Shown in pieces: positions 1-64,000 of a stretch of DNA of 64,000 nucleotides. Each line of letters opens with the position of its first letter. Positions within the stretch are counted from its first letter, which is position 1. Under the pieces are notes generated by a model. It was not told the origin of the DNA, searched no databases, and worked only from the letters and a program-made list of their open reading frames with translations. Made by a program: the position numbers and the translations under genes. This stretch comes from Pomacea canaliculata. Lineage: Eukaryota; Mollusca; Gastropoda; Architaenioglossa; Ampullariidae. The stretch is taken from the NCBI RefSeq assembly GCF_003073045.1, contig NC_037598.1, positions 10,950,486 to 11,014,485 on the forward strand, given 5' to 3'.

Positions 1-1810
1 ATAAGCCTGCAGTTGCACATGAACCAGGACAAGTTTGTATCACACACATTATGTTTAGTTACAATATCAAATATTTTTGACGTTTTCTTAATACAACTGA
101 CAGTCAGCAAGGTGCATTTAATTTAGTGCCACGATAAAACATTTTATTTTGTCGCCTTCTTCTTCTCTTTGTCGCCACAGTAAAGTGTCTTGTTGAACTC
201 CACGGTCAAATCCTGGGTGTGGTGCTGAACACTGTGTCATTAGCTCGAAGGTTGGAAGAGAAACTGAGCTATAGAGAGCTAATAACACCGAGTGATAATT
301 ATTAGCTGATTTGTCTCTGTGGTCTAATCAATTAAATACTTATGGCGTACTGTGGCGAGCTTGCGGAACGGGATTCAGTAGTCAGTGGTTTGCTCCAGAC
401 CAACATCAGCACCCTGAAGCACAACTTTCTTGGTAACGGATTTACTACATGGAAATAGCCTCAAAAACACAGAAGAAGATCTCTCTAAAATACAACGGCG
501 CACATGAAAAAAACTACATTTTTAAAAACTTTTTCATGCCACTGACACGGCGAGGCAAACACAGATAGTTATCTAGTATGGCACTAATTTCCGCAGACAT
601 TATGGCACTAATTACTGCAGACAAAAATTACCTTCACACAAATTTTGCTGGGGGGAGAATGGAGTAACTACCACCACACTTACAAAGCGAAAGAGAAAAT
701 CTGTCATTTTGTTTGAGTTCTACGGTGTCTTTGGTTTGTGCTTTAAATTATAGGTTGATTCTATTCCCCGCTAAACCACTAAGAACGCACACACACACAC
801 ACACACTCACACACACCTTTTTATTTGTTTGCATGCTAAACTTAAAAATAAATAATTGCAGGATCATAGAAATATAAACAATACAAGACAGAATCGATCC
901 TACTCGGAAGGTCTTTCTCACAAAACAATCTTAGTAACAGACATAATGCCCGTTTAATTGCAGTGACAGGTATCCAAGAAGGGATGTATACTTGTAGAAC
1001 AAAGTAACTGCTAGTTCCTGCCGAAATTCCCGCCAACAGTAACCCTACAAGAAACACCAGTGTACACCAAGTACTATCTTTGACAGAACCATCAACTCCA
1101 CAACATGTATCTAGTACAAGCTTACAACAGTAGTACCTGATGGACAGCCTGCGCCAAGACAATTGTTATAAGCCAGTGATTGTAATTAACCGAAATATCA
1201 CTAATATCAATCGGTTTCCTGAAGAAGACTTTTTTCGATGAAGAAAGCTTCGTAGTCACAACAATTAGGAAACAGCCTCTCACACCACTAATACTGACAC
1301 GATGAGGACCGTAAACATGCAGTAGGAAAAGGGGGGAGTTGGGTACAACGAATATTAAAGTACACTTTTCTGGGTCACACAGTAACAACAAGAAACGATT
1401 CTGTCGACGAAGGTAGTGGCAAGCAAGTTTCTCGAAAAAGGGTCCAGCAATTGTTAATTGTCCTTGATAACACTTACACAAGTTTAAAATACAAGGCGCG
1501 TATGTATACACGCCATGTTTTGACCATGCGGTCTGCCAGAAAAATAGTAATTACAATAATCAGCAACATTTTCGACAATAACTGTTGCTTTGCCAAAAGC
1601 CTCTGCCAAAAGGTCTCTCTCACAGCGTGGATTTAACAAATAAAATCCGTAATTAAATGAAAAAATGGCGAAGTCGAAAAAAGGCAGAACGTGTAGGCAG
1701 TCTGAAACAAGATGAAGTGATAAAAAAAAAAATGAAAGAAAAGCCCCCTTAAACAAGATGGAGATAGGTGAGAGATGAAATTCAAATGCAGATGTTGGGT
1801 GCCGAGTTGC
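1..1810. other. 3' flank / intergenic DNA left of the glutamate receptor-like gene
   Basis: No coding exon could be supported here on either strand. The open frames at 842-1511 and 1451-1756 have no recognisable domain, low-complexity hydrophobic composition and no fitting splice sites. The part next to 1811 is expected to hold the 3' UTR of the minus-strand receptor gene. A CA-repeat lies at 787-817. Confidence 0.6.
787..817. repeat. CA dinucleotide microsatellite
   Basis: An almost pure run of CA units with one T interruption, seen directly. It has no coding meaning. Confidence 0.9.
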
Positions 1811-2508
1811 TCAGTCAGATTTTTCAATGTCGTCTGCTTTGGTCGGAACGGCGTCTTGGGTCGGCACTACGGAGTCGTCTGCTCCATCCTTGGCGTCTTC
1901 CTTCTCCTTTCCTTTCTCTTTGTCCTCGGGCTCCATCTCTGGTTCTCCGTCAGCCTGCGCAAGATAAATACAGACCATATCAGAATAATGTCGGCAGCAT
2001 CATAAACTTCAATCTGAATAATCCTATCAGGAAAACGTATTCGTCTCTAAAAGAAGACGGTCAAAATCTATTAAAGGAAATTTAAAAAAACAAGAAATAT
2101 TGAAATTCGCTTTAAATTCCGCAAGCTATACAGTTTTTTTTTATATAGAAAAAAGTAAACCAAATTAAAAGGAAAGAAAAAAGAGAAATAGCTGCTGCTG
2201 ATGATGATTGATAGTGGATGACTACTGATGGATGGTGGATAAGGACTGATAATAAACGGAGGGATAAATGGATAGATAAATGAATGGATGGATGGATGGA
2301 TGGTGATGATGACGACGATGACGATGATGCTGAAACATAGAGACTTCACCTCCTTCTCCTCGGCAGTCTTAGCAGCCTTGGCTTCCAAGGAAGGCTGGGT
2401 CTCCGTGCCCTCCTCTTCATCCTCATCCTCCAGTACTGTCGTGGCCTGCTGGCCGGCCTTACCTGGCTTGTTCAAAGGCTCCGCCGCCGCCGCTTCCTCG
2501 TCAGGTCT
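1811..2508 (-). CDS. Cytoplasmic tail exons 9 and 10 of the receptor-like channel
   Basis: Exon 9 (2350-2508, 53 codons) and exon 10 (1811-1954, 47 codons plus TGA) code for about 100 aa after helix M4. They are rich in Glu, Asp, Lys, Ala and Pro and have no hydrophobic segment. Runs such as EDEDEEEGTE and KEKGKEKEDAKDGADD suggest intrinsic disorder. The protein ends in DDIEKSD, which is not a PDZ-binding C-terminus. CTGCAG and GCGCAG acceptors and GTGAAG/GTGAAT donors keep phase 0 at every junction, which is why I join them to the channel rather than treat them as separate frames. Confidence 0.8.
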
Positions 2509-5500
2509 CTGCAGCTGTACGGTATCACGCCAATAAGTAGATACATCAACAGACATCAAAGGTATGCGGAGATGTTACTGTCATGCAATACTTAAGCACA
2601 CAGCTGGAGCACACCTCGTGGGGTTAGCATCAAGTCATGTCAGGTGCAGGTGTAATGAATCATTCCAATAAACAGAAGGACAGATAGGGCACACCTCATG
2701 GCATCAGCAAAAATCGAGTGAGGTCAGTGCAGTATTATAGCGTCAATAGATAGGCACAAGGATGGGCTTATGTCATGTCATTTGCTAAACATCAAGTCAT
2801 ATCTCTGTGGCAGTAAAAGATCTTAATCAGACACCTAACTGGGTATCAGGCCCGCCATTAGTTGCACGGCAATAAACAAACAGTAGGTGAGCACACAAAC
2901 CTACACACCACAATCTATATATTCACCTTGAAGTGCCCCCTGGTGTGAAGAATTTCAAGAGCAGCAATCACGGCAGTGAAGATGCCACACAGGAAGAGAA
3001 ACAAGAAAGGCACGGCTAGGTCACGTGGGCTCATGGTAATAAACGTTGGACCGCTTTCTCGGCGCCGGACCGGAAGCAAGTTACCATCGGAGTCTGTGCA
3101 GTGACCCCCTTTCTTGCTCCATTTATGAACCAGCCTATCGATGGTACCATTTTCTCTCAGCTTCTGGATGGCTTCCCCAACCCTGTCTCTGTCGGAATAA
3201 GTAATAAATGAGAAATTTTCAATTTGAAAGGTCACTAAAAGGAAAAAAAAAAATCGAAGTATTACTATTTTTGACACAAGAGAACATTAAAAAAAAGGGA
3301 AATTTTTAATTTGTTGGAAATAGTTTAAATGGCATCTCGCTTCCAGGAGACTAAATTTTTTAAAATTAATTAATAAACAGACACAGAGACACGCAGACAT
3401 ACAGAGAAAAGATTGTGTGTGTGGGGAAGGGGAAAGGTCAGATGGACGTCATACTAGAAATGACGTCACAGTGACGCTAGAAAAATGACGTCATACCTCA
3501 CGCCGTCTGCGTAGCCGCCGTCAGCGAAGGGCAGACCGTAGGTCAGAGAGCCAAGGCCGCCGCCAAAGCTCACAAGGTCGCAGTTCTGCGAGGCCAGGTA
3601 GTCGGCCTTGACGGCGGGCAGCAGCAGTCCGAACTTGCCGTTCGACTCGCGCACCCTGCTCAGGCCCTCCTCCAGGGTACCTACCCAGTTGTGGCGACCC
3701 CGCACGTACTCGTGCAGGCGTTTCTGGAGGTGCTCCGTGCTGATCCGCAGTTCCAGGTCCGTTTCGCTGTGACGGATCTGAACGAGAGGTCGATGGCAGA
3801 GGTTGGTGCGCATGCGCGGTAAACCAGAGGAAGAGGGAGAAAGTGGGGGATAGACATAGAACTCGAATTTGTTTATTGAGTAGGTCATGGGCCCAGTTCA
3901 AGGGGGGGATTACATCCACGTGATTACAGTCATATAAAGAAAAATGCCGTCGCAGATGCATTGTCAAAAAAAAAAAAAAAAGGCCATACACACACTTACG
4001 CAAACATTCATTTACAATCTGCATCTATTAACATATACAGTAAACATACTTGTGCATTAATGTTACCATTTAGTCTTTGAAAAGCCTCGTATACAAATGT
4101 CATGTCTAATTGCGATTGCTGTCGGCTCTAAGTAATGACAATCTGAAATGTAAGCAGTATTTATAAAAATTTTTTAGTGACATACTTTAGGTACATGTTC
4201 ACGTAAATTAACGTACTTCGTACAAAATGCACTTCAGTTTCATCATTGTAGCAAAATGGACGCTGTAGGGAATAATGTTTAACCTATTATCGATATTTAT
4301 GACACTTTAGATTCATTATTCCTAACCTAAATTAAAGCCTCTCTCTTTTACTAATTAACTAAGGTCTCTCTTTCTCTATCTCTGTCTCTCTTACTGATGT
4401 GCTTTACATCTAAGAGGTAGTTGTTTTGGACGATTTCAGACTTGAATGTGCTGTATCCATAGACACTACTCTTATTATTCCAGTCCTGTTTGTAACAGTT
4501 TGTAAGTCTTAATTTTAATTCTTTTATGTCAAATTCACACCACCAACACTTTCTCTTATACCAAATTCAAACAGACATAAATGAATCACTGCAGAATTTA
4601 GTCATGTCATTATGTTATTAATTTGAAGACAAAGGGATTTCTATCTCCTAAGTACCAAAAAATTTTCAGAACACTAACTACCTTTACCTGCCCTTGATAC
4701 CAAGTCCTAATCAGATAACGATTGCGTTTATTTCTTATTATAACTGTTTGGTAGATTCCAGCAAGAACACATGAACAGACAAACATACAAGCAAAAGAAA
4801 GAAAGAAGAAATAAAATAAATCACTCGGTACTCACAATACCAATGTTCATATCACGGTCCTGCAGGATGTCGTCAAAGTTGCGGAATCCTAGAGACGCCT
4901 GCTGGTGTGGGCGCGAGCTGACCAGCGCCGTCAGGTTGGAGACATAGGCGAAGAGGATGAAAATACTAAAAAACCACCAAGCAACCGCCAGCGCGCGCCC
5001 CGACAACGACTTGGGTGCTTCCCGGTACCCTGGGTATCATCAACACGTAGCACGATCAGGTCAGCTGTCACTCGCTTAGGTTGTCAAATCGTTCCGGTAT
5101 TAGTAGCACACCACAAAGATTTTTTACCCCCTACCCCATCTCATCTGGCATTGCCCTGGTCAAGACTGAGCAACTTAACGAGTGCCAAGTCGTCTTCCTT
5201 TTCTGTATTGCCTCCCTTTAAAGCATTCGTTTCAAAATTTTTAAACGTAACCTGCTTCTTTTTCTCTTAATTAACCTAGTGCACAATTTAAATATCGAAA
5301 TGAGTAATTTTCCTTTGGACTCCGATTTTCGGATTCTTAGGCCCACATTTTAAATGACGTATAATGTTTGGAATTTGATCTGAACTTTGGCAGTAAATAA
5401 TGCTGTATATGGTATAAGCCTTCATTTAAAGTTTCAAGTTTTTGGTTTGGTTTATGTATGTGTGTGTTTACTTTTGAAAGACATCGAGAGGTCGGAAGTT

Positions 5501-8500
5501 TTGCTAACCTTGGAGACTGAAGGTACTCAAGACGAACAAGAGGCTGCCTCTTAGACCAAATGAGTAGCGGGCTCTGCGCACGTCCTTGTCCTGGGCCACT
5601 CGGGACCATTCGTAAGGTGAGAAACGACCAATCAAGAAGAAACCAATACTGTTACAAAAGAAAACTGACATTACTGGCCATGCAAAGACATAAAAATAAT
5701 GTAACACATCATCATCATCAGCAGTAGTCATTTAGTCCTATTTAGCTATATAATGCTATCACATGTGATCTTTCCTGTAACTACGCTTGCAGATTAATAA
5801 AGCTGATTTGCAGATGACCAAAACCTCTGGATGATTCTTCTTCCACACACACACACCCATCCTCTCATTGGTGATGTTGTTTTCGTAAGAAATATGGATC
5901 CTCTTTATTGTAGCATTCGATTTTCACGGACTAAATTATCTTTCAATTCTGCTCTCAGGGTCTCTCGAGACAACATATGAAGAAGGAGATGACCAGGGCA
6001 TGTACGGATTTTGTCGTGAATAGAGATGTTGTCATTCCAGAGATGTTGCATTTGGATGAGGGCTGCTGAAAAAATTGAACTCAAATATTTGAAACTTCGA
6101 ACTGTCTCGAACTTCTCAACTCTGATGTCCGTCCTGATGCCATGAGCCTTGTTAGTCAACAGCTTAGTCTTTTCTGCTTTGATCTCCCTGCCTTGCGCTG
6201 CTGATACTTTTTCAAGGCGTTTAACAAGATCATCAATATCTTATTTTTTACCAGCTATTCCAACCTTCATACTCTTCTTGTGCCACGATTCTTGTAAGGA
6301 AGATGTGAGACAATGCAGGGGAGAGTACTAAGCCTTATTGAACTCCATCTATTGTTCTTAGCCATTCACCTACGCCGCCGTTGAAGAATACTGCACCGGT
6401 TGTCTCGTCATACAGATGTTCTATGAATGATCGAATTGTAGTTTCTCTTAGTGCTACACACTTTAGGCTATCGATTGCCTTCTTCACGTCTGTAGATTCC
6501 GTTTTGCTGTGAGTACTTTTCAGCTATTGTACTGAAATTGAATATCTTCTTGGGAATGCTGCTTGTCATTCTGCGATGATTTTTGTTCTTATGGGAGGCT
6601 GGTCTTTTTAAGATAATATTGAATGGGTCCATAAACTACAAAAGTTCGAAGTTCTGCCTTACAAAAGTTTTTAACATGATTTGACACATCGTTGATATAA
6701 AAAAAAGGAAGGAAGAAAAGATGACTGGGTTGAAAAAAAGTAAGAAAAGAAGGAAACATAAATTAAAAAAAACCCACCTCTTTGTTTACCTATTAAGTAC
6801 AATTTGAAAGCATTCTTTTATATTACATATCTACAGAAACATTACACTAACCACACCCACAGTCTTCAAGTTCATTTTGACGATTACCTTACAAGAAACA
6901 GGGCAAGAACAAGCAGGACCCAAGAGGAGGCGCTGAAGGGCAGCAGCAGCAGGGATGCCCCAAGCTCTGGTCCTGCCAGTGGGCGTGGCAACAGCAGCTT
7001 GATGCTGGAGCTGTCAAAAGGTTGTGAAAACTTCACCACGCTCTCCCGGCTAGGTGTCATAGCAATGGCTCCAATCGCCATGTCCGCAGACTGTGAGACA
7101 GAGATGAAAGGATTCATCACCCCTAGTCAAAGCTACTGAATACTAATATTCAGAATTATTGCCCTAGTGTAACTTAATCCGATTTGCATCAATCGAGCTT
7201 AGTCCAGCAAGAGTGACAAGCAGACTGCGAGAGATGAAATAACATGAATCTGTCATGCAGATTGAAGTGGTGATAGGTTGAACGAAAACCCAGAGGAATA
7301 AAACACTGATAAATGCATCGTACTATGCATTTATTCCAGCTTCGATGTCGATGACAAAATGTGAGAGGGAAAAAGACAAACACAGGAAAATGCTCTTTCC
7401 CTCCCCCCACACACACATCCTCTCTTTAAACATATAGCAGGTTTGTCACATAGTCCTTGTAGTAAATAGTTGTAGTTCTTGCAGCCATGCTTGTTGTTCA
7501 ACCCCTAATCCCCCGAACAGACACACCAACGCACACATGGTCCTTTTGACCAGCTGCACGTCCACACGTATATCACCTTTTTGACCAGCTGCCCGATGAG
7601 TCCTTCCCACTCGTCCTGGGAGTTCTGGTGACCGTAAGAGCCGTTATGGATCTTCAGCTCGTAGTTAAAGCTGGCCATCTTGGACACCAGGGTCAGAAGG
7701 TCAATAAGCATACCTTCGGCACCTCCGTCAGCCGTCCTGATGATGTAGGGTGGGTCCTTTTGGATAAGGTGAGGGGTGGGGAGGAAAAAAAAGGGGGAAA
7801 TTGCAATAAACAATTTATAACACTATATATAAATATACACACACATGGCTAGTTAAAATTATTTTAACACGAAAGCGTACTGTGGTATCACCTATTCCCC
7901 ACGAAGTATGTGTCCGGGATTTAAGTTGTACTGCTACTCGCTGGTTTGTGTGTGGGTGTATATGTTGAACACGATAGCAAACAGGTTGAGACCGTCCTGT
8001 AAATCATCTTGCACATATGATGTATGTTTAGTGATTAAATGATTTCTGATATTTAATATTGACTAACCTTGTATGTGTGTGTGCTTAAGTAAATGACTGA
8101 GCGCCTATATGCGTGCTTGTTTTTAAGAAAAACTGAGATGGTGACAGAGTATGCCTACATGTTGTGAGCAATAGGTAGAAAGAAAGAGTGGCAATAATAT
8201 AGGGGTGGTGTGAAGAGGCGTTGGTCTTTTTGCAAGCGCAATCAGCAGAGGATCTGCTCCCCATCATAACGAGTATGATATATGTGGCAGCGGCAAACTA
8301 GTTCACCTTCTAGAACACACACACCAGTATTTTTAAAGACAACATTTTCCATTTCTTCGCTTCTGAAAGTTACAAAACAACAAGACCATGGCTTTAAACA
8401 ACTGATGACAGTACTACTGGGATTTTTTTTTTTTTCGAAGTAAATATTTTATTTCAAATTTTATAATAGGATTTACATTAATTCTTTTACATTACACTGT

Positions 8501-9476
8501 TCAAGATGATTATAGATGATATATATATATACTGATGTTATATATTTTCTACGTTGATATTATATTATATATTATTGATATTATGATATTATAATGAAGA
8601 CTTTATAGATCATATCTACGAGTGCATTTTAAGTCATGAACCTGCACTCACCTCGATCGTAATGACATCATAGTGAGGGTTCTTGGTATCTACCTGAAAT
8701 AGGTAGAAAATAAAAGCTTTAAGTACAATCAACTTCACAAGACATAAATTTACACACGCTTTTTTCTGATAAAACAATTTGAGGTAAAAAGAAGCCTTAG
8801 TTTTACTGTCAATTGATTAATAGTCCATGGCAAGTTTTTAGAGGCAACCCTCGACAGGAGCAGCTTCTTGCCCATTCCCATTTAAAGCTCTGTGTGCCGT
8901 TTATCTGTAATTTTTCCTCCCGGAAACTCGGCAAATTATGAAATGCTGAAGCAGCAAACAGCTGCGTTCGCATCCCCGTAATATCAAACACGAAGACAAG
9001 AAAGTAAAAATAAAAATAAAAGAAAAGCGATGGCTGCTGCATCCCGAGAACACGATCAATATTCAGACACTGCGTGCTTCCACCAAAGAAAAAAAAAATA
9101 TTGGTGAGCTGTAGCTTCCAGACTTTTCTCTTTTTATAATTCAAATTAGATATGCTGACCCCGACTTTCATTTCTAAAGAGCAGGGGACTTGTACAACAC
9201 AAAACACAATTGGTAGGTAGATCCATTTCATACAAGATATTCCAAGCAAGCACCATGGACTGGCACAGGCTGAGACAGGAAAGCAGGAGAGTCGCCGATT
9301 TCCACTCCGACCAGGACAATCGAAAGACTGGCAGCAAGAGAATATACGCAATAAGCGGCAGGAGCTGTGAAAGATGCCAGTGAGGACAGCATGCAGGGTA
9401 GGTTATCTGGCGGGAGGGAAACTAATGGAGGAAGCTGAGAATTCGGTACAAGAAGCGACCTTACCGTGTCGTCCAT
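1811..9476 (-). CDS. Ionotropic glutamate receptor-like channel lacking the amino-terminal domain (10 exons)
   Basis: Exons: 9465-9476, 8652-8693, 7577-7756, 6888-7090, 5509-5648, 4836-5029, 3497-3777, 2927-3188, 2350-2508, 1811-1954. All junctions are GT-AG and phases agree, giving about 538 aa. Order: ligand lobe S1 (DPPYIIR at about 19; arginine of MTPSRESVVKF at 93), helix M1 (131-152, then RFSPYEW), re-entrant pore (about 180-192), M3 (about 208-228), lobe S2 (258-400), M4 (409-431), charged tail. RFSPYEW, SLSGR and WWFF are family hallmarks of AMPA/kainate-like receptors. Odd points: no N-terminal Venus-flytrap domain; leucine at the Q/R site (191); AYVSNLTAL in place of SYTANLAAF (220-228); proline where GluA2 has Glu705 (311). 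The start is uncertain. The ATG at 9474 begins a 4-codon exon, but the frame is open upstream to an ATG at 9671. It may be an IR-like or orphan lineage. Confidence 0.88.
5900..6560 (-). mobile_element. Degenerate LINE (non-LTR retrotransposon) reverse-transcriptase remnant
   Basis: In minus-strand pieces there are reverse-transcriptase-like segments: IEHLYDETTGAVFFNGG followed by EW, then GLVLSPAL (compare the QGCxLSP block), then DDLVKRLEKVSAAQGREIKA and EKTKLL, then VRSFKYLSSIFS (compare FKYLGSxxS) and LWNDNISIHDKI. The segments come in the order expected for the C-terminal half of a LINE ORF2 but are broken by stops and frame changes, so this is a dead copy. It sits in the intron between channel exons 4 and 5, in the same orientation as the gene. 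The clade is not assigned. Confidence 0.75.
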
Positions 9477-9950
9477 TGTGAAGTCACCAGCGATGCAGGC
9501 AGTAGCAGGGAGACGAAAGAGAAAACGAGAGGCAGAGAGCGCGAGTGGTGGCTGTACGTGCACAGCTGAGGCCGTAACCCAGTGGCACCAGCACGCACGT
9601 ACGCACGCATGCGCAGAATAGAGAATGCTGCGGCCGCCGTCTGCTGCTGGCCAGCAGGCTCCGAGCAGCACTGTCGTCGTCGTTGTTAGTCATCCTCCGA
9701 ACACGGTCCCTTCCCACACCATAGAGCTAGATGTGACGCTGCCGTCTCGATCCTTCGCCTGGCTGCTGGGAAGGAAGAAGGGGGTTGGGCATGGCGGCGG
9801 AGTGGGGGGGGGTGAGGGCGCCGGCTGCAGTTCTCTCCCTTGTCAAAGCACAGCTTGCGGTAGAACAAAGAAGAAAGACGGCTCCTGAGTGACATCCCTG
9901 CTGGGGACAAAGCCACCGCACGAGCAGCCCGTGGCCACGGCCACCAAATG
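9477..9950 (-). promoter_or_regulatory. GC- and CpG-rich stretch upstream of the channel's first exon
   Basis: This segment is clearly more GC-rich than its surroundings (for example GCGGCCGCC near 9631) and lies just 5' of the proposed start exon, so a promoter or 5' UTR is plausible. No TATA box or other core element was identified. The receptor frame stays open through 9671, so part of it could be coding leader instead. Confidence 0.3.
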
Positions 9951-11394
9951 TCATTCTTCTTACAGCCACCCGTAATGTTGAGAGATGAAAAGGGAGTTTG
10001 ATTTCTTCCCCAGGAAAAAGTTATTTTACATCTCGGAAAAGGAAATAAAATTTAGCCTAACACACAAAGCAAAACAACCCACCAACCACGATGTTTCTTT
10101 TTAAAGGTTGCTTCATGAAGTGGGTGCGTGTAAAATATACTCGTGTCTACACAGTCTCATTCAATGCATGCAAAATATAATCTATCTCGACTTCCATTTT
10201 TGCATGATCGACAGCGTCGGTTGTTCATCCATCACTTTGTCTAGACTGCCTTTATTTACTTGTGTATCTGGGAGATTATAAGTTTATAGCTTCTACACTT
10301 AGAAGTGTTGATTTATTTTTCACTGAAATTAAAAGTCATTTTCAAAGCGGCTAATTTTTCTTAAACCACACCCTTTACGAAAGATAACAAAATTTAATGT
10401 CATATGAGTAATGTTCACAAAACTTGAGTCAGAACTGTCTTCTAATAACTTTTACCCCATCAATAACGACTCATTTAAAGCAGATAAGAGTTTAGACAGT
10501 TTGCAATGTTTACTGCAATACCTCAGCAATGTTAACAAACACCGATGACAGTCATTAATGCCAAGAGTCAGATATGAGTACTCAAGATGACCTGTTTGTG
10601 TGTGTGTGAGGGAGAGAAGGAGAGAGAGCGCGCACGCACGTGCATGTCATGCAAGTGAACATGACCCAGTGCTGCAGTCGGTTCCCACCACAAATTCTAG
10701 TAACCGCTTGCCCGCTGTTACTATTATGGGATGGCTTCGATTCCGCGAAATTTGCCACCTTTCGCCTGCGAATAACGATCGGCCATTTGTAGGGAACAAG
10801 GTAAAGGTCGTCGCTTTATCGCTGGCGTCTGCTACCAGGCGTCGAGTTCTCTGTGCCGCCATGACACGGGATGTCATCTGCCATGTACAGATGGTCATTT
10901 AGCAAAATCTGCATGCTATTAAAGCCTGGAATATGCAGAGTGCCGACTAATATGGGGAAGTATAGTAAACGATTATAAAAACAATGCTGAGCCCGTTACA
11001 AAAAAAAAAAAAAAAGGAGGGGGAGGGAATCGTTTGAGTCAAGCTTCACATTTTAAGTGTGCTCAGTTTGAAAATATTTAATGCTCCTTGCTGTAAAAAT
11101 AGAGATATTTAGATAACTTTCGATTCAAACCTTTGCTTATCGATTCTTTGATTTTGCAGGATTTTTTTAAAAATTGTGCCAGCAGGACAACTCTCATCCG
11201 TCACTCACACAGGTCATATGTCAGCTAAAAATATCTACAGTTCTGTAAGGTCATTAGAAGTCGATCTTGTCCAAGGCTCACTTGGAATGAGGGACGAAGT
11301 AGACACCCGCAGTTTCACTTATTAAATCAACTAGTTAATTCTGATTTAAAACATATATGAAAGCTCAACATTCATATAATAAAGAAAGTGTATT

Positions 11395-11475
11395 TAATAA
11401 TAATAATACAGTGAATTCAACTTATAAAGCGTCATGTCCCGGTCCTATGGGCTGGCTCATGGCGCTTTACAGAAA
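11395..11475. repeat. Dispersed repeat with ATA/AAT run and AAGCG...GGCGCTTTACA ends
   Basis: An ATA/AAT run is followed by ACTTATAAAGCGTCATG, a variable middle with CCTATGGGCTGG, and CTCATGGCGCTTTACAG. Related copies are at 19140-19275 and 29283-29380. All three pair a triplet microsatellite with the same roughly 60-bp block, as expected for a SINE tail or a small interspersed element. The family is not identified. Confidence 0.6.
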
Positions 11476-12129
11476 AATATAAGACAGAAACATACACGGA
11501 AGCACGCAACATAACACAGAATATATGTCATATGAGTTGTAATATGTGTAGCCAGAAGCTGCTTCCAGCATGCACAATTCATTTGAAAAACTATAATCAA
11601 GACTGCAAATGCTTTTCTCGTTATTTAAAGCATGTCATGTGTCGTCTGCTTGTGAAAGTTTAGATGATGGCGTCGGCAGCGGGGAAAAACCAGCTCATTC
11701 TCTTGTCGTCAGCTAATGTAAGCAAATCCCTTTCATCGTGATGACAAACTGCTTCAAGTGAAGAAGGGAGTTAAAGGTTATCTTGAAGTAAATAATCCCT
11801 TCATCCCAGAAACTTTCATATCCGTTACAAACATATATTAGCTGCGGTTGCAGTGGTGTGGGAACTAGGCAACACCAACTTGTACACGCCTATAGTCGGC
11901 AGATGCTCGGCTTTGGAAGGCGTGAAGAGGGGAAAAACAACTCCATGCTGACAGTGAACAAAGTTCACATTCTTGTCTATTCAGTATTTTTCATGGACGT
12001 GTAATACAAGGTCGTGGTATTTTTTGAGGGGTGGGGAGGGGCGGTTGCCTCCCCTTTACCTGGTTCCTGCGCCACTGCGATGTTACATACACCATCATAT
12101 ATATACTTATCTATTGCAAATCTCTAAAA

Positions 12130-12135
12130 TTTATT
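12130..12135 (-). other. Possible polyadenylation signal of phosphatase-like copy A
   Basis: TTTATT on the plus strand reads AATAAA on the minus strand, about 300 nt past the stop codon at 12438. The distance is typical for a 3' UTR, but the region is AT-rich and chance matches are common. Confidence 0.3.
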
Positions 12136-12437
12136 AACATTATTACAACCATCAGAAATGTATATAATGATTGCTTGATGTGAAAAAAATTATATCAAAA
12201 TAAATCTGAATTACAAAATTTTTTTTTTTAAAAGTGTAGCCAGGACTTTTTTTTTAAAAAAAACTTTCTTATTGAGCTGCAGAGTTCTTTTAATGGAACA
12301 ACAGTGCATATTTTGGCTCTCAAAGATAAAATAAAAGCAATGCAGTAAAACAGTCCTATGAGTTGTATAAAATGATCAACAAAAGCAGCATCCAATATAC
12401 AGCTGAATTAACTGAAAAATAATGAAAATATATGAAG

Positions 12438-15400
12438 TCAAGCTAATAACACAAGTTCTTTCTTCTCCCTCTTTGTAACCAGCCATTTGTAATAGGTGTC
12501 ATAGATCTCAGGCTTCTGATCTTCAGACACCCCATAACCCAGCTCCTGGCTTCTGCGTAATGCCCAGTCCAAGTCTTTGTCATACTGAACTGCAGCCACT
12601 AGCACAGCTATATACGCTGTTGAAATACAACAACAAAAACATTTGTGAATATATATTTCATGTTTTTCTCGCTTTGAATTTTAAGATTTGCATAACCAAT
12701 GCTTGATACAAATATTTTCTTCGATCAATAAAATATTTCATGAGAATTTTGATCAAAGAAATATTCAAAGGGAAGGTTATTAGAAAAATGTTAGATAACA
12801 GAAGGTTAAATTAGATGTTAGAATCTACTAAAAAAGTACCAAATACCTAAGCTACACCATGCCTTATACCAACTGTTCTGAAAGTGACCAAATCAATTGC
12901 CGCAAAATGCAAACGTGCTTTATCCTATCTATAATCTGTTTAATAAGAAAGTAAAATATAAAACAATTTCTCAGAAATTACCTCTTAAAAAAAGGCATTT
13001 GCAAGCAGCGCAAGTATTTAGTTCACACAATAAAATAGTTGAATTTTAGGAATGGATTGAAAAATAGAATAACTTGCTACTGCTCTATAGCTATATAGCC
13101 CCCATGCATGCTGATAATAACAAAAAAATAGATATCGAAGTTGATGGCTAATCTGTTGCATTGTAACTATTCCTAAAAACTTTATATAATATATTATCTT
13201 TGCTATCCCTTACCTGCTCTCATACCCATAGCACAATGGACTAGCACGTGTCCCTTGCCTCCAATTTTCAAAAACTGGCTCATTGCTTTGTCTACATATG
13301 GTCCATATGGGGTGTTCAAATCTGTACAAAGATGGCATTTATTGACAATTTCCAAATGATTAATACATTTGTTTTGAATTTTATAATTTATTTTTATTTA
13401 AATTTTCTTTTCATAATGGCTCAGCACATTGAACTACATATAAAAAAGTAATTATGCAATGACGAAGTGGTCTTGAACAATGAAAGATGACAAGAAGGAG
13501 ACAACAAATTTTTTAAACAAGATGAGGGAAGAGAAAGATTTAAAGATGGGTTGAGTGAAGGGTGAAATAGACAGAAAGATGGTGAGAGATAGAAAAGGGT
13601 AGAACAGACATAAAAAGTGGGAAATAAGGTTTGGGGAGAGCAGAATAACTTTGGTGTTAAAGCCTCTGTGCATGATCACCTATATAAAGAGGAAACTATT
13701 CAAGAAACAGATATTGCTGATGATAACTTTAATCTGTACATGTGTTGTCACCAGAAAATAACTTACTGAGAGGAAGATGATAGTACTGCAATCTGGATGA
13801 CTCAAACGCCTGTCTCTCAGTCAGTTCCCGATAACCTATGTCATCACCAAATTCATCATAATTTCGACTCTCATAATTGACTTCTGATGTAGGGCTGATG
13901 AAGTAGGTTGGCCTCTTTGGGTCAATCCTCGTCTCCTCCAAGCGACCTTTGAACTGCCTTGGCTCTTTCCCATCATGGGCGTATGTGCCAGTATTTAGTT
14001 GTATGTTGAGCAAGTTCACCTCCTCTTGGCTTGGCTTTCCATCCAGCATGATCCCTGGCCGCATGTTGATGACAGATGTGAACCCCACCTTCTCTAAAAC
14101 ACTGATATGCGACTTTGTGATCTGACCTGCAGTGAACCAGTTTTTGTAGACTGGATGAGCCATCCAATAATCCATCCAATCTTCAGGTTCAACATCTGGT
14201 CTACAAAACATTATTTTAAAAATCTGTGTCAGCATGAATTCAAGTGGATTGAAACAGTGTTCTTCATTTTTAAATGTGAGTGAATACAAAGTCTGTAGCA
14301 AAATAATTCTCTGGGATTGAAATAATGTTGTTTTTCTATAATTTTTTTCCTTCTTTCAGTTGAAACTGTTTCATTATTTCTGAATATTTTATTAATTTTT
14401 TTCTGGAAGTGGGGGTAGAATTGCAGCAGAATAGCAGCTATGGTGTATAGTAAGGCAAGAAACATCATAAGAATCCTCATGACAGGTGTGCGCAAAATGA
14501 GAGAACATGAAACGTGGTGCATGATTGCAAGATTATCAAAGATTGAAGGTAATCCACTATTCTTTACATGTTTAAAACTATTTTCAACTACTTTCAGCTG
14601 AAAGTATAACATACACAAGCACACATTATATATATATGCATGAAGTGTCTGGTTAACAAAAGAATAATCACCTTGTTGGCTTTTCTGGTACAGGTTCTCC
14701 AGTGATTTTTGAAACCACCTTTTGCAGACTCTCTGAGATAAAGTCTAATCCCATTGCAGCTGAAATATTATAAAAGTCTGCACTGGTAATTCTTGGGGTA
14801 AAGTCTGGGTTGTGACGGGTCTGATTAGCCAGGTAAAGCAGTGTCACAAAGGTGATGGTGTACCCCCGATCACAATGTAGGTAAACAGGCTTTGGAAGTG
14901 TTGGTAAAATCTACAATATTAATTAAAAAGAAAAAAATAATATAAATAAAAACTAGTTTCAGACGTGTTTTGAATTTTTTCAGTTAAAACTTGTCTAGCC
15001 TATTTCACTGTGCCCAAATCCTACTCTACATGATTATACACCTTTACATTCAATACTTCACAAATGTATAAGTGGTTCATGCATGGGAAGGAAAAAAAAA
15101 GTAAGTCAAAGGAAAAATATAACAGTGAAAACAGTTGTTTAATCAATCCAATAGGAATGGATTGAAAAAGGCCTCTTACAAGCTAAGACATAAGACAACT
15201 TTATGATCAGCAATAAGGTTGCCATTCCATAAAGGTCAGTGACATAGGAAGATGCTCAGCTTTTTTTTTCTTTTTTTTTTTACTCCACGCTTACAGTGAA
15301 TGATGTTCACATTCTTGCCTCCACAGTTGTTGTTTGTTATTTTTGTTTTGTTTTTTATAGGGGATGACTGTCAATTTATCTTCCCTTGGTTTATATACTA

Positions 15401-16238
15401 CTGAAGGTATGAAAAATGCATATGCATTCTTTAACAAAGATGAAATCTTGAATCCATTGAAGTGGTTACAAAAACAAAAATCATGACACAATGAAAAAAG
15501 TCTTTTTATTATTTGTTTTAAACAGCATATATGTATTACAAGTAAACAAATTTGTTTGGAAGATTTTTTATATATTTATCCAAAATTGGTAACCCCTCAT
15601 GAGCAAAGTAGTTACACTAGAAGAATGAACTTTCCCCCAAAGGTCAACCAACATGGACAGCACTGGTCTCAAAGATAACTTCTTAGGCATCTTGTTCATT
15701 ATAAAACACTTATTACCAAATCTATTTACTCTTATCAAGTAGGTTACATTAAATGCATGGTAATCTTTATTGCAGTGTATCTTCAACAATTGAATGTTTG
15801 ATCACATTGTGTGGGCATTACCTGTGTCATTTTCTGGACAGCATCAACACTAGCCCACTCATCCATGGGCTCCAACAAGTTTGCATACTTCAAACCTGCA
15901 ACATTTTCAGCAATGTATCTGGCCTCTGATGTTCTGGGAAGGTAGTCTCCGCCAAAGGTTGTTGTTGCTTCATCATCAGGATACGCAAAAAGTGAGACAA
16001 TGCTTTTGAATCCAGCATCTGCTGCATACTTTATTTGTTTCTCTGTTGGGCGTCCGCCAATGTGCAAATCTGGGGTGATTTCTTTGGCCCACCAACACTT
16101 TCTTGGTGACTTGAGACCTGGTGGATGTCTTCTGTCTGGAAATACTGAACGAGTCTGGGACTGTTGCGATGCCAGACAAGTTCCTACCCACCGAACACGC
16201 AATAGTTGGCCAAGCCTGAGCCTAAACTGGGGATTCAT
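12438..16238 (-). CDS. Tandem DUF442/BLH-type phosphatase-like protein, copy A (5 exons)
   Basis: Exons: 15822-16238, 14672-14910, 13767-14200, 13214-13321, 12438-12616; about 458 aa, phases consistent. Two related domains resemble the BLH/DUF442 phosphatase-like family (known motif HCRSGTRS, a Cys-x4-Arg variant of the tyrosine-phosphatase P-loop). Domain 1 opens with ITPDLHIGGRPTEKQIKYAA and has YLHCDRGYT, where Cys152 is kept but Thr157 replaces the arginine, so it is probably inactive. Domain 2 has WFTAGQITKSHISVLEKVGF and HCAMGMRAG, with Cys393 and Arg398 retained, plus an inserted charged stretch around residues 265-345. The leader MNPQFRLRLGQLLRVRWVG is Arg-rich, has no acidic residue and is not a classical signal peptide; a mitochondrial presequence is possible. 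The start ATG has A at -3. The substrate is unknown. The exon structure matches copy B exactly. Confidence 0.85.
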
Positions 16239-17815
16239 TGTAGTCTTTGCTAGACAACTCGATAGTGCGCCGAAAACATTGGCGATTTTTTATTATTATT
16301 TTACGAGAGAGAAGTCTTTACCACAAGCCTTGTAACTGCGTCCTGCCCTATAGCAAGCAAGCCTTCATATTTATAGCCTCTCTCCTTTGAGGCCTGACCG
16401 AGCGTGCGTTAATAAGCAATGATAAGAATATTTTAGTCTTTCATTGACCATGGACGATCAACACACCGTACATATGTAGCGGGAGGGGCAGCGCTCTGTT
16501 CCCTCCATCCTGCACCCCTTATCCTCCTCTGACCTGGCCAGTCACGCGGTCGCCGCGTGAGCGAGACTAGTGACACTAGTGACCTTAGAATGAGTGACGT
16601 AGCACCCAAGTTTTTGCGTATAAATAACACTGAAAATGAAGTGTCTGAGCACGTGCAAAATCGACCTTGGGTGGTTTCCTTGCCAAAATCAACAACAGGT
16701 GTTCTGGTCCTCTCAAGTGCCTTACATATCTAAAAAATACTCTTTCTCTTTTTTCGAGTGCGAGAGAAGATCGAGTCATTGCAATATGGATGTGTATAGG
16801 TGGATTGCTGTCTGTCGAGACCAACGCTTAAACTCTTGCTCTCGGCGAGCGTAAACAATGAATGTGACTAAACCGGAAACTTTGTACACACCTATACCTC
16901 GTTTTAGTATTTAACTGGGGAAAAAAAAATCGTCTGCCAGCAGTCCAGTAATACAAGTTCGTGATTGCACCGCGTGTTTTGGTCCGCTTTTTAAGTGGCT
17001 CACTTACATGGAAATTCTTCTTTCCTGTCCATTTCCCCGTATTTTTGACTGCGAGATAAGCACCATACTGCCGAGTGCAGATGTTCTGGTCCACTGTCAT
17101 TGTGTCAAATGGCTTGATCACGTATAATACCTCGAAAGCTCATTTGTCTCTAAATAGAATTTATAGGCATTAAAAGAGGTAGGTGACAGATATTAGCGGA
17201 GTAGGAGTTAGGTATGTGTAGAATGGAATTGGTTTGTACCTGTAAATCATGTTTAAAAAAATCCAATTCAGTGAATTCACATACCTTTGTGCAACCCATC
17301 AGCAGGTGTGCGTACGTTTGTCCTCGTCGTATGAACGAAATAGACATGTATTATTGTTCCTTGGGTGAATGAAACTTTTTGTGTCGTCTCGTGCATGATA
17401 AAATAGCGAACGAAAGCAATTGTGAAAAGCATAGCACAGTGAGAAGCTTTCTGTTCAGGAGCTGAACGACAGACCAAAGAAAACATCCTTTCTGGAAAAA
17501 GCAGTGTCTTTTGTGCATTCCAAGGTCGGCTAAGTGCGGGAGTGTAGTAGATGGAAGAAAAAACACACACACAACACGAGGTGTTAGACTAGATAGCACA
17601 CCCAACGAGTATATAGGGTCTAGAATTGAAACTCTTGTTTGAAAGGTATAGTTCGAAGCTAATTTTTTGTTTGTTCATTTGTTTGCCTTTTTGTAGTAGG
17701 TGATTTTGTGTTGTTTTCCTCCTAATATAATCAACTCAGCCACTGTAAAATATATAGGATACCGATAAAAGTCGATTCTGCTTAGAAGAATATAAGACGG
17801 ATCTGGTCGATTCGA

Positions 17816-17829
17816 CTATAGCAGTTGAT
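17816..17829. repeat. Left target-site duplication of the SINE
   Basis: CTATAGCAGTTGAT, identical over 14 bp to 18018-18031 and immediately 5' of the SINE body. Confidence 0.9.
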
Positions 17830-18017
17830 GAGCGGCACGTGGCGCAACGGTTAGCGCCTGTCACCAATACAGTGAAGGTTGGCTGCCCAGAGTTCATTTC
17901 TCGTCTCGGGCACGCTGTTCTTTCTCTGCACGTGGCATCTGTTTACAGGGCTGGCTGCTTGCCGTAATATAGCCTCAGTTGCTGACACGGCGTAAAACAC
18001 CAAATCCCCCCCCCCCC
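17830..18017 (+). mobile_element. tRNA-derived SINE, full length, with target-site duplication
   Basis: The 188-bp body starts with a tRNA-like head. The A-box-like segment GTGGCGCAACGGTTAGCG is at 17839-17856 and the B-box-like segment AGTTCATTTCTC at about 17890-17901, about 34 nt apart as in pol III promoters. The 3' part carries CACGGCGTAAAACACCAA, a tail type I associate with metazoan SINEs, and ends in a run of C. Perfect 14-bp direct repeats (CTATAGCAGTTGAT) flank it. The intact duplication suggests a fairly recent insertion. The family name is not assigned. Confidence 0.88.
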
Positions 18018-18031
18018 CTATAGCAGTTGAT
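18018..18031. repeat. Right target-site duplication of the SINE
   Basis: CTATAGCAGTTGAT, directly after the C-run at the SINE 3' end. Its first C could also be counted as the last base of the C-run. Confidence 0.88.
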
Positions 18032-18452
18032 CCGACCCCAACCTATAGTCGATTCGACCACATATAATCACGCAATGACTCCGCTACAAAGTGAATTTTG
18101 ATTTAATCTTTTTTTATATATATCAGCTTTGGTTGGCCTGCTCATGTGATCTTTCGTCACTTTTATCGTTTCTGCGCGCACTTGCCTGTGTGTATCTCTT
18201 CACTTTTATTACCTTTTCCTTTAAGATTTAAAAAAATGGAACTGTGCTTATCTTTTTTTGTGGAAATTACTAAGGTTTCGTGTTCAGTTTATAACTATAT
18301 GTCCTTCTTTAGACTTCAGATCGGAAAGTAACAGGGACAGGGCGGTGTCAGTACACGTGAATCCTTGAAAAGAACCTTGGTATGTAATCGTGTCACCGTT
18401 GGATAACCTTGGCTGGATGGCCTACGTCCTCGTTTTCGCGTGAACCCAACTT

Positions 18453-18541
18453 CAAAAAAAAACAACAAAAAAAAAAAAAACCCAAACAAAAAAAAAAAAA
18501 AAAAAAAAACAACCGACGACAACAACAACAACAACAAAAAA
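18453..18541. repeat. A-rich low-complexity tract
   Basis: Long A-runs broken by CCC, C and CAA units. They give artificial lysine-rich open frames on the plus strand. It could be an old retroposon tail, but no body was recognised. Confidence 0.85.
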
Positions 18542-19139
18542 CCCCATCGTGTAGTGACATATTGCGGGACCCTTTCTTATCTGTTAATGTTTGGTTGTAC
18601 GCGAGCGTTTTGTGGCAGACGAATAATAACGAATTCTGTTATCAGTAGTCGAATCGAGTTCAGTCGACTGTAGTCGAATTCACTCATGCGTGGTCGAATC
18701 GGCCGATGGCACTAAAACTGCATTTGCAGACGATGCAATCTACTTCATTCGGACTTCGTTGGTTATAATATATAATCACATAATTTATCATAGAAGTTTA
18801 TAGCCGAGTTTAAATCAGATATAAACTTATTTTCGCGCACTTTATTGTCATTAGATGTGGCAACTTTATATCAAAACACATGCATACAATAAAAGTTAAT
18901 TGAATGAATCTCATTTACCTGCACACACAGAAATATAGCTGCTCTTTGCAGGTGTGATCAGCTACACCGTTTAGAGCGAAGGCCTCTATTTCATTTTCAT
19001 TCGTAATTGTTGACAAAATAAAATAATACTCGAGTAGATTAGTTGATACTTTTGTCTTTCGGCAGAGATGTTACAGCTTAGAAAGGAGTTACATATGTAT
19101 AACACGTTTTGCGGATGGGATGCGTATCTTTAGAAATTT

Positions 19140-19275
19140 GATCAGTAAAGCAATAATAATAATAATAATGATAATGATCATAATAATGATAATAATAGTA
19201 ATAATAGTAATAATAATAGTGTATATGGCGCCGTATCCTGTCCTACAGACAAGCTCAAGGTGCTTCACAAATGAC
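19140..19275. repeat. AAT microsatellite plus dispersed GCGCC block (copy 2)
   Basis: About 65 bp of AAT/ATG/AGT triplets is followed by GTGTATATGGCGCCGTATCC, a CTACAGACAAG middle and CTCAAGGTGCTTCACAAATG. It matches the arrangement at 11395-11475 and 29283-29380 with divergence, so this is probably an old copy of the same element. Confidence 0.6.
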
Positions 19276-21954
19276 AAAAGGTGGCACGATGTCAAAATAA
19301 GAAGACAATATTAATAAAAGGACGTAGGTGTGTAGCAGACTGTGTACTCCATGTCAAAGCGCAGAGACCACACACAGTACAAACCACAATCCGCAGTCCA
19401 AACATCCCACATATTATACAAGCCGGAATACACTCCATAGCAAATGTAGTTCCAAATAGCACGTCCAACAGATGGAACCAGTCACAACACGAGCCAGTCG
19501 TGGATGTATTCACTCACATGACCACAAAATAACAATAGTCATGAACACAAAAAAAGTATAAAGTACCAGCACCATATATTTCTCAGTTAGGTATACGTTG
19601 ACAGAATTAATCGCAGGTATAAGTTATGAACTGCTTCACACACCACAGAACATTTGTAAACTTTGTATTCATCAACAACCCTCTCCCAGCATAAGCCATG
19701 ATACATAACTGCATTTTTCTCTATTTTCAACTTTCTTTTTAAAACTGTGACTTTCTTAAAAGCAGACATACACAGAACAATGAACTGCTTGACATATGAC
19801 CATACAAATAAAAAAATAATGTTCAGTTTCACTAATAGGCACACAGGACTAGCTGCCAAAACCCATGATGACAAAGACAACCCACTCTTACAATCATTTT
19901 AATGACATCTTACACAAACAAACACTGTACCCAGCCTTAAAGATTCATATCCTTTATAGTACATGGAAAGATTATATCAGTAGGCATGTTGTATGTAAAG
20001 CATTGCTACAATGTTTCATTTTAAGTTTTTTTTAACATGTACCCTGTAAAACCTATCAAATCTTACTTTTTTCACTTGATATATTTTCATCATGAAACAA
20101 TATAAAATTGTGGGATCTCAATGAAAATATTTAATGTTAAAAAGGTTTCTTCCACAATTAAAAAATATTGTCCAAAATTGCATTTAAAACAACAAAATTG
20201 TGATCTTTTTTCATCAACCTCTGTGTCAGCCCTCATGCAAACATATTCAGTCACAAGAGATCTAAAATATCAATTCACAATAAATATAAACACAGATTGT
20301 AACAATGGGAAGATCAAACATGCTCATGATTCTGCCCAAATAACTGGTTGCTTCAACTACCCCATCGAAACTCCCGACAATTTTCAAATTGTTTTCTTTA
20401 CTCTTTAGCAGGTCATAAAAATATGTTGGATGTAAAAAGAAATGATTGTTATCACTGCATTTATCACAAAATTGTACTAACTTGCTATATGAATAGAGGA
20501 AGTGAAAGTTATTGTTTTTAAATTGGTTTTTTGCTGAAAATTCTTTTTAAAAACACTGAAAGTCTTTTTTTCCCAAATGTAATAAAGCTATATTAACAAA
20601 ACAACTCACAACAGTAACTTTAAAACAAAGTCAACAAATTAATGACAACAACATAAGAAATCTTTTGGCATGTGGCTGATTGTGGCGTAAAGTTCTTAAC
20701 AAACTGAATCAAATAAAATTGAACCAGATAAAAATTTGTAGAAAAAGAAAGAAGTGAATGTGTCAGTTTTTTCTTGAACCAGTCATGCAACTATGACCAT
20801 CTAATGGTAAAAACCCACAATAAGCACTTTAGATATAGAGACCCAAAAGGTGAAAAAAAATCTTCATTTAGGCACGTTGTTCATGCATGGAAAGGCAAGA
20901 ATGCAGACACTGCTTGTACCTAAAAGTCCTGATGCTGTTAAACAGTTCAAAATGGTAAGAAGGTGGAATGTGGTTCTCACACATTTTCAGCAAATAGTGC
21001 TTCATGATTTTCTATTGATGAGTCAAGTGGCAATGAAACAGAGACATAAGGAATGGCATTACTAGATTTGCGAGGTTGCTAGCTTACATATGGTGCTTTA
21101 ATCTCTTCATTTCGAGGGATACTCAGTATGATTACCTCCAGAAGTCCTTTTGCAAATACTTAAATTTGGTTCAGCTGAAATGCCCAGAAGAAAAATACAA
21201 ATAAAAGTATGGAAGCAATAGGAGTCTAGAAGTTTTTTGCCCCTTTTGTGTGAACTTACTATCAGGTATAAGCACTTTCCAATCAGACTTGCTAATTCAC
21301 AACACACTCAGAGTTGCATACGCAAATATATATTTTTATATATTTATATATAACTTTTGTATTATCTCATGGCATGTAGATGGCATGTGCTGAGTGCAAA
21401 AGAAAGACAGATGGATGTTGAAGGAGTCTGCACAATGTTTGACTCTGAAAAACTGGGTCATTTAAGCCCTATTCTTCTAATGGATGGGACCACTATATTT
21501 AAAAACAATTTTCATCAGTATCATGCTTCAAAATAAAGGTAATACAAACACAAGAACAATTGCAGATCTTTGGAAAGATGTAAACAACATATAAATGTAT
21601 ATATATATTTGTGCGTGCGCACGCTTATACCTGCATATGAACATTGAGCAGTTTTACAGTCATATCTTTTTTCATAGCAAGATGATAAATTCTCATCATT
21701 CATAATCAGTCAAACAAACTGAACATATGGCCTTTTTCCCTGAAAGACATCCTTATAATAATCTTGCCAATGAATGTGAGACCTGATGTCTGTAAAGATA
21801 GTAACCAAATCAAAATAACAATAATGATTAATATGACAAATAAAAAAGCTTATAAGCTGGTCTATCGCCTTGTTTGATAAACATTGTGACATAGTGTTGA
21901 GATAGACAATAGTATAAAAACATGAAGAATAAATAATTAAAAAGCTTTTACTTT

Positions 21955-24900
21955 CTATAATTCCTCTTTCTTCTGCCTCTTTGTAACCAGCCATTTGTAA
22001 TATGTGTCATAAATCTCAGGTGTCTGATCTCCAGACACCCCAAAACCCAGCTCTCGGCTTCTGCGTAATGCCCAGTCCAAGTCTTTGTCATACTGAACTG
22101 CAGCCACCAGCACAGCTACATACGCTGTTAAAACACATCAACAGAAACAATTTTCAAAATATACTCCATGTTCATATTACTTTTAACTTTAAGATTTGCA
22201 TAAACAATGCTCGATGTAAGTTTCTTCAACCACTAAAACAGTCCATCCTCCCATAATTAACGAAATATCAAAAATGAAATGTTACAGAAATGATAGGGCT
22301 TAACAAGCAGAAAACTATTAATGATGTGCATCTGTAAAATTAGTACCAAGCACAAATATGCTTTAATATGCCGTAATAATATTGTCAATAAAATGTCCCA
22401 TCACCACACCAGGCATAGTACCTTCAAATGCACAGAAAACAAAAACATTGATAAAATATGGAACTATCACACAAATTAAAGTTTAAAGAAAGACAATTCC
22501 AAGCAATGTTTGTAGAATAGCTTAACTAGTTGTTGCTCCTTTGCTGGCAATGACAAAAACAAGTAGCACACTGGTCCCCAGTCAAGTTGTTGGTAATCTA
22601 TCATTGTCACTGTCACTTACCTGCTCGCGCGCCACTGGCACAATGTACTAGAACTGGACCCTTGCCTCCAATTTCCAAAAACTGGCTCATAACTTTGTCT
22701 ACATAAGCTTCATATGGCCCTTCTGAATCTGGTAAAAGAAGACATTTGTTGTCAATGTATCTTCTTTTGAAATAAATATTATTTTGATATAAATCTGCTT
22801 TCCACAATGATTTAACACCTTTAATCAAACAGATAATATATATGTGTGCATATATAAAAATGTTTTAAATAACTGAAAAGAAGAATTTAGTTGTAGGAGA
22901 CAAAAATTAGAAATAGTGAGAAAAGACCAATATAAAAGATGGAGAGAAGGGAGATAAGAAAGGGAAAGGAAAAACAAGAGAGACAACAAAGTGGAAAGAG
23001 GATGGGAACAGACTGTTAATGTTAAATCCTGTCTATGCTGACCTCTTAAAAAGATAAAACTATTCCATGGATGTCTATTACTGATGATGATAACTAAAAT
23101 TCATCTTCATTATCACCAAGACATAACTTACCAACAGGAAGATGATAATATTGCAATTTGGATGACTTAAATGTTAGTCTCTCAGTCAGTTCCTGATAAC
23201 CTATGTCATCACCAAATTCATCATAATTTCGACTCTCATAATTGACTTCTGATGTAGGGCTGATGAAATAGTTGGGCCTCTTTGGGTCAATCCTTGTTTC
23301 CTCCAATCGTCCTTTGAACTGCCTTGGCTCTTTCCCATCATGGGCATATGTGCCAGTATTTTGTCGAATGTTGAGCAAGTTCACCTCCTCTTGGTTTGGC
23401 TTTCCATCCAGCATGATCCCTGATCGCTGGTTGATGACAGATGTGAACCCTACTTCCTCTAAGACACTGATGTGGGACTTTGTGATCTGACCTGCAGTGA
23501 ACCAGTTTTTGTAGGCTGGATGAGCCATCCAATAATCCATCCAATCTTCAGGTTCAACTTCTGGCCTACACAACAATCAGGATCAATTGTATAAACTAAC
23601 ATTTAAAAGTCCATGTGCATCACATCTATCTCAAGCATATGTTTCTATTTTAAATTATAATGCTGCGGATAATGAACGCACAGACACAGTGCATGCAAAC
23701 AAGCATGTACACAATTTATTTTAAGTTTTCTAAGGTCCTTTTCAGCTTTAATCCTTTCATACGAAAATATGTTTATCTTTATCTTCTGCAAATGTACAAT
23801 ACGATAATATTTATTCTGAGAGGAAGGGAAGATAAGGTCAAATAGCTGTTATAGTATGGTAATTCAAAAATAATAATAATAATCTTGATGCTAAAAAAAG
23901 ACAGCAAGACAACCAGAAATTTTCGACCCATGAAAGTAAGGTTATAAAATTACGAAGATAATCCTTTTTGATATACACACACACACATACACACATGGAA
24001 TGTCTAGTCAGTTAAAAGTAGAACACATACACTATATATATATACACACACACGCACATGAAATGTCTGATTATCAAAAGAATAATCACCGTGTTGGATT
24101 TTCTGGTACAGGTTCTCCAGTGATTTCTGAAACCACTTCTTGTGGAATCCTCGATATAAAATCTAATCCCATCGCAGCTGAAATATTATAAAAGTCTGCA
24201 CTGGTAATTCTTGGGGTAAAGTCTGGGTTGTGACGGGTCTGGTTAGCTAGGTAAAGCAATGTTACAAAGGTGATGGTGTACCCCCGATCACAATGTAGGT
24301 AAACAGGCTTTGGAAGTGTTGGCAGAATCTGAAAATAATGTTAATAAAAACAATTAAATAGTTAATTTCAACAACTATACAAACTACAGTGCCATATATG
24401 GGAAATGGCAAATTAGCATGGTTTTTGCTTTAAAAGCAGGCATTCCTTACACATGATATCTTTAATCCCTTCAGAGTTATGTTGTTTACTTCATTGTCCA
24501 ATTTCTCCTTTCGTTTATGTATTCATTTAATACTATTTTGAGAGCTCTGTTGCTCATACAAAAAGAAAAATATGCTTCAAAAGAACAAAATAAGCAATAC
24601 ACATATTTAAATAACATACATATAGTGAATGTTAAGGAAGGTGTGAGAAATGGCTCTTACAAACTAAATCAATACTGAACGACTTTAGAAATACACTAAA
24701 GATTCTTCTCAGTAATGGTACAAAAATGCAACAATGATAGTATCTTGAACATAATGACATCTTGAATGATATCAGTTGGAAAACATTGATTTGTAAGAAC
24801 TGCAACTAAAAAAAATAATAAAAAATATTTTAAAACATTATTTATGAATGTTGCCAGTGAATAAACTGTATCCAGAATGTATCAGCCATCCAAAATTTCC

Positions 24901-25521
24901 TGGAACTGGCAAAATGGATACCTTAATCCATCCACATCCCAGTTATCTAACCCTGAATGGCATGTCACATAGTTCAATTACCTTTTTAAATGGCATGTGC
25001 TGTGCCTGCTGTCACCAAATCAATTTACACTTAACAAGAACAAATTACATGGTCAGTCTATCTGAAACATCCTGAGTAACTGAATATATTAGTTGCACTA
25101 TATAGGCATTACATACCTTAGTCATTTTCTGGACAGCTTCAGCACTAGCCCACTCATCCATGGGCTCCAACAAGTTTGCATATTTCAAACCTGCAACTAC
25201 TTCGGAAATATATCTGGCCTCTGATGTTCTAGGCAAGTAGTCTCCGCCAAAGGTTGTTGTTGGTTCATCGTCAGGATACGTAAAAAGTGAGACAATGCTT
25301 TTGAATCCAGCATCTGCTGCATACTTTATTTGTCGCTCTGTTGGGCGTCCGCCAACGTGCAAATCTGGGGTAATTTCTTTGGCCCACCAACACTTTCGTG
25401 GCGACTTGAGACCTGGTGGACGTCTTCTGTCTGGAAATACTGAACGAGTCTGAGACTGTTCTGCTGGCAGACAAGTTCTTAGAACCAGTATTGACACGAA
25501 GATCACAAAAAATCTCTTCAT
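21955..25521 (-). CDS. Tandem DUF442/BLH-type phosphatase-like protein, copy B (5 exons)
   Basis: Exons: 25117-25521, 24090-24328, 23132-23565, 22621-22728, 21955-22124; about 451 aa. Exons 2, 3 and 4 have the same lengths (239, 434, 108 nt) and phases as in copy A, showing tandem duplication. Domain 1 (ITPDLHVGGRPTERQIKYAA) again ends in HCDRGYT without the catalytic arginine. Domain 2 has HCASGARAG with Cys389 and Arg394. In exon 2 I count 6 changes in 79 codons relative to copy A, five of them in the short SESLQKVVSK/SRIPQEVVSE stretch. The protein opens with MKRFFVIFVSILVLRTCLPA, a good secretory signal peptide, unlike copy A. An upstream in-frame ATG at 25608 would put 29 residues before that signal, so I chose the ATG at 25521. 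A secreted or lumenal role is inferred; the substrate is unknown. Confidence 0.86.
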
Positions 25522-26792
25522 CTTTTCGTCACAACAAAACCCACCGCATAAGTGGTCAGTGACCCGCCCTCGTATACCAAAAAGAAGCAGACGACTACAA
25601 AAACGCACTTCAACTGACTGATATATATGACCACGAGTCGATGATACAAGCTTTGTAACGTCTCAAAACAGCGAACCAAGAATTCCTAAGTCCGCTATCG
25701 ACTTGCCTATACTTATATTGGTCTTATAATGATGACGTGTCACTTTCCTTATCAGAGGACCTTTTCAGACACACTCTCCATCCGGTGTGCTCTAAAAATT
25801 AAGGATGATTTGAGTGACGACAGTTGTGTTGACGTGACCTGGTTCCTGTTGTTATCGTCGGTTGTTATTCAACATTCTTTAGATGTTCACTTAGAAACCA
25901 TTAGGAAAATCAAAGTGAATGTAATGAATGAACTAGAATTGGAAAGAATGTGCGTTTAGAATTGTTTTCGTTAGTGTCTTTATCCCTTCTTTCAGATAAA
26001 ATTCGTGAGAAAACACACGTGCCTAAACAGGCCAAACAACCTTCACCTCGTTGACATTTCGGGTGAAGGTTGAACGATCAGTGAGTGCTTTCCCCTGTTT
26101 TACTGGCCACGTTGATGTGTGTGCGTGTGACGGAGAGAGAGACTAGTCGTTGATTACCCTACAACAGGGAAAAAACAGGATTGCCGGTCAGTTCCACCGT
26201 TTACCGATTCAGTCATAGCAGTTGATTCGACTACCAGTCGGAGAAATTGCTTCAATTAAGTCAACATTCGCATCATGAGTTTGTGTGTTTGTGTTTTTGT
26301 TGTTTGGGTTTTTTTGTGTTTGACGTCATCAAAACGTGCGTAGAAGACAGCCGTCAGCTTCCGATCGCTGTCACAGATACTGAAATTGCCGCAACGATCT
26401 CTATGTAACCATCCAATACCTAAGAGTTACGACTTTCATTTGCATATCACTTGATATACACTGTCGTATCTGATTAATGTCTATCTGTCAACTTAATTAC
26501 CGAATATGTATTTATTTTCGAGGATAATTATTTCTGCAGTTTTGATGCTGAATTCATTTGATTCGAATCTTCGAGTGACATTCACACAGTGATGATAATT
26601 CAAAAAATGTATCGACGGGAACAACGAATTTTCATGGGGTAGATATTTCGTAATAAAATTGTTGCCGCCAAGAATTGGGTAAACAACAGTCGGTTTTTTA
26701 GTCCCGTAAGATCAGCCGGAAAAGAAAGAGAATATTTGATTATTATCTTTCAGACTGCCGTTATGGCCTGCTAGATGTCAGCTAAATTGCTG

Positions 26793-26793
<1 letters not shown>

Positions 26794-26823
<30 letters not shown>
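26794..26823. repeat. Poly-T run (30 nt)
   Basis: Uninterrupted T homopolymer. It could be the A-tail of a minus-strand retroposon, but no element body was recognised beside it. Confidence 0.85.
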
Positions 26824-26824
<1 letters not shown>

Positions 26825-29282
26825 TAATCTCTAACCGCAAACTCACACATTAAGGTCAGAAGCAATCGTGACAATCGATAAGAATTTACTCGCCTACACT
26901 CTTTTTCAAATCAGTGAGGTAATGCGTACTTTTAATTTGCTGAATTTCTTTCTTTTTCAACGAAATAGTGTCTCGCATTGAGTTTTACTCAGAAAAAGTT
27001 AATTCTGTTAGAAACCATATATTCAACTTCTAATCAGTATTTCAGTAGCCAGTTCTCAGATGTTCTGTCCTGAGGCTAAGCTACACTGCCAATAAAGTTT
27101 GAGAAGTAGTTGTGGCTCGCTATCCACCTCTCCTTCCTTTTTGGAACCAGAGAGGTACTGTATGAATAGCGGCACCTCAATGATTGTGAAATAACGGTAT
27201 TCATTCCAATTTCTCCCAGCGAAATAATAGCAGTACCATGACTAAAGTCCACAATAACTCATGAAAAGAAACTGGATACCGACGGCGTAAGCAAGTGCAA
27301 AGTTTATAAAACCAGCGTCCCCCCTTTTTTGTTATCGGTGCTGAAAGTAAAGACAGACATGAAATAGCAAAAAGGGAAGACCGGGTCTATAATATTAATA
27401 AGTAAGAAAATGTAAAGATTAAGTGCGTGATATTCCGATTTTAACAACTCGGCTCATTTTGATGTTACGCATGGGAGTGGGTGTGGGTAGGATAAGCAGA
27501 GAAAAAAATTTCAGATAAACATAAAGATAAACGTTGTATCGTCACCACGTGTAAAAAAGAAGTAGGTGTTTTTCTTCTCCTATGCTGATAAGTAATAGAA
27601 GTAAATAATTATTATTCGTCGAACGAATGTGTAGAGGCTTCGGACTAATTCCAAGCAGTTAAAATATTTAGTAACGGCTTAGTTGCCTGCTTTGCATGAC
27701 ATCTAGCCAGCCGTGTACCCGACCACAAATGATGATGAGGTGGACTATCAGACGGACAGGCAGCTGCTGAAACAGGAAAGCAAACAGTTTTTTGGCATCT
27801 GTAAGCTGCTGCTTTGCAAAAGACCAGATATAGATCCGCCACTAGCATGTCATGCAGCTCCATCTCCCATGAATGGCATAAACAGTCTTCTCTCGTTATC
27901 TCGCCACATCCATTCAACATAACGAGTGAGATCCGTAGCTGTGGTTAACTTTTGGGACAATCCTTTCTGTCGAAGAAGTGTAGCAAAAGATGGGGGATGG
28001 GGATAAGACGGGGAGCGTGTTTAGACTATACTTAAAATGAGAAATCGGCGAGGGAATTTTGTCGACAGTTGTGAGAAAGTTGAAATAACAAGGAGGTGGC
28101 GAAGTGAGGTGCATCAATAATCCAATGCTTGCCATTACTTGAACAAAATCTGCTGGGGAACACCAGCTCCTCCAATCACTCATCTCACAACAGACCCTAT
28201 CGTCTTAATTTTTTTGCATTTTTTAATCGTCTGGCTTTCGTTGGTTCCTATCATCAATTGAGTGTTCCGTTGAAGAGGCCCTTTGGATTGGATTGGGCAA
28301 GCCATTTAAACGGAGTTGCCATTTACTTGCTTTTGATTAAACTCCCGGAAACAGGTTCTGACCCGCAGTGTTTACCCGTTGACATTCAAATCATGCAATT
28401 TCATGATCCGTCGCTTAGCGGGAGGGGATATTAAGAAAAGGGTGTGTTATCCCCCATTCAGCTTCACCGTGGAAATGAACTTGAATGCTTTTAAAGGTAT
28501 ATGAAAGGTGACGCCTTTAAGGTAGTCCATGGAGTATAAAAGAATCGGAGCATAGACAGGACTGGTCGGATTCTGTATATAAAAGCAATCTTCGTGTATC
28601 GAGTCAAATAATCGAAGCCATGACTCGCTTGTTAATATCAAGGATCAAAGTAAATTGGTGTATGAACCCGAGGTCGGAAAGATGACCCCAGATTTTTTTC
28701 ACAAAAGGAAAAGGAAAATATTATTTAGGGGGCATGTATGAAAGGCTCAACTCGATCTCTATTGAAAAGGGGGAGTTGTGTGATTAAAAATAGAATAAAT
28801 TTTGAAATAATAACCTTTGTACTTATTAAATCTTGGTGTTGGCAACGCACTTTTAAATGGGAAATATTTTGCCTGAATTTTGTCACTTGAGAAACTAAAG
28901 GCGGTTTCTTATTTACTTTTCCCTGATTAATTATTTACCAGTTGTATAGAACTTCTATTTCTGGATCATTTGAATGTTGCATAGAAGTTTACATACGATA
29001 CTGCACAAAAATTTTTTTAAATGAGAAAATTACAAAAATACATTGTATGCTGTTTTAAAACTAGTTTGTGTGTTTATTCTTTAGTTTGAAAGTGTCAGTC
29101 AAGAAAAGTTTTTTTCTCTCTCTCTCTCGCTCTGTGCGTGTGTGTGTGTGTTTTGTGTTTGTTTTAAAATCGTGACGTCACGTTTGTACACAACTGGGTC
29201 TGATATGTTGGCTTTCCCATTGGCCTTCAAAGTGTAAACATATCCATTTATAGTCCTTATTCTGTTCATAGTGATGGTTTAC

Positions 29283-29380
29283 TACTAAAGTTCACTCATA
29301 TAGCGCCATATTCCAGCCTAAATGGGCAAGCTCATGGCGCTTTTACAACAACAACAACAACAACAACAATAATAATGAAA
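29283..29380. repeat. Dispersed GCGCC block with CAA/AAT tail (copy 3)
   Basis: ACTCATATAGCGCCATATTC, an AAATGGGCAAG middle, CTCATGGCGCTTTTACAACA, then CAA and AAT triplets. Clearly related to 11395-11475. Here the triplet run lies on the opposite side of the block from copies 1 and 2. Confidence 0.6.
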
Positions 29381-32300
29381 AAACTATATTTAGCAACAGT
29401 ACCAAACTGATTCAACTGATCATAATAGCCAAAAATGGTAAATGTAGTGATGCAGGATCTTTTAAAACACAGATTGTTTGAGAGTTATAGTTCCACAGCT
29501 GGTGGTTCAGATGGACAAAGTGATTATTAATATGTCATAATAGCATATCAATACTCAGAACAGTCTTGTCTATAGAATAAATCAGCCACAGATAGCCAAG
29601 ATCTACATGCTAACGAAGCAGAGAGAATAGACACCTCAACGACTGTGACTTTACTGACGAATTGCACAAAGAAACCGTCATGACAGTAGACAGAAGAGGG
29701 TGGCAGTGGATAGAGAAGTAGAAAGCAGTAGATGAAAACCAAAACGCCGCTGACAGGCTAAAAGCTCATCATAGTGACGAGGAAGCGTGAGTAAAATAAC
29801 AAACAAGAAAATCACTATGTGACAACATAACAAACACAAACACAGACCTACCCCTCTTCAAGGCAGTGAGGCAAAAGAACATCACTCTCTTCATCATGTA
29901 GGCGGGTATCGAAAACAGAAATAGGGTATTTACACACATTTGAGAAATAGTATCGAGCGCCGAGTTTTACCCTATCATTCAGGAAAAAATGTACCCTCCA
30001 CTCGTCCATTAAAGTTTCTAATGCACGATAAGCACGTTTATCAATCTGAAAAGTTCACTGTAAGAGGCAATATATAACATTATTTATTTATTGGCGGCTT
30101 ATGCTCGAAAAAAACTGGATGTAGCCTGAAAATAACTCATACAATCAAACGTCTTGGAACATAGGAATCATACCCTAAAATAAAATTTGAGAGAACTGTA
30201 AGGGAACATGGAGAAAATTCTACGGTTTATAGAGGGTCAGTCTTTTTCGGCGTCTGTTCTTTTTTACTTCCCTCGTGGGTTTCTCTCAGCAGTCTCGCCC
30301 TCTACCTGCCATTTCACACCTGGACTCGGTTGAGACCAATGACGTCACTGCAGGCTACAGGCGGTTTGCTTACCGTTGGTTTCTCAGAGACTTTGTAGAC
30401 AACACAGATAATGTAGGCAGAGCTCCAGATGGGCGGGTTTACCGACGATCCCTCCAGTGGTACTCCAGTATCAAATCGCACTCAAGATTGCGACCATTGA
30501 GTGGGGAAGAAATCTTTCCCAAGCACTGCCTTCAGAAGGACTCGAACATTATTAGGTATGGCTGTTCGGTAGGCAGTGGCCGTAACTACTGTCAGAAGAA
30601 GAAATAATCAGAGGTACGTACGTTTATTTATTTGTTTCTTTCTTTGTTTCACGTGATAGAACGAGAGATTTCTTTGACGCCTTAATGCCAGGGTTGATAG
30701 TTGGGGTTGCTATGGTTTGTCGTTCACTGGTTTAGGTCTGTTTACTATTTTTTTTTTATTCCATTCCATAAGAATAAGCTATTTTTTGTATATTTTGTCA
30801 AAATAATATTTCTTCTCAGGTTTTTTTTTCTATTTCTTCCTTCTACTTAACTCTTCACTTCTGCCTTCTTCACTCTTCAGTAATCAGATGGAGGAAAACC
30901 TTGGATCAAATATCAACAATTCGAATATGTGTACACATAACATTTCAAGTCTCTTAAGTTGATATGTCTACATCTAGGTAATGTCAAGAATGATATATGC
31001 CAGTGACATGACTCTTCCTAAATGTGACAAATGTTTTCATATCCTTCTGTAACCCAACATTAACTTCAAATAAAAATGTCTTTAAACTAAATGTCTGGGG
31101 TTTTATTTTCCTGCCAATCAGCGAAACTTCTAGGGAACTGCGATGACTTACCCGCAGAACTTCGGGTGTTGTCTACTACTGGTGATTTTACTGACCTGGT
31201 CTCCAGCGCACGGTAGGAGTCGATCTTTGTATCACCACTCTTCTTAATTTGCTGCTTTTTTTTTTTAGAAATGTACAGTACTATCAATGGTTTAATACAA
31301 ATCTCCAGTCTATCGGTATTTCAGAAGACTCATATACCATCAGTATTTCTAGTGTCGAAATACACCCCACGGAGGCCTTATTACCCTCGACACGCGAGTT
31401 TACATGTTCTGCATGACTTACTCAGTTTTTTTTTTCTTTTTACCATGAGTTGATTACAGAGTAGATATGGTATTGGGTAGACACCCAGCGGTCTTGTGTA
31501 CCTCGTACATAGCGTGTATCCTTCACGCCTCAGTTGAGATAAAAAGATGTGCATGCCCTCGTGATTCTTTGAAAGAGCAGACGATCCTCTACAACATAAG
31601 TGCTTTTTATCACAGATAGAGGACAATGCTTTGCTGAAGGGCGAGAAGTTACTCTTTGAGTTCTAAAATGACTGCCATTCAAGCCAGTCTGGACTAGACA
31701 ATAGTATTTCCACCTCAGGAGTTCTCAGTTTCCCAAAGCTCATATTAAAGTAGGCTTGCACAAAGTTTTGCATTCAATCTGCTTTTTGTTTTCGGGTACT
31801 CAGTAATATTCAGGTGATACTGTTCACTAATTTTTTTGTATGTGTTGTTGAAGTCACTCTCATGGAAGTTAAACAAACCTCCACCGCCATTTGGTGAAAG
31901 AGTAAGCAAGCAATGGGCCTAAATCTCCTTTAGCAAAACGAGTCGCATTTCGGATCGCAGTGTAAATCCAGTTGCCGAATAACAGTCGAGAGTGGGTTAA
32001 GTTGTCGAGAAGCGGGTCTTGTTTGTTTTGCAAAAAGCATGTGGACGAGTGAAGAGTGTGTATTTGAATGGTTCTATCAACTGGGCATTTTATCAGCTCT
32101 GCCATGAACTAATACCGGGTAGTGCAAACACCCGACAGGCACCGAGGGGGGTTGAGGGTTGAGAACTCTGGGTTCGCTCTTTAGCCTAGGGGTCAATTAA
32201 ACTATACCTTGTTCCGTTGTGTCTTCATATCTGTATATTTGTATATTTATATTATACTTATTGGGTATACAGGTGACAGACTCAATATTGAGGCCTTATG

Positions 32301-33282
32301 TTTCCTTTGTTTTAATTTTTAGACTTACGAACATTGCCGAATGTTTGCGTAAGACGTCAACGGACAGACTCGTGAAAGTTAGCTTCCATTTTGATTATTC
32401 CCTGACACTAGTCTGTAACAATGATGACCTTAAAGATAAAAATTCTTTAACGACAGCAGACATTTTATGTTGAAATGTTTAACTATGGCTTTACATATGC
32501 ATATATTTTTATTTAATGAGAATGTTTAGCTGCTGTGACCATTTACTGCTATTATTTTGACTAAATAGGCTTTTAGCAAGAAAAATTTAATTAGGGTAGT
32601 TTTTTTTTCCCTTTTATTACGTTTCACACGAAAAGATTATTTTTGATTGGCGTCATACCTTGGTAAATAAAACTTGAATAAGAAATTACTTTTAATCAGA
32701 GATCCTTTTATTCCAACTAATTCATGTTCATAATGCGATATTTAGTGTTTAGTGCGCCGGAAACCAAGCTACAACCCCCACGTTTGCTGTTGTCTAATGA
32801 ACATTTGCAATTCCTGCCAAAAAAATGACCAGATGCTGTTTTTGGAAAAACAAGTTTTGGAAGATTTAGAAGAAGGAATACATCATGTGTCATTTGATGG
32901 CAACATACATATTTTATTATGTTGTGTGTGTGTTGGTAGCTGAGGAAACATTAATGTCCCATTCACATTGGATGACAAAGCGCAGTTTATGGTCGCCATT
33001 AGAGAAGGAGAGTTTGGGCTATGAAGTATCCACGGGGGGAAGAAATGATTTTTGTTGGTGCAAAACAATAACAATTGGAGACGATTGCAACACATTTACA
33101 GACGATGCACTCCTGACTAGTTAGATACAGGATTTAACACTCAACGGCGTCTTGGGAGAGCAGGTCGTTTGTGTGGACTGACACAAGTTATTCAGTAAAC
33201 TCACATTTATACACGCACTAGCGCCATCTTGCTGTAGGAGAGCGCTATTTGACTTTTGTTGCACGCGCTCTTTATATTGCAG

Positions 33283-35096
33283 CTACCGCGCCAGTGTTTA
33301 CCAATGTGGCTTCAGATGGCAGCACTCGCACTACAGTTTCTGAGCAGGAAGCCTCAGGATCCACCATCTTCACCTTATCTGCCACTGATGCTGACAATGA
33401 CGCTCTTACGTATAACCTCATAAATCCGGTGGAGTTCTCCATCTCCGGCCAGGTCATCAACTTGGCGACGACGCTTAATTACGAGACGACGCAGACCTAC
33501 ACGATTGTGGTCACGTGAGTACTTGTGCAAGGGTGGGTATACAGCTCCACCCTCCCCATCGCCACCTACGACACTCAGTTTTCCACTTCAACCACTTCCC
33601 TTATGCCCATGATATCCTGAGATATACGCGCCAACAAATATAACCATTGAAAGAAAGAGGTCTACAATACAGACCTGAACGCACATAGCTGAGTTCAAAC
33701 TGTCAAGGCCTCAACCAGTGGGAGAGCTTCGACCATACGTTAATTAGTACCAAAGTGACGTAACCATTTGACATTTTACTGTGCTTGGTCATCTTTGTAG
33801 GTATCTCGGGAACGGAGGGAATGTGTATTCACCCAGATTTGGGGAAATGGCCTTTTGTATTGGGGTCTTTTGCACACTAATCTTGCACCCATTAAGACCT
33901 TCTTGATGTTTACTAATGAACTCAGGACTATCTGTTATAAAATAAATTGCGCTGAAAGCTTGTGCTTATCTAAGCTGAACCTGATTTTGCATTAGAATAT
34001 AATAGATGTTAAACGCGTTTTTTCATTAATTCGTCAATTTTCTGTAGTCTGTTCATTTATTTAAGTGAGATGATTGATGATTGATGATTGATGATTGATG
34101 ATGATTGTGCAGGGTCTCAGATGGAACAGGCAACGTTGTTACAGGCACGATCACCGTTGATGTCATCAATATCAACGACGAGACACCGACTATATCGGCA
34201 ACAACCTACATCGCTAGCATCGCCGAGAACCAATCCCCAGGTACCGTGGTACCCTTCTCGCTGACCATCACCGATGCGGACGCTACCGATACGACCCTGG
34301 GGGAAAAGCTCACTTACTCGCTGGAAGGTAGATGTCCTCTGTGTGTGTGTGTGTGTTGGGGTTTTTTTTTTCTTCAATGAAAAGTGCTATTCCCTTCTTC
34401 ATCGTAGTGCTCGTACTGTTAAGATAGGAGAGCCTGGAGATGTGGTGGGATTTCGCGCTATACAATAATTGTTATAGGCACAAAATAGACACACACACAA
34501 AATCAGAGTAGCTGAACTTATCATTATTTTTTAACGGAGACCTAAATTCTTCTTTCAGGAGTAGACAGTTCATCGTTCGTGATTAACTCATTAACTGGTC
34601 AGATCACCACGGCCGTGCGTCTGGACAGGGAGGTCAAGGACACTTATGACCAGCTCGTTATCAAGGTGACGTCACTTGTTGTCTTGTGGGGTGGGATGAG
34701 TGGAGGTTCGAAACATGAAGGAAGACAGACGCCGAAACCTGAAATATCATAAGCAGACGAAAATGTGCGAAAAAAAAAGTGAACGAATGAATATATAATT
34801 GGTCACATTCCTTCATCTGCTGAAGTGGAATACAATTAATGATTTCTCTTAGTCAACACTCCCCCCCCCCCTTTTCATACTCCCCGGTGAGCTACCTTTC
34901 TTTCGAGGGTGAGGGCACGTATCACCTGACATATTTCTTTTTCATTGCTCGCCGTCGCAGGTGCAAGACGCAGCAACCCCTACACCCCACACAGCAACCG
35001 CCAGTCTGACGGTCAGCGTCTCAGACCTTAATGATGTCACACCCTCGTGCACTCCAGCAGTATACTATGTCACGGTGGCAGAGAATACTGCCCAAG
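33283..35096 (+). CDS. Cadherin exons 1-4 (EC1 to start of EC3)
   Basis: Exons 33283-33514, 34113-34327, 34559-34665, 34961-35096. Linkers: ININDETP after EC1 and DLNDVTP-SC after EC2. Introns are phase 2, 1, 0 and 1. EC3 begins with the cysteine of the SC pair and its partner lies in exon 5 (TLTCSD). The first intron has no special content apart from a TTGATGA-type repeat just before the exon 2 acceptor. Confidence 0.85.
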
Positions 35097-38000
35097 GTAG
35101 GAGCCAAGACAGGGTTGCCGAGACTGACTAAAAAGCCTGGGTGTATCAGTTTTGTAAAGACGACAGCGATGGCGATGATTTATGATATCCAAATGTTGCA
35201 GAGAAATTGTTGTATCCGAAAATTTAAAAATCTGTATGTGATTGGACTTGAAATAGTTAAGGATAACTCCTGTTTTTTTTTTTTTTTTTTTTATCAACTC
35301 ATTGTCTTACAAATGTTTCGCTGAGAATTTACAGTACCTAAATCTGCGGCAGGTGCCTCACTTACTACCCTGACATGTTCTGACACGGACCTCAGCCAGA
35401 ATGGCTTCAACACCATCGCCTACACCATCGCTAGCGGGGATCCCGGCAACGTGTTTCAGCTGTCGGCATCTCAACTGCAGACAGGCGCGACGGCTATCGA
35501 CTACGAGACTCACCAACTGTACACGCTCGTCATTCACGTCGCGGACTCCCCTACATCCGGGTCAGCGAACACTGGCACAGTCACCGTCCTTGTCACAGTA
35601 CGCACGTTAAGTAAACAGTATGTGGGATCACCGTGGCTGAAAGTGTATAAATACTTCCTAAGATGTTTATGAATAGTTGAAAGACACGAGGGCGCTGACG
35701 ATAATGTTCCATCTTCCAAATCTTTAAAAAAATTTTAACTAGTCAAAATGCGAATCCTCACGCTGTGTATTCAGAAAGCATAATGGAAGATGATAACGAA
35801 GCAGTAAAATAATGAAGATGTAAGTTATATAAAAACGCAGCTTCGCATAATGTAATCATGAGGGTTTGCAATATAAAACGACTGGGATTTGCTTTATGCA
35901 ATCATGAAATCATGGACTTTGTCCATGGTTTCATGGCATACAATACTATACCGAAAACCAGCGCACGCAAACATTTGTATATACATTCATAATCACCCCC
36001 ACCATCGCATCATTATAACGGTCACTACCACTTCACCTGTTCCAGGTGACTGGTGTGAACGAATATGCTCCCACATGGACGGCAGCTCCCGCAGACATCA
36101 GCATCGCCGAAGACTGGGCTGTAGGTGACACAATTTTCACCATCACCGCCAGCGATAACGACAGGGGAAGTGACGGTACTATTGGTTATTCCATCACCAA
36201 TATCGTAGACGGTGAGTAGCATCGACATATACCACAGATCATCAAATTTAACTTGTTTGGTTGTCCTTGAAGGTTCGGAAGCAAGCGTCGTTGACTATGG
36301 TTCTCTTCTACTATTTTATTGATATTTTCTTGATTTCTATTTTTAAATTTTTTAGTTGACACGTGACATTCTGTGTGTGTATGAAGACTTCAGATTAAGA
36401 AAAAAATGTCAATTATGGTCATTAATATTATTCAATCTTTTTAATTTATGTAATCAATCGTAATCACCAATGCTTTTCTTCAGACCAAAGCCACGTTGTT
36501 GCTGGGATATTTCGAATGGACGCCGTGTCCGGAGTCCTGTCCACCCTTCAGGCCCTAGACAGGGACAGCGGGGTGACGTCATACAGGATCACCCTCAAGG
36601 CCGAGGACAAGGGCTCGCCATCTCGAAGCGTCACCAGCAGCGTCACTATCACCATTACTGACGTCAACGACAACGACCCGGTGTTTACGTCATCCGGGTA
36701 CTCGAAGACGCTGGGGGAATCTTCAGCCACAGCTGGTGCCTCTCTTGTCGTTGTAAGTGCTGGACCTTGTGGTGAGCTGCTTAGAAGGGAGTTCGCGTAT
36801 CCCACCCTCATCCACGTCTGGTGGCCAGCCATTGAAGATGAATGCACATTATCCCACTATAAACAGTCAACGTTGCATTCTTGACATTTAAAAAAAAGTT
36901 CTTTAGTCCTATTTCCAAACTGAAAATAGGTAGTTGTCAGTCTGTTGATGGTCCATTATATAATGTTCCATTATTCATGGCATTTTGAGAGGTAAGATGA
37001 TTGCGTGATGGTTTCACAAAATTCTGTGACAGCGCACAGGGTGTGTCCAGTACTTTCACATCAGTGATGTAAACAGTGAGATTGACAGCCAATGGATCCA
37101 TGCACTTGCAGGTTGTTTGTCGGCGTAAAATAAACAATCTTGCTGAGAGAAGTTTGTTTCCCACTTTCTGTGTAGGTATCGGCGACGGACCTTGACCAGT
37201 CCCCGGTCTTCACTTACAGCGTCGGCTCTGTACTTGTTGGAAACCCTGCAGGTATCAACAGTCCTCAGTTCTCTTCTTTTGTTTTAAAGAAAATAAGTTT
37301 TTAAAAATGTAAACACACTTCTATTTGAAATGTACTAAAATGGGTCAATAATTATTTTCTTTGGGTCTTTGGATTTTTAAAGTTCGTATAACTAGAATTA
37401 TGGATGTGTGAGGGGCACTCAGAAATATTTTATAATTATCGTTCTTTCATTGATAACTTTATCAATGAATAGGCAATTTTGAAAGTTGTGATGAGTAGAT
37501 TTTTAATAGCTCGAGAGAGTGCTCCTCAAACTTTCATACAGAAGTGTATACAGCAGTTTGTCAAACGACAGGGACATTTGAGTTTGACTCTTCATCGGCG
37601 GGACTCTTCAAGCTGGCAACAGCCATCGACCTGGAAAACCACGGCTACGCCTACTCCTTGGTCCGCATTCTCGTCACGGATGGCGGCACCCCCATCAGAA
37701 CTGGCACAGCGACTGTGACGGTGTCGGTCTTCGCCACCAACGACTTCGACCCACAATTTGTTACAGTTCCTTCTGGAACCGTCACGGTAAGATGTTTGTT
37801 GTTAGATTTTTAAAAATCTTGTTCCTAACGTCGACATCTTGGTCTGTCGATAATTAATTTTTTGCTGTTGAGGGTGGTGGTGTAGGATTCAATGTTATCG
37901 CTAACAACGAAGATGTTTGTAGATTGATAAAAACTTTTTATTAACTACTGCTGATGACGATGACGACCATGATGTCCCAGCTGACACTTGGTGCATTATC

Positions 38001-41000
38001 TTTTGGTGATATAAGTGTCACAAATCCAGATATTGCAGGCTTTATGGTAAACAGAACCCAGTACTGTTTTTGGTGAAAATGCAACCTTTGCTCTAAATAT
38101 CTTGTCGTCCAGGTATCTGAAGCAGATCCTCCGGGCACCCTCGTCACTGTAGTGTCTGCAACAGACCAAGATATTGGGTCGGACGGTGTTGTCACCTTGT
38201 CTATCACAGGTGAGTACTTAATTTTGGTTATGTGCATGCTGGCCTCACTTTTTGAATGAGTACCTGAACTTTCAAAGGGTTTAGGACAAAAAAAAAAACC
38301 AAAAACACCAAGACAAGTAAGATCATTCACACCTCACTCCACAAAGACCAAAATGTTTCAGTGCTACTTTTTGATCGTCCAAAAAGATCTTGTCAGGTAT
38401 TGATGTTTAGCTCAAAATCTGTGTCGAGGTTCCGGTTCCTTTGACAAGATTCCCACTCTCTTATACCATTGCGCAGGTGGAAACACAGGCAATGCGTTTA
38501 CGATACTGTCGAATGGAGAAATTCGAACCTTGTCAACCTTGGACTACGAAGGAGGCACGATCAGCTACAACTTGGTCGTCACGGCAACGGACGGAGGCTC
38601 GACCCGTCGTTCTGCCTCCACCACCATCTCCATCGCCATCAGCAACGCCAACGACAACTCCCCTGTCTGCACCTCCACCCTGATTACAGCGACCTTACCA
38701 GAAAGCGCCACAACAACTACTGTAGTGAGTAGCTCTTCACGCTCTTGATTTTTCTGCAGTAAAGGCAGTGTGTTGTGCTCCAGAGTAAAAGAAGGGTTAC
38801 TTATCAAATAATAAGCAAGGTGTCCTCATCTCGAGTAAGAGCATAGCTGAATGAGTAGTGGGACACATCCTAGAGCCGAGGATATTGTAAGAATCTAGAG
38901 TAAGAGGATTTTTTTTAATAGAGAGGAAGAGCAACATATCGTGCTTAGCAGTACGAGTAATGTGTTCTGTTCTAAAGTTCGACAACCATTTTGTATCTTA
39001 TAACCAGAAAGATTTGCATTGTCTGCAGTAAAAGTAGCGTGTCACTTGTTATTTTTCTACAAGAAATAAAGCAATGTTTTATTACTTTTAGTCAAGCAGT
39101 TTACAGTGGATGTGGTAATTAATAACTAAATTAATGAGCAACACTAAAAACACCAACAGATATTTTCACGTTTTGATACTTATGTGAGCTAATGTAACTA
39201 GCGATTTTAGGGGGAACTCCAAAACCAAAACAATTGGAAATCCTGTTCTTACTCCTCCTCGTCGTCGTCATAATCATCATCACCTGAACCGATGAAAAAT
39301 ATTAATAAGGAGGAATTAATTTGGAGGAAGGGCACAGATCTGTGTCTTTTCCCTTGTGCAAATAATGGAACCTTTTATTATTTACTATCTCTTTCCTAAA
39401 AAAAAAAATTGCATACGATTATATTGAAAATTGAATTTCAGGTGGCAAGTCCATCTTGTTCGGATGCTGATGGCAACACACTGACTTACACCCTGGTTTC
39501 CGGTAACACGGACTCAAAGTTTGCTATCAGCAGTTCCAGTGGGCAGATAACCCTTGCCAACAGTAAGAGAAATAAATAATCCTCCTAAATTTTTATTCAT
39601 TCTCTGAGTACCTATAACTTTAATACATACCAAAAAAATAGAAACCACAATTTTTAAAAACTGCTTTAGTCACATTAAGAAACCAAACATTTTTTCAACA
39701 AAAAAAAAAAAAAAAAAAAAAAATCAGTCTGGTTTCTATTTCTGTTTGTTTATTTAAATTTTATTAGCATGTCTTTCGCATTCTCTGTCCAAGAGTAACA
39801 TTTCAGAATTAATTAAAATTTTTTGGAGTTGAATTGCAAAATTTCATTAGCCACACACATACACATATAAACAGTTCAGTTTTAATTGCACGTGCTGGCT
39901 GGACTTGCCCTTTCAGCTGTGGACTACGACTCTGGCACCAAGTCATACGTTCTCCAGGTCTCGGTGACTGACGGCACCAACGTTCAGACACTAACTGTCA
40001 ATGTCAACATCTCTCCCGTCAACGAAGCTACTCCGACCTTCACCTCGTCTCCAACGGTTACGGTCAGCGAAAGCGAGGCTGCGGGTTACGTCGTGACAAC
40101 GTACACAGCCACGGACTCTGACCTCGCGCCTCACGCCATCACACAGTACGCCATCACTGCCGGTTGGTAGCTCTTTTTTTTTTTTTTTATAATTAAAAAC
40201 TTTTTCTCATTTTCGGTAAAGGCGTGGTGTCTTACTTTGAGCAACTTCCTGACTTGTTTTTTTTCAGTAACACAGAGCGGAAGCTCGCTGTTCTCGATCG
40301 ACAGGTCGTCAGGAACCATCAGGCTGCTCGCTCCACTAGATTACGATACACTTCCGGTGGGTTCGAAGCAGTATGTGGTGACTGTCACAGCGACTGATGG
40401 CGGTGGGCTTGTGGTGAGTTCATTTTCACTTGGGTCTCTTCGTGTTGGTGGTGGTGTTGGAGAAAACAGATTACCTCTGAACTTAAAAAAAAAAACAACC
40501 GCTCAAAGCAAAACCCAGCATTACCAACAAAATGTTGTTTTTCTTTGCGCAGGGCACAGGATCGGTGACAGTGGCCGTTTCCGATGTCAACGACAACGCC
40601 CCAGTCTGCTCGCAGTCGAGCTGGTCGACCACAGTCCTCGAGTCTGTTTGTGAGTTGTAAGATGAACTAAAAATAGCGATAATGTTTAACAGCCTTTTAT
40701 GTTAGTTTTGGTTTGGATTTTCATGTTTACTGATGTTCTAACTTACACATTTTACTTTCACCACAGCAACATTCCCCTCTGTCGTCATCAATTCCCTTGG
40801 CTGTTCGGATACAGAAGACGGAACGTCCTTGACCTACACGCTGAATCAGAGCCCGGGGTCAATGTTCAGTGTTGTCAATGGAAGGATCGAACAAAATGGT
40901 GAGAACCTCATCATTCTTCCGCTATAAACACATAGCGTCTTTCCTTCAGTTGTCTGTGGTCTCTACTTTTTTTTAATTTTATTTTTCCGAGGAAGAGACA

Positions 41001-44000
41001 AAAAGAGAGAAGGTGAGAAAAAATGTTAGCGAGAGAAAATATTTCCTTCATTTTCCAATTATTACCTCAAAGAAGATAGATGAAACCAAGCTGAGCACCT
41101 AAAAATTCTGTGCATAAGCGATCCTGTACAAGTTTTTTCCTGGCTTGATATTTTATTCGTTATTCAGCCGCAGTGGACTACGAGTCGTCTCCCTTGCACG
41201 TCCTGTCGGTGGTCGTCGCCGACTCCGGCACGCCATCCCTTTCTACCACCGTCATCGTGAACATCATAGTACAGAACGTCAACGAAGGGCCACCCGTCTT
41301 CGGCGGACCATACACCGCCACCAAGGCGGAGAACGTGGCCATCGGAACCTCGGTGGCGCAGCTGGTGGCCACGGACCCGGACGGCGCCACGAACTCTTAC
41401 GGCAACCCGCAGTACTCCATCCTGTCCGGCGACCCCAACGGGCAGTTCAACATCGACTCGTCCACGGGACTGGTCACCACGAGGGCGGCGCTGGACGCCG
41501 AGACGACTGCCTCCTACATCCTGGTGGTTCAGGCTCTGGAAAAAGGCGGCGCCAACTCGGCAACAGCCACCCTAACGGTCACCGTCACCGACGTTAATGA
41601 CGTCACGCCGTCCTGCACCGTTAGCACTTTCGCCAGGACGGTCAGCGAGGCCACAGCCACAGGCTCCACCATCCTGACGCTGACCTGCACGGATGGCGAC
41701 GTCACAGCCACGACTCTGACCTACAGTCTGGCCAGCGGCGACGCGTCACTCTTCGCAATGACGTCAAATGCACTGACCCTGAGTGCGCAGCTGGATTATG
41801 ACGTCGGCACGACCAAATATGACGTCACCATCCAGGTCTCGGACGGCGTCCACTCCGCATACGTGGTCGGATCTGTGTCTGTTGGACCTGTCAACGAGTT
41901 TGACCCAGTATTCTCGCAGAGTATGTATGCATTTCAGTGTGTTTGCGTTTGTGTTGTATTCAAGTGGTTAGAGCGCTGGCGTCCGAACTGAGAGGCATGC
42001 AGGTTCGAAACCCGAGTCGTTTTACATTTAATTATACAGATGCCGTGGTGTTACATGTTTTCCAGCTGCTACTAATGTTAGGTTAACCAACCACCGAAAT
42101 GTCACCCTCAACCTTAATCGACATGTAAGTTTTTTGTGTGGTTTGCAGCAACCTACACGACCTCCGTCAGCGAGAGCTTCTCGGTGGGAGGCACGGTAAT
42201 AACGGTGACAGCCACGGACGGCGACTCCAGCAGCACGGCGGACGGCGTGGTGACCTACGGCTTCGTCTCCTCGTCTTCGACATTCGCCATCGTCTCCTCG
42301 TCGGGAGCCATCGTCCTGTCTTCGTCGCTGGACCGGGAGCTGGTGGCGACGTACACCTTGCTGGTAACCGCCCACGACGTCGCCACAACCGTCACGGCGA
42401 CTGTCAGCATCATTGTCAACGACGTCAACGACAACCCCCCAGTGTTTGCTTCGGCGCTGTACACGTAAGCAAATATCTAAAAAAAAATGTCACCCATTTC
42501 ATGTCATTTTTTCCTTCGCTGCTTATCTTCAATTTTTTTTTTTTCTTATTTGGGCATTTTGTTGAATATTTTTATTTTTCCTTTTATGTGATTCCTTTTT
42601 CTTTCACTGACTAATATCTTTTCCCTACTTTAATTTCTTTATCTTTAAATATGCTCTGCTCCTCATAAAAGAGTTATGTTTTTCTTTTCTCGATTGATAA
42701 TATCTCTTCAGTCTAAGACTCTTATAAAGACTCACGACTAACCACCACACAAAAAAGAAAGGATGAAATTTATGAATATACTGACCAACAAAGAGGAAGA
42801 ATATTAAAGAAATTTGCTATTTTAAAAAATTGTAATATTGAAAAAAATTGAAATATGCTATGCTAGCAGCAGCTGTAAACATCTTTCTCAGAGCCGCAGT
42901 CTCCGAGACGGCTTCTTCACCAGCGACAGTCGTGACCGTGTCGGCCAGCGATGCGGACGATCCTGCAACCAACAACAACGGCGTCGTCGTCTATTCCATC
43001 ACGGGTGAGCAACTTTCACTCTCCCCGGGTAGTTAAAGCGTGTGTCAATACTCAGAAAAAATGCATCTCTTGACACTAACTTATTCGCAATTTCAGCTGG
43101 GAACACCAACGGCCACTTCACCATCGGCTCCAGCACCGGGGTCATCACAACCACCACGCAGCTCAACGCGGCCTCGCTCAGCAGCTACATTCTGACCGTG
43201 ACAGCCAAGGACCGCAACGGAGCCAGCGGTGCTCTCAGCGCCACGTGTCTGGTGACGGTGACCGTGACCGCGGTGAACCAGTACGACCCCGTGTTTACGT
43301 CATCAACTTACAGCTACACTGTAGCAGAGAACACGGCAGTGGGCACGGAACTCGTGCAGGTGAGAGACGAGGACGGGGAGTGAGGGAAGAAATGAGAGGC
43401 CAGTATGATGGGTGAGAGGCAGGTGACAGGGGAGATAAAGGTTTACAGAGGAGAGGTGGGTTGACGTTGACAAGTCATCGGGCCGTGAGGAAGGAGTGGT
43501 GGACAAAATAGGGAAAAGGGAGTAGAGAACGGAACCAAGTTTCTACTTTATTACTGAAGATTTACTTATGTAACCTTCACATTGATACATTCATTGTTTT
43601 CTGACACGACTCTCAAGGTGTCGGCAACGGATGCAGACAGCGGAAGTGGCGGAGTAGTGACGTACTCCATGACATCACACACCAAGTTTCTGCTTTCCGC
43701 GGACGGCTGGATCTCCGTCAAAGCCGCCCTCGACCACGAAACCACGCCCACCGCTTACACCTTCGACGTTATCGCCTACGACCAGGGCAGCCCTCAGCGT
43801 AGCGCCACGGCCACCGTCAGTATCACCATTGGCGACGTCAACGACAATACGGCCCTATGCACACTGAGTGTCGTCTCGGTCCAGAAGCGGGAGGACTACA
43901 CGGGTACGATCACGACCTTGACCTGCACGGATGCTGATGCCGGCAGCAACGCAGCATTGACCTACACCATCCATAGTGTGGACGGGGTTGCAGGTGGGGG

Positions 44001-45424
44001 CGCTGGCAGCTTTTCCGTTAGCAGCGCGGGGGTGGTCAGCGTGTCGCAGTTGAACTACGAGGTTGCGACTTCACACGAGGTCGTGGTGGTGGTGGCAGAC
44101 GGGGGATCCCCGCCGCGATCGACATCGGTGCTGGTGGTGGTGACGGTGTCGGACGTGAACGAATTCGACCCGGCATTCTCCTCGACGCCTTTCTCTGCCA
44201 ACATTGCTGAAAACGAGGCGCTCGGCGCCACCGTCCTTAGCGTTACCGCCTCCGACAGCGATGGTTCCGACACCATGACGTACTCCCTGTCAAGTACAAC
44301 GTACCTGGAGGTGAGCGCCCTCACCGGTGACATCACGTTAAAGGCGCGGCTAGATTACGAAACTACGCATTCTTACTCTGTTGACGTCTGCGCCACCGAT
44401 TCCAACACCGTGGATGCGCGGCGAAGTGTCTGCGTGGCCATCAGCATCACCGTGACGGACGCCAACGACAACGACCCCATCTTTGCCCCAAGCGTGTACG
44501 TCGCCAGCGTCGACGAGAACACCAGCGCCGGCACGACGGTGGTGACCGTAACAGCCACCGACCGAGACGTCCTGGCAGCTGGGGGAACTGTTTCGTACTC
44601 CATCGCCTCGGGTAACACGGGAAGCGTCTTCCGGGTGGATGCCGCGGCAGGTCACGTCGTCATCGACGATAACACCGGCCTGGACTACGAAGCAGTGCGG
44701 GTGTTCAATCTGGTCGTCGCAGCAAACGACGGAGGAGGCCGGTCTGCGCAGGCCGTGGTCACCATCACCGTCAACCCTCGCAACGAAGCCACGCCCACTT
44801 TCTCGCCGGCTTCGTCGACGATATCAATTGCCGAGAACGCAGCTGTGGGGTTTTCCGTGGCCACCATCACAGCGACAGACGCCGATAGTGGTCCGGACGG
44901 CCAACTAACCTACAGCATCACCGCTGGGGCTTCGGGCAAGTTCGCCATCGAGTCGGCGTCAGGGAAAGTGACTCTAGTGGCCAGCCTCGACAGGGAGACA
45001 ACCCAGTCGTACGTCCTGCGGATCGAAGCTGTCGACGGCGGCACCACCAACCCCAGCGCCAAGACCGGCACCTACTCACTCACCATCGACGTCACGGACG
45101 TGAATGACGTCACTCCGGCCTGTACTAATGCGTACTATTCCGCGGCCGTTCCCGAAGACTCCGCGGTGGGCGCTGCCGTCACAACCCTGACCTGCTCCGA
45201 TGGGGATCTTGACCCGTCGAACCTCAACAACGCCCTGACGTACACCATCACGGGGGGCAACTCTGCAGGACACTTTGCAGTCGGCGCCTCGGGAGCCGTG
45301 ACGGTGTCAGCAGCCTCGTTAGACCGAGAGACGACATCGTCGTACATACTGACGATAGAGGTTGCCGACAGGGCTACTAGTGGCAAGCTGACCACAACAG
45401 TCACGGTTAATGTGGATATAACAG

Positions 45425-45468
<44 letters not shown>

Positions 45469-48400
45469 CGACGACAACGTCGATGATGATGATGATGATC
45501 ACTGTAGTTTAATTAGAATAAATGGATAGAAAAAAATGAGAAGACCAACTCCTCAACATGAACGCTCTGTTTTGTTATTTATTTATATTTTTATTTGTAT
45601 TTATAGTTTTTTACATTTATATTTTTTATATTTGTATTTTATTTATATTTGTTATTTAAGGATTCCATTAGTATTTTAGTTTTATGTTGGTTTAAGATTT
45701 CGGTTTAGGATTATATAGTTTCTTTCGGTGAAGTTCGTTTCCTTCTGTTAAGATGTCAACGACAACCGGCCAGTATTTACATCCAGCCCCTACACACTAG
45801 CAGTTGCTGAAAACCGCCCTGTGGGCTACACGGTGGGCACTGTGTCTGCGACTGACCAGGATGCTGGCTCCAACGGTACCTAGCTCTTACAAACGGTTTT
45901 TTTCCCGCAGTAGATAAGTTTTAAAATCATTGACTGCAATTAAAGTGAGGCAGCACTAGTAAAGGTCAGGACCCTACATCAGCGGAACATGTCATGTGAT
46001 GTATTTGATGTATTACCGTGTATTTGTTGTATTTGTTGTGTTGTCTCTGTTTAATTTTTAATTTCAACATCCTATGTTAAACTGATTTCGATTTTTCCGG
46101 AACAACATTGCAGCCGCCATTACCTACAGTCTTGTTTCTGCATCCATTGCTGGAAAATTTGCTGTCGACGCTACTACTGGTGTTGTCACCGTCGCTGGTG
46201 CCTTGGACTACGAGACGACGACGAGCTATACTCTGGTGGTCAGCGCTACAGACCGAGGAGCCGTGCCCCTGTCCGCCACCACCACCGTCTCCATCTCCGT
46301 GTCAGACGTCAACGACAACGGCCCCATATGCGTGGCGTCGGTGTACACCGCCACCTTGCCCGAGAACGCCGACCCTGCCACGGCCGTAGTCGTCACGGTG
46401 TCCTGTCCTGATGCAGACACACCTGTGAGATGCCCTCTTCTTTTTTCCATCGTTCTTTCATCATCTCTCCGTTCATCTGTTTATTTAACCACGTTTGCAT
46501 GTAAACAACGGTACAGAAAACACATCTCGTCACTCCCTTTATGTACTCTCTTTTAACATCGTTTTCATTATATTTCGTCTTTGTTGTCTTTATGTCACAT
46601 CTCGCTATTCCCTCAAAGTTTGTTTTTCTCTTCCCTTCTTTTTTTTACAAATCCACTGAAAGCATCCATATTCCTTTCTTTTTATTCTTTTATGCTTATT
46701 GATATTTGTGGTCCAGTGATGGGGAGCCTTTTTTTAAGCCAATAGCCATTTGAATTTTTATAAGATCATTCGCGAGTATATAAAAATTATGAAATTTAAA
46801 ATTTTATTTGGTTAAGTCGTAGTTTTGCCACGTATGTTAACACTTTTGTCTACCTGACACAGACTGTACTCTGAGTCACTGTCTGTGCCTTCAGTCTTTC
46901 TCCAGACCCGACCAGGTGCTGCTTGCAATTTCTATTTCATTGCCGGAGCTAATGTTATCTCAAAACACAATTGAGACACACAAACACAGAGAAGATTTTT
47001 CGAGGGTAATTTCTGTTTCAGGTTGTGACCTACTCCCTGACAGACACAAAATTCGCCGTGAACCCCTCGACGGGCGTCGTGTCTTTGCTCTCGGCCCTCG
47101 ACTGCGAGACTGCGCAGGCGCACACACTCACCGTCACAGCGTCAGACGGCACCTACACGGCCACCACGACCGTCCAAGTAAGGATTGTTGTATTCTCAAT
47201 GCTCCTTTGCTATAATAATGAAATACTGTGAGCAGTTATTTTGACATTGAATTTGCTATTTCGCGCTGTAATTGTCATGATCATAAATAATAATAGTAAA
47301 TGTCATAGACACAGTTATGGTTCCTTTCCTTATCCCTACCCATGATTTAGCACGAGAGATCATTCATAAGCTTCACAAACTTACCCTGGCTTCCGTAAAG
47401 CCGGGTTACAGCGAGGAGCATCAATAATTTGCTTTACGTGAAAGGTTACGGTGACGGACATCAACGAATTTGACCCAGCATTCGCCCCCACCACACCCTA
47501 CACAGCCTCCGTGTCCGAAGACTCCCCCGCGGGCTACACCGTGCAGGACGTGGACGCCAGCGATGCGGACGTTACTGACAACGTCTTGACATACAGCATC
47601 ACCAGTGGAAACGCAGCCGGCAAGTTCACCATCGACTCCGCCACGGGTGTCATCCAGGTGCGTTGCCAGGTTTTTAATCTGGCATGTTCGAGGGATGAAT
47701 GCAGGGATGGACACGATGGATGTAGAGCTTAAGACCCAAGATTTTGCTGCAAACATTATTTATTTATAGTTTGTTTAGTAAACAAATTAAATTGTAAAGG
47801 TACCCGTAGTTGGATCTTCGTGGGATGACATGTAAAATGTCGATCCCAGTCCTCTGCTAGTGGCTCCTGACTTTTCCTAATAAATCACGTATCTATTAAT
47901 TGGTGAACATGGGAGAAAACTCCATTTAAAGCCTGGGAAAAGCATCATAACGGAGATCTTCTCTATCGAAATGGAACCAGAAACCACCAGCCTAAGGACC
48001 CTCCCACTAATTTCTCTTCACCTCCCAGCCAAAACCGTGGGACTGTTGACCACACCCCGTTTATCCAAGGTGTTACGCAGGGTGGTCTTGTAAACTTATC
48101 CGACTTATCTGCCCATTGTGTTCCTGCGGTAGGTTCTGGGATCGCTGGATCGCGAGACCACCTCATCGTATTCCCTGACCCTGAAAGTGGCTGATGGCAG
48201 CGGAGCAGGCTCTCGCAGCAGCACCACCTCCATCGTCATCACCATCACTGATGTCAACGACAACGACCCGGTGTGCAGTCCTGCTTCCTACGTCGCCTCC
48301 GTCAACGAAGACGTCGCGGTCTCCACCACCGTCGTGGCGCTGACCTGTTCGGATGCCGATGCTGGGGTCACTCTGGCGTACACCCTTCTGACTTCCGGAA

Positions 48401-51400
48401 ACACCGGCACGGCCTTCGCCATCGGCGCCTCGTCGGGGGCGATCACCGTGGCGACCGCACTGGACTACGAGACCCTGAAGGCCTACGCGCTGCGGGTGGA
48501 GGTCAGCGACCAGTCCACCCCGTCTGCACGAACGACCACCGTTCCTGTCAGTGTCGCCGTCCAACCCACGAACGAGTTTTCCCCCACCTTCCCAGCCTCG
48601 GGCTATGGCAACACGGACGTGTCAGAATCCACGTCTGTAGGAACCGTCATCCTCACTGTCACAGCCACGGATGGTGATGTAGGGCTACTGCAAGGTATAA
48701 TCTGTCCTTTGTGGTAACAACTACTATTGCCAAAAATTGTTTTGTCCAGATGTTTTTCTTGTTTTAAAGATTTATTTGTAACCATCTAAAGTAGAGCTCT
48801 ACGCCAGCGAATTCATTCAGCTAAAAGAAAATATACATCTCCGGGTTTGTGCTTGGCATTATATCTCAAATTATCTCTGGTATTTAAAGCTAATTTTTTT
48901 CATAACACAAGATCGATGTTGTTTTCCAGGAACTGTTCGCTACAGCATAATTTCTGGGAACTCTTTGGGTCACTTTGCCATTGACTCAGCCTCCGGTGGT
49001 ATCAAGGTGGCAAAAGCTCTGGATCGCGAAACCACTGCGTCCTACTCACTCTCAGTGAGAAAAGTGTTGTTAAAAATATTGTTCATTTGGCATAGACAGT
49101 ACCAACTAGCATATATATACAATGTAACGTTTTGTAGACAATGTTATTAAATGTAGACAATAAAACCTGGCATAATACATCAACTGTTTGACCTCCCATG
49201 ATCACTGATAAAGCCGTAATGATCAGATGTCGCATTCCAAATGTTTATGATGACATAAACAGCACAATGTCCAAAATATGCTTCTCTCCTCCCTTCATCT
49301 CATCTTTCTCTCTTTAGCCGATCAAGCAGATTTGAGGGAATAAAGTCTTCCCTTCATTGCAAAAAGGTTCGTTTCCAAGCTCAGAACATGCTTTTTTTTT
49401 TCAAAGATCAAAGCTGAAGATGAATTCACGGGGTCACCAACCTTAAGATCAGGGGTGACTACCGTCGGGATCACCATCTTGGACGTCAACGACAACTACC
49501 CCGTGTTCAACCCTACCCTGTACTCGGTCACAGTGCTGGAGACGGCCCCCACTGGAGGAACCGTTGCCACGGTTACAGTCAGCGATGACGACGCAGGTAG
49601 CCTTGTGTTAAGTGCGTGTGTGTGTGAGAGAGAAAGATACCACAACTGATACAAAATATTCTTTCTTTTAAAGTTATTACATTGAACAATCCATCTTCGG
49701 TTCAGCTACCTACAGGAATTAATTTTAAAACTGTTTAAATGAAGACGAAACAATTACAACTGTGCCATGTATGAAAGCTGGGTTGACTCTGTCTCAGGAC
49801 CTTTGATGAATATGCATTACTGTGATAAAACATGTGGAGGATATTCCGTACAGGTGGTTACTTGCTGTTTAGACCTCATGATCTGTTGATCATTCAGGCA
49901 CAAACACCGCCCTCACTGTTACGATCGTGTCCGGAAACACCGGAAATGCATTTTCGATCAGCGGAAGTCACGTCATACTGAATGCCAACCTGGACTACGA
50001 GACGACTACATCCTACGAGCTTATTCTGCGGGCAGCGGACCAGGGTACCCCGACACTGACAGCCCAGGTGAGGGCATCAGTCACGTGTCCCAGTGAATGA
50101 ACTGTCCTTGATGTTAGTTTGTTCGTTGGTTTGCTCCTTTGTCCTGTTATGTGTTTTTTCGTCTGCTTTTTTTTTTTTTTTGCCTTTGTTAGTTTTTCTG
50201 TTCCTTCCATCATTTCTTTCTTTCCTTTCTTTCTTAGCTCCTTATTACATTCTTTCGTTCATTCGTTTGAGTCGGTGCACGGGAAAGTCTGGTGGTTGTC
50301 TCAATCCAGGGTGTGGTTGCAGGCGATGGTCGTAGTCACAGTAGGCCCGGTAAACGAACAGGCCCCGCTCCTGACCGACACCTCAGTCACCCTCAGCATC
50401 TCCGAAGCAACGCCCATCGGCACTCTCATCTACACCGCCAGCGCCTCCGACAGCGACACAGGCGGCAACAACGACGGCACAGTCACTTATTCTATCATTT
50501 CAGGGGACACCACTCCCAACTCTTTCTACATCGGGTCTACTAACGGGAAGGTTCTGGTGCTGTCCACACTGGACTACGACACCCATCCTCAGGTGAGAGT
50601 TCGTATGGAGACCACAGTGACGTCACACACCTTGTGTGTGCGTGTGTGTGTGTGAGAGAGAGAGAAGGCTTCTGTTATACCTGGCTGTTCACAAGATAGT
50701 CACGTGTCTGCAGGCTTACACCTTGACTGTTGAAGCGAGGGATGGTGGAGGTCTGACAAGCACAGCACAGCTGACGATCACCCTTCTGGATGAAAACGAC
50801 AACACCCCGCAGTTCACCCGCAATACATACACCTCGACCCTCAACGAGAACGTCAGTTTGGGTACAACAGTCTTAACTGTAACAGCCACAGACCTGGACT
50901 CGGGTACCAACGGTCAGGTATCCTACTCCATTACAGGCAAGTCTTACTTGAGTAAAGGCAGACACTCTTCTTTCGAAAAGTAGATAAAGTTGATCATCGA
51001 ATTTTCTTTCTGCTTATTTTTTAAATTAATTTTTTTTCTTCGTATGGGTGGAAATTAATTTGGTCTGAAGGCACGATGTTCATAAATCCTGTCTACCCCA
51101 ACTTTCCAGGGTTCAACGGTCCAAGCTCCTTCACTATAGACTCCACGACAGGCATAATAACCACCAGTGGAATCATCGACTACGAGAGCCTTCATGTCAG
51201 GTACCTCGTCGTCAAAGCTGTCGACGCCGGCGCCACACCTCTCTCCTCTACCTGTCTCGTGCGCATCACCATCGTGGACCTCAACGACAACTCGCCGGTG
51301 GTAGTTCCTGACGACTTCACGGTCACCGTGGCGGAGGATGCAACGATCGGAACTCGGGTTGCAGCTGTTGCTGCCACAGACGCCGACTCCAGCGCCAACA

Positions 51401-54400
51401 ACAACAACGTGGTGGTGTTCGGACTCAGCAGCACCCACTTCCAGGTGAACCCCAATACAGGGGACATCACCACGGTGGCTGCTCTCGACAGGGAGACTAC
51501 TCCAAGGTTAACCAGTGTTTAGTTTTCGAAGAGATATTAAACATTTCTTTGTATAAATATTAAGGTTGGTTCTAGTACTTATATTTTTTAAGATAAAAGT
51601 AGCTGCTCCTGCCCCCAACCCCCCCCCCCCCACACACACACACAAAAGTAAATTTCTAGAGCATAAGAAAATTTAGCAAAGTAGTGGAATCGAAAATGTT
51701 CTTATTTATCCTTCTTCCATTCTGTCAGCTTCATTCTGCTGGTGACTGCCACAGACCAGGGCACCGACCCGCACCAAAACACCGTTACATCGACAGTTAC
51801 AGTTTCGCTGGTTGACGTCAACGACAACACCCCTGTCATCAGCGGCACCTACGACCGGACAGTGTCCGAGGACACAGCTGTCAACACCATCGTCGTCACG
51901 GTCCTCGCCACTGACGCCGATGCGGGAGATAACGCCAGGTAAGTGGCTGGTATCAGGCTGTGAGATGTGGTGACCGGAACCACTTGCACAGATAATGTTA
52001 CAGCCCTAGTTCCATTTTGAAAGAGGATATGTTTTTATCTTTAGTAACATTTTGTGTTTTCTGTGCCACAAGGTTGACCTACACTATCACCAGCGGCAAC
52101 ACCAACAGCGACTTCAAGATGATTTCTTCCACGGGTATGCTACAGATAGCGAAACCGCTCGATCGTGAAACCACATCTCTGTATCACCTGAAAATCACGG
52201 TTAGCGACAACTCACCAACCGCTGCACGATCGTCGTCCACGACGGTCACCCTTACCATCAGCGACGTCAACGACAACGACCCGATCTTCTCTGGGCTGCC
52301 GTATTCTTTCTCCGTGGCCGAGAACTCGAACACCGGCGTGACCATCGGGCGCCTGACAGCCACCGACGCAGACGAGGGCCAGAACGCCAACCTCCTCTTC
52401 TCCTTCGTTACTTTCTGGACAGGAGGCAGCTCCTACTTCTCGCTGAACGCAGCCTACGGGAGGATCACGACCGCAGTCAGCACACTGGACCGCGAGACGC
52501 AGGCCAGCTACCTCGTCCGGTGCCGGGTCTATGACCAGGGTAGTCCCCAACGTTTCGCCGACGTCAACGTCAGCATTACCATCACGGACGTCAACGACAA
52601 CCCGCCGGTCATCGCTGCAGGCAGTTACAACGTTTCCGTGGCGGAGAACTCGGCTGTGATGACTTCTGTCCTTACCATCTCGGCCACTGATGCTGACATC
52701 GGTGTAAATGCTGACATCACCTACTCCATCGACACCAGCACAACGAGGGACTTCAGGGCGAGTAAATACCTTCAGGTAGGTTTCAGCAAATGATGTGGTT
52801 AAGATAAACTACCAGAGTGAATGTAAGTGGTCCATCGTGCAGGCAGCTGAAACCTTCTTCGCTTTTATCTCCTTTGATAAATCAGTTTCCCTTCTGGAAA
52901 GCTGCTACGTGGATTTTACCAACAACAAAAAAATGGGCGAAGAAGAGGTAAACATTCTTGTGCAGAATTGAACCACTTAAATTAGAACTCGGTGATATTT
53001 TGTTTATGTATTTTCTGCCCTTAGATCAACGGTACCAGTGGAGAAATATCAGTCAAGAGTAACATCGACTACGAGACCGACCACAGCTTTGTTTTTGTTG
53101 TCGTGGCTGCTGACGGTGGTTCCCCGACTTTTTCCGACACCACCACAGTCACCGTTAACGTGGTCGACAAAAACGACAACGCCCCGGTGTTTGCATCGAC
53201 TTTCATCAACACCGAGGTGGCCTACGCAGGTCAGTGCAGCAGCGCCATTGCCACCTTGACCTGCACCGATGCCGACTCCGGGGTCAACGCGCAGACTCTC
53301 TGCTACTTCTCCTCCAACGGCTACGGCTCGCTGTTCTCTATCGACGGTACTGCGTGTAAGTTATCAGAGACGAAAGGAAAGGAAACAGCATTCATGATAA
53401 GGGTTCAGTTGCTGCTTTCTTTCATTCTTTCCTTCTTTCTCTTCTTTTTTTTTTTTATTTGCCTCTTCTTCTGTTTCTTCTTCTCTTCGTCTTCCAATCA
53501 GAGAAAGATCGAGGTACGTTGTTCGGAAGATCTGTTGCAAGATACTTACCTACTCAATCAAACCAAATCATTTCTCGTGATTAAAGAAGAAAAAAACTTT
53601 TATAAAACAGATTCGCAGACATGATTACACTGAGGAATACTGCAAAGGAAAATTAATTACTGGAAAATTTCACAAAATTTACTGAAGCTTTAAGGCATGT
53701 CAGTAGTATATATACAAGAATGGTGATACATAATACTGACATACATATTCACAGCCTTTCAAACAGAATAAAAGCTAATTTATATGATTTTGAAAATAAT
53801 AAATATACATAACCCAGATGTGAAATAATGTCAGGAGCTTAGTTTTACTTAGTCACTAGAAAACATTTTTGTACACTACTATGTCTTTAAGGTCAATTAC
53901 TTTTGCAAATGACAAAAACAATATGGCTTTTTTTTATTATTTATATATATATACCAGATCCGACAGTTGTGAAAACTCTCAGCAATCGCTTTTGTTTTCT
54001 TTATCTCCATATTTCTGCTGGTCACGTGGTATGGGTTGGGGACTGCACCTTACTGTCATGTCTCATCCAATTACGCCTAAGAGCCTCTGGAAGTTTATCT
54101 AGAATACTCTCTAGAAAAAATGTGTTTCATTAGGTTCTGTGGAGCTAAGCTCCATCGCCACCTCCAACACCCGCTATCTGCTGGAGGTACAGTGTCGAGA
54201 CTCAGGATCCCCCCTACAGATCGCGGCGACGCATGCCACCGTGAGAGTCGACACCTTCATTCCAGATAATGTTGCCATCAGGTTGGAATCAACCCTATCT
54301 TTCTTTTTTCTTTCTTATTATTTATTTTTTCATATTTCTTTTGTTTGACCCAAACTTTTTTTTTACCTTTTTTTCTAGTTTTTTTTTTCTTTCCCCCTGT

Positions 54401-57399
54401 TCTACCTATTTCTCTGTGTGTATGCGCCTGCATGTGAGTCTTGGTGCATGGTTGTTTGTAAGAGTGGATGTGATTCGTTGATCTGTTTCTTTTTGTGCAG
54501 GTTCAGCTTGTCCATCAGTCGCAGCAGCTTCTTGGCTCAACAGTCCACCTTCTTGTCCAACGTGCAGACGCTGGTCCGAGACCAGTTCCCCAACGCCATG
54601 GTCCGCCTGTGGTGCATCGAGGAGCGCGAGGGCACAGCCTCCTCCCCATCATCCACAGGGCGACGGCGCCTGTTGGCTGATCAGTGAGCTGCCTCTACTA
54701 TTCCCTCAACTGTCCTCAAATAGCATCTTGCTTTGAGTTTATGTAGTCATTATGAAAAAAAAAATTCACCCTACCAGACATTTAAGGTGTTGACCAGACT
54801 TTAAAATAATCGCCTTCCAGTAGACCAGCCATTAAGTAGATGAATTTATTGGCACATTCGTGGTTCAGGGCCTTGTCCCTTCAGATCAGGATGAAAGGTG
54901 AACAGTAAGAGCATGCGCAGTAAAGGTATTTTCTGTGATCTCACAGGCCTGTGGACGTGCTGGTATATGCTACGAAGGACAACACCACGAACTCGAATGC
55001 CAACACTGGTCAGACTAAAGCCTTTGTGAGCAGCGCTCAGCTTGTGTCCATCTTTGCCTCCGACTCCACGGGAACCCCCTCCTCAGCCGTTTCTGGTGAG
55101 GTCTGAATGTTGTAGACCTCAGGCTTCGGTCTTAAAAGACAGTAAAGTTTAGTATCATAGGTTTCATATTTACTTTAGATACAGCATAGATTTTTCAGTA
55201 ACTAGAGAGACACTGAAAAAGTGGATAAACTAAGACCGTTGGTGCTGAAGTTCCACACATAACAGGGGCTCGTTGTTAATATGGATGTACGTGTCTATGT
55301 AACACAGGCTCAGGTTGGGACTACTTTGGTGTTGAGGCGGTGGTGGAGTACGCAGAGACGAGTACACCGTGGATCAAGACGACGGAGGGAATCGTTGTGG
55401 TCACAGTCTGCTGCGTCCTCGCGCTGGCTTTGCTCGTCCTGCTCATCGTCCTGTGCCTGCGCTGCTGCAACAGGAGAAGGAGGTTGTGTGTGTGCGTGTG
55501 CGTGACTGCACTAGTCACTGTGTGTGGGCGTGCGTTTGTCTGTGTGTGCATGCCTGTGTGATGTTTGCTTGTATGGGTGAGTGTGCGTGTGTAATGTGCA
55601 TGCATGCGTGCGTATGTGTGATTTTCCTTGTCTACCAAGCATGGGCTCACGTTTCATTAGAGAAGATAAAGGTTATGGAGGAGCCACGCCTTTAATCTGC
55701 TTTACCCTAGACACAGTGAACCACTTATAGGTTATGGGGCATTGAAGTCACTCCTCTCTTTCCCCTTCTTTCTACCAACAACTCTACGTTGAGCGATCTT
55801 CCGAGCTTTTCGTTCTTTTTTTTTTTCACTCACCCATGTGTCAATAAGTTGGCTCCTCATGTGTCAGGTTGTCTCCCTTTCCGTCGAAACCAATGAGCGG
55901 AGTTCAGCATTCCTCGCATGTTTTCATTACTTAAAAAATTATCTCCCCTTCTCACCATCAGACAGTCTAGTTACTTACAATTTTCATGAAAGACATCTTG
56001 TTTGTGTTTGTTTAAGGCCTGTAACTCCAGTCCGCGCCCTGATCGCGGAAGCTAAGTCGCAGCCAGTACGAGAGAAGCCTGTAATCACCGGAAGTGAATA
56101 TGATTCAGGTATGTATGACTGACTGATCAACTGCCTGGCTGACTCAATGGCGTGCTCACTTGTAAAGCAAAATATACCCATCTTAATAGAAGCCATCAGA
56201 GTGTTGATTACAATGAAAAGCCTAGATTATATTATATCTTACCTACCCTCGATCGATTCTCCGATGCTGGTAGGACCTCGCTCTTCAGCTTTGTGCTTCT
56301 TGGGTAACGTTCGTACCACGTCTGCATTTCGTTGGTTCTGTAACATTTCCTTCAATACTTGTTGTTGAGTATGTAACTCTTGTAATACTCGTGACAGGGC
56401 TGACACAACCATACTTCAAGAAATCTGTAACTCACGCCGAGATGTCTGTGGATCCTGTGTTTGTGGTGAGTAACTCACTGCAGCCCATGTGTGTGTGTAT
56501 ATATACCTTTGCTAGAAGAGCATGCAAATGTATGTCCCATAAAGTTGCACAGATGGAAATAGAAACATTGAATGGCACTATTAGAAGCGGACAAGCACCC
56601 GTCTTACTACGGCGATATTTTTTATGCCCAACCTTTGTATCTTTGAGTTTTTCACAAACTGTCAACATCGCATTTTTTCGTTTTCTTGAATAGTCTTCGT
56701 GACTCAGGAACATGCTTCTTTGCACTCTCCTTTCTCTAGAAAGAAAAAAGAACACATTTATACTGATTGTTCCTGCAGGACACTGACCGCAGACCTGCCG
56801 GCAGACGACCAACACAGGACAATCTGACCCCACGCCCTGTCCCTTTCGCCAGTCCGCGGGGAGTCGTCCTGTTCTCCAAAAATCCGACTGATGTTTATCC
56901 CGTGGTCAACAGGGACTTCGATGGACGAGCTTTGGATCCTAGTAAGTACACATACCAATGTTTCGCTAGCTCACTCGTTTAGTACTGAGGGTCCAAAAAA
57001 TGTTAATTCACTAAATACATTATTCTGTCATGATATCTGGACAAAAGTGTACTTCAGAATGAGAAACATACAAAAGATTATAAAATATTTATTTGTCGTC
57101 GTTCCACACGTTAATAATGTAACAGAGAGGTTGTTTTTTTTTACCTATATAAAACAAAATCTGCCAGTAGAGGCTTATAATGCCACATATTTTTTTACTT
57201 GCACCTTTGATTAAAACAATCAGTACCTAGATGTCTACATAAGTTGCTGAATTTGTGTGTGTGTCTGGAAGTCAGGTGTAAATTGTGAAACATCATTCCA
57301 TTTCCGTTGTCAACAGAAACGGGGCGGATTTACGAATACAACACAAGAACCAACGAAAGACGGTGGCTGGAGCCTCCACCGCCCTACCAGCAGAACTGA
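33283..57399 (+). CDS. Giant transmembrane cadherin, 32 visible repeats, 43 exons (5' incomplete)
   Basis: About 11.1 kb of coding sequence (about 3,700 codons) in 43 phase-consistent exons: 32 extracellular cadherin (EC) repeats, a membrane-adjacent domain, one transmembrane helix and a roughly 125-aa cytoplasmic tail. Repeats show the family marks: xE before the first calcium site, TDAD/TDGD, LDYE/LDRE and DxNDNxP linkers. These bind calcium and mediate adhesion or mechanical links in the Fat, Dachsous and CDH23 families. No EGF or laminin-G domain is seen, unlike Fat, and the tail is unlike classical catenin-binding tails, so I assign no orthology. The first visible exon starts in phase 1 at TAPVF, a linker end, so a signal peptide and possibly more repeats are missing upstream. 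Exon lists are given in the block entries below. Confidence 0.9.
35353..38724 (+). CDS. Cadherin exons 5-11 (EC3 to EC7)
   Basis: Exons 35353-35597, 36046-36211, 36484-36752, 37176-37251, 37542-37786, 38113-38209, 38477-38724. Linkers in order: GVNEYAP, DVNDNDP, ATNDFDP, NANDNSP-VC. Introns alternate between phase 0 in the first half of a repeat or linker and phase 1 just after the TYSIT strand. Exon lengths 245, 269, 245 and 248 alternate with 166, 76 and 97, which shows the modular layout clearly. Confidence 0.86.
39442..40898 (+). CDS. Cadherin exons 12-16 (EC7 to EC9)
   Basis: Exons 39442-39562, 39917-40162, 40268-40413, 40553-40649, 40767-40898. Linkers PVNEATP and DVNDNAP-VC. Exon 13 uses the weak donor GTTGGT, but the phase-1 junction to exon 14 restores a normal repeat (AVTQSGSSLFSIDRSSG). 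EC7 and EC9 carry the cysteine pair (PSCSDAD and LGCSDTE as second cysteine). Confidence 0.84.
41168..41920 (+). CDS. Cadherin exon 17 (EC9 end, EC10, EC11, start of EC12)
   Basis: One 753-nt exon from AVDYESS to VFSQ, phase 1 at both ends, with linkers NVNEGPP, DVNDVTP-SC and PVNEFDP. It covers EC10 and EC11 without an intron, unlike the finely split exons before it. EC11 has the cysteine pair (PSC and TLTCTDGD). The donor is A|GTATGT. Confidence 0.9.
41950..42025 (+). mobile_element. tRNA-like SINE head inside a cadherin intron
   Basis: AGTGGTTAGAGCGCTGG (41963-41979, A-box-like) and GGTTCGAAACCC (42002-42013, B-box-like) are spaced as in a tRNA or tRNA-derived SINE. The 5' acceptor arm is not convincing and no target-site duplication was found, so a truncated SINE is more likely than a functional tRNA gene. 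Confidence 0.5.
42149..43359 (+). CDS. Cadherin exons 18-20 (EC12 to EC14)
   Basis: Exons 42149-42464, 42892-43004, 43097-43359. Linkers DVNDNPP and AVNQYDP. The exon 18/19 junction is phase 2 within the first strand of EC13, and the exon 19/20 junction is the recurrent phase-1 site after VYSIT. Exon 20 ends in the phase-0 donor CAG|GTGAGA. Confidence 0.86.
43618..45424 (+). CDS. Cadherin exon 21: 1.8-kb exon with EC15-EC18 complete
   Basis: A single 1807-nt exon starting VSATDADSGSGG in EC14, running through EC15, EC16, EC17, EC18 and most of EC19. Linkers: DVNDNTA-LC, DVNEFDP, DANDNDP, PRNEATP, DVNDVTP-AC. It is by far the largest exon. It ends at DIT with donor G|GTTAAT, which runs straight into an AAT microsatellite. 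GC content is clearly higher than in the flanking introns. Confidence 0.92.
45428..45463. repeat. AAT microsatellite abutting a splice donor
   Basis: About 12 AAT units beginning 3 nt after the exon 21 boundary, followed by CAACGACGACAACG and GATGAT units. Confidence 0.9.
45753..48694 (+). CDS. Cadherin exons 22-26 (EC19 to EC24)
   Basis: Exons 45753-45875, 46114-46424, 47022-47177, 47445-47657, 48133-48694. Linkers DVNDNRP, DVNDNGP-IC, DINEFDP, DVNDNDP-VC, PTNEFSP. EC19, EC21 and EC23 have the cysteine pair. Exon 24 has LDCE where LDYE or LDRE is usual, which adds a free cysteine in EC21. Exons 24 and 25 are phase 0 at both ends (156 and 213 nt). Confidence 0.87.
48930..51506 (+). CDS. Cadherin exons 27-32 (EC24 to EC28)
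   Basis: Exons 48930-49054, 49407-49596, 49898-50067, 50323-50592, 50714-50936, 51071-51506. Linkers DVNDNYP, PVNEQAP, DENDNTP, DLNDNSP. The NE-type linker at PVNEQAP is the last one; every later linker is DxNDN. Exon 31 ends at SITG with the donor G|GCAAGT, which I read as a GC-AG intron because it gives the phase-1 junction seen at this place in other repeats. Confidence 0.85.
51729..53355 (+). CDS. Cadherin exons 33-35 (EC28 to EC32)
   Basis: Exons 51729-51938, 52073-52775, 53025-53355. Linkers DVNDNTP, DVNDNDP, DVNDNPP, DKNDNAP: all canonical calcium linkers. EC32 is atypical, with GQCSSAIATLTCTDAD, LCYFSS and DGTAC, so it has four cysteines placed differently from the earlier pairs. For exon 35 I chose the consensus donor T|GTAAGT at 53356; an alternative GTACTG donor 9 nt earlier keeps the same phase. 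Confidence 0.84.
54134..55482 (+). CDS. Cadherin exons 36-39: last repeat, membrane-adjacent domain, transmembrane helix
   Basis: Exons 54134-54281, 54501-54683, 54947-55095, 55308-55482. After EC32 (VRVDTFIPDN) comes a non-cadherin module of about 120 aa: strand IRFSLSIS, helix LSNVQTLVRDQF, strand MVRLWCIEE, a basic loop TGRRRLLADQ, strand VDVLVYATK, then AFVSSAQLVSIFASD. That order fits a ferredoxin-like membrane-adjacent domain, as known in protocadherin-15 and related cadherins; the fold is inferred. The transmembrane helix is about 55385-55468 (IVVVTVCCVLALALLVLLIV and onwards), followed by RCCNRRRRP as stop-transfer. Confidence 0.85.
56017..57399 (+). CDS. Cadherin exons 40-43: cytoplasmic tail and stop
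   Basis: Exons 56017-56108, 56398-56465, 56779-56941, 57317-57399 (TGA at 57397). The tail is about 125 aa, basic near the membrane, and contains no recognisable beta-catenin or p120 site. Near the end, DPKTGRIYEYNTRTNERRW resembles the second half of a WW domain (compare GRxYYxNxxTxxTxW), and the last residues are EPPPPYQQN, which hold a PPxY motif (57373-57387). The PPxY class is a known ligand for WW domains such as those of NEDD4, YAP or Kibra-type proteins. Confidence 0.85.
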
Positions 57400-60083
57400 G
57401 ACATTTCTAACAGCTGTTCGCTAGTTTTTATTTGAAATATGCTCAGCATTTCCAAATCATTCCTTTAGTCAAATGGATCCGAAAAGCACACTCTTATTTG
57501 TATTTCACTTTTGTCCAAGTTATAAATAGAACGCACTCGTTATATATTTTTATATATGTTATAAATTTTACGGATAAATTTTAATTTTTTAACATGTGCC
57601 ATGTACAGATGATTCCGCCCGTGGAAAACTCTCCATTGTCCAACAGAAATGTTTACCTCATTAAGCGACCACATACGCTTTGTGTTCCTTCCGTCAGTAG
57701 GTTATGGAATTCTTTCTCTGTACTTTTTTTACTTGTCCAGAAATGTATGACCGGATTTTTCCCCCCTATACAATGTAATTTACATCACATTAGTCATCAA
57801 GTATCCCCGAATGAAATGTCTACATATGGCTTCATAAAGTCATTTAACCCTTACCCTCCTATGTCCTCAGCAATATATCAATGAATGTGTCAATGAAATG
57901 TGATTCTACATAGACAAGAGACACTTTAGTCCGCTAAAAAAATGTACATTCATCTTACTTTGAGATTATTTGCACCGTAGCAGTTTTTTTCCAAGATGCT
58001 TTATTTACATTTGTTAACAATTCGTCGTCTTTCCCGTTAAGAATTTGTTGATATTGTTCCATGATCTTAGTTAAGGTATAAAAGAGTATTCAATGATACT
58101 GTTGAATTGTATTTTCGTTAGTTGATGAACTCACAACATCCATGCTTGTCGATCAGAAGTCATTTAGTCTTAAAGAACTACCCGACTCGTCCGAGTTATA
58201 ACCATATCAACGAATAGATAATTTTGAAATTTTTACAAGATTTTTACACACTTTGATATTTTAAGTTACATGTATTAAAGAAAACCCCGAGATTATTTTA
58301 CCCTTTATAGTACATTTCAAGTAACAGTGTGTTTTTATTTATTTATATTTTTTAAACTTATTTCATTTTAGGTTTTTGGTCTTTTTTGAATTTTTTATTT
58401 ATCCGACATGTCGCATTCTATTTATACACTCGTTCAAATTCTTGACTCGGTGAGCATCACGTGACAAGCACGAGACGTGCGAACACGTGGAGAAAGCCTA
58501 TCTGGACACACTTTCACCCCCGTGTGTCTAAGGTGACCAGCACTCGGACAGTGTGACACCCATGGTTCTGTATGCCTGGTTATCATCCAAGGGAAGGAAC
58601 TATTGCATGGAAAGTCTGCACAGTTACAGTTCTTGAAATTTTTCCTCGCCTTTTTTTTTTTTTTTTTTTTTAAAAAAGGCAGAATTTCTTGTGGGCTTTT
58701 CTTAAAATGGTTTCGCCCGTGCGAGGGAAGGTAGGAGTACCCGGTGGTGTACCAGCGGTCAGTTTTCCCTAATTGCTACCCTGGCCCCGTATCAGGGTGG
58801 AGATGACAGGTGATAACCCGAGCAATAAAACGTCTTTCTCAGACGAGTACTTGGTGTTGGCACTTTTAAAAGCTGAAGTGAAAAGTTTTCTCTTGAACTT
58901 ACTGTCAGGGTTAGGACCGACAATTGAATGTATTCTCCATAAAAATAAAGAAAAAAATGAGGGAGAAAAAGATTAGCAGCGGAAATGATGCAAACACAAA
59001 GACAATTGAATTTTAAAACTTTATTGTTATTTCTTTCGTCTGTCTTTATCTCTGTAAATCTTTCTTTACTCATAAGGGATGATGATATTGAACATTTTTA
59101 GTTTATTCCCCTAGTGACTGACGGGAAAGTGGGTGAAAAATCGGTTACAAAATTCGAACTGAACTCCCAGACATAGCTAAACAATAATAATATAGAAAAG
59201 TGCGTAAAAAAGTCATTCCCACACAATGTTTTTTTTTTTTTTTCAAAATGGAAAAGCAGAAATTATATTTTCGGGAACGCTGTTGTGAAAATTCATTATA
59301 ATTTACTAACAACATATTGTATCGCTGGCCACAGCTATGATACTTTTGCTTGAAAAGTTTAAGTTGATTTACATTTACCGAGATGACTTCAAGTGTTCCT
59401 GCAGCTGCTCTGTGTTGTTGGACGAAAAAAAAAACAGGTTTCTTTAGTTTTATAGCAGACAAAAGTATTTAGAAACCCTCTTGCTTCTTCGTTGTATACA
59501 TTACTGGACAGCATTCATGAGCAGAATGGCATTCGTATATGACAAAGTACTGTGTAGGGGCAGTGAAGTCAGCTCCTTACACACGAATATCATTGTCTTC
59601 TCAATGATGAATCCTTTGGCAAGGTATGCAAGCTCAGTCCGTTACCAATTTTTCCAGGGCATTCAACAACGACACAATAGTTTCGGTATTTGCTCTGGGG
59701 GCTTTCAAGATTCGATATTTTCTGGGCCCTTTGTAGGTCATAAACCAACCAGCCTGGGTCTAGGCCAGAACAGGGCCGAAGCACGTAATAAAATATTTTA
59801 AAGAGGGGCAGGTGTTGCCCTGGGGCGATACCACACTGGGTTGGACAAAAGTGGGGAAGAATGTTTATCTCCCCAGGCATTGACTAAGCCTGGAAAGACT
59901 AAGCTTGCGTAAGGGGGCGTCATCCTCGCTTCAGGGGTACGTCGGAAGACGGGTATACTGAGCCCCGGAGAACAGCGTTTGTTTTTGTTACCCCCGAGTG
60001 GACACCAGTGCTAAATGAGGGAGCTGGACGGGTGTCGAGACAGTCGGAGGTTGATGTGAGACAGGGGGACGGTGCATGACCAA

Positions 60084-60440
60084 TGCTAAACCAACGATGG
60101 AATGAGTCTAAACCGTCAAGCAAAACAACCCATTTATTTTTTTAACCTTTATTTAAGCATTCTTATTATACATACATGTAACACATGCAAACATATAGAA
60201 TAACTCAAGATTGTATACATATACATAAACAGCATGATAAACTAATGCAAATAAGATTACGAAATAATTAAAGTAATCCATCTACAATAAGCAAAAGTTT
60301 AATGAAGTTGCTTTCTTTGTCACCCCCTCAGTTCTACCAATACTAAACAACTATTTCTTTACAAAACCTAATTTCCTCTAAACAGCTCTGCTTTTTTAAC
60401 ATATTCCATAACATAAATTTACAGAATTGTGCAGGCTTAT
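60084..60440. repeat. Direct repeat, left copy (split by about 225 bp)
   Basis: GCTAAACCAACGATGGAATG near 60086 and CCAATACTAAACAACTATTT near 60338 with CCTAATTTCCTCTAAACAG match consecutive parts of the right copy at 60626-60760. The two parts are contiguous on the right but separated by about 225 bp here. Confidence 0.6.
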
Positions 60441-60625
60441 TTAAAACTAAATACGGCACATTAATTAGAATGTCACAATTCAACACCTTTTAATTTCTTC
60501 CTGTGATCTATCAATGTCTTCTTGTCTTTGGCTACTAATAAATATTAAATAAATAAAAACTTTATTTTAATGCCTATCTGCCAGGTTTGGAGGATCAGAA
60601 GAGGAATGAAAAGAGTGTGATCTTA

Positions 60626-60760
60626 ATGCTAAACCAAAGATGGAATGAGGCGAAACCTACCAATACTAAACAACACAATTTCTTTCCATAACCTAATTTC
60701 CTCTAAATAGTTCTGCTTTTCTAACAGATTCCATAGCATACATTTACAGAATTGCACCTA
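60626..60760. repeat. Direct repeat, right copy (contiguous)
   Basis: GCTAAACCAAAGATGGAATG runs straight into ACCTACCAATACTAAACAAC, CCTAATTTCCTCTAAATAG and CATTTACAGAATTG. It is the counterpart of 60084-60440; the element type is unknown. Confidence 0.6.
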
Positions 60761-61960
60761 TATGGCCTCATAGACACTAACTCCGAAATATCAAACGTAT
60801 ATACATTAAAATACACTAGACTGGTATCTCATTCATCGCAGAAAAAAATATTTCCTACAAGGAATCAGAGCTAAATAACTCAGACTCACAGCTCGCCCAC
60901 TTCCTCTCAAACATAGAAATAGTCTTTCGACAAAGTTTTACAACCACAAAACAGTTTGGTTTCCCAAAGCTGAAATCCATCACAAATAATCAACGGCTTT
61001 ACAGCCTTAATACAAATATTGCAAAATTGTTTGATATTAATACCAATTGTCCAATTAAAGATCAGCCTATAATACAAGTTTTAACCCTTACTAAGCCAGT
61101 CTTCAACACTGAAGTAAAGTTAATGGAGAAGAGGGCCACCTGCCGGACCACTGGATGCGATTATTGTTGTACTCTTTGTTCTAGACAATACACTGACCAC
61201 TTCTTAACCTTCTCAAATCTTTGTTTTGATTTTCGTCATTATTTAATGACTTAGCCTTCACTACATTCTCAAGATTTTGCATGAACAACCTTCTTCTACA
61301 GACTTTCACTGCTTTTGTTTAAATGACTTTAAACGGGTTCTTCATGAAGGGGAATAACTAAAAGCGATTCAGTGCAATGACTTTCCCAGTCTTAAATCGT
61401 TCGGGAGCAAACATGCTTTAATCACTCATAGTATCACCGAGAAAGGACTTGCATCACACGGACATTTCAATCCTTTGTAGAAAAATTAAAATATAAGAAG
61501 AGGTGCAGATATGCGAAAAAATCCCTGAGAAAATCACATTAAGCAAGTTTTGTACACACAAAGACCCTATCGGGCTTACAATCCTGCAAGTGAAACAAGG
61601 TTAGGATGGAAAAAAAGTTATTTACAAATACTTATAAATACTGTTGACCAAATCGAAAACACATCGTTCCTTTCGCAAATATATACAAGGACAGACAGTC
61701 AGTTTGGAATCGTAAACAAAAAGATAATAATTCGTGGTAACCCTGATACTCTGACAACATCAACCCAATCACCATTGACAGATGTCGAGCACCAAGACAC
61801 CCAACTCGATTAAGATATTACCCGGAATGACTTCCCTGTTGCTGTCTCACGAACTAACCCTGTACCCAGAGATGGGAGATGAAACACAGGATGGAACGGA
61901 AGTGACCCTGCATACCATAAAAGTATGGCCGACACTGTGATTCTACCATCGCTGTTATCG

Positions 61961-63424
61961 TCATTTGTTCATCGCCAGTTTCCGTGTCTGCTCCATGTGC
62001 GCTGCCAGGATCATGTGTGCTTGCCCCAAACCCCTCTTCGTGGCCCCTTCAGCATTATTACCGTAGGGGGACCGGAAGGAAGAAGCGATGTTTATCTGCG
62101 CATGCGTGGCGACGCCGGACATGACGCCATAGCCCTCGTGTCCCGAGGTTCCCAAGTCTAAGCCGAGAGGCAGGCCGTGCAGTGTCATGACCTCCTGAAG
62201 CTCGGCTTTCTGCACAGTCTTGCCACAACACCGTGTCTGAAGAGCATGCCTGCACGACCAAGGGCCGAGAGGTCAGGCAGAGATGACGGGGTCAGCATGC
62301 TCGTTGCATAACCAGTTTGACTTCTGGGATAGGCTGCCGACATGAAGCAGTCGTAGGGTGAGCGAGCGTCGTTGTAGTAGCCGCTGCTGGAGCTGGAGCT
62401 GCTGCTGCTGCTGCAGCTGTTGTTGTTGTTGGCAGTGGTGTTGGTGGGAGTGATGACACTGTTCACTGTCCCTACCGTAACTGTCGGGGAGTCTGTGACG
62501 ACTGTGAGGGGAGAGTTGTAGCCGCTGTGGCCACAGGGACTAGGCGTGGACGATGATGGAGGGATGGTGACGGACAAGGGCTTAGACTGCCCGCCCTGAC
62601 TTCCTTCAGGGCCGTAGCTGTTCACATGAAGATGCTGCTGCTGAGGTTGTTGTGGCGTCTGCTGCTGAGTAAGACCAGCAGATGGGTATCCTTTGTGCAA
62701 GCCTGTCCCCGGCTGATGCAATGCTCCCCACAAGACGGCCGTACCAAACTGACCGTACACAGGTCCCCTTTCTGAACAAACTTCCCGGGGTCCGAACATA
62801 AGCTCTCGGGTGGCTCTTCTTTGATCATTAGCTTACCGTCGCTCCTGGTAAGTGGCACGCACCTCCCGTTGAGGTCGGCACTGTCGCCATGACTCATGGG
62901 TGCCATGGAAACAGGGTACATCCCGGGAGAGGTAGAGTTTTCGGTCTGATCCATCTTGAAGGCCTGGCTCTCCAGGTAGGCTCGGGAGTTCTTCAGATCC
63001 TGTTAAGACAAGGGTTTGCGTTACACCTGCCACCTATTACCAACATGCACACATACTTCACTTCCTGCTGGACACATGCAACATTTGCATTGACTTTTGT
63101 CACTCCAGAGAACCTAAGCAGCACATCTCACCCATTCCCTCCCTCTTTCGCTCTCTCTCTCACACACACACACACTTGCACTCACGCACACGCAGAGCAT
63201 TCTACTTCAGATGGTCTGCGCGGGTGGTCACGTGATGCCAGTACCTGAATACACTGGGCTTGTTCTTCAGCTGAGAGGATGCTTCTGTCCAGCGGCAGGC
63301 CGTATTGCCTCTTGATGACGAACAGCTCCTTCGTCAGCAGTGCGTTCTGCTCCTCCAGGTGGTTCGCCCTGTTGCGGATTTCGAGCTCCATCGTCCTCTT
63401 GTTTTCGCGAGATCGCTTGGCCGC
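61961..63424 (-). CDS. NFIL3/CES-2-like bZIP transcription factor, last two exons (N-terminus outside window)
   Basis: Exon at 63245-63424 (60 codons, phase 0 both ends) holds most of a bZIP: basic region AAKRSRENKRTMELEIRNRA, then a heptad stretch HLEEQNALLTKELFVIKRQY followed by GLP. AAKRSRE and the RQYGLP ending match the NFIL3/vrille/CES-2 group rather than Jun, Fos or CREB. The last exon (61961-62999) starts DLKNSRAYLESQAFKMDQTE, includes a likely sumoylation site IKEEPPE, Gln-rich and Ser/Asn-rich tracts (about 62390-62440), and ends MEQTRKLAMNK. It is not one open frame. The reading frame must change near 62,760-62,810 and again near 62,210-62,240, each equivalent to one missing base. 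These may be assembly errors or real lesions. A nuclear DNA-binding repressor or activator is inferred. Confidence 0.75.
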
Positions 63425-64000
63425 CTGCACGGTCAGTGTAATTAGCCACACACTTCCACCATTGCATGGAAACACATCTTCTCAGTTCAGAGAAAGTGCA
63501 AAGAAAGAACGAACAAAGAATGCCGAAGAAGGAGAAGGAGGATTTGTTTGTAACGCCGTGCCAGCAACTAAGACTATATCACGGCGACAGAGAAGGAGGA
63601 AGAGCGAAAGAGGATTCAATAGAGAAAGATAAAAGGAGGAAAAAAGAAAGACAACAAGCATAACAACAGACAACAATAAGAACAAAACAAGATCAATAGT
63701 AACAGCAAGCATCGACAACAATAATATGAACGACATCCACATCAACAAAAGGACAGCAAGAGTAACAATCGAGAGAGCAAGGACAAATTAATATAACAAA
63801 AATAACCTTAATACAAACAACATTAATTATAACAATGACAACAATAAGGACGAGTTAGTAGCAATCCATCATTAACAACGGCAATAATAACGACAACAAT
63901 AACACTCAATAGCAACACTAAAAGCGACAATGAGAGGACAAAATTAAAAAGCGACTGAGAAGGAATGGTTTGCCTGGCGCTCCATGCGTAAGAGAGAGAG
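63425..64000. other. Intron and upstream sequence of the bZIP gene, purine-rich
   Basis: The preceding exon, expected to end near the conserved Asn of the bZIP basic region, was not found. The stretch 63480-63960 is low-complexity AAG/ACA-rich DNA with AACAATAA-type units. Nothing else is supported. Confidence 0.5.

What the first reader, a model, noticed from the sequence alone, without database searches (positions are those of the whole stretch)
34113..50592. Two-repeat (dimer) code in the cadherin array: odd and even linkers differ
Numbering repeats from the first visible one, the inter-repeat linkers 2-25 alternate almost perfectly. All 12 even linkers have the ND pair (for example DLNDVTP, DVNDNDP, DVNDNAP). 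Of the 12 odd linkers 3-25, nine have NE (GVNEYAP, PVNEATP, NVNEGPP, PVNEFDP, DVNEFDP, PRNEATP, DINEFDP, PTNEFSP, PVNEQAP), one NQ (AVNQYDP) and two ND. Many odd linkers also lose the first Asp of DxNDN, a calcium ligand in known cadherins. After linker 25 all linkers are canonical. The simplest reading is expansion by duplicating a two-repeat unit of about 210 aa. Structurally, every second junction may bind calcium differently and bend, giving a chain of rigid two-repeat rods.
Basis: partly seen in the sequence, partly recalled or inferred. Interest (0 to 1): 0.75.

Follow-up and report, generated by a model that had tools for sequence, protein, structure and literature searches.

The report
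Animal cadherin built from repeat pairs
This snail gene encodes a very long calcium-dependent cell-surface protein whose repeats come as alternating A and B types, and the same A/B pairing is found in relatives from other molluscs, worms, acorn worms, amphioxus and, more weakly, sponges, so pairs rather than single repeats seem to be its building unit.

Summary
The + strand gene (33.28-57.4 kb) encodes 32 cadherin (EC) repeats. All 12 even linkers 2-24 have ND; the 12 odd linkers 3-25 have 9 NE, 1 NQ, 2 ND. The code goes deeper: 8 of 16 odd ECs and no even EC carry a Cys pair, and odd and even ECs differ even without linker and Cys columns (z 5.25; best hit of same parity 24 of 25). It is old: in a five-species tree 51 of 51 well-supported clades are parity-pure, and a classifier trained on molluscs separates A from B in amphioxus, hemichordate and annelid (AUC 0.95-1.00), less sharply in the sponge Amphimedon (0.82). 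The best repeat lag is even in 33 of 33 chosen family proteins, 8 of 19 controls. The pair is the evolutionary unit, but this array is ancient, not freshly expanded. Odd junctions lose mainly the two Asp of DXNDN; two AlphaFold models without calcium are extended. Best reading: stiff two-EC rods joined by calcium-weakened, not calcium-free, joints; the mechanics is inference.

The parts
33283..54249 (+). EC array, 32 cadherin repeats in 36 coding exon pieces (introns 92-778 bases)
   Evidence: own splice/profile model; PF00028 matches in these exons; 60% identity over 100% of the query to Babylonia areolata P0001
35024..50367 (+). span of linkers 2-25, in which odd and even linkers alternate
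35048..36075 (+). EC3, A type with Cys pair; ends in linker GVNEYAP
38668..40038 (+). EC7, A type with Cys pair; linker PVNEATP
40607..41298 (+). EC9, A type with Cys pair; linker NVNEGPP
41614..41910 (+). EC11, A type with Cys pair; linker PVNEFDP
43858..44175 (+). EC15, A type with Cys pair; linker DVNEFDP; XEX Glu replaced by Lys
45121..45775 (+). EC19, A type with Cys pair; linker DVNDNRP (canonical exception; Babylonia has DVND and the chiton DEND at this position)
46329..47480 (+). EC21, A type with Cys pair; linker DINEFDP
48274..48588 (+). EC23, A type with Cys pair; linker PTNEFSP; 9 ECs before the last EC
50371..53189 (+). EC26-EC31, membrane-proximal ECs with only canonical linkers
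54134..54675 (+). end of EC32 (RVDTFIP) and first part of a membrane-proximal domain, ending GRRRLL (two exons; intron between about 54288 and 54493)
   Evidence: tblastn with P0001
54948..55097 (+). membrane-proximal domain, second part
55307..55480 (+). end of membrane-proximal domain and likely transmembrane segment (TVCCVLALALLVLLIVLCL, read by eye)
56003..57396 (+). cytoplasmic tail exons (matches at 56003-56068, 56791-56943 and 57319-57396), ending TGRIYEYNTRTNERRWLEPPPPYQQN

Best explanation
The gene encodes a giant single-pass cadherin of an old animal family whose building unit is a pair of ECs, not one EC. B-type ECs end in a canonical three-calcium linker (D-x-N-D-N). The A-type EC that follows often carries a disulfide candidate joining its first residues to the residue just before its DXD calcium loop. 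A-type ECs end in a linker that mostly lacks the first Asp and has Glu, or rarely Gln, for the second. Arrays apparently grew and shrank in even numbers of ECs, so the A/B register was kept. Proposed mechanism: each B-A pair is a stiff rod held by full calcium sites and often pinned by a disulfide; each A-to-B joint has a weakened calcium site, remains extended at rest, and is the first to soften under tension or low calcium. With 32 ECs at about 4.5 nm each (length per EC from a passage) this gives a tether of roughly 140 nm with an evenly spaced series of compliant joints. Shown by sequence: the A/B classes, their conservation, the even register, the ligand losses. Inferred: disulfide formation, calcium affinities, softness, tether function.
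For: Alternation and Cys pairs in the window. A/B difference outside linker and Cys columns. Parity-pure clades 51 of 51, of which 10 join different EC numbers; best lag even in 33 of 33 chosen family proteins. Cys-pair ECs: 499 of 510 in the majority parity of 79 parsed sequences with at least four pairs, window included; about half of the 79 are near relatives of one sponge-type protein, so they are not independent. Distance of Cys-pair ECs from the last EC odd in 300 of 320; last pair exactly 9 ECs from the end in 28 of 42 sequences. Same membrane-proximal Cys map 25, 23, 21, 17, 13, 11, 9 in window, Babylonia, mussel P0021, annelid P0163 and hemichordate P0107; clams and amphioxus differ in single places. 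Second gene in the same genome with 16 ECs and the same code. Ligand loss mostly confined to the two Asp of DXNDN in bilaterians: amphioxus plus hemichordate A-to-B joints keep D1 in 6%, D2 in 16% and all nine ligands in 0 of 51, against 39 of 50 for B-to-A; Amphimedon plus P0161 keep 4.8 of 9 against 7.6. Published effects of such losses: CDH23 D101G (binds calcium at site 2; that it is the first Asp of DXNDN is recalled) lowers affinity and weakens unfolding resistance at 30 uM calcium (passages of PMC6717114 and PMC6746995); PCDH19 D341E at DXNDN, the residue after N340, is listed among disease mutations (passages of PMC5115871). Straight two-calcium linker in PCDH24 EC2-3, there through other residue losses (passage of PMC8691648). 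Extended models.
Against: No calcium, disulfide or mechanics was measured; model coordinates could not be read, so Cys-Cys distances are unchecked. D-to-E at the second Asp is compatible with calcium binding in E-/C-cadherin. Snail body fluid has millimolar calcium (recalled), so a weakened site may stay occupied. Four of the 12 A ECs from EC3 to EC25 lack the Cys pair (EC5, 13, 17, 25), one odd linker is fully canonical (L19) and one even linker has Asn for its first Asp (L6). Gastropod and chiton A-to-B joints keep most ligands (7.3 of 9 against 8.7). Eight of the 42 sequences do not have all Cys pairs at odd distance, and P0011, P0015, P0027, P0030, P0031, P0037, P0055, P0098 and P0162 show slips of register, perhaps from gene models. 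Of the second gene's ECs only EC3 and EC10-16 match the window EC for EC; two others (EC1, EC5) match best an EC of the other parity.
Confidence: 0.55

Rival explanations
1. The A/B code serves lateral packing: A and B faces form a cis or trans assembly with a two-EC register, and the linker differences set the twist that presents the faces rather than joint softness.
For: A/B differences are spread over many non-calcium columns (32, 65, 4, 91, 60, 77 and others) and are recognisable in other phyla without linker and Cys columns. The one NE-linker pair modelled alone (EC17-18) superposes less well on eight solved two-EC entries (3.7-5.2 A) than the ND-linker pair EC18-19 does on the same entries (1.6-3.7 A), worse in 8 of 8, a hint of a different inter-EC angle.
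Against: No interface was modelled; the strongest shared A/B columns lie around the joint (24, 0, 98, 101, 102). In the longer model the aligner could choose the best of four pairs, so the angle comparison is biased.
Confidence: 0.22
2. Historical relic: the array descends from a duplicated pair and A/B differences persist without functional meaning.
For: Higher-order units of 4 ECs (scallop P0010, Haliotis P0071) and 6 ECs (clams, amphioxus P0024, annelid P0158) show duplication of whole pairs.
Against: Particular residues (Cys 24, loss of D1) stay in one class in molluscs, annelids, amphioxus, hemichordates and sponge-type proteins. In Amphimedon even lags stay above odd lags up to lag 12 with no decay, which fits selection on class rather than recent copying.
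Confidence: 0.13
3. One reading: every second junction is calcium-free and bent, so the ectodomain is a zigzag of two-repeat rods.
For: Loss of two Asp ligands at odd joints; in sponge-type proteins A-to-B joints lose many ligands, so there it may hold; calcium-free linkers bend in PCDH15 EC9-10 and DN-cadherin (passages of PMC5120219).
Against: In the window odd joints keep XEX, DRE, N, DXD and top-Asp ligands with 0-3 losses of 12 each. EC16-19 of the 5-EC model superpose at 3.7 and 4.1 A over about 390 residues on PCDH1 and Fat4 EC1-4. The whole model fits the 4-EC DN-cadherin chain at 36 A, but curved calcium-bound classical cadherins also fit poorly (17-25 A), so that number alone says little.
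Confidence: 0.08

Closest known systems
Cadherins with calcium-free or partial linkers (Drosophila N-cadherin EC2-3, PCDH15 EC9-10, PCDH24 EC2-3, Fat/Dachsous)
   Same: Non-canonical inter-EC linkers inside an otherwise calcium-bound array (passages)
   Different: There single linkers (as far as the passages and recall go); here every second one over 24 linkers, with a matching Cys-pair code and mainly DXNDN affected in the window
Cadherin-23 (Cr-2 group)
   Same: Long array and a membrane-adjacent domain (passage); several homologues are named cadherin-23-like by databases
   Different: 32 ECs and A/B pairing; the membrane-proximal region has no sequence match to a solved one; an echinoderm survey finds CDH23 orthologues in deuterostomes but not in protostomes (passage of PMC10734073)
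Fat4 / Fat-like cadherins
   Same: Similar EC count; many homologues carry the automatic name protocadherin Fat 4-like
   Different: The Babylonia orthologue has no EGF or laminin-G match, whereas Fat hits carry such accessions (accession names recalled); Fat-type proteins show no two-repeat parity
Protocadherin EC1 disulfides (E-F loop staple; A-F bond of PCDH15 and CDHR5 EC1)
   Same: A disulfide near a calcium linker or the N-terminal strand thought to stiffen the tip (passages)
   Different: Those passages describe EC1 only; here the candidate pair recurs in every second class of EC, column 0 with column 24 (or, in sponge-type proteins, column 24 with column 77)

Membership tests
Cadherin superfamily | Tandem EC repeats (PF00028) | tested here: met
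   PF00028 matches in the window's exons; 31 stretches in the Babylonia orthologue
Cadherin superfamily | Calcium motifs XEX, DRE, DXNDN, DXD, XDX | tested here: met
   tabulated per junction
Cadherin superfamily | Signal peptide and single TM | tested here: inconclusive
   hydrophobic segment read by eye at 55307-55480 and in P0001; signal-peptide exon not found in the window; no TM or signal predictor was run
Fat4/Fat | EGF-like and laminin-G domains between ECs and TM | tested here: not met
   none in Babylonia P0001 by Pfam at E<=1; window exons match P0001 on both sides of the TM segment
Cadherin-23 orthologue | 27 ECs plus a membrane-adjacent domain of known fold | tested here: inconclusive
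   32 ECs; the membrane-proximal region of P0001 has no credible solved-structure sequence match; its fold was not predicted
Calcium-free-linker cadherins | Loss of the calcium motif set at a linker, with a kink | tested here: not met
   window odd joints lose mainly D1/D2 of DXNDN; models without kink at the junctions covered
Two-repeat (A/B) cadherin family described here | Cys-pair ECs confined to one parity, at odd distance from the last EC | tested here: met
   window: 8 of 8 Cys-pair ECs odd, distances 29 to 9

The most novel reading that the evidence does not exclude
A previously undescribed, animal-wide cadherin class in which a two-EC A/B unit, set up before sponges and bilaterians split, is the quantum of array growth and makes a chain of stiff rods with periodic calcium-tuned, disulfide-flanked soft joints; array length is adjusted in even steps while the register to the membrane is conserved.
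Probability: 0.35. Interest if true: 0.85.

Novelty: new variant of a known kind. Interest (0 to 1): 0.66.

Why it matters
Giant cadherins are usually treated as strings of single, near-equivalent ECs. Here sequence alone defines a repeating pair with two junction types, kept over very deep time, in proteins that databases label Fat4-like or cadherin-23-like. That gives a ready set of short constructs (A-B against B-A pairs) to test how cadherin joints set stiffness, and suggests a separate animal cadherin family that has been hidden by automatic names.

Tried and rejected
Chance or gene-model artefact: rejected; and homologous proteins annotated independently by databases. Intron positions as evidence of pair duplication: only suggestive. 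Near column 41 introns sit in EC2, 4, 6 and 8, near columns 14-22 in EC3, 5, 7 and 9, but later ECs do not follow. Window-only repeat tree: too weak to settle parity. Annelid P0031 shows no similarity parity (best hits 14 of 24, p 0.47). Rfam: no match in the window at the gathering threshold. Membrane-proximal region: no Pfam or PDB sequence match worth reporting. Disulfide geometry: no coordinates were available. Literature: 9 searches. Those aimed at alternating, paired or two-repeat arrays or at this family listed no title or abstract opening that describes it; I did not open most of the listed papers, an uncharacterised echinoderm cadherin (UECDH, PMC10734073) was not compared, and subscription papers are mostly not held, so absence from print is not shown. 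Taxa without the code: no vertebrate or arthropod protein in the parsed lists shows it, and I saw no cnidarian name there; the lists are capped (120 of 717, 7 of 7, 120 of 350 hits), so this is not proof of absence. A protein named Sycon ciliatum (P0086) lacks the code, while P0161, which I take for Sycon from its recalled id prefix, has it. The nine controls were scored with the better of two orientations (0.51-0.70); two unnamed sponge-type proteins (0.66, 0.68) lie within that range. The family and control lists of the lag test (33 and 19 of 208 parsed) were chosen by me, the family list after the Cys pattern had been seen.
Full report
WHAT IS THERE. The window lies in a 440-Mb genome of 24 contigs whose nearest protein relatives are gastropods (Babylonia areolata 60% identity over the whole query, Littorina 57% over 70%). 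A profile-plus-splice-site model on the + strand gives 32 cadherin repeats (EC1-EC32) between 33283 and 54249. One exon edge in EC8 differs between two runs; Babylonia favours the first. Downstream exons match the orthologue through a membrane-proximal domain, a hydrophobic segment and a tail ending ERRWLEPPPPYQQN. The exon with the signal peptide was not found.

THE OBSERVATION. Linkers 2-25 alternate exactly as stated: even 12 of 12 ND; odd 9 NE, 1 NQ, 2 ND; linkers 26-31 all ND. All ten non-D linkers falling on the odd side has probability 3.4e-5 within L2-L25, 1.8e-4 over all 31. If loss of either Asp counts, 11 of 12 odd and 1 of 12 even linkers are non-canonical; Babylonia and a chiton give 10 and 1 each.

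MORE THAN LINKERS. Call the ECs that follow an even linker A (odd numbers) and the others B. Eight of the 16 odd ECs (EC3, 7, 9, 11, 15, 19, 21, 23), and no even EC, have a Cys at their first position (column 0) together with a Cys two residues before the DXD motif (column 24). EC32 has the second Cys alone. A repeats favour DYE, B repeats DRE (four species pooled). With linker and Cys columns removed, EC2-EC26 still resemble ECs of the same parity more (z 5.25; best hit of same parity 24 of 25); EC26-32 and four Fat-type proteins do not. Eight fetched stretches of other cadherin ORFs in the same genome, from five places, show no Cys pair and no alternation.

HOMOLOGUES. The 120 homologues listed were parsed with the window's own repeat profile, and 87 more. 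Babylonia has Cys pairs at the same eight ECs. In 79 parsed sequences with at least four Cys pairs (window included), 499 of 510 pairs lie in the majority parity; about half of the 79 belong to one sponge-type group. In 42 sequences with an RIDTF-like motif at the end of the array and at least three Cys pairs, the distance from pair to last EC is odd for 300 of 320 pairs, for all pairs in 34 of the 42, and the last pair is 9 ECs from the end in 28. The window, Babylonia, a mussel, an annelid and a hemichordate share the set 25, 23, 21, 17, 13, 11, 9; clams and amphioxus deviate from it. A second gene in the same genome (C9: 26.12-26.14 Mb) has 16 ECs with the same code; its EC10-16 each match window EC26-32 best, in order, and EC3 matches EC3; the other eight do not map in order, and two of them match an EC of the other parity best.

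TREES AND LAGS. In an IQ-TREE of 134 ECs (window, Babylonia, Haliotis, chiton, amphioxus; diagnostic columns removed), ECs mostly group by position across gastropods and chiton, so the array is older than their split; the amphioxus array shows six-EC blocks (8/14/20, 10/16/22 and so on). All 51 well-supported clades with two or more A/B rows are parity-pure, 10 of them across different EC numbers. Many deeper forks are unresolved (95 columns, bootstrap not settled), and neither A nor B is one clade (8 and 14 label changes). Best similarity lag is even in 33 of 33 chosen family proteins and in 8 of 19 controls; one control (Babylonia P0204) has a lag of 5, so odd-sized blocks are possible in cadherins. 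Lag 4 is strongest in scallop P0010 and Haliotis P0071, lag 6 in clams, amphioxus P0024 and an annelid. In the window itself the even-lag excess is small (1.61 against 1.55).

DEPTH. A log-odds table trained on 160 A and 147 B mollusc repeats, scored without linker and Cys columns, separates A from B with AUC 1.00 in four amphioxus proteins, 0.99 in a hemichordate, 1.00 and 0.95 in two annelid proteins, 0.82 in Amphimedon, 0.87 in P0161 (probably Sycon, by recalled id prefix), and 0.84, 0.68, 0.66 in three unnamed proteins; nine controls give 0.51-0.70. The unnamed group is called sponge-type because P0036 aligns with an Amphimedon protein at 38% identity over its length. Amphimedon has Cys 24 in 24 ECs of one parity and none of the other, and the counts for a partner are 19 at column 77 and 5 at column 0. 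Homology of the sponge and bilaterian arrays is likely but not proved; the Amphimedon end after the ECs looks different. A Monosiga cadherin and a named Sycon cadherin (P0086) show no code.

MECHANISM. Window B-to-A joints keep nearly all nine ligand residues; A-to-B joints lose D1 (9 of 12) and D2 (10 of 12) of DXNDN and 0-3 of 12 at each other position. The contrast is stronger in amphioxus plus hemichordate (0 of 51 A-to-B joints complete, 39 of 50 B-to-A) and strongest in Amphimedon plus P0161 (4.8 against 7.6 ligands kept). D101 of CDH23 (the first Asp of DXNDN, recalled) binds calcium at site 2, and its loss lowers affinity and mechanical strength (passages); D341E at DXNDN is a listed PCDH19 disease change (passage), yet DVNE is the EC3-EC4 linker of E-/C-cadherin. 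So weakened rather than calcium-free joints are expected in the snail. AlphaFold models (pLDDT 89.7 and 89.9, pTM 0.50 and 0.67) are extended: EC16-19 superpose on Fat4 EC1-4 at 4.1 A over 392 residues and on PCDH1 EC1-4 at 3.7 A over 386. The PRNE pair EC17-18 alone superposes at 2.6 A or more on the solved chains shown, against 1.6 A for the best match of EC18-19, a small angle difference at most; the aligner's free choice of pair in the long model biases this. I propose stiff B-A rods with softer A-to-B joints. The disulfide, the affinities and the softness are untested.

VERDICT. Real, strong and old two-repeat code; pair duplication supported as the unit of change; recent expansion and bending not supported; function inferred only.

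Noticed in passing
G000:C9:26119762-26136826 (L012-L013): Second gene with 16 ECs and the same A/B code, about 15 Mb away on the same contig; its membrane-proximal match at 26137676-26137801 reads through one TGA in the six-frame view.
   Followed up: partly
window 54658-54675: GRRRLL in the membrane-proximal domain; RRR-LL-like motifs recur at this place in Babylonia, Haliotis, chiton, amphioxus, annelid and hemichordate relatives but not in clams P0002/P0004/P0009, scallop P0010, mussel P0021 or Aplysia P0020 (by eye); looks like a furin-type cleavage site (recalled motif).
   Followed up: no
window 56890-57396: Tail motif FDGRALDP...TGRIYEYNTRTNERRWLEPPPPY resembles the second half of a WW domain followed by a PPxY-like end (recalled motifs); a similar motif is in scallop P0010, chiton P0019 and amphioxus P0027. 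Pfam gave no WW match to P0001 or to the window piece tried.
   Followed up: partly
P0204 (Babylonia cadherin-23-like): A different giant cadherin with a strong 5-EC higher-order repeat (lag 5).
   Followed up: no
P0010, P0026, P0029 (scallops): Linker pattern GTNE/NVND/AEND/DVND repeats as a 4-EC block several times, with very similar copies in P0010, suggesting recent amplification or homogenisation of two pairs.
   Followed up: partly
P0159, P0160 (74 ECs, ena source): Loss of the first linker Asp falls on one parity (0 against 13 and 1 against 11) although the Cys code is absent: the linker half of the code may occur without the Cys half.
   Followed up: no
about thirty proteins among P0164-P0206 (about 6,250 aa, mostly ena source): Unnamed giant cadherins without the A/B code; organism not identified.
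   Followed up: no
window 1-33000: No convincing cadherin coding signal on either strand upstream of EC1; the gene's first exon and any neighbouring genes were not identified.
   Followed up: partly
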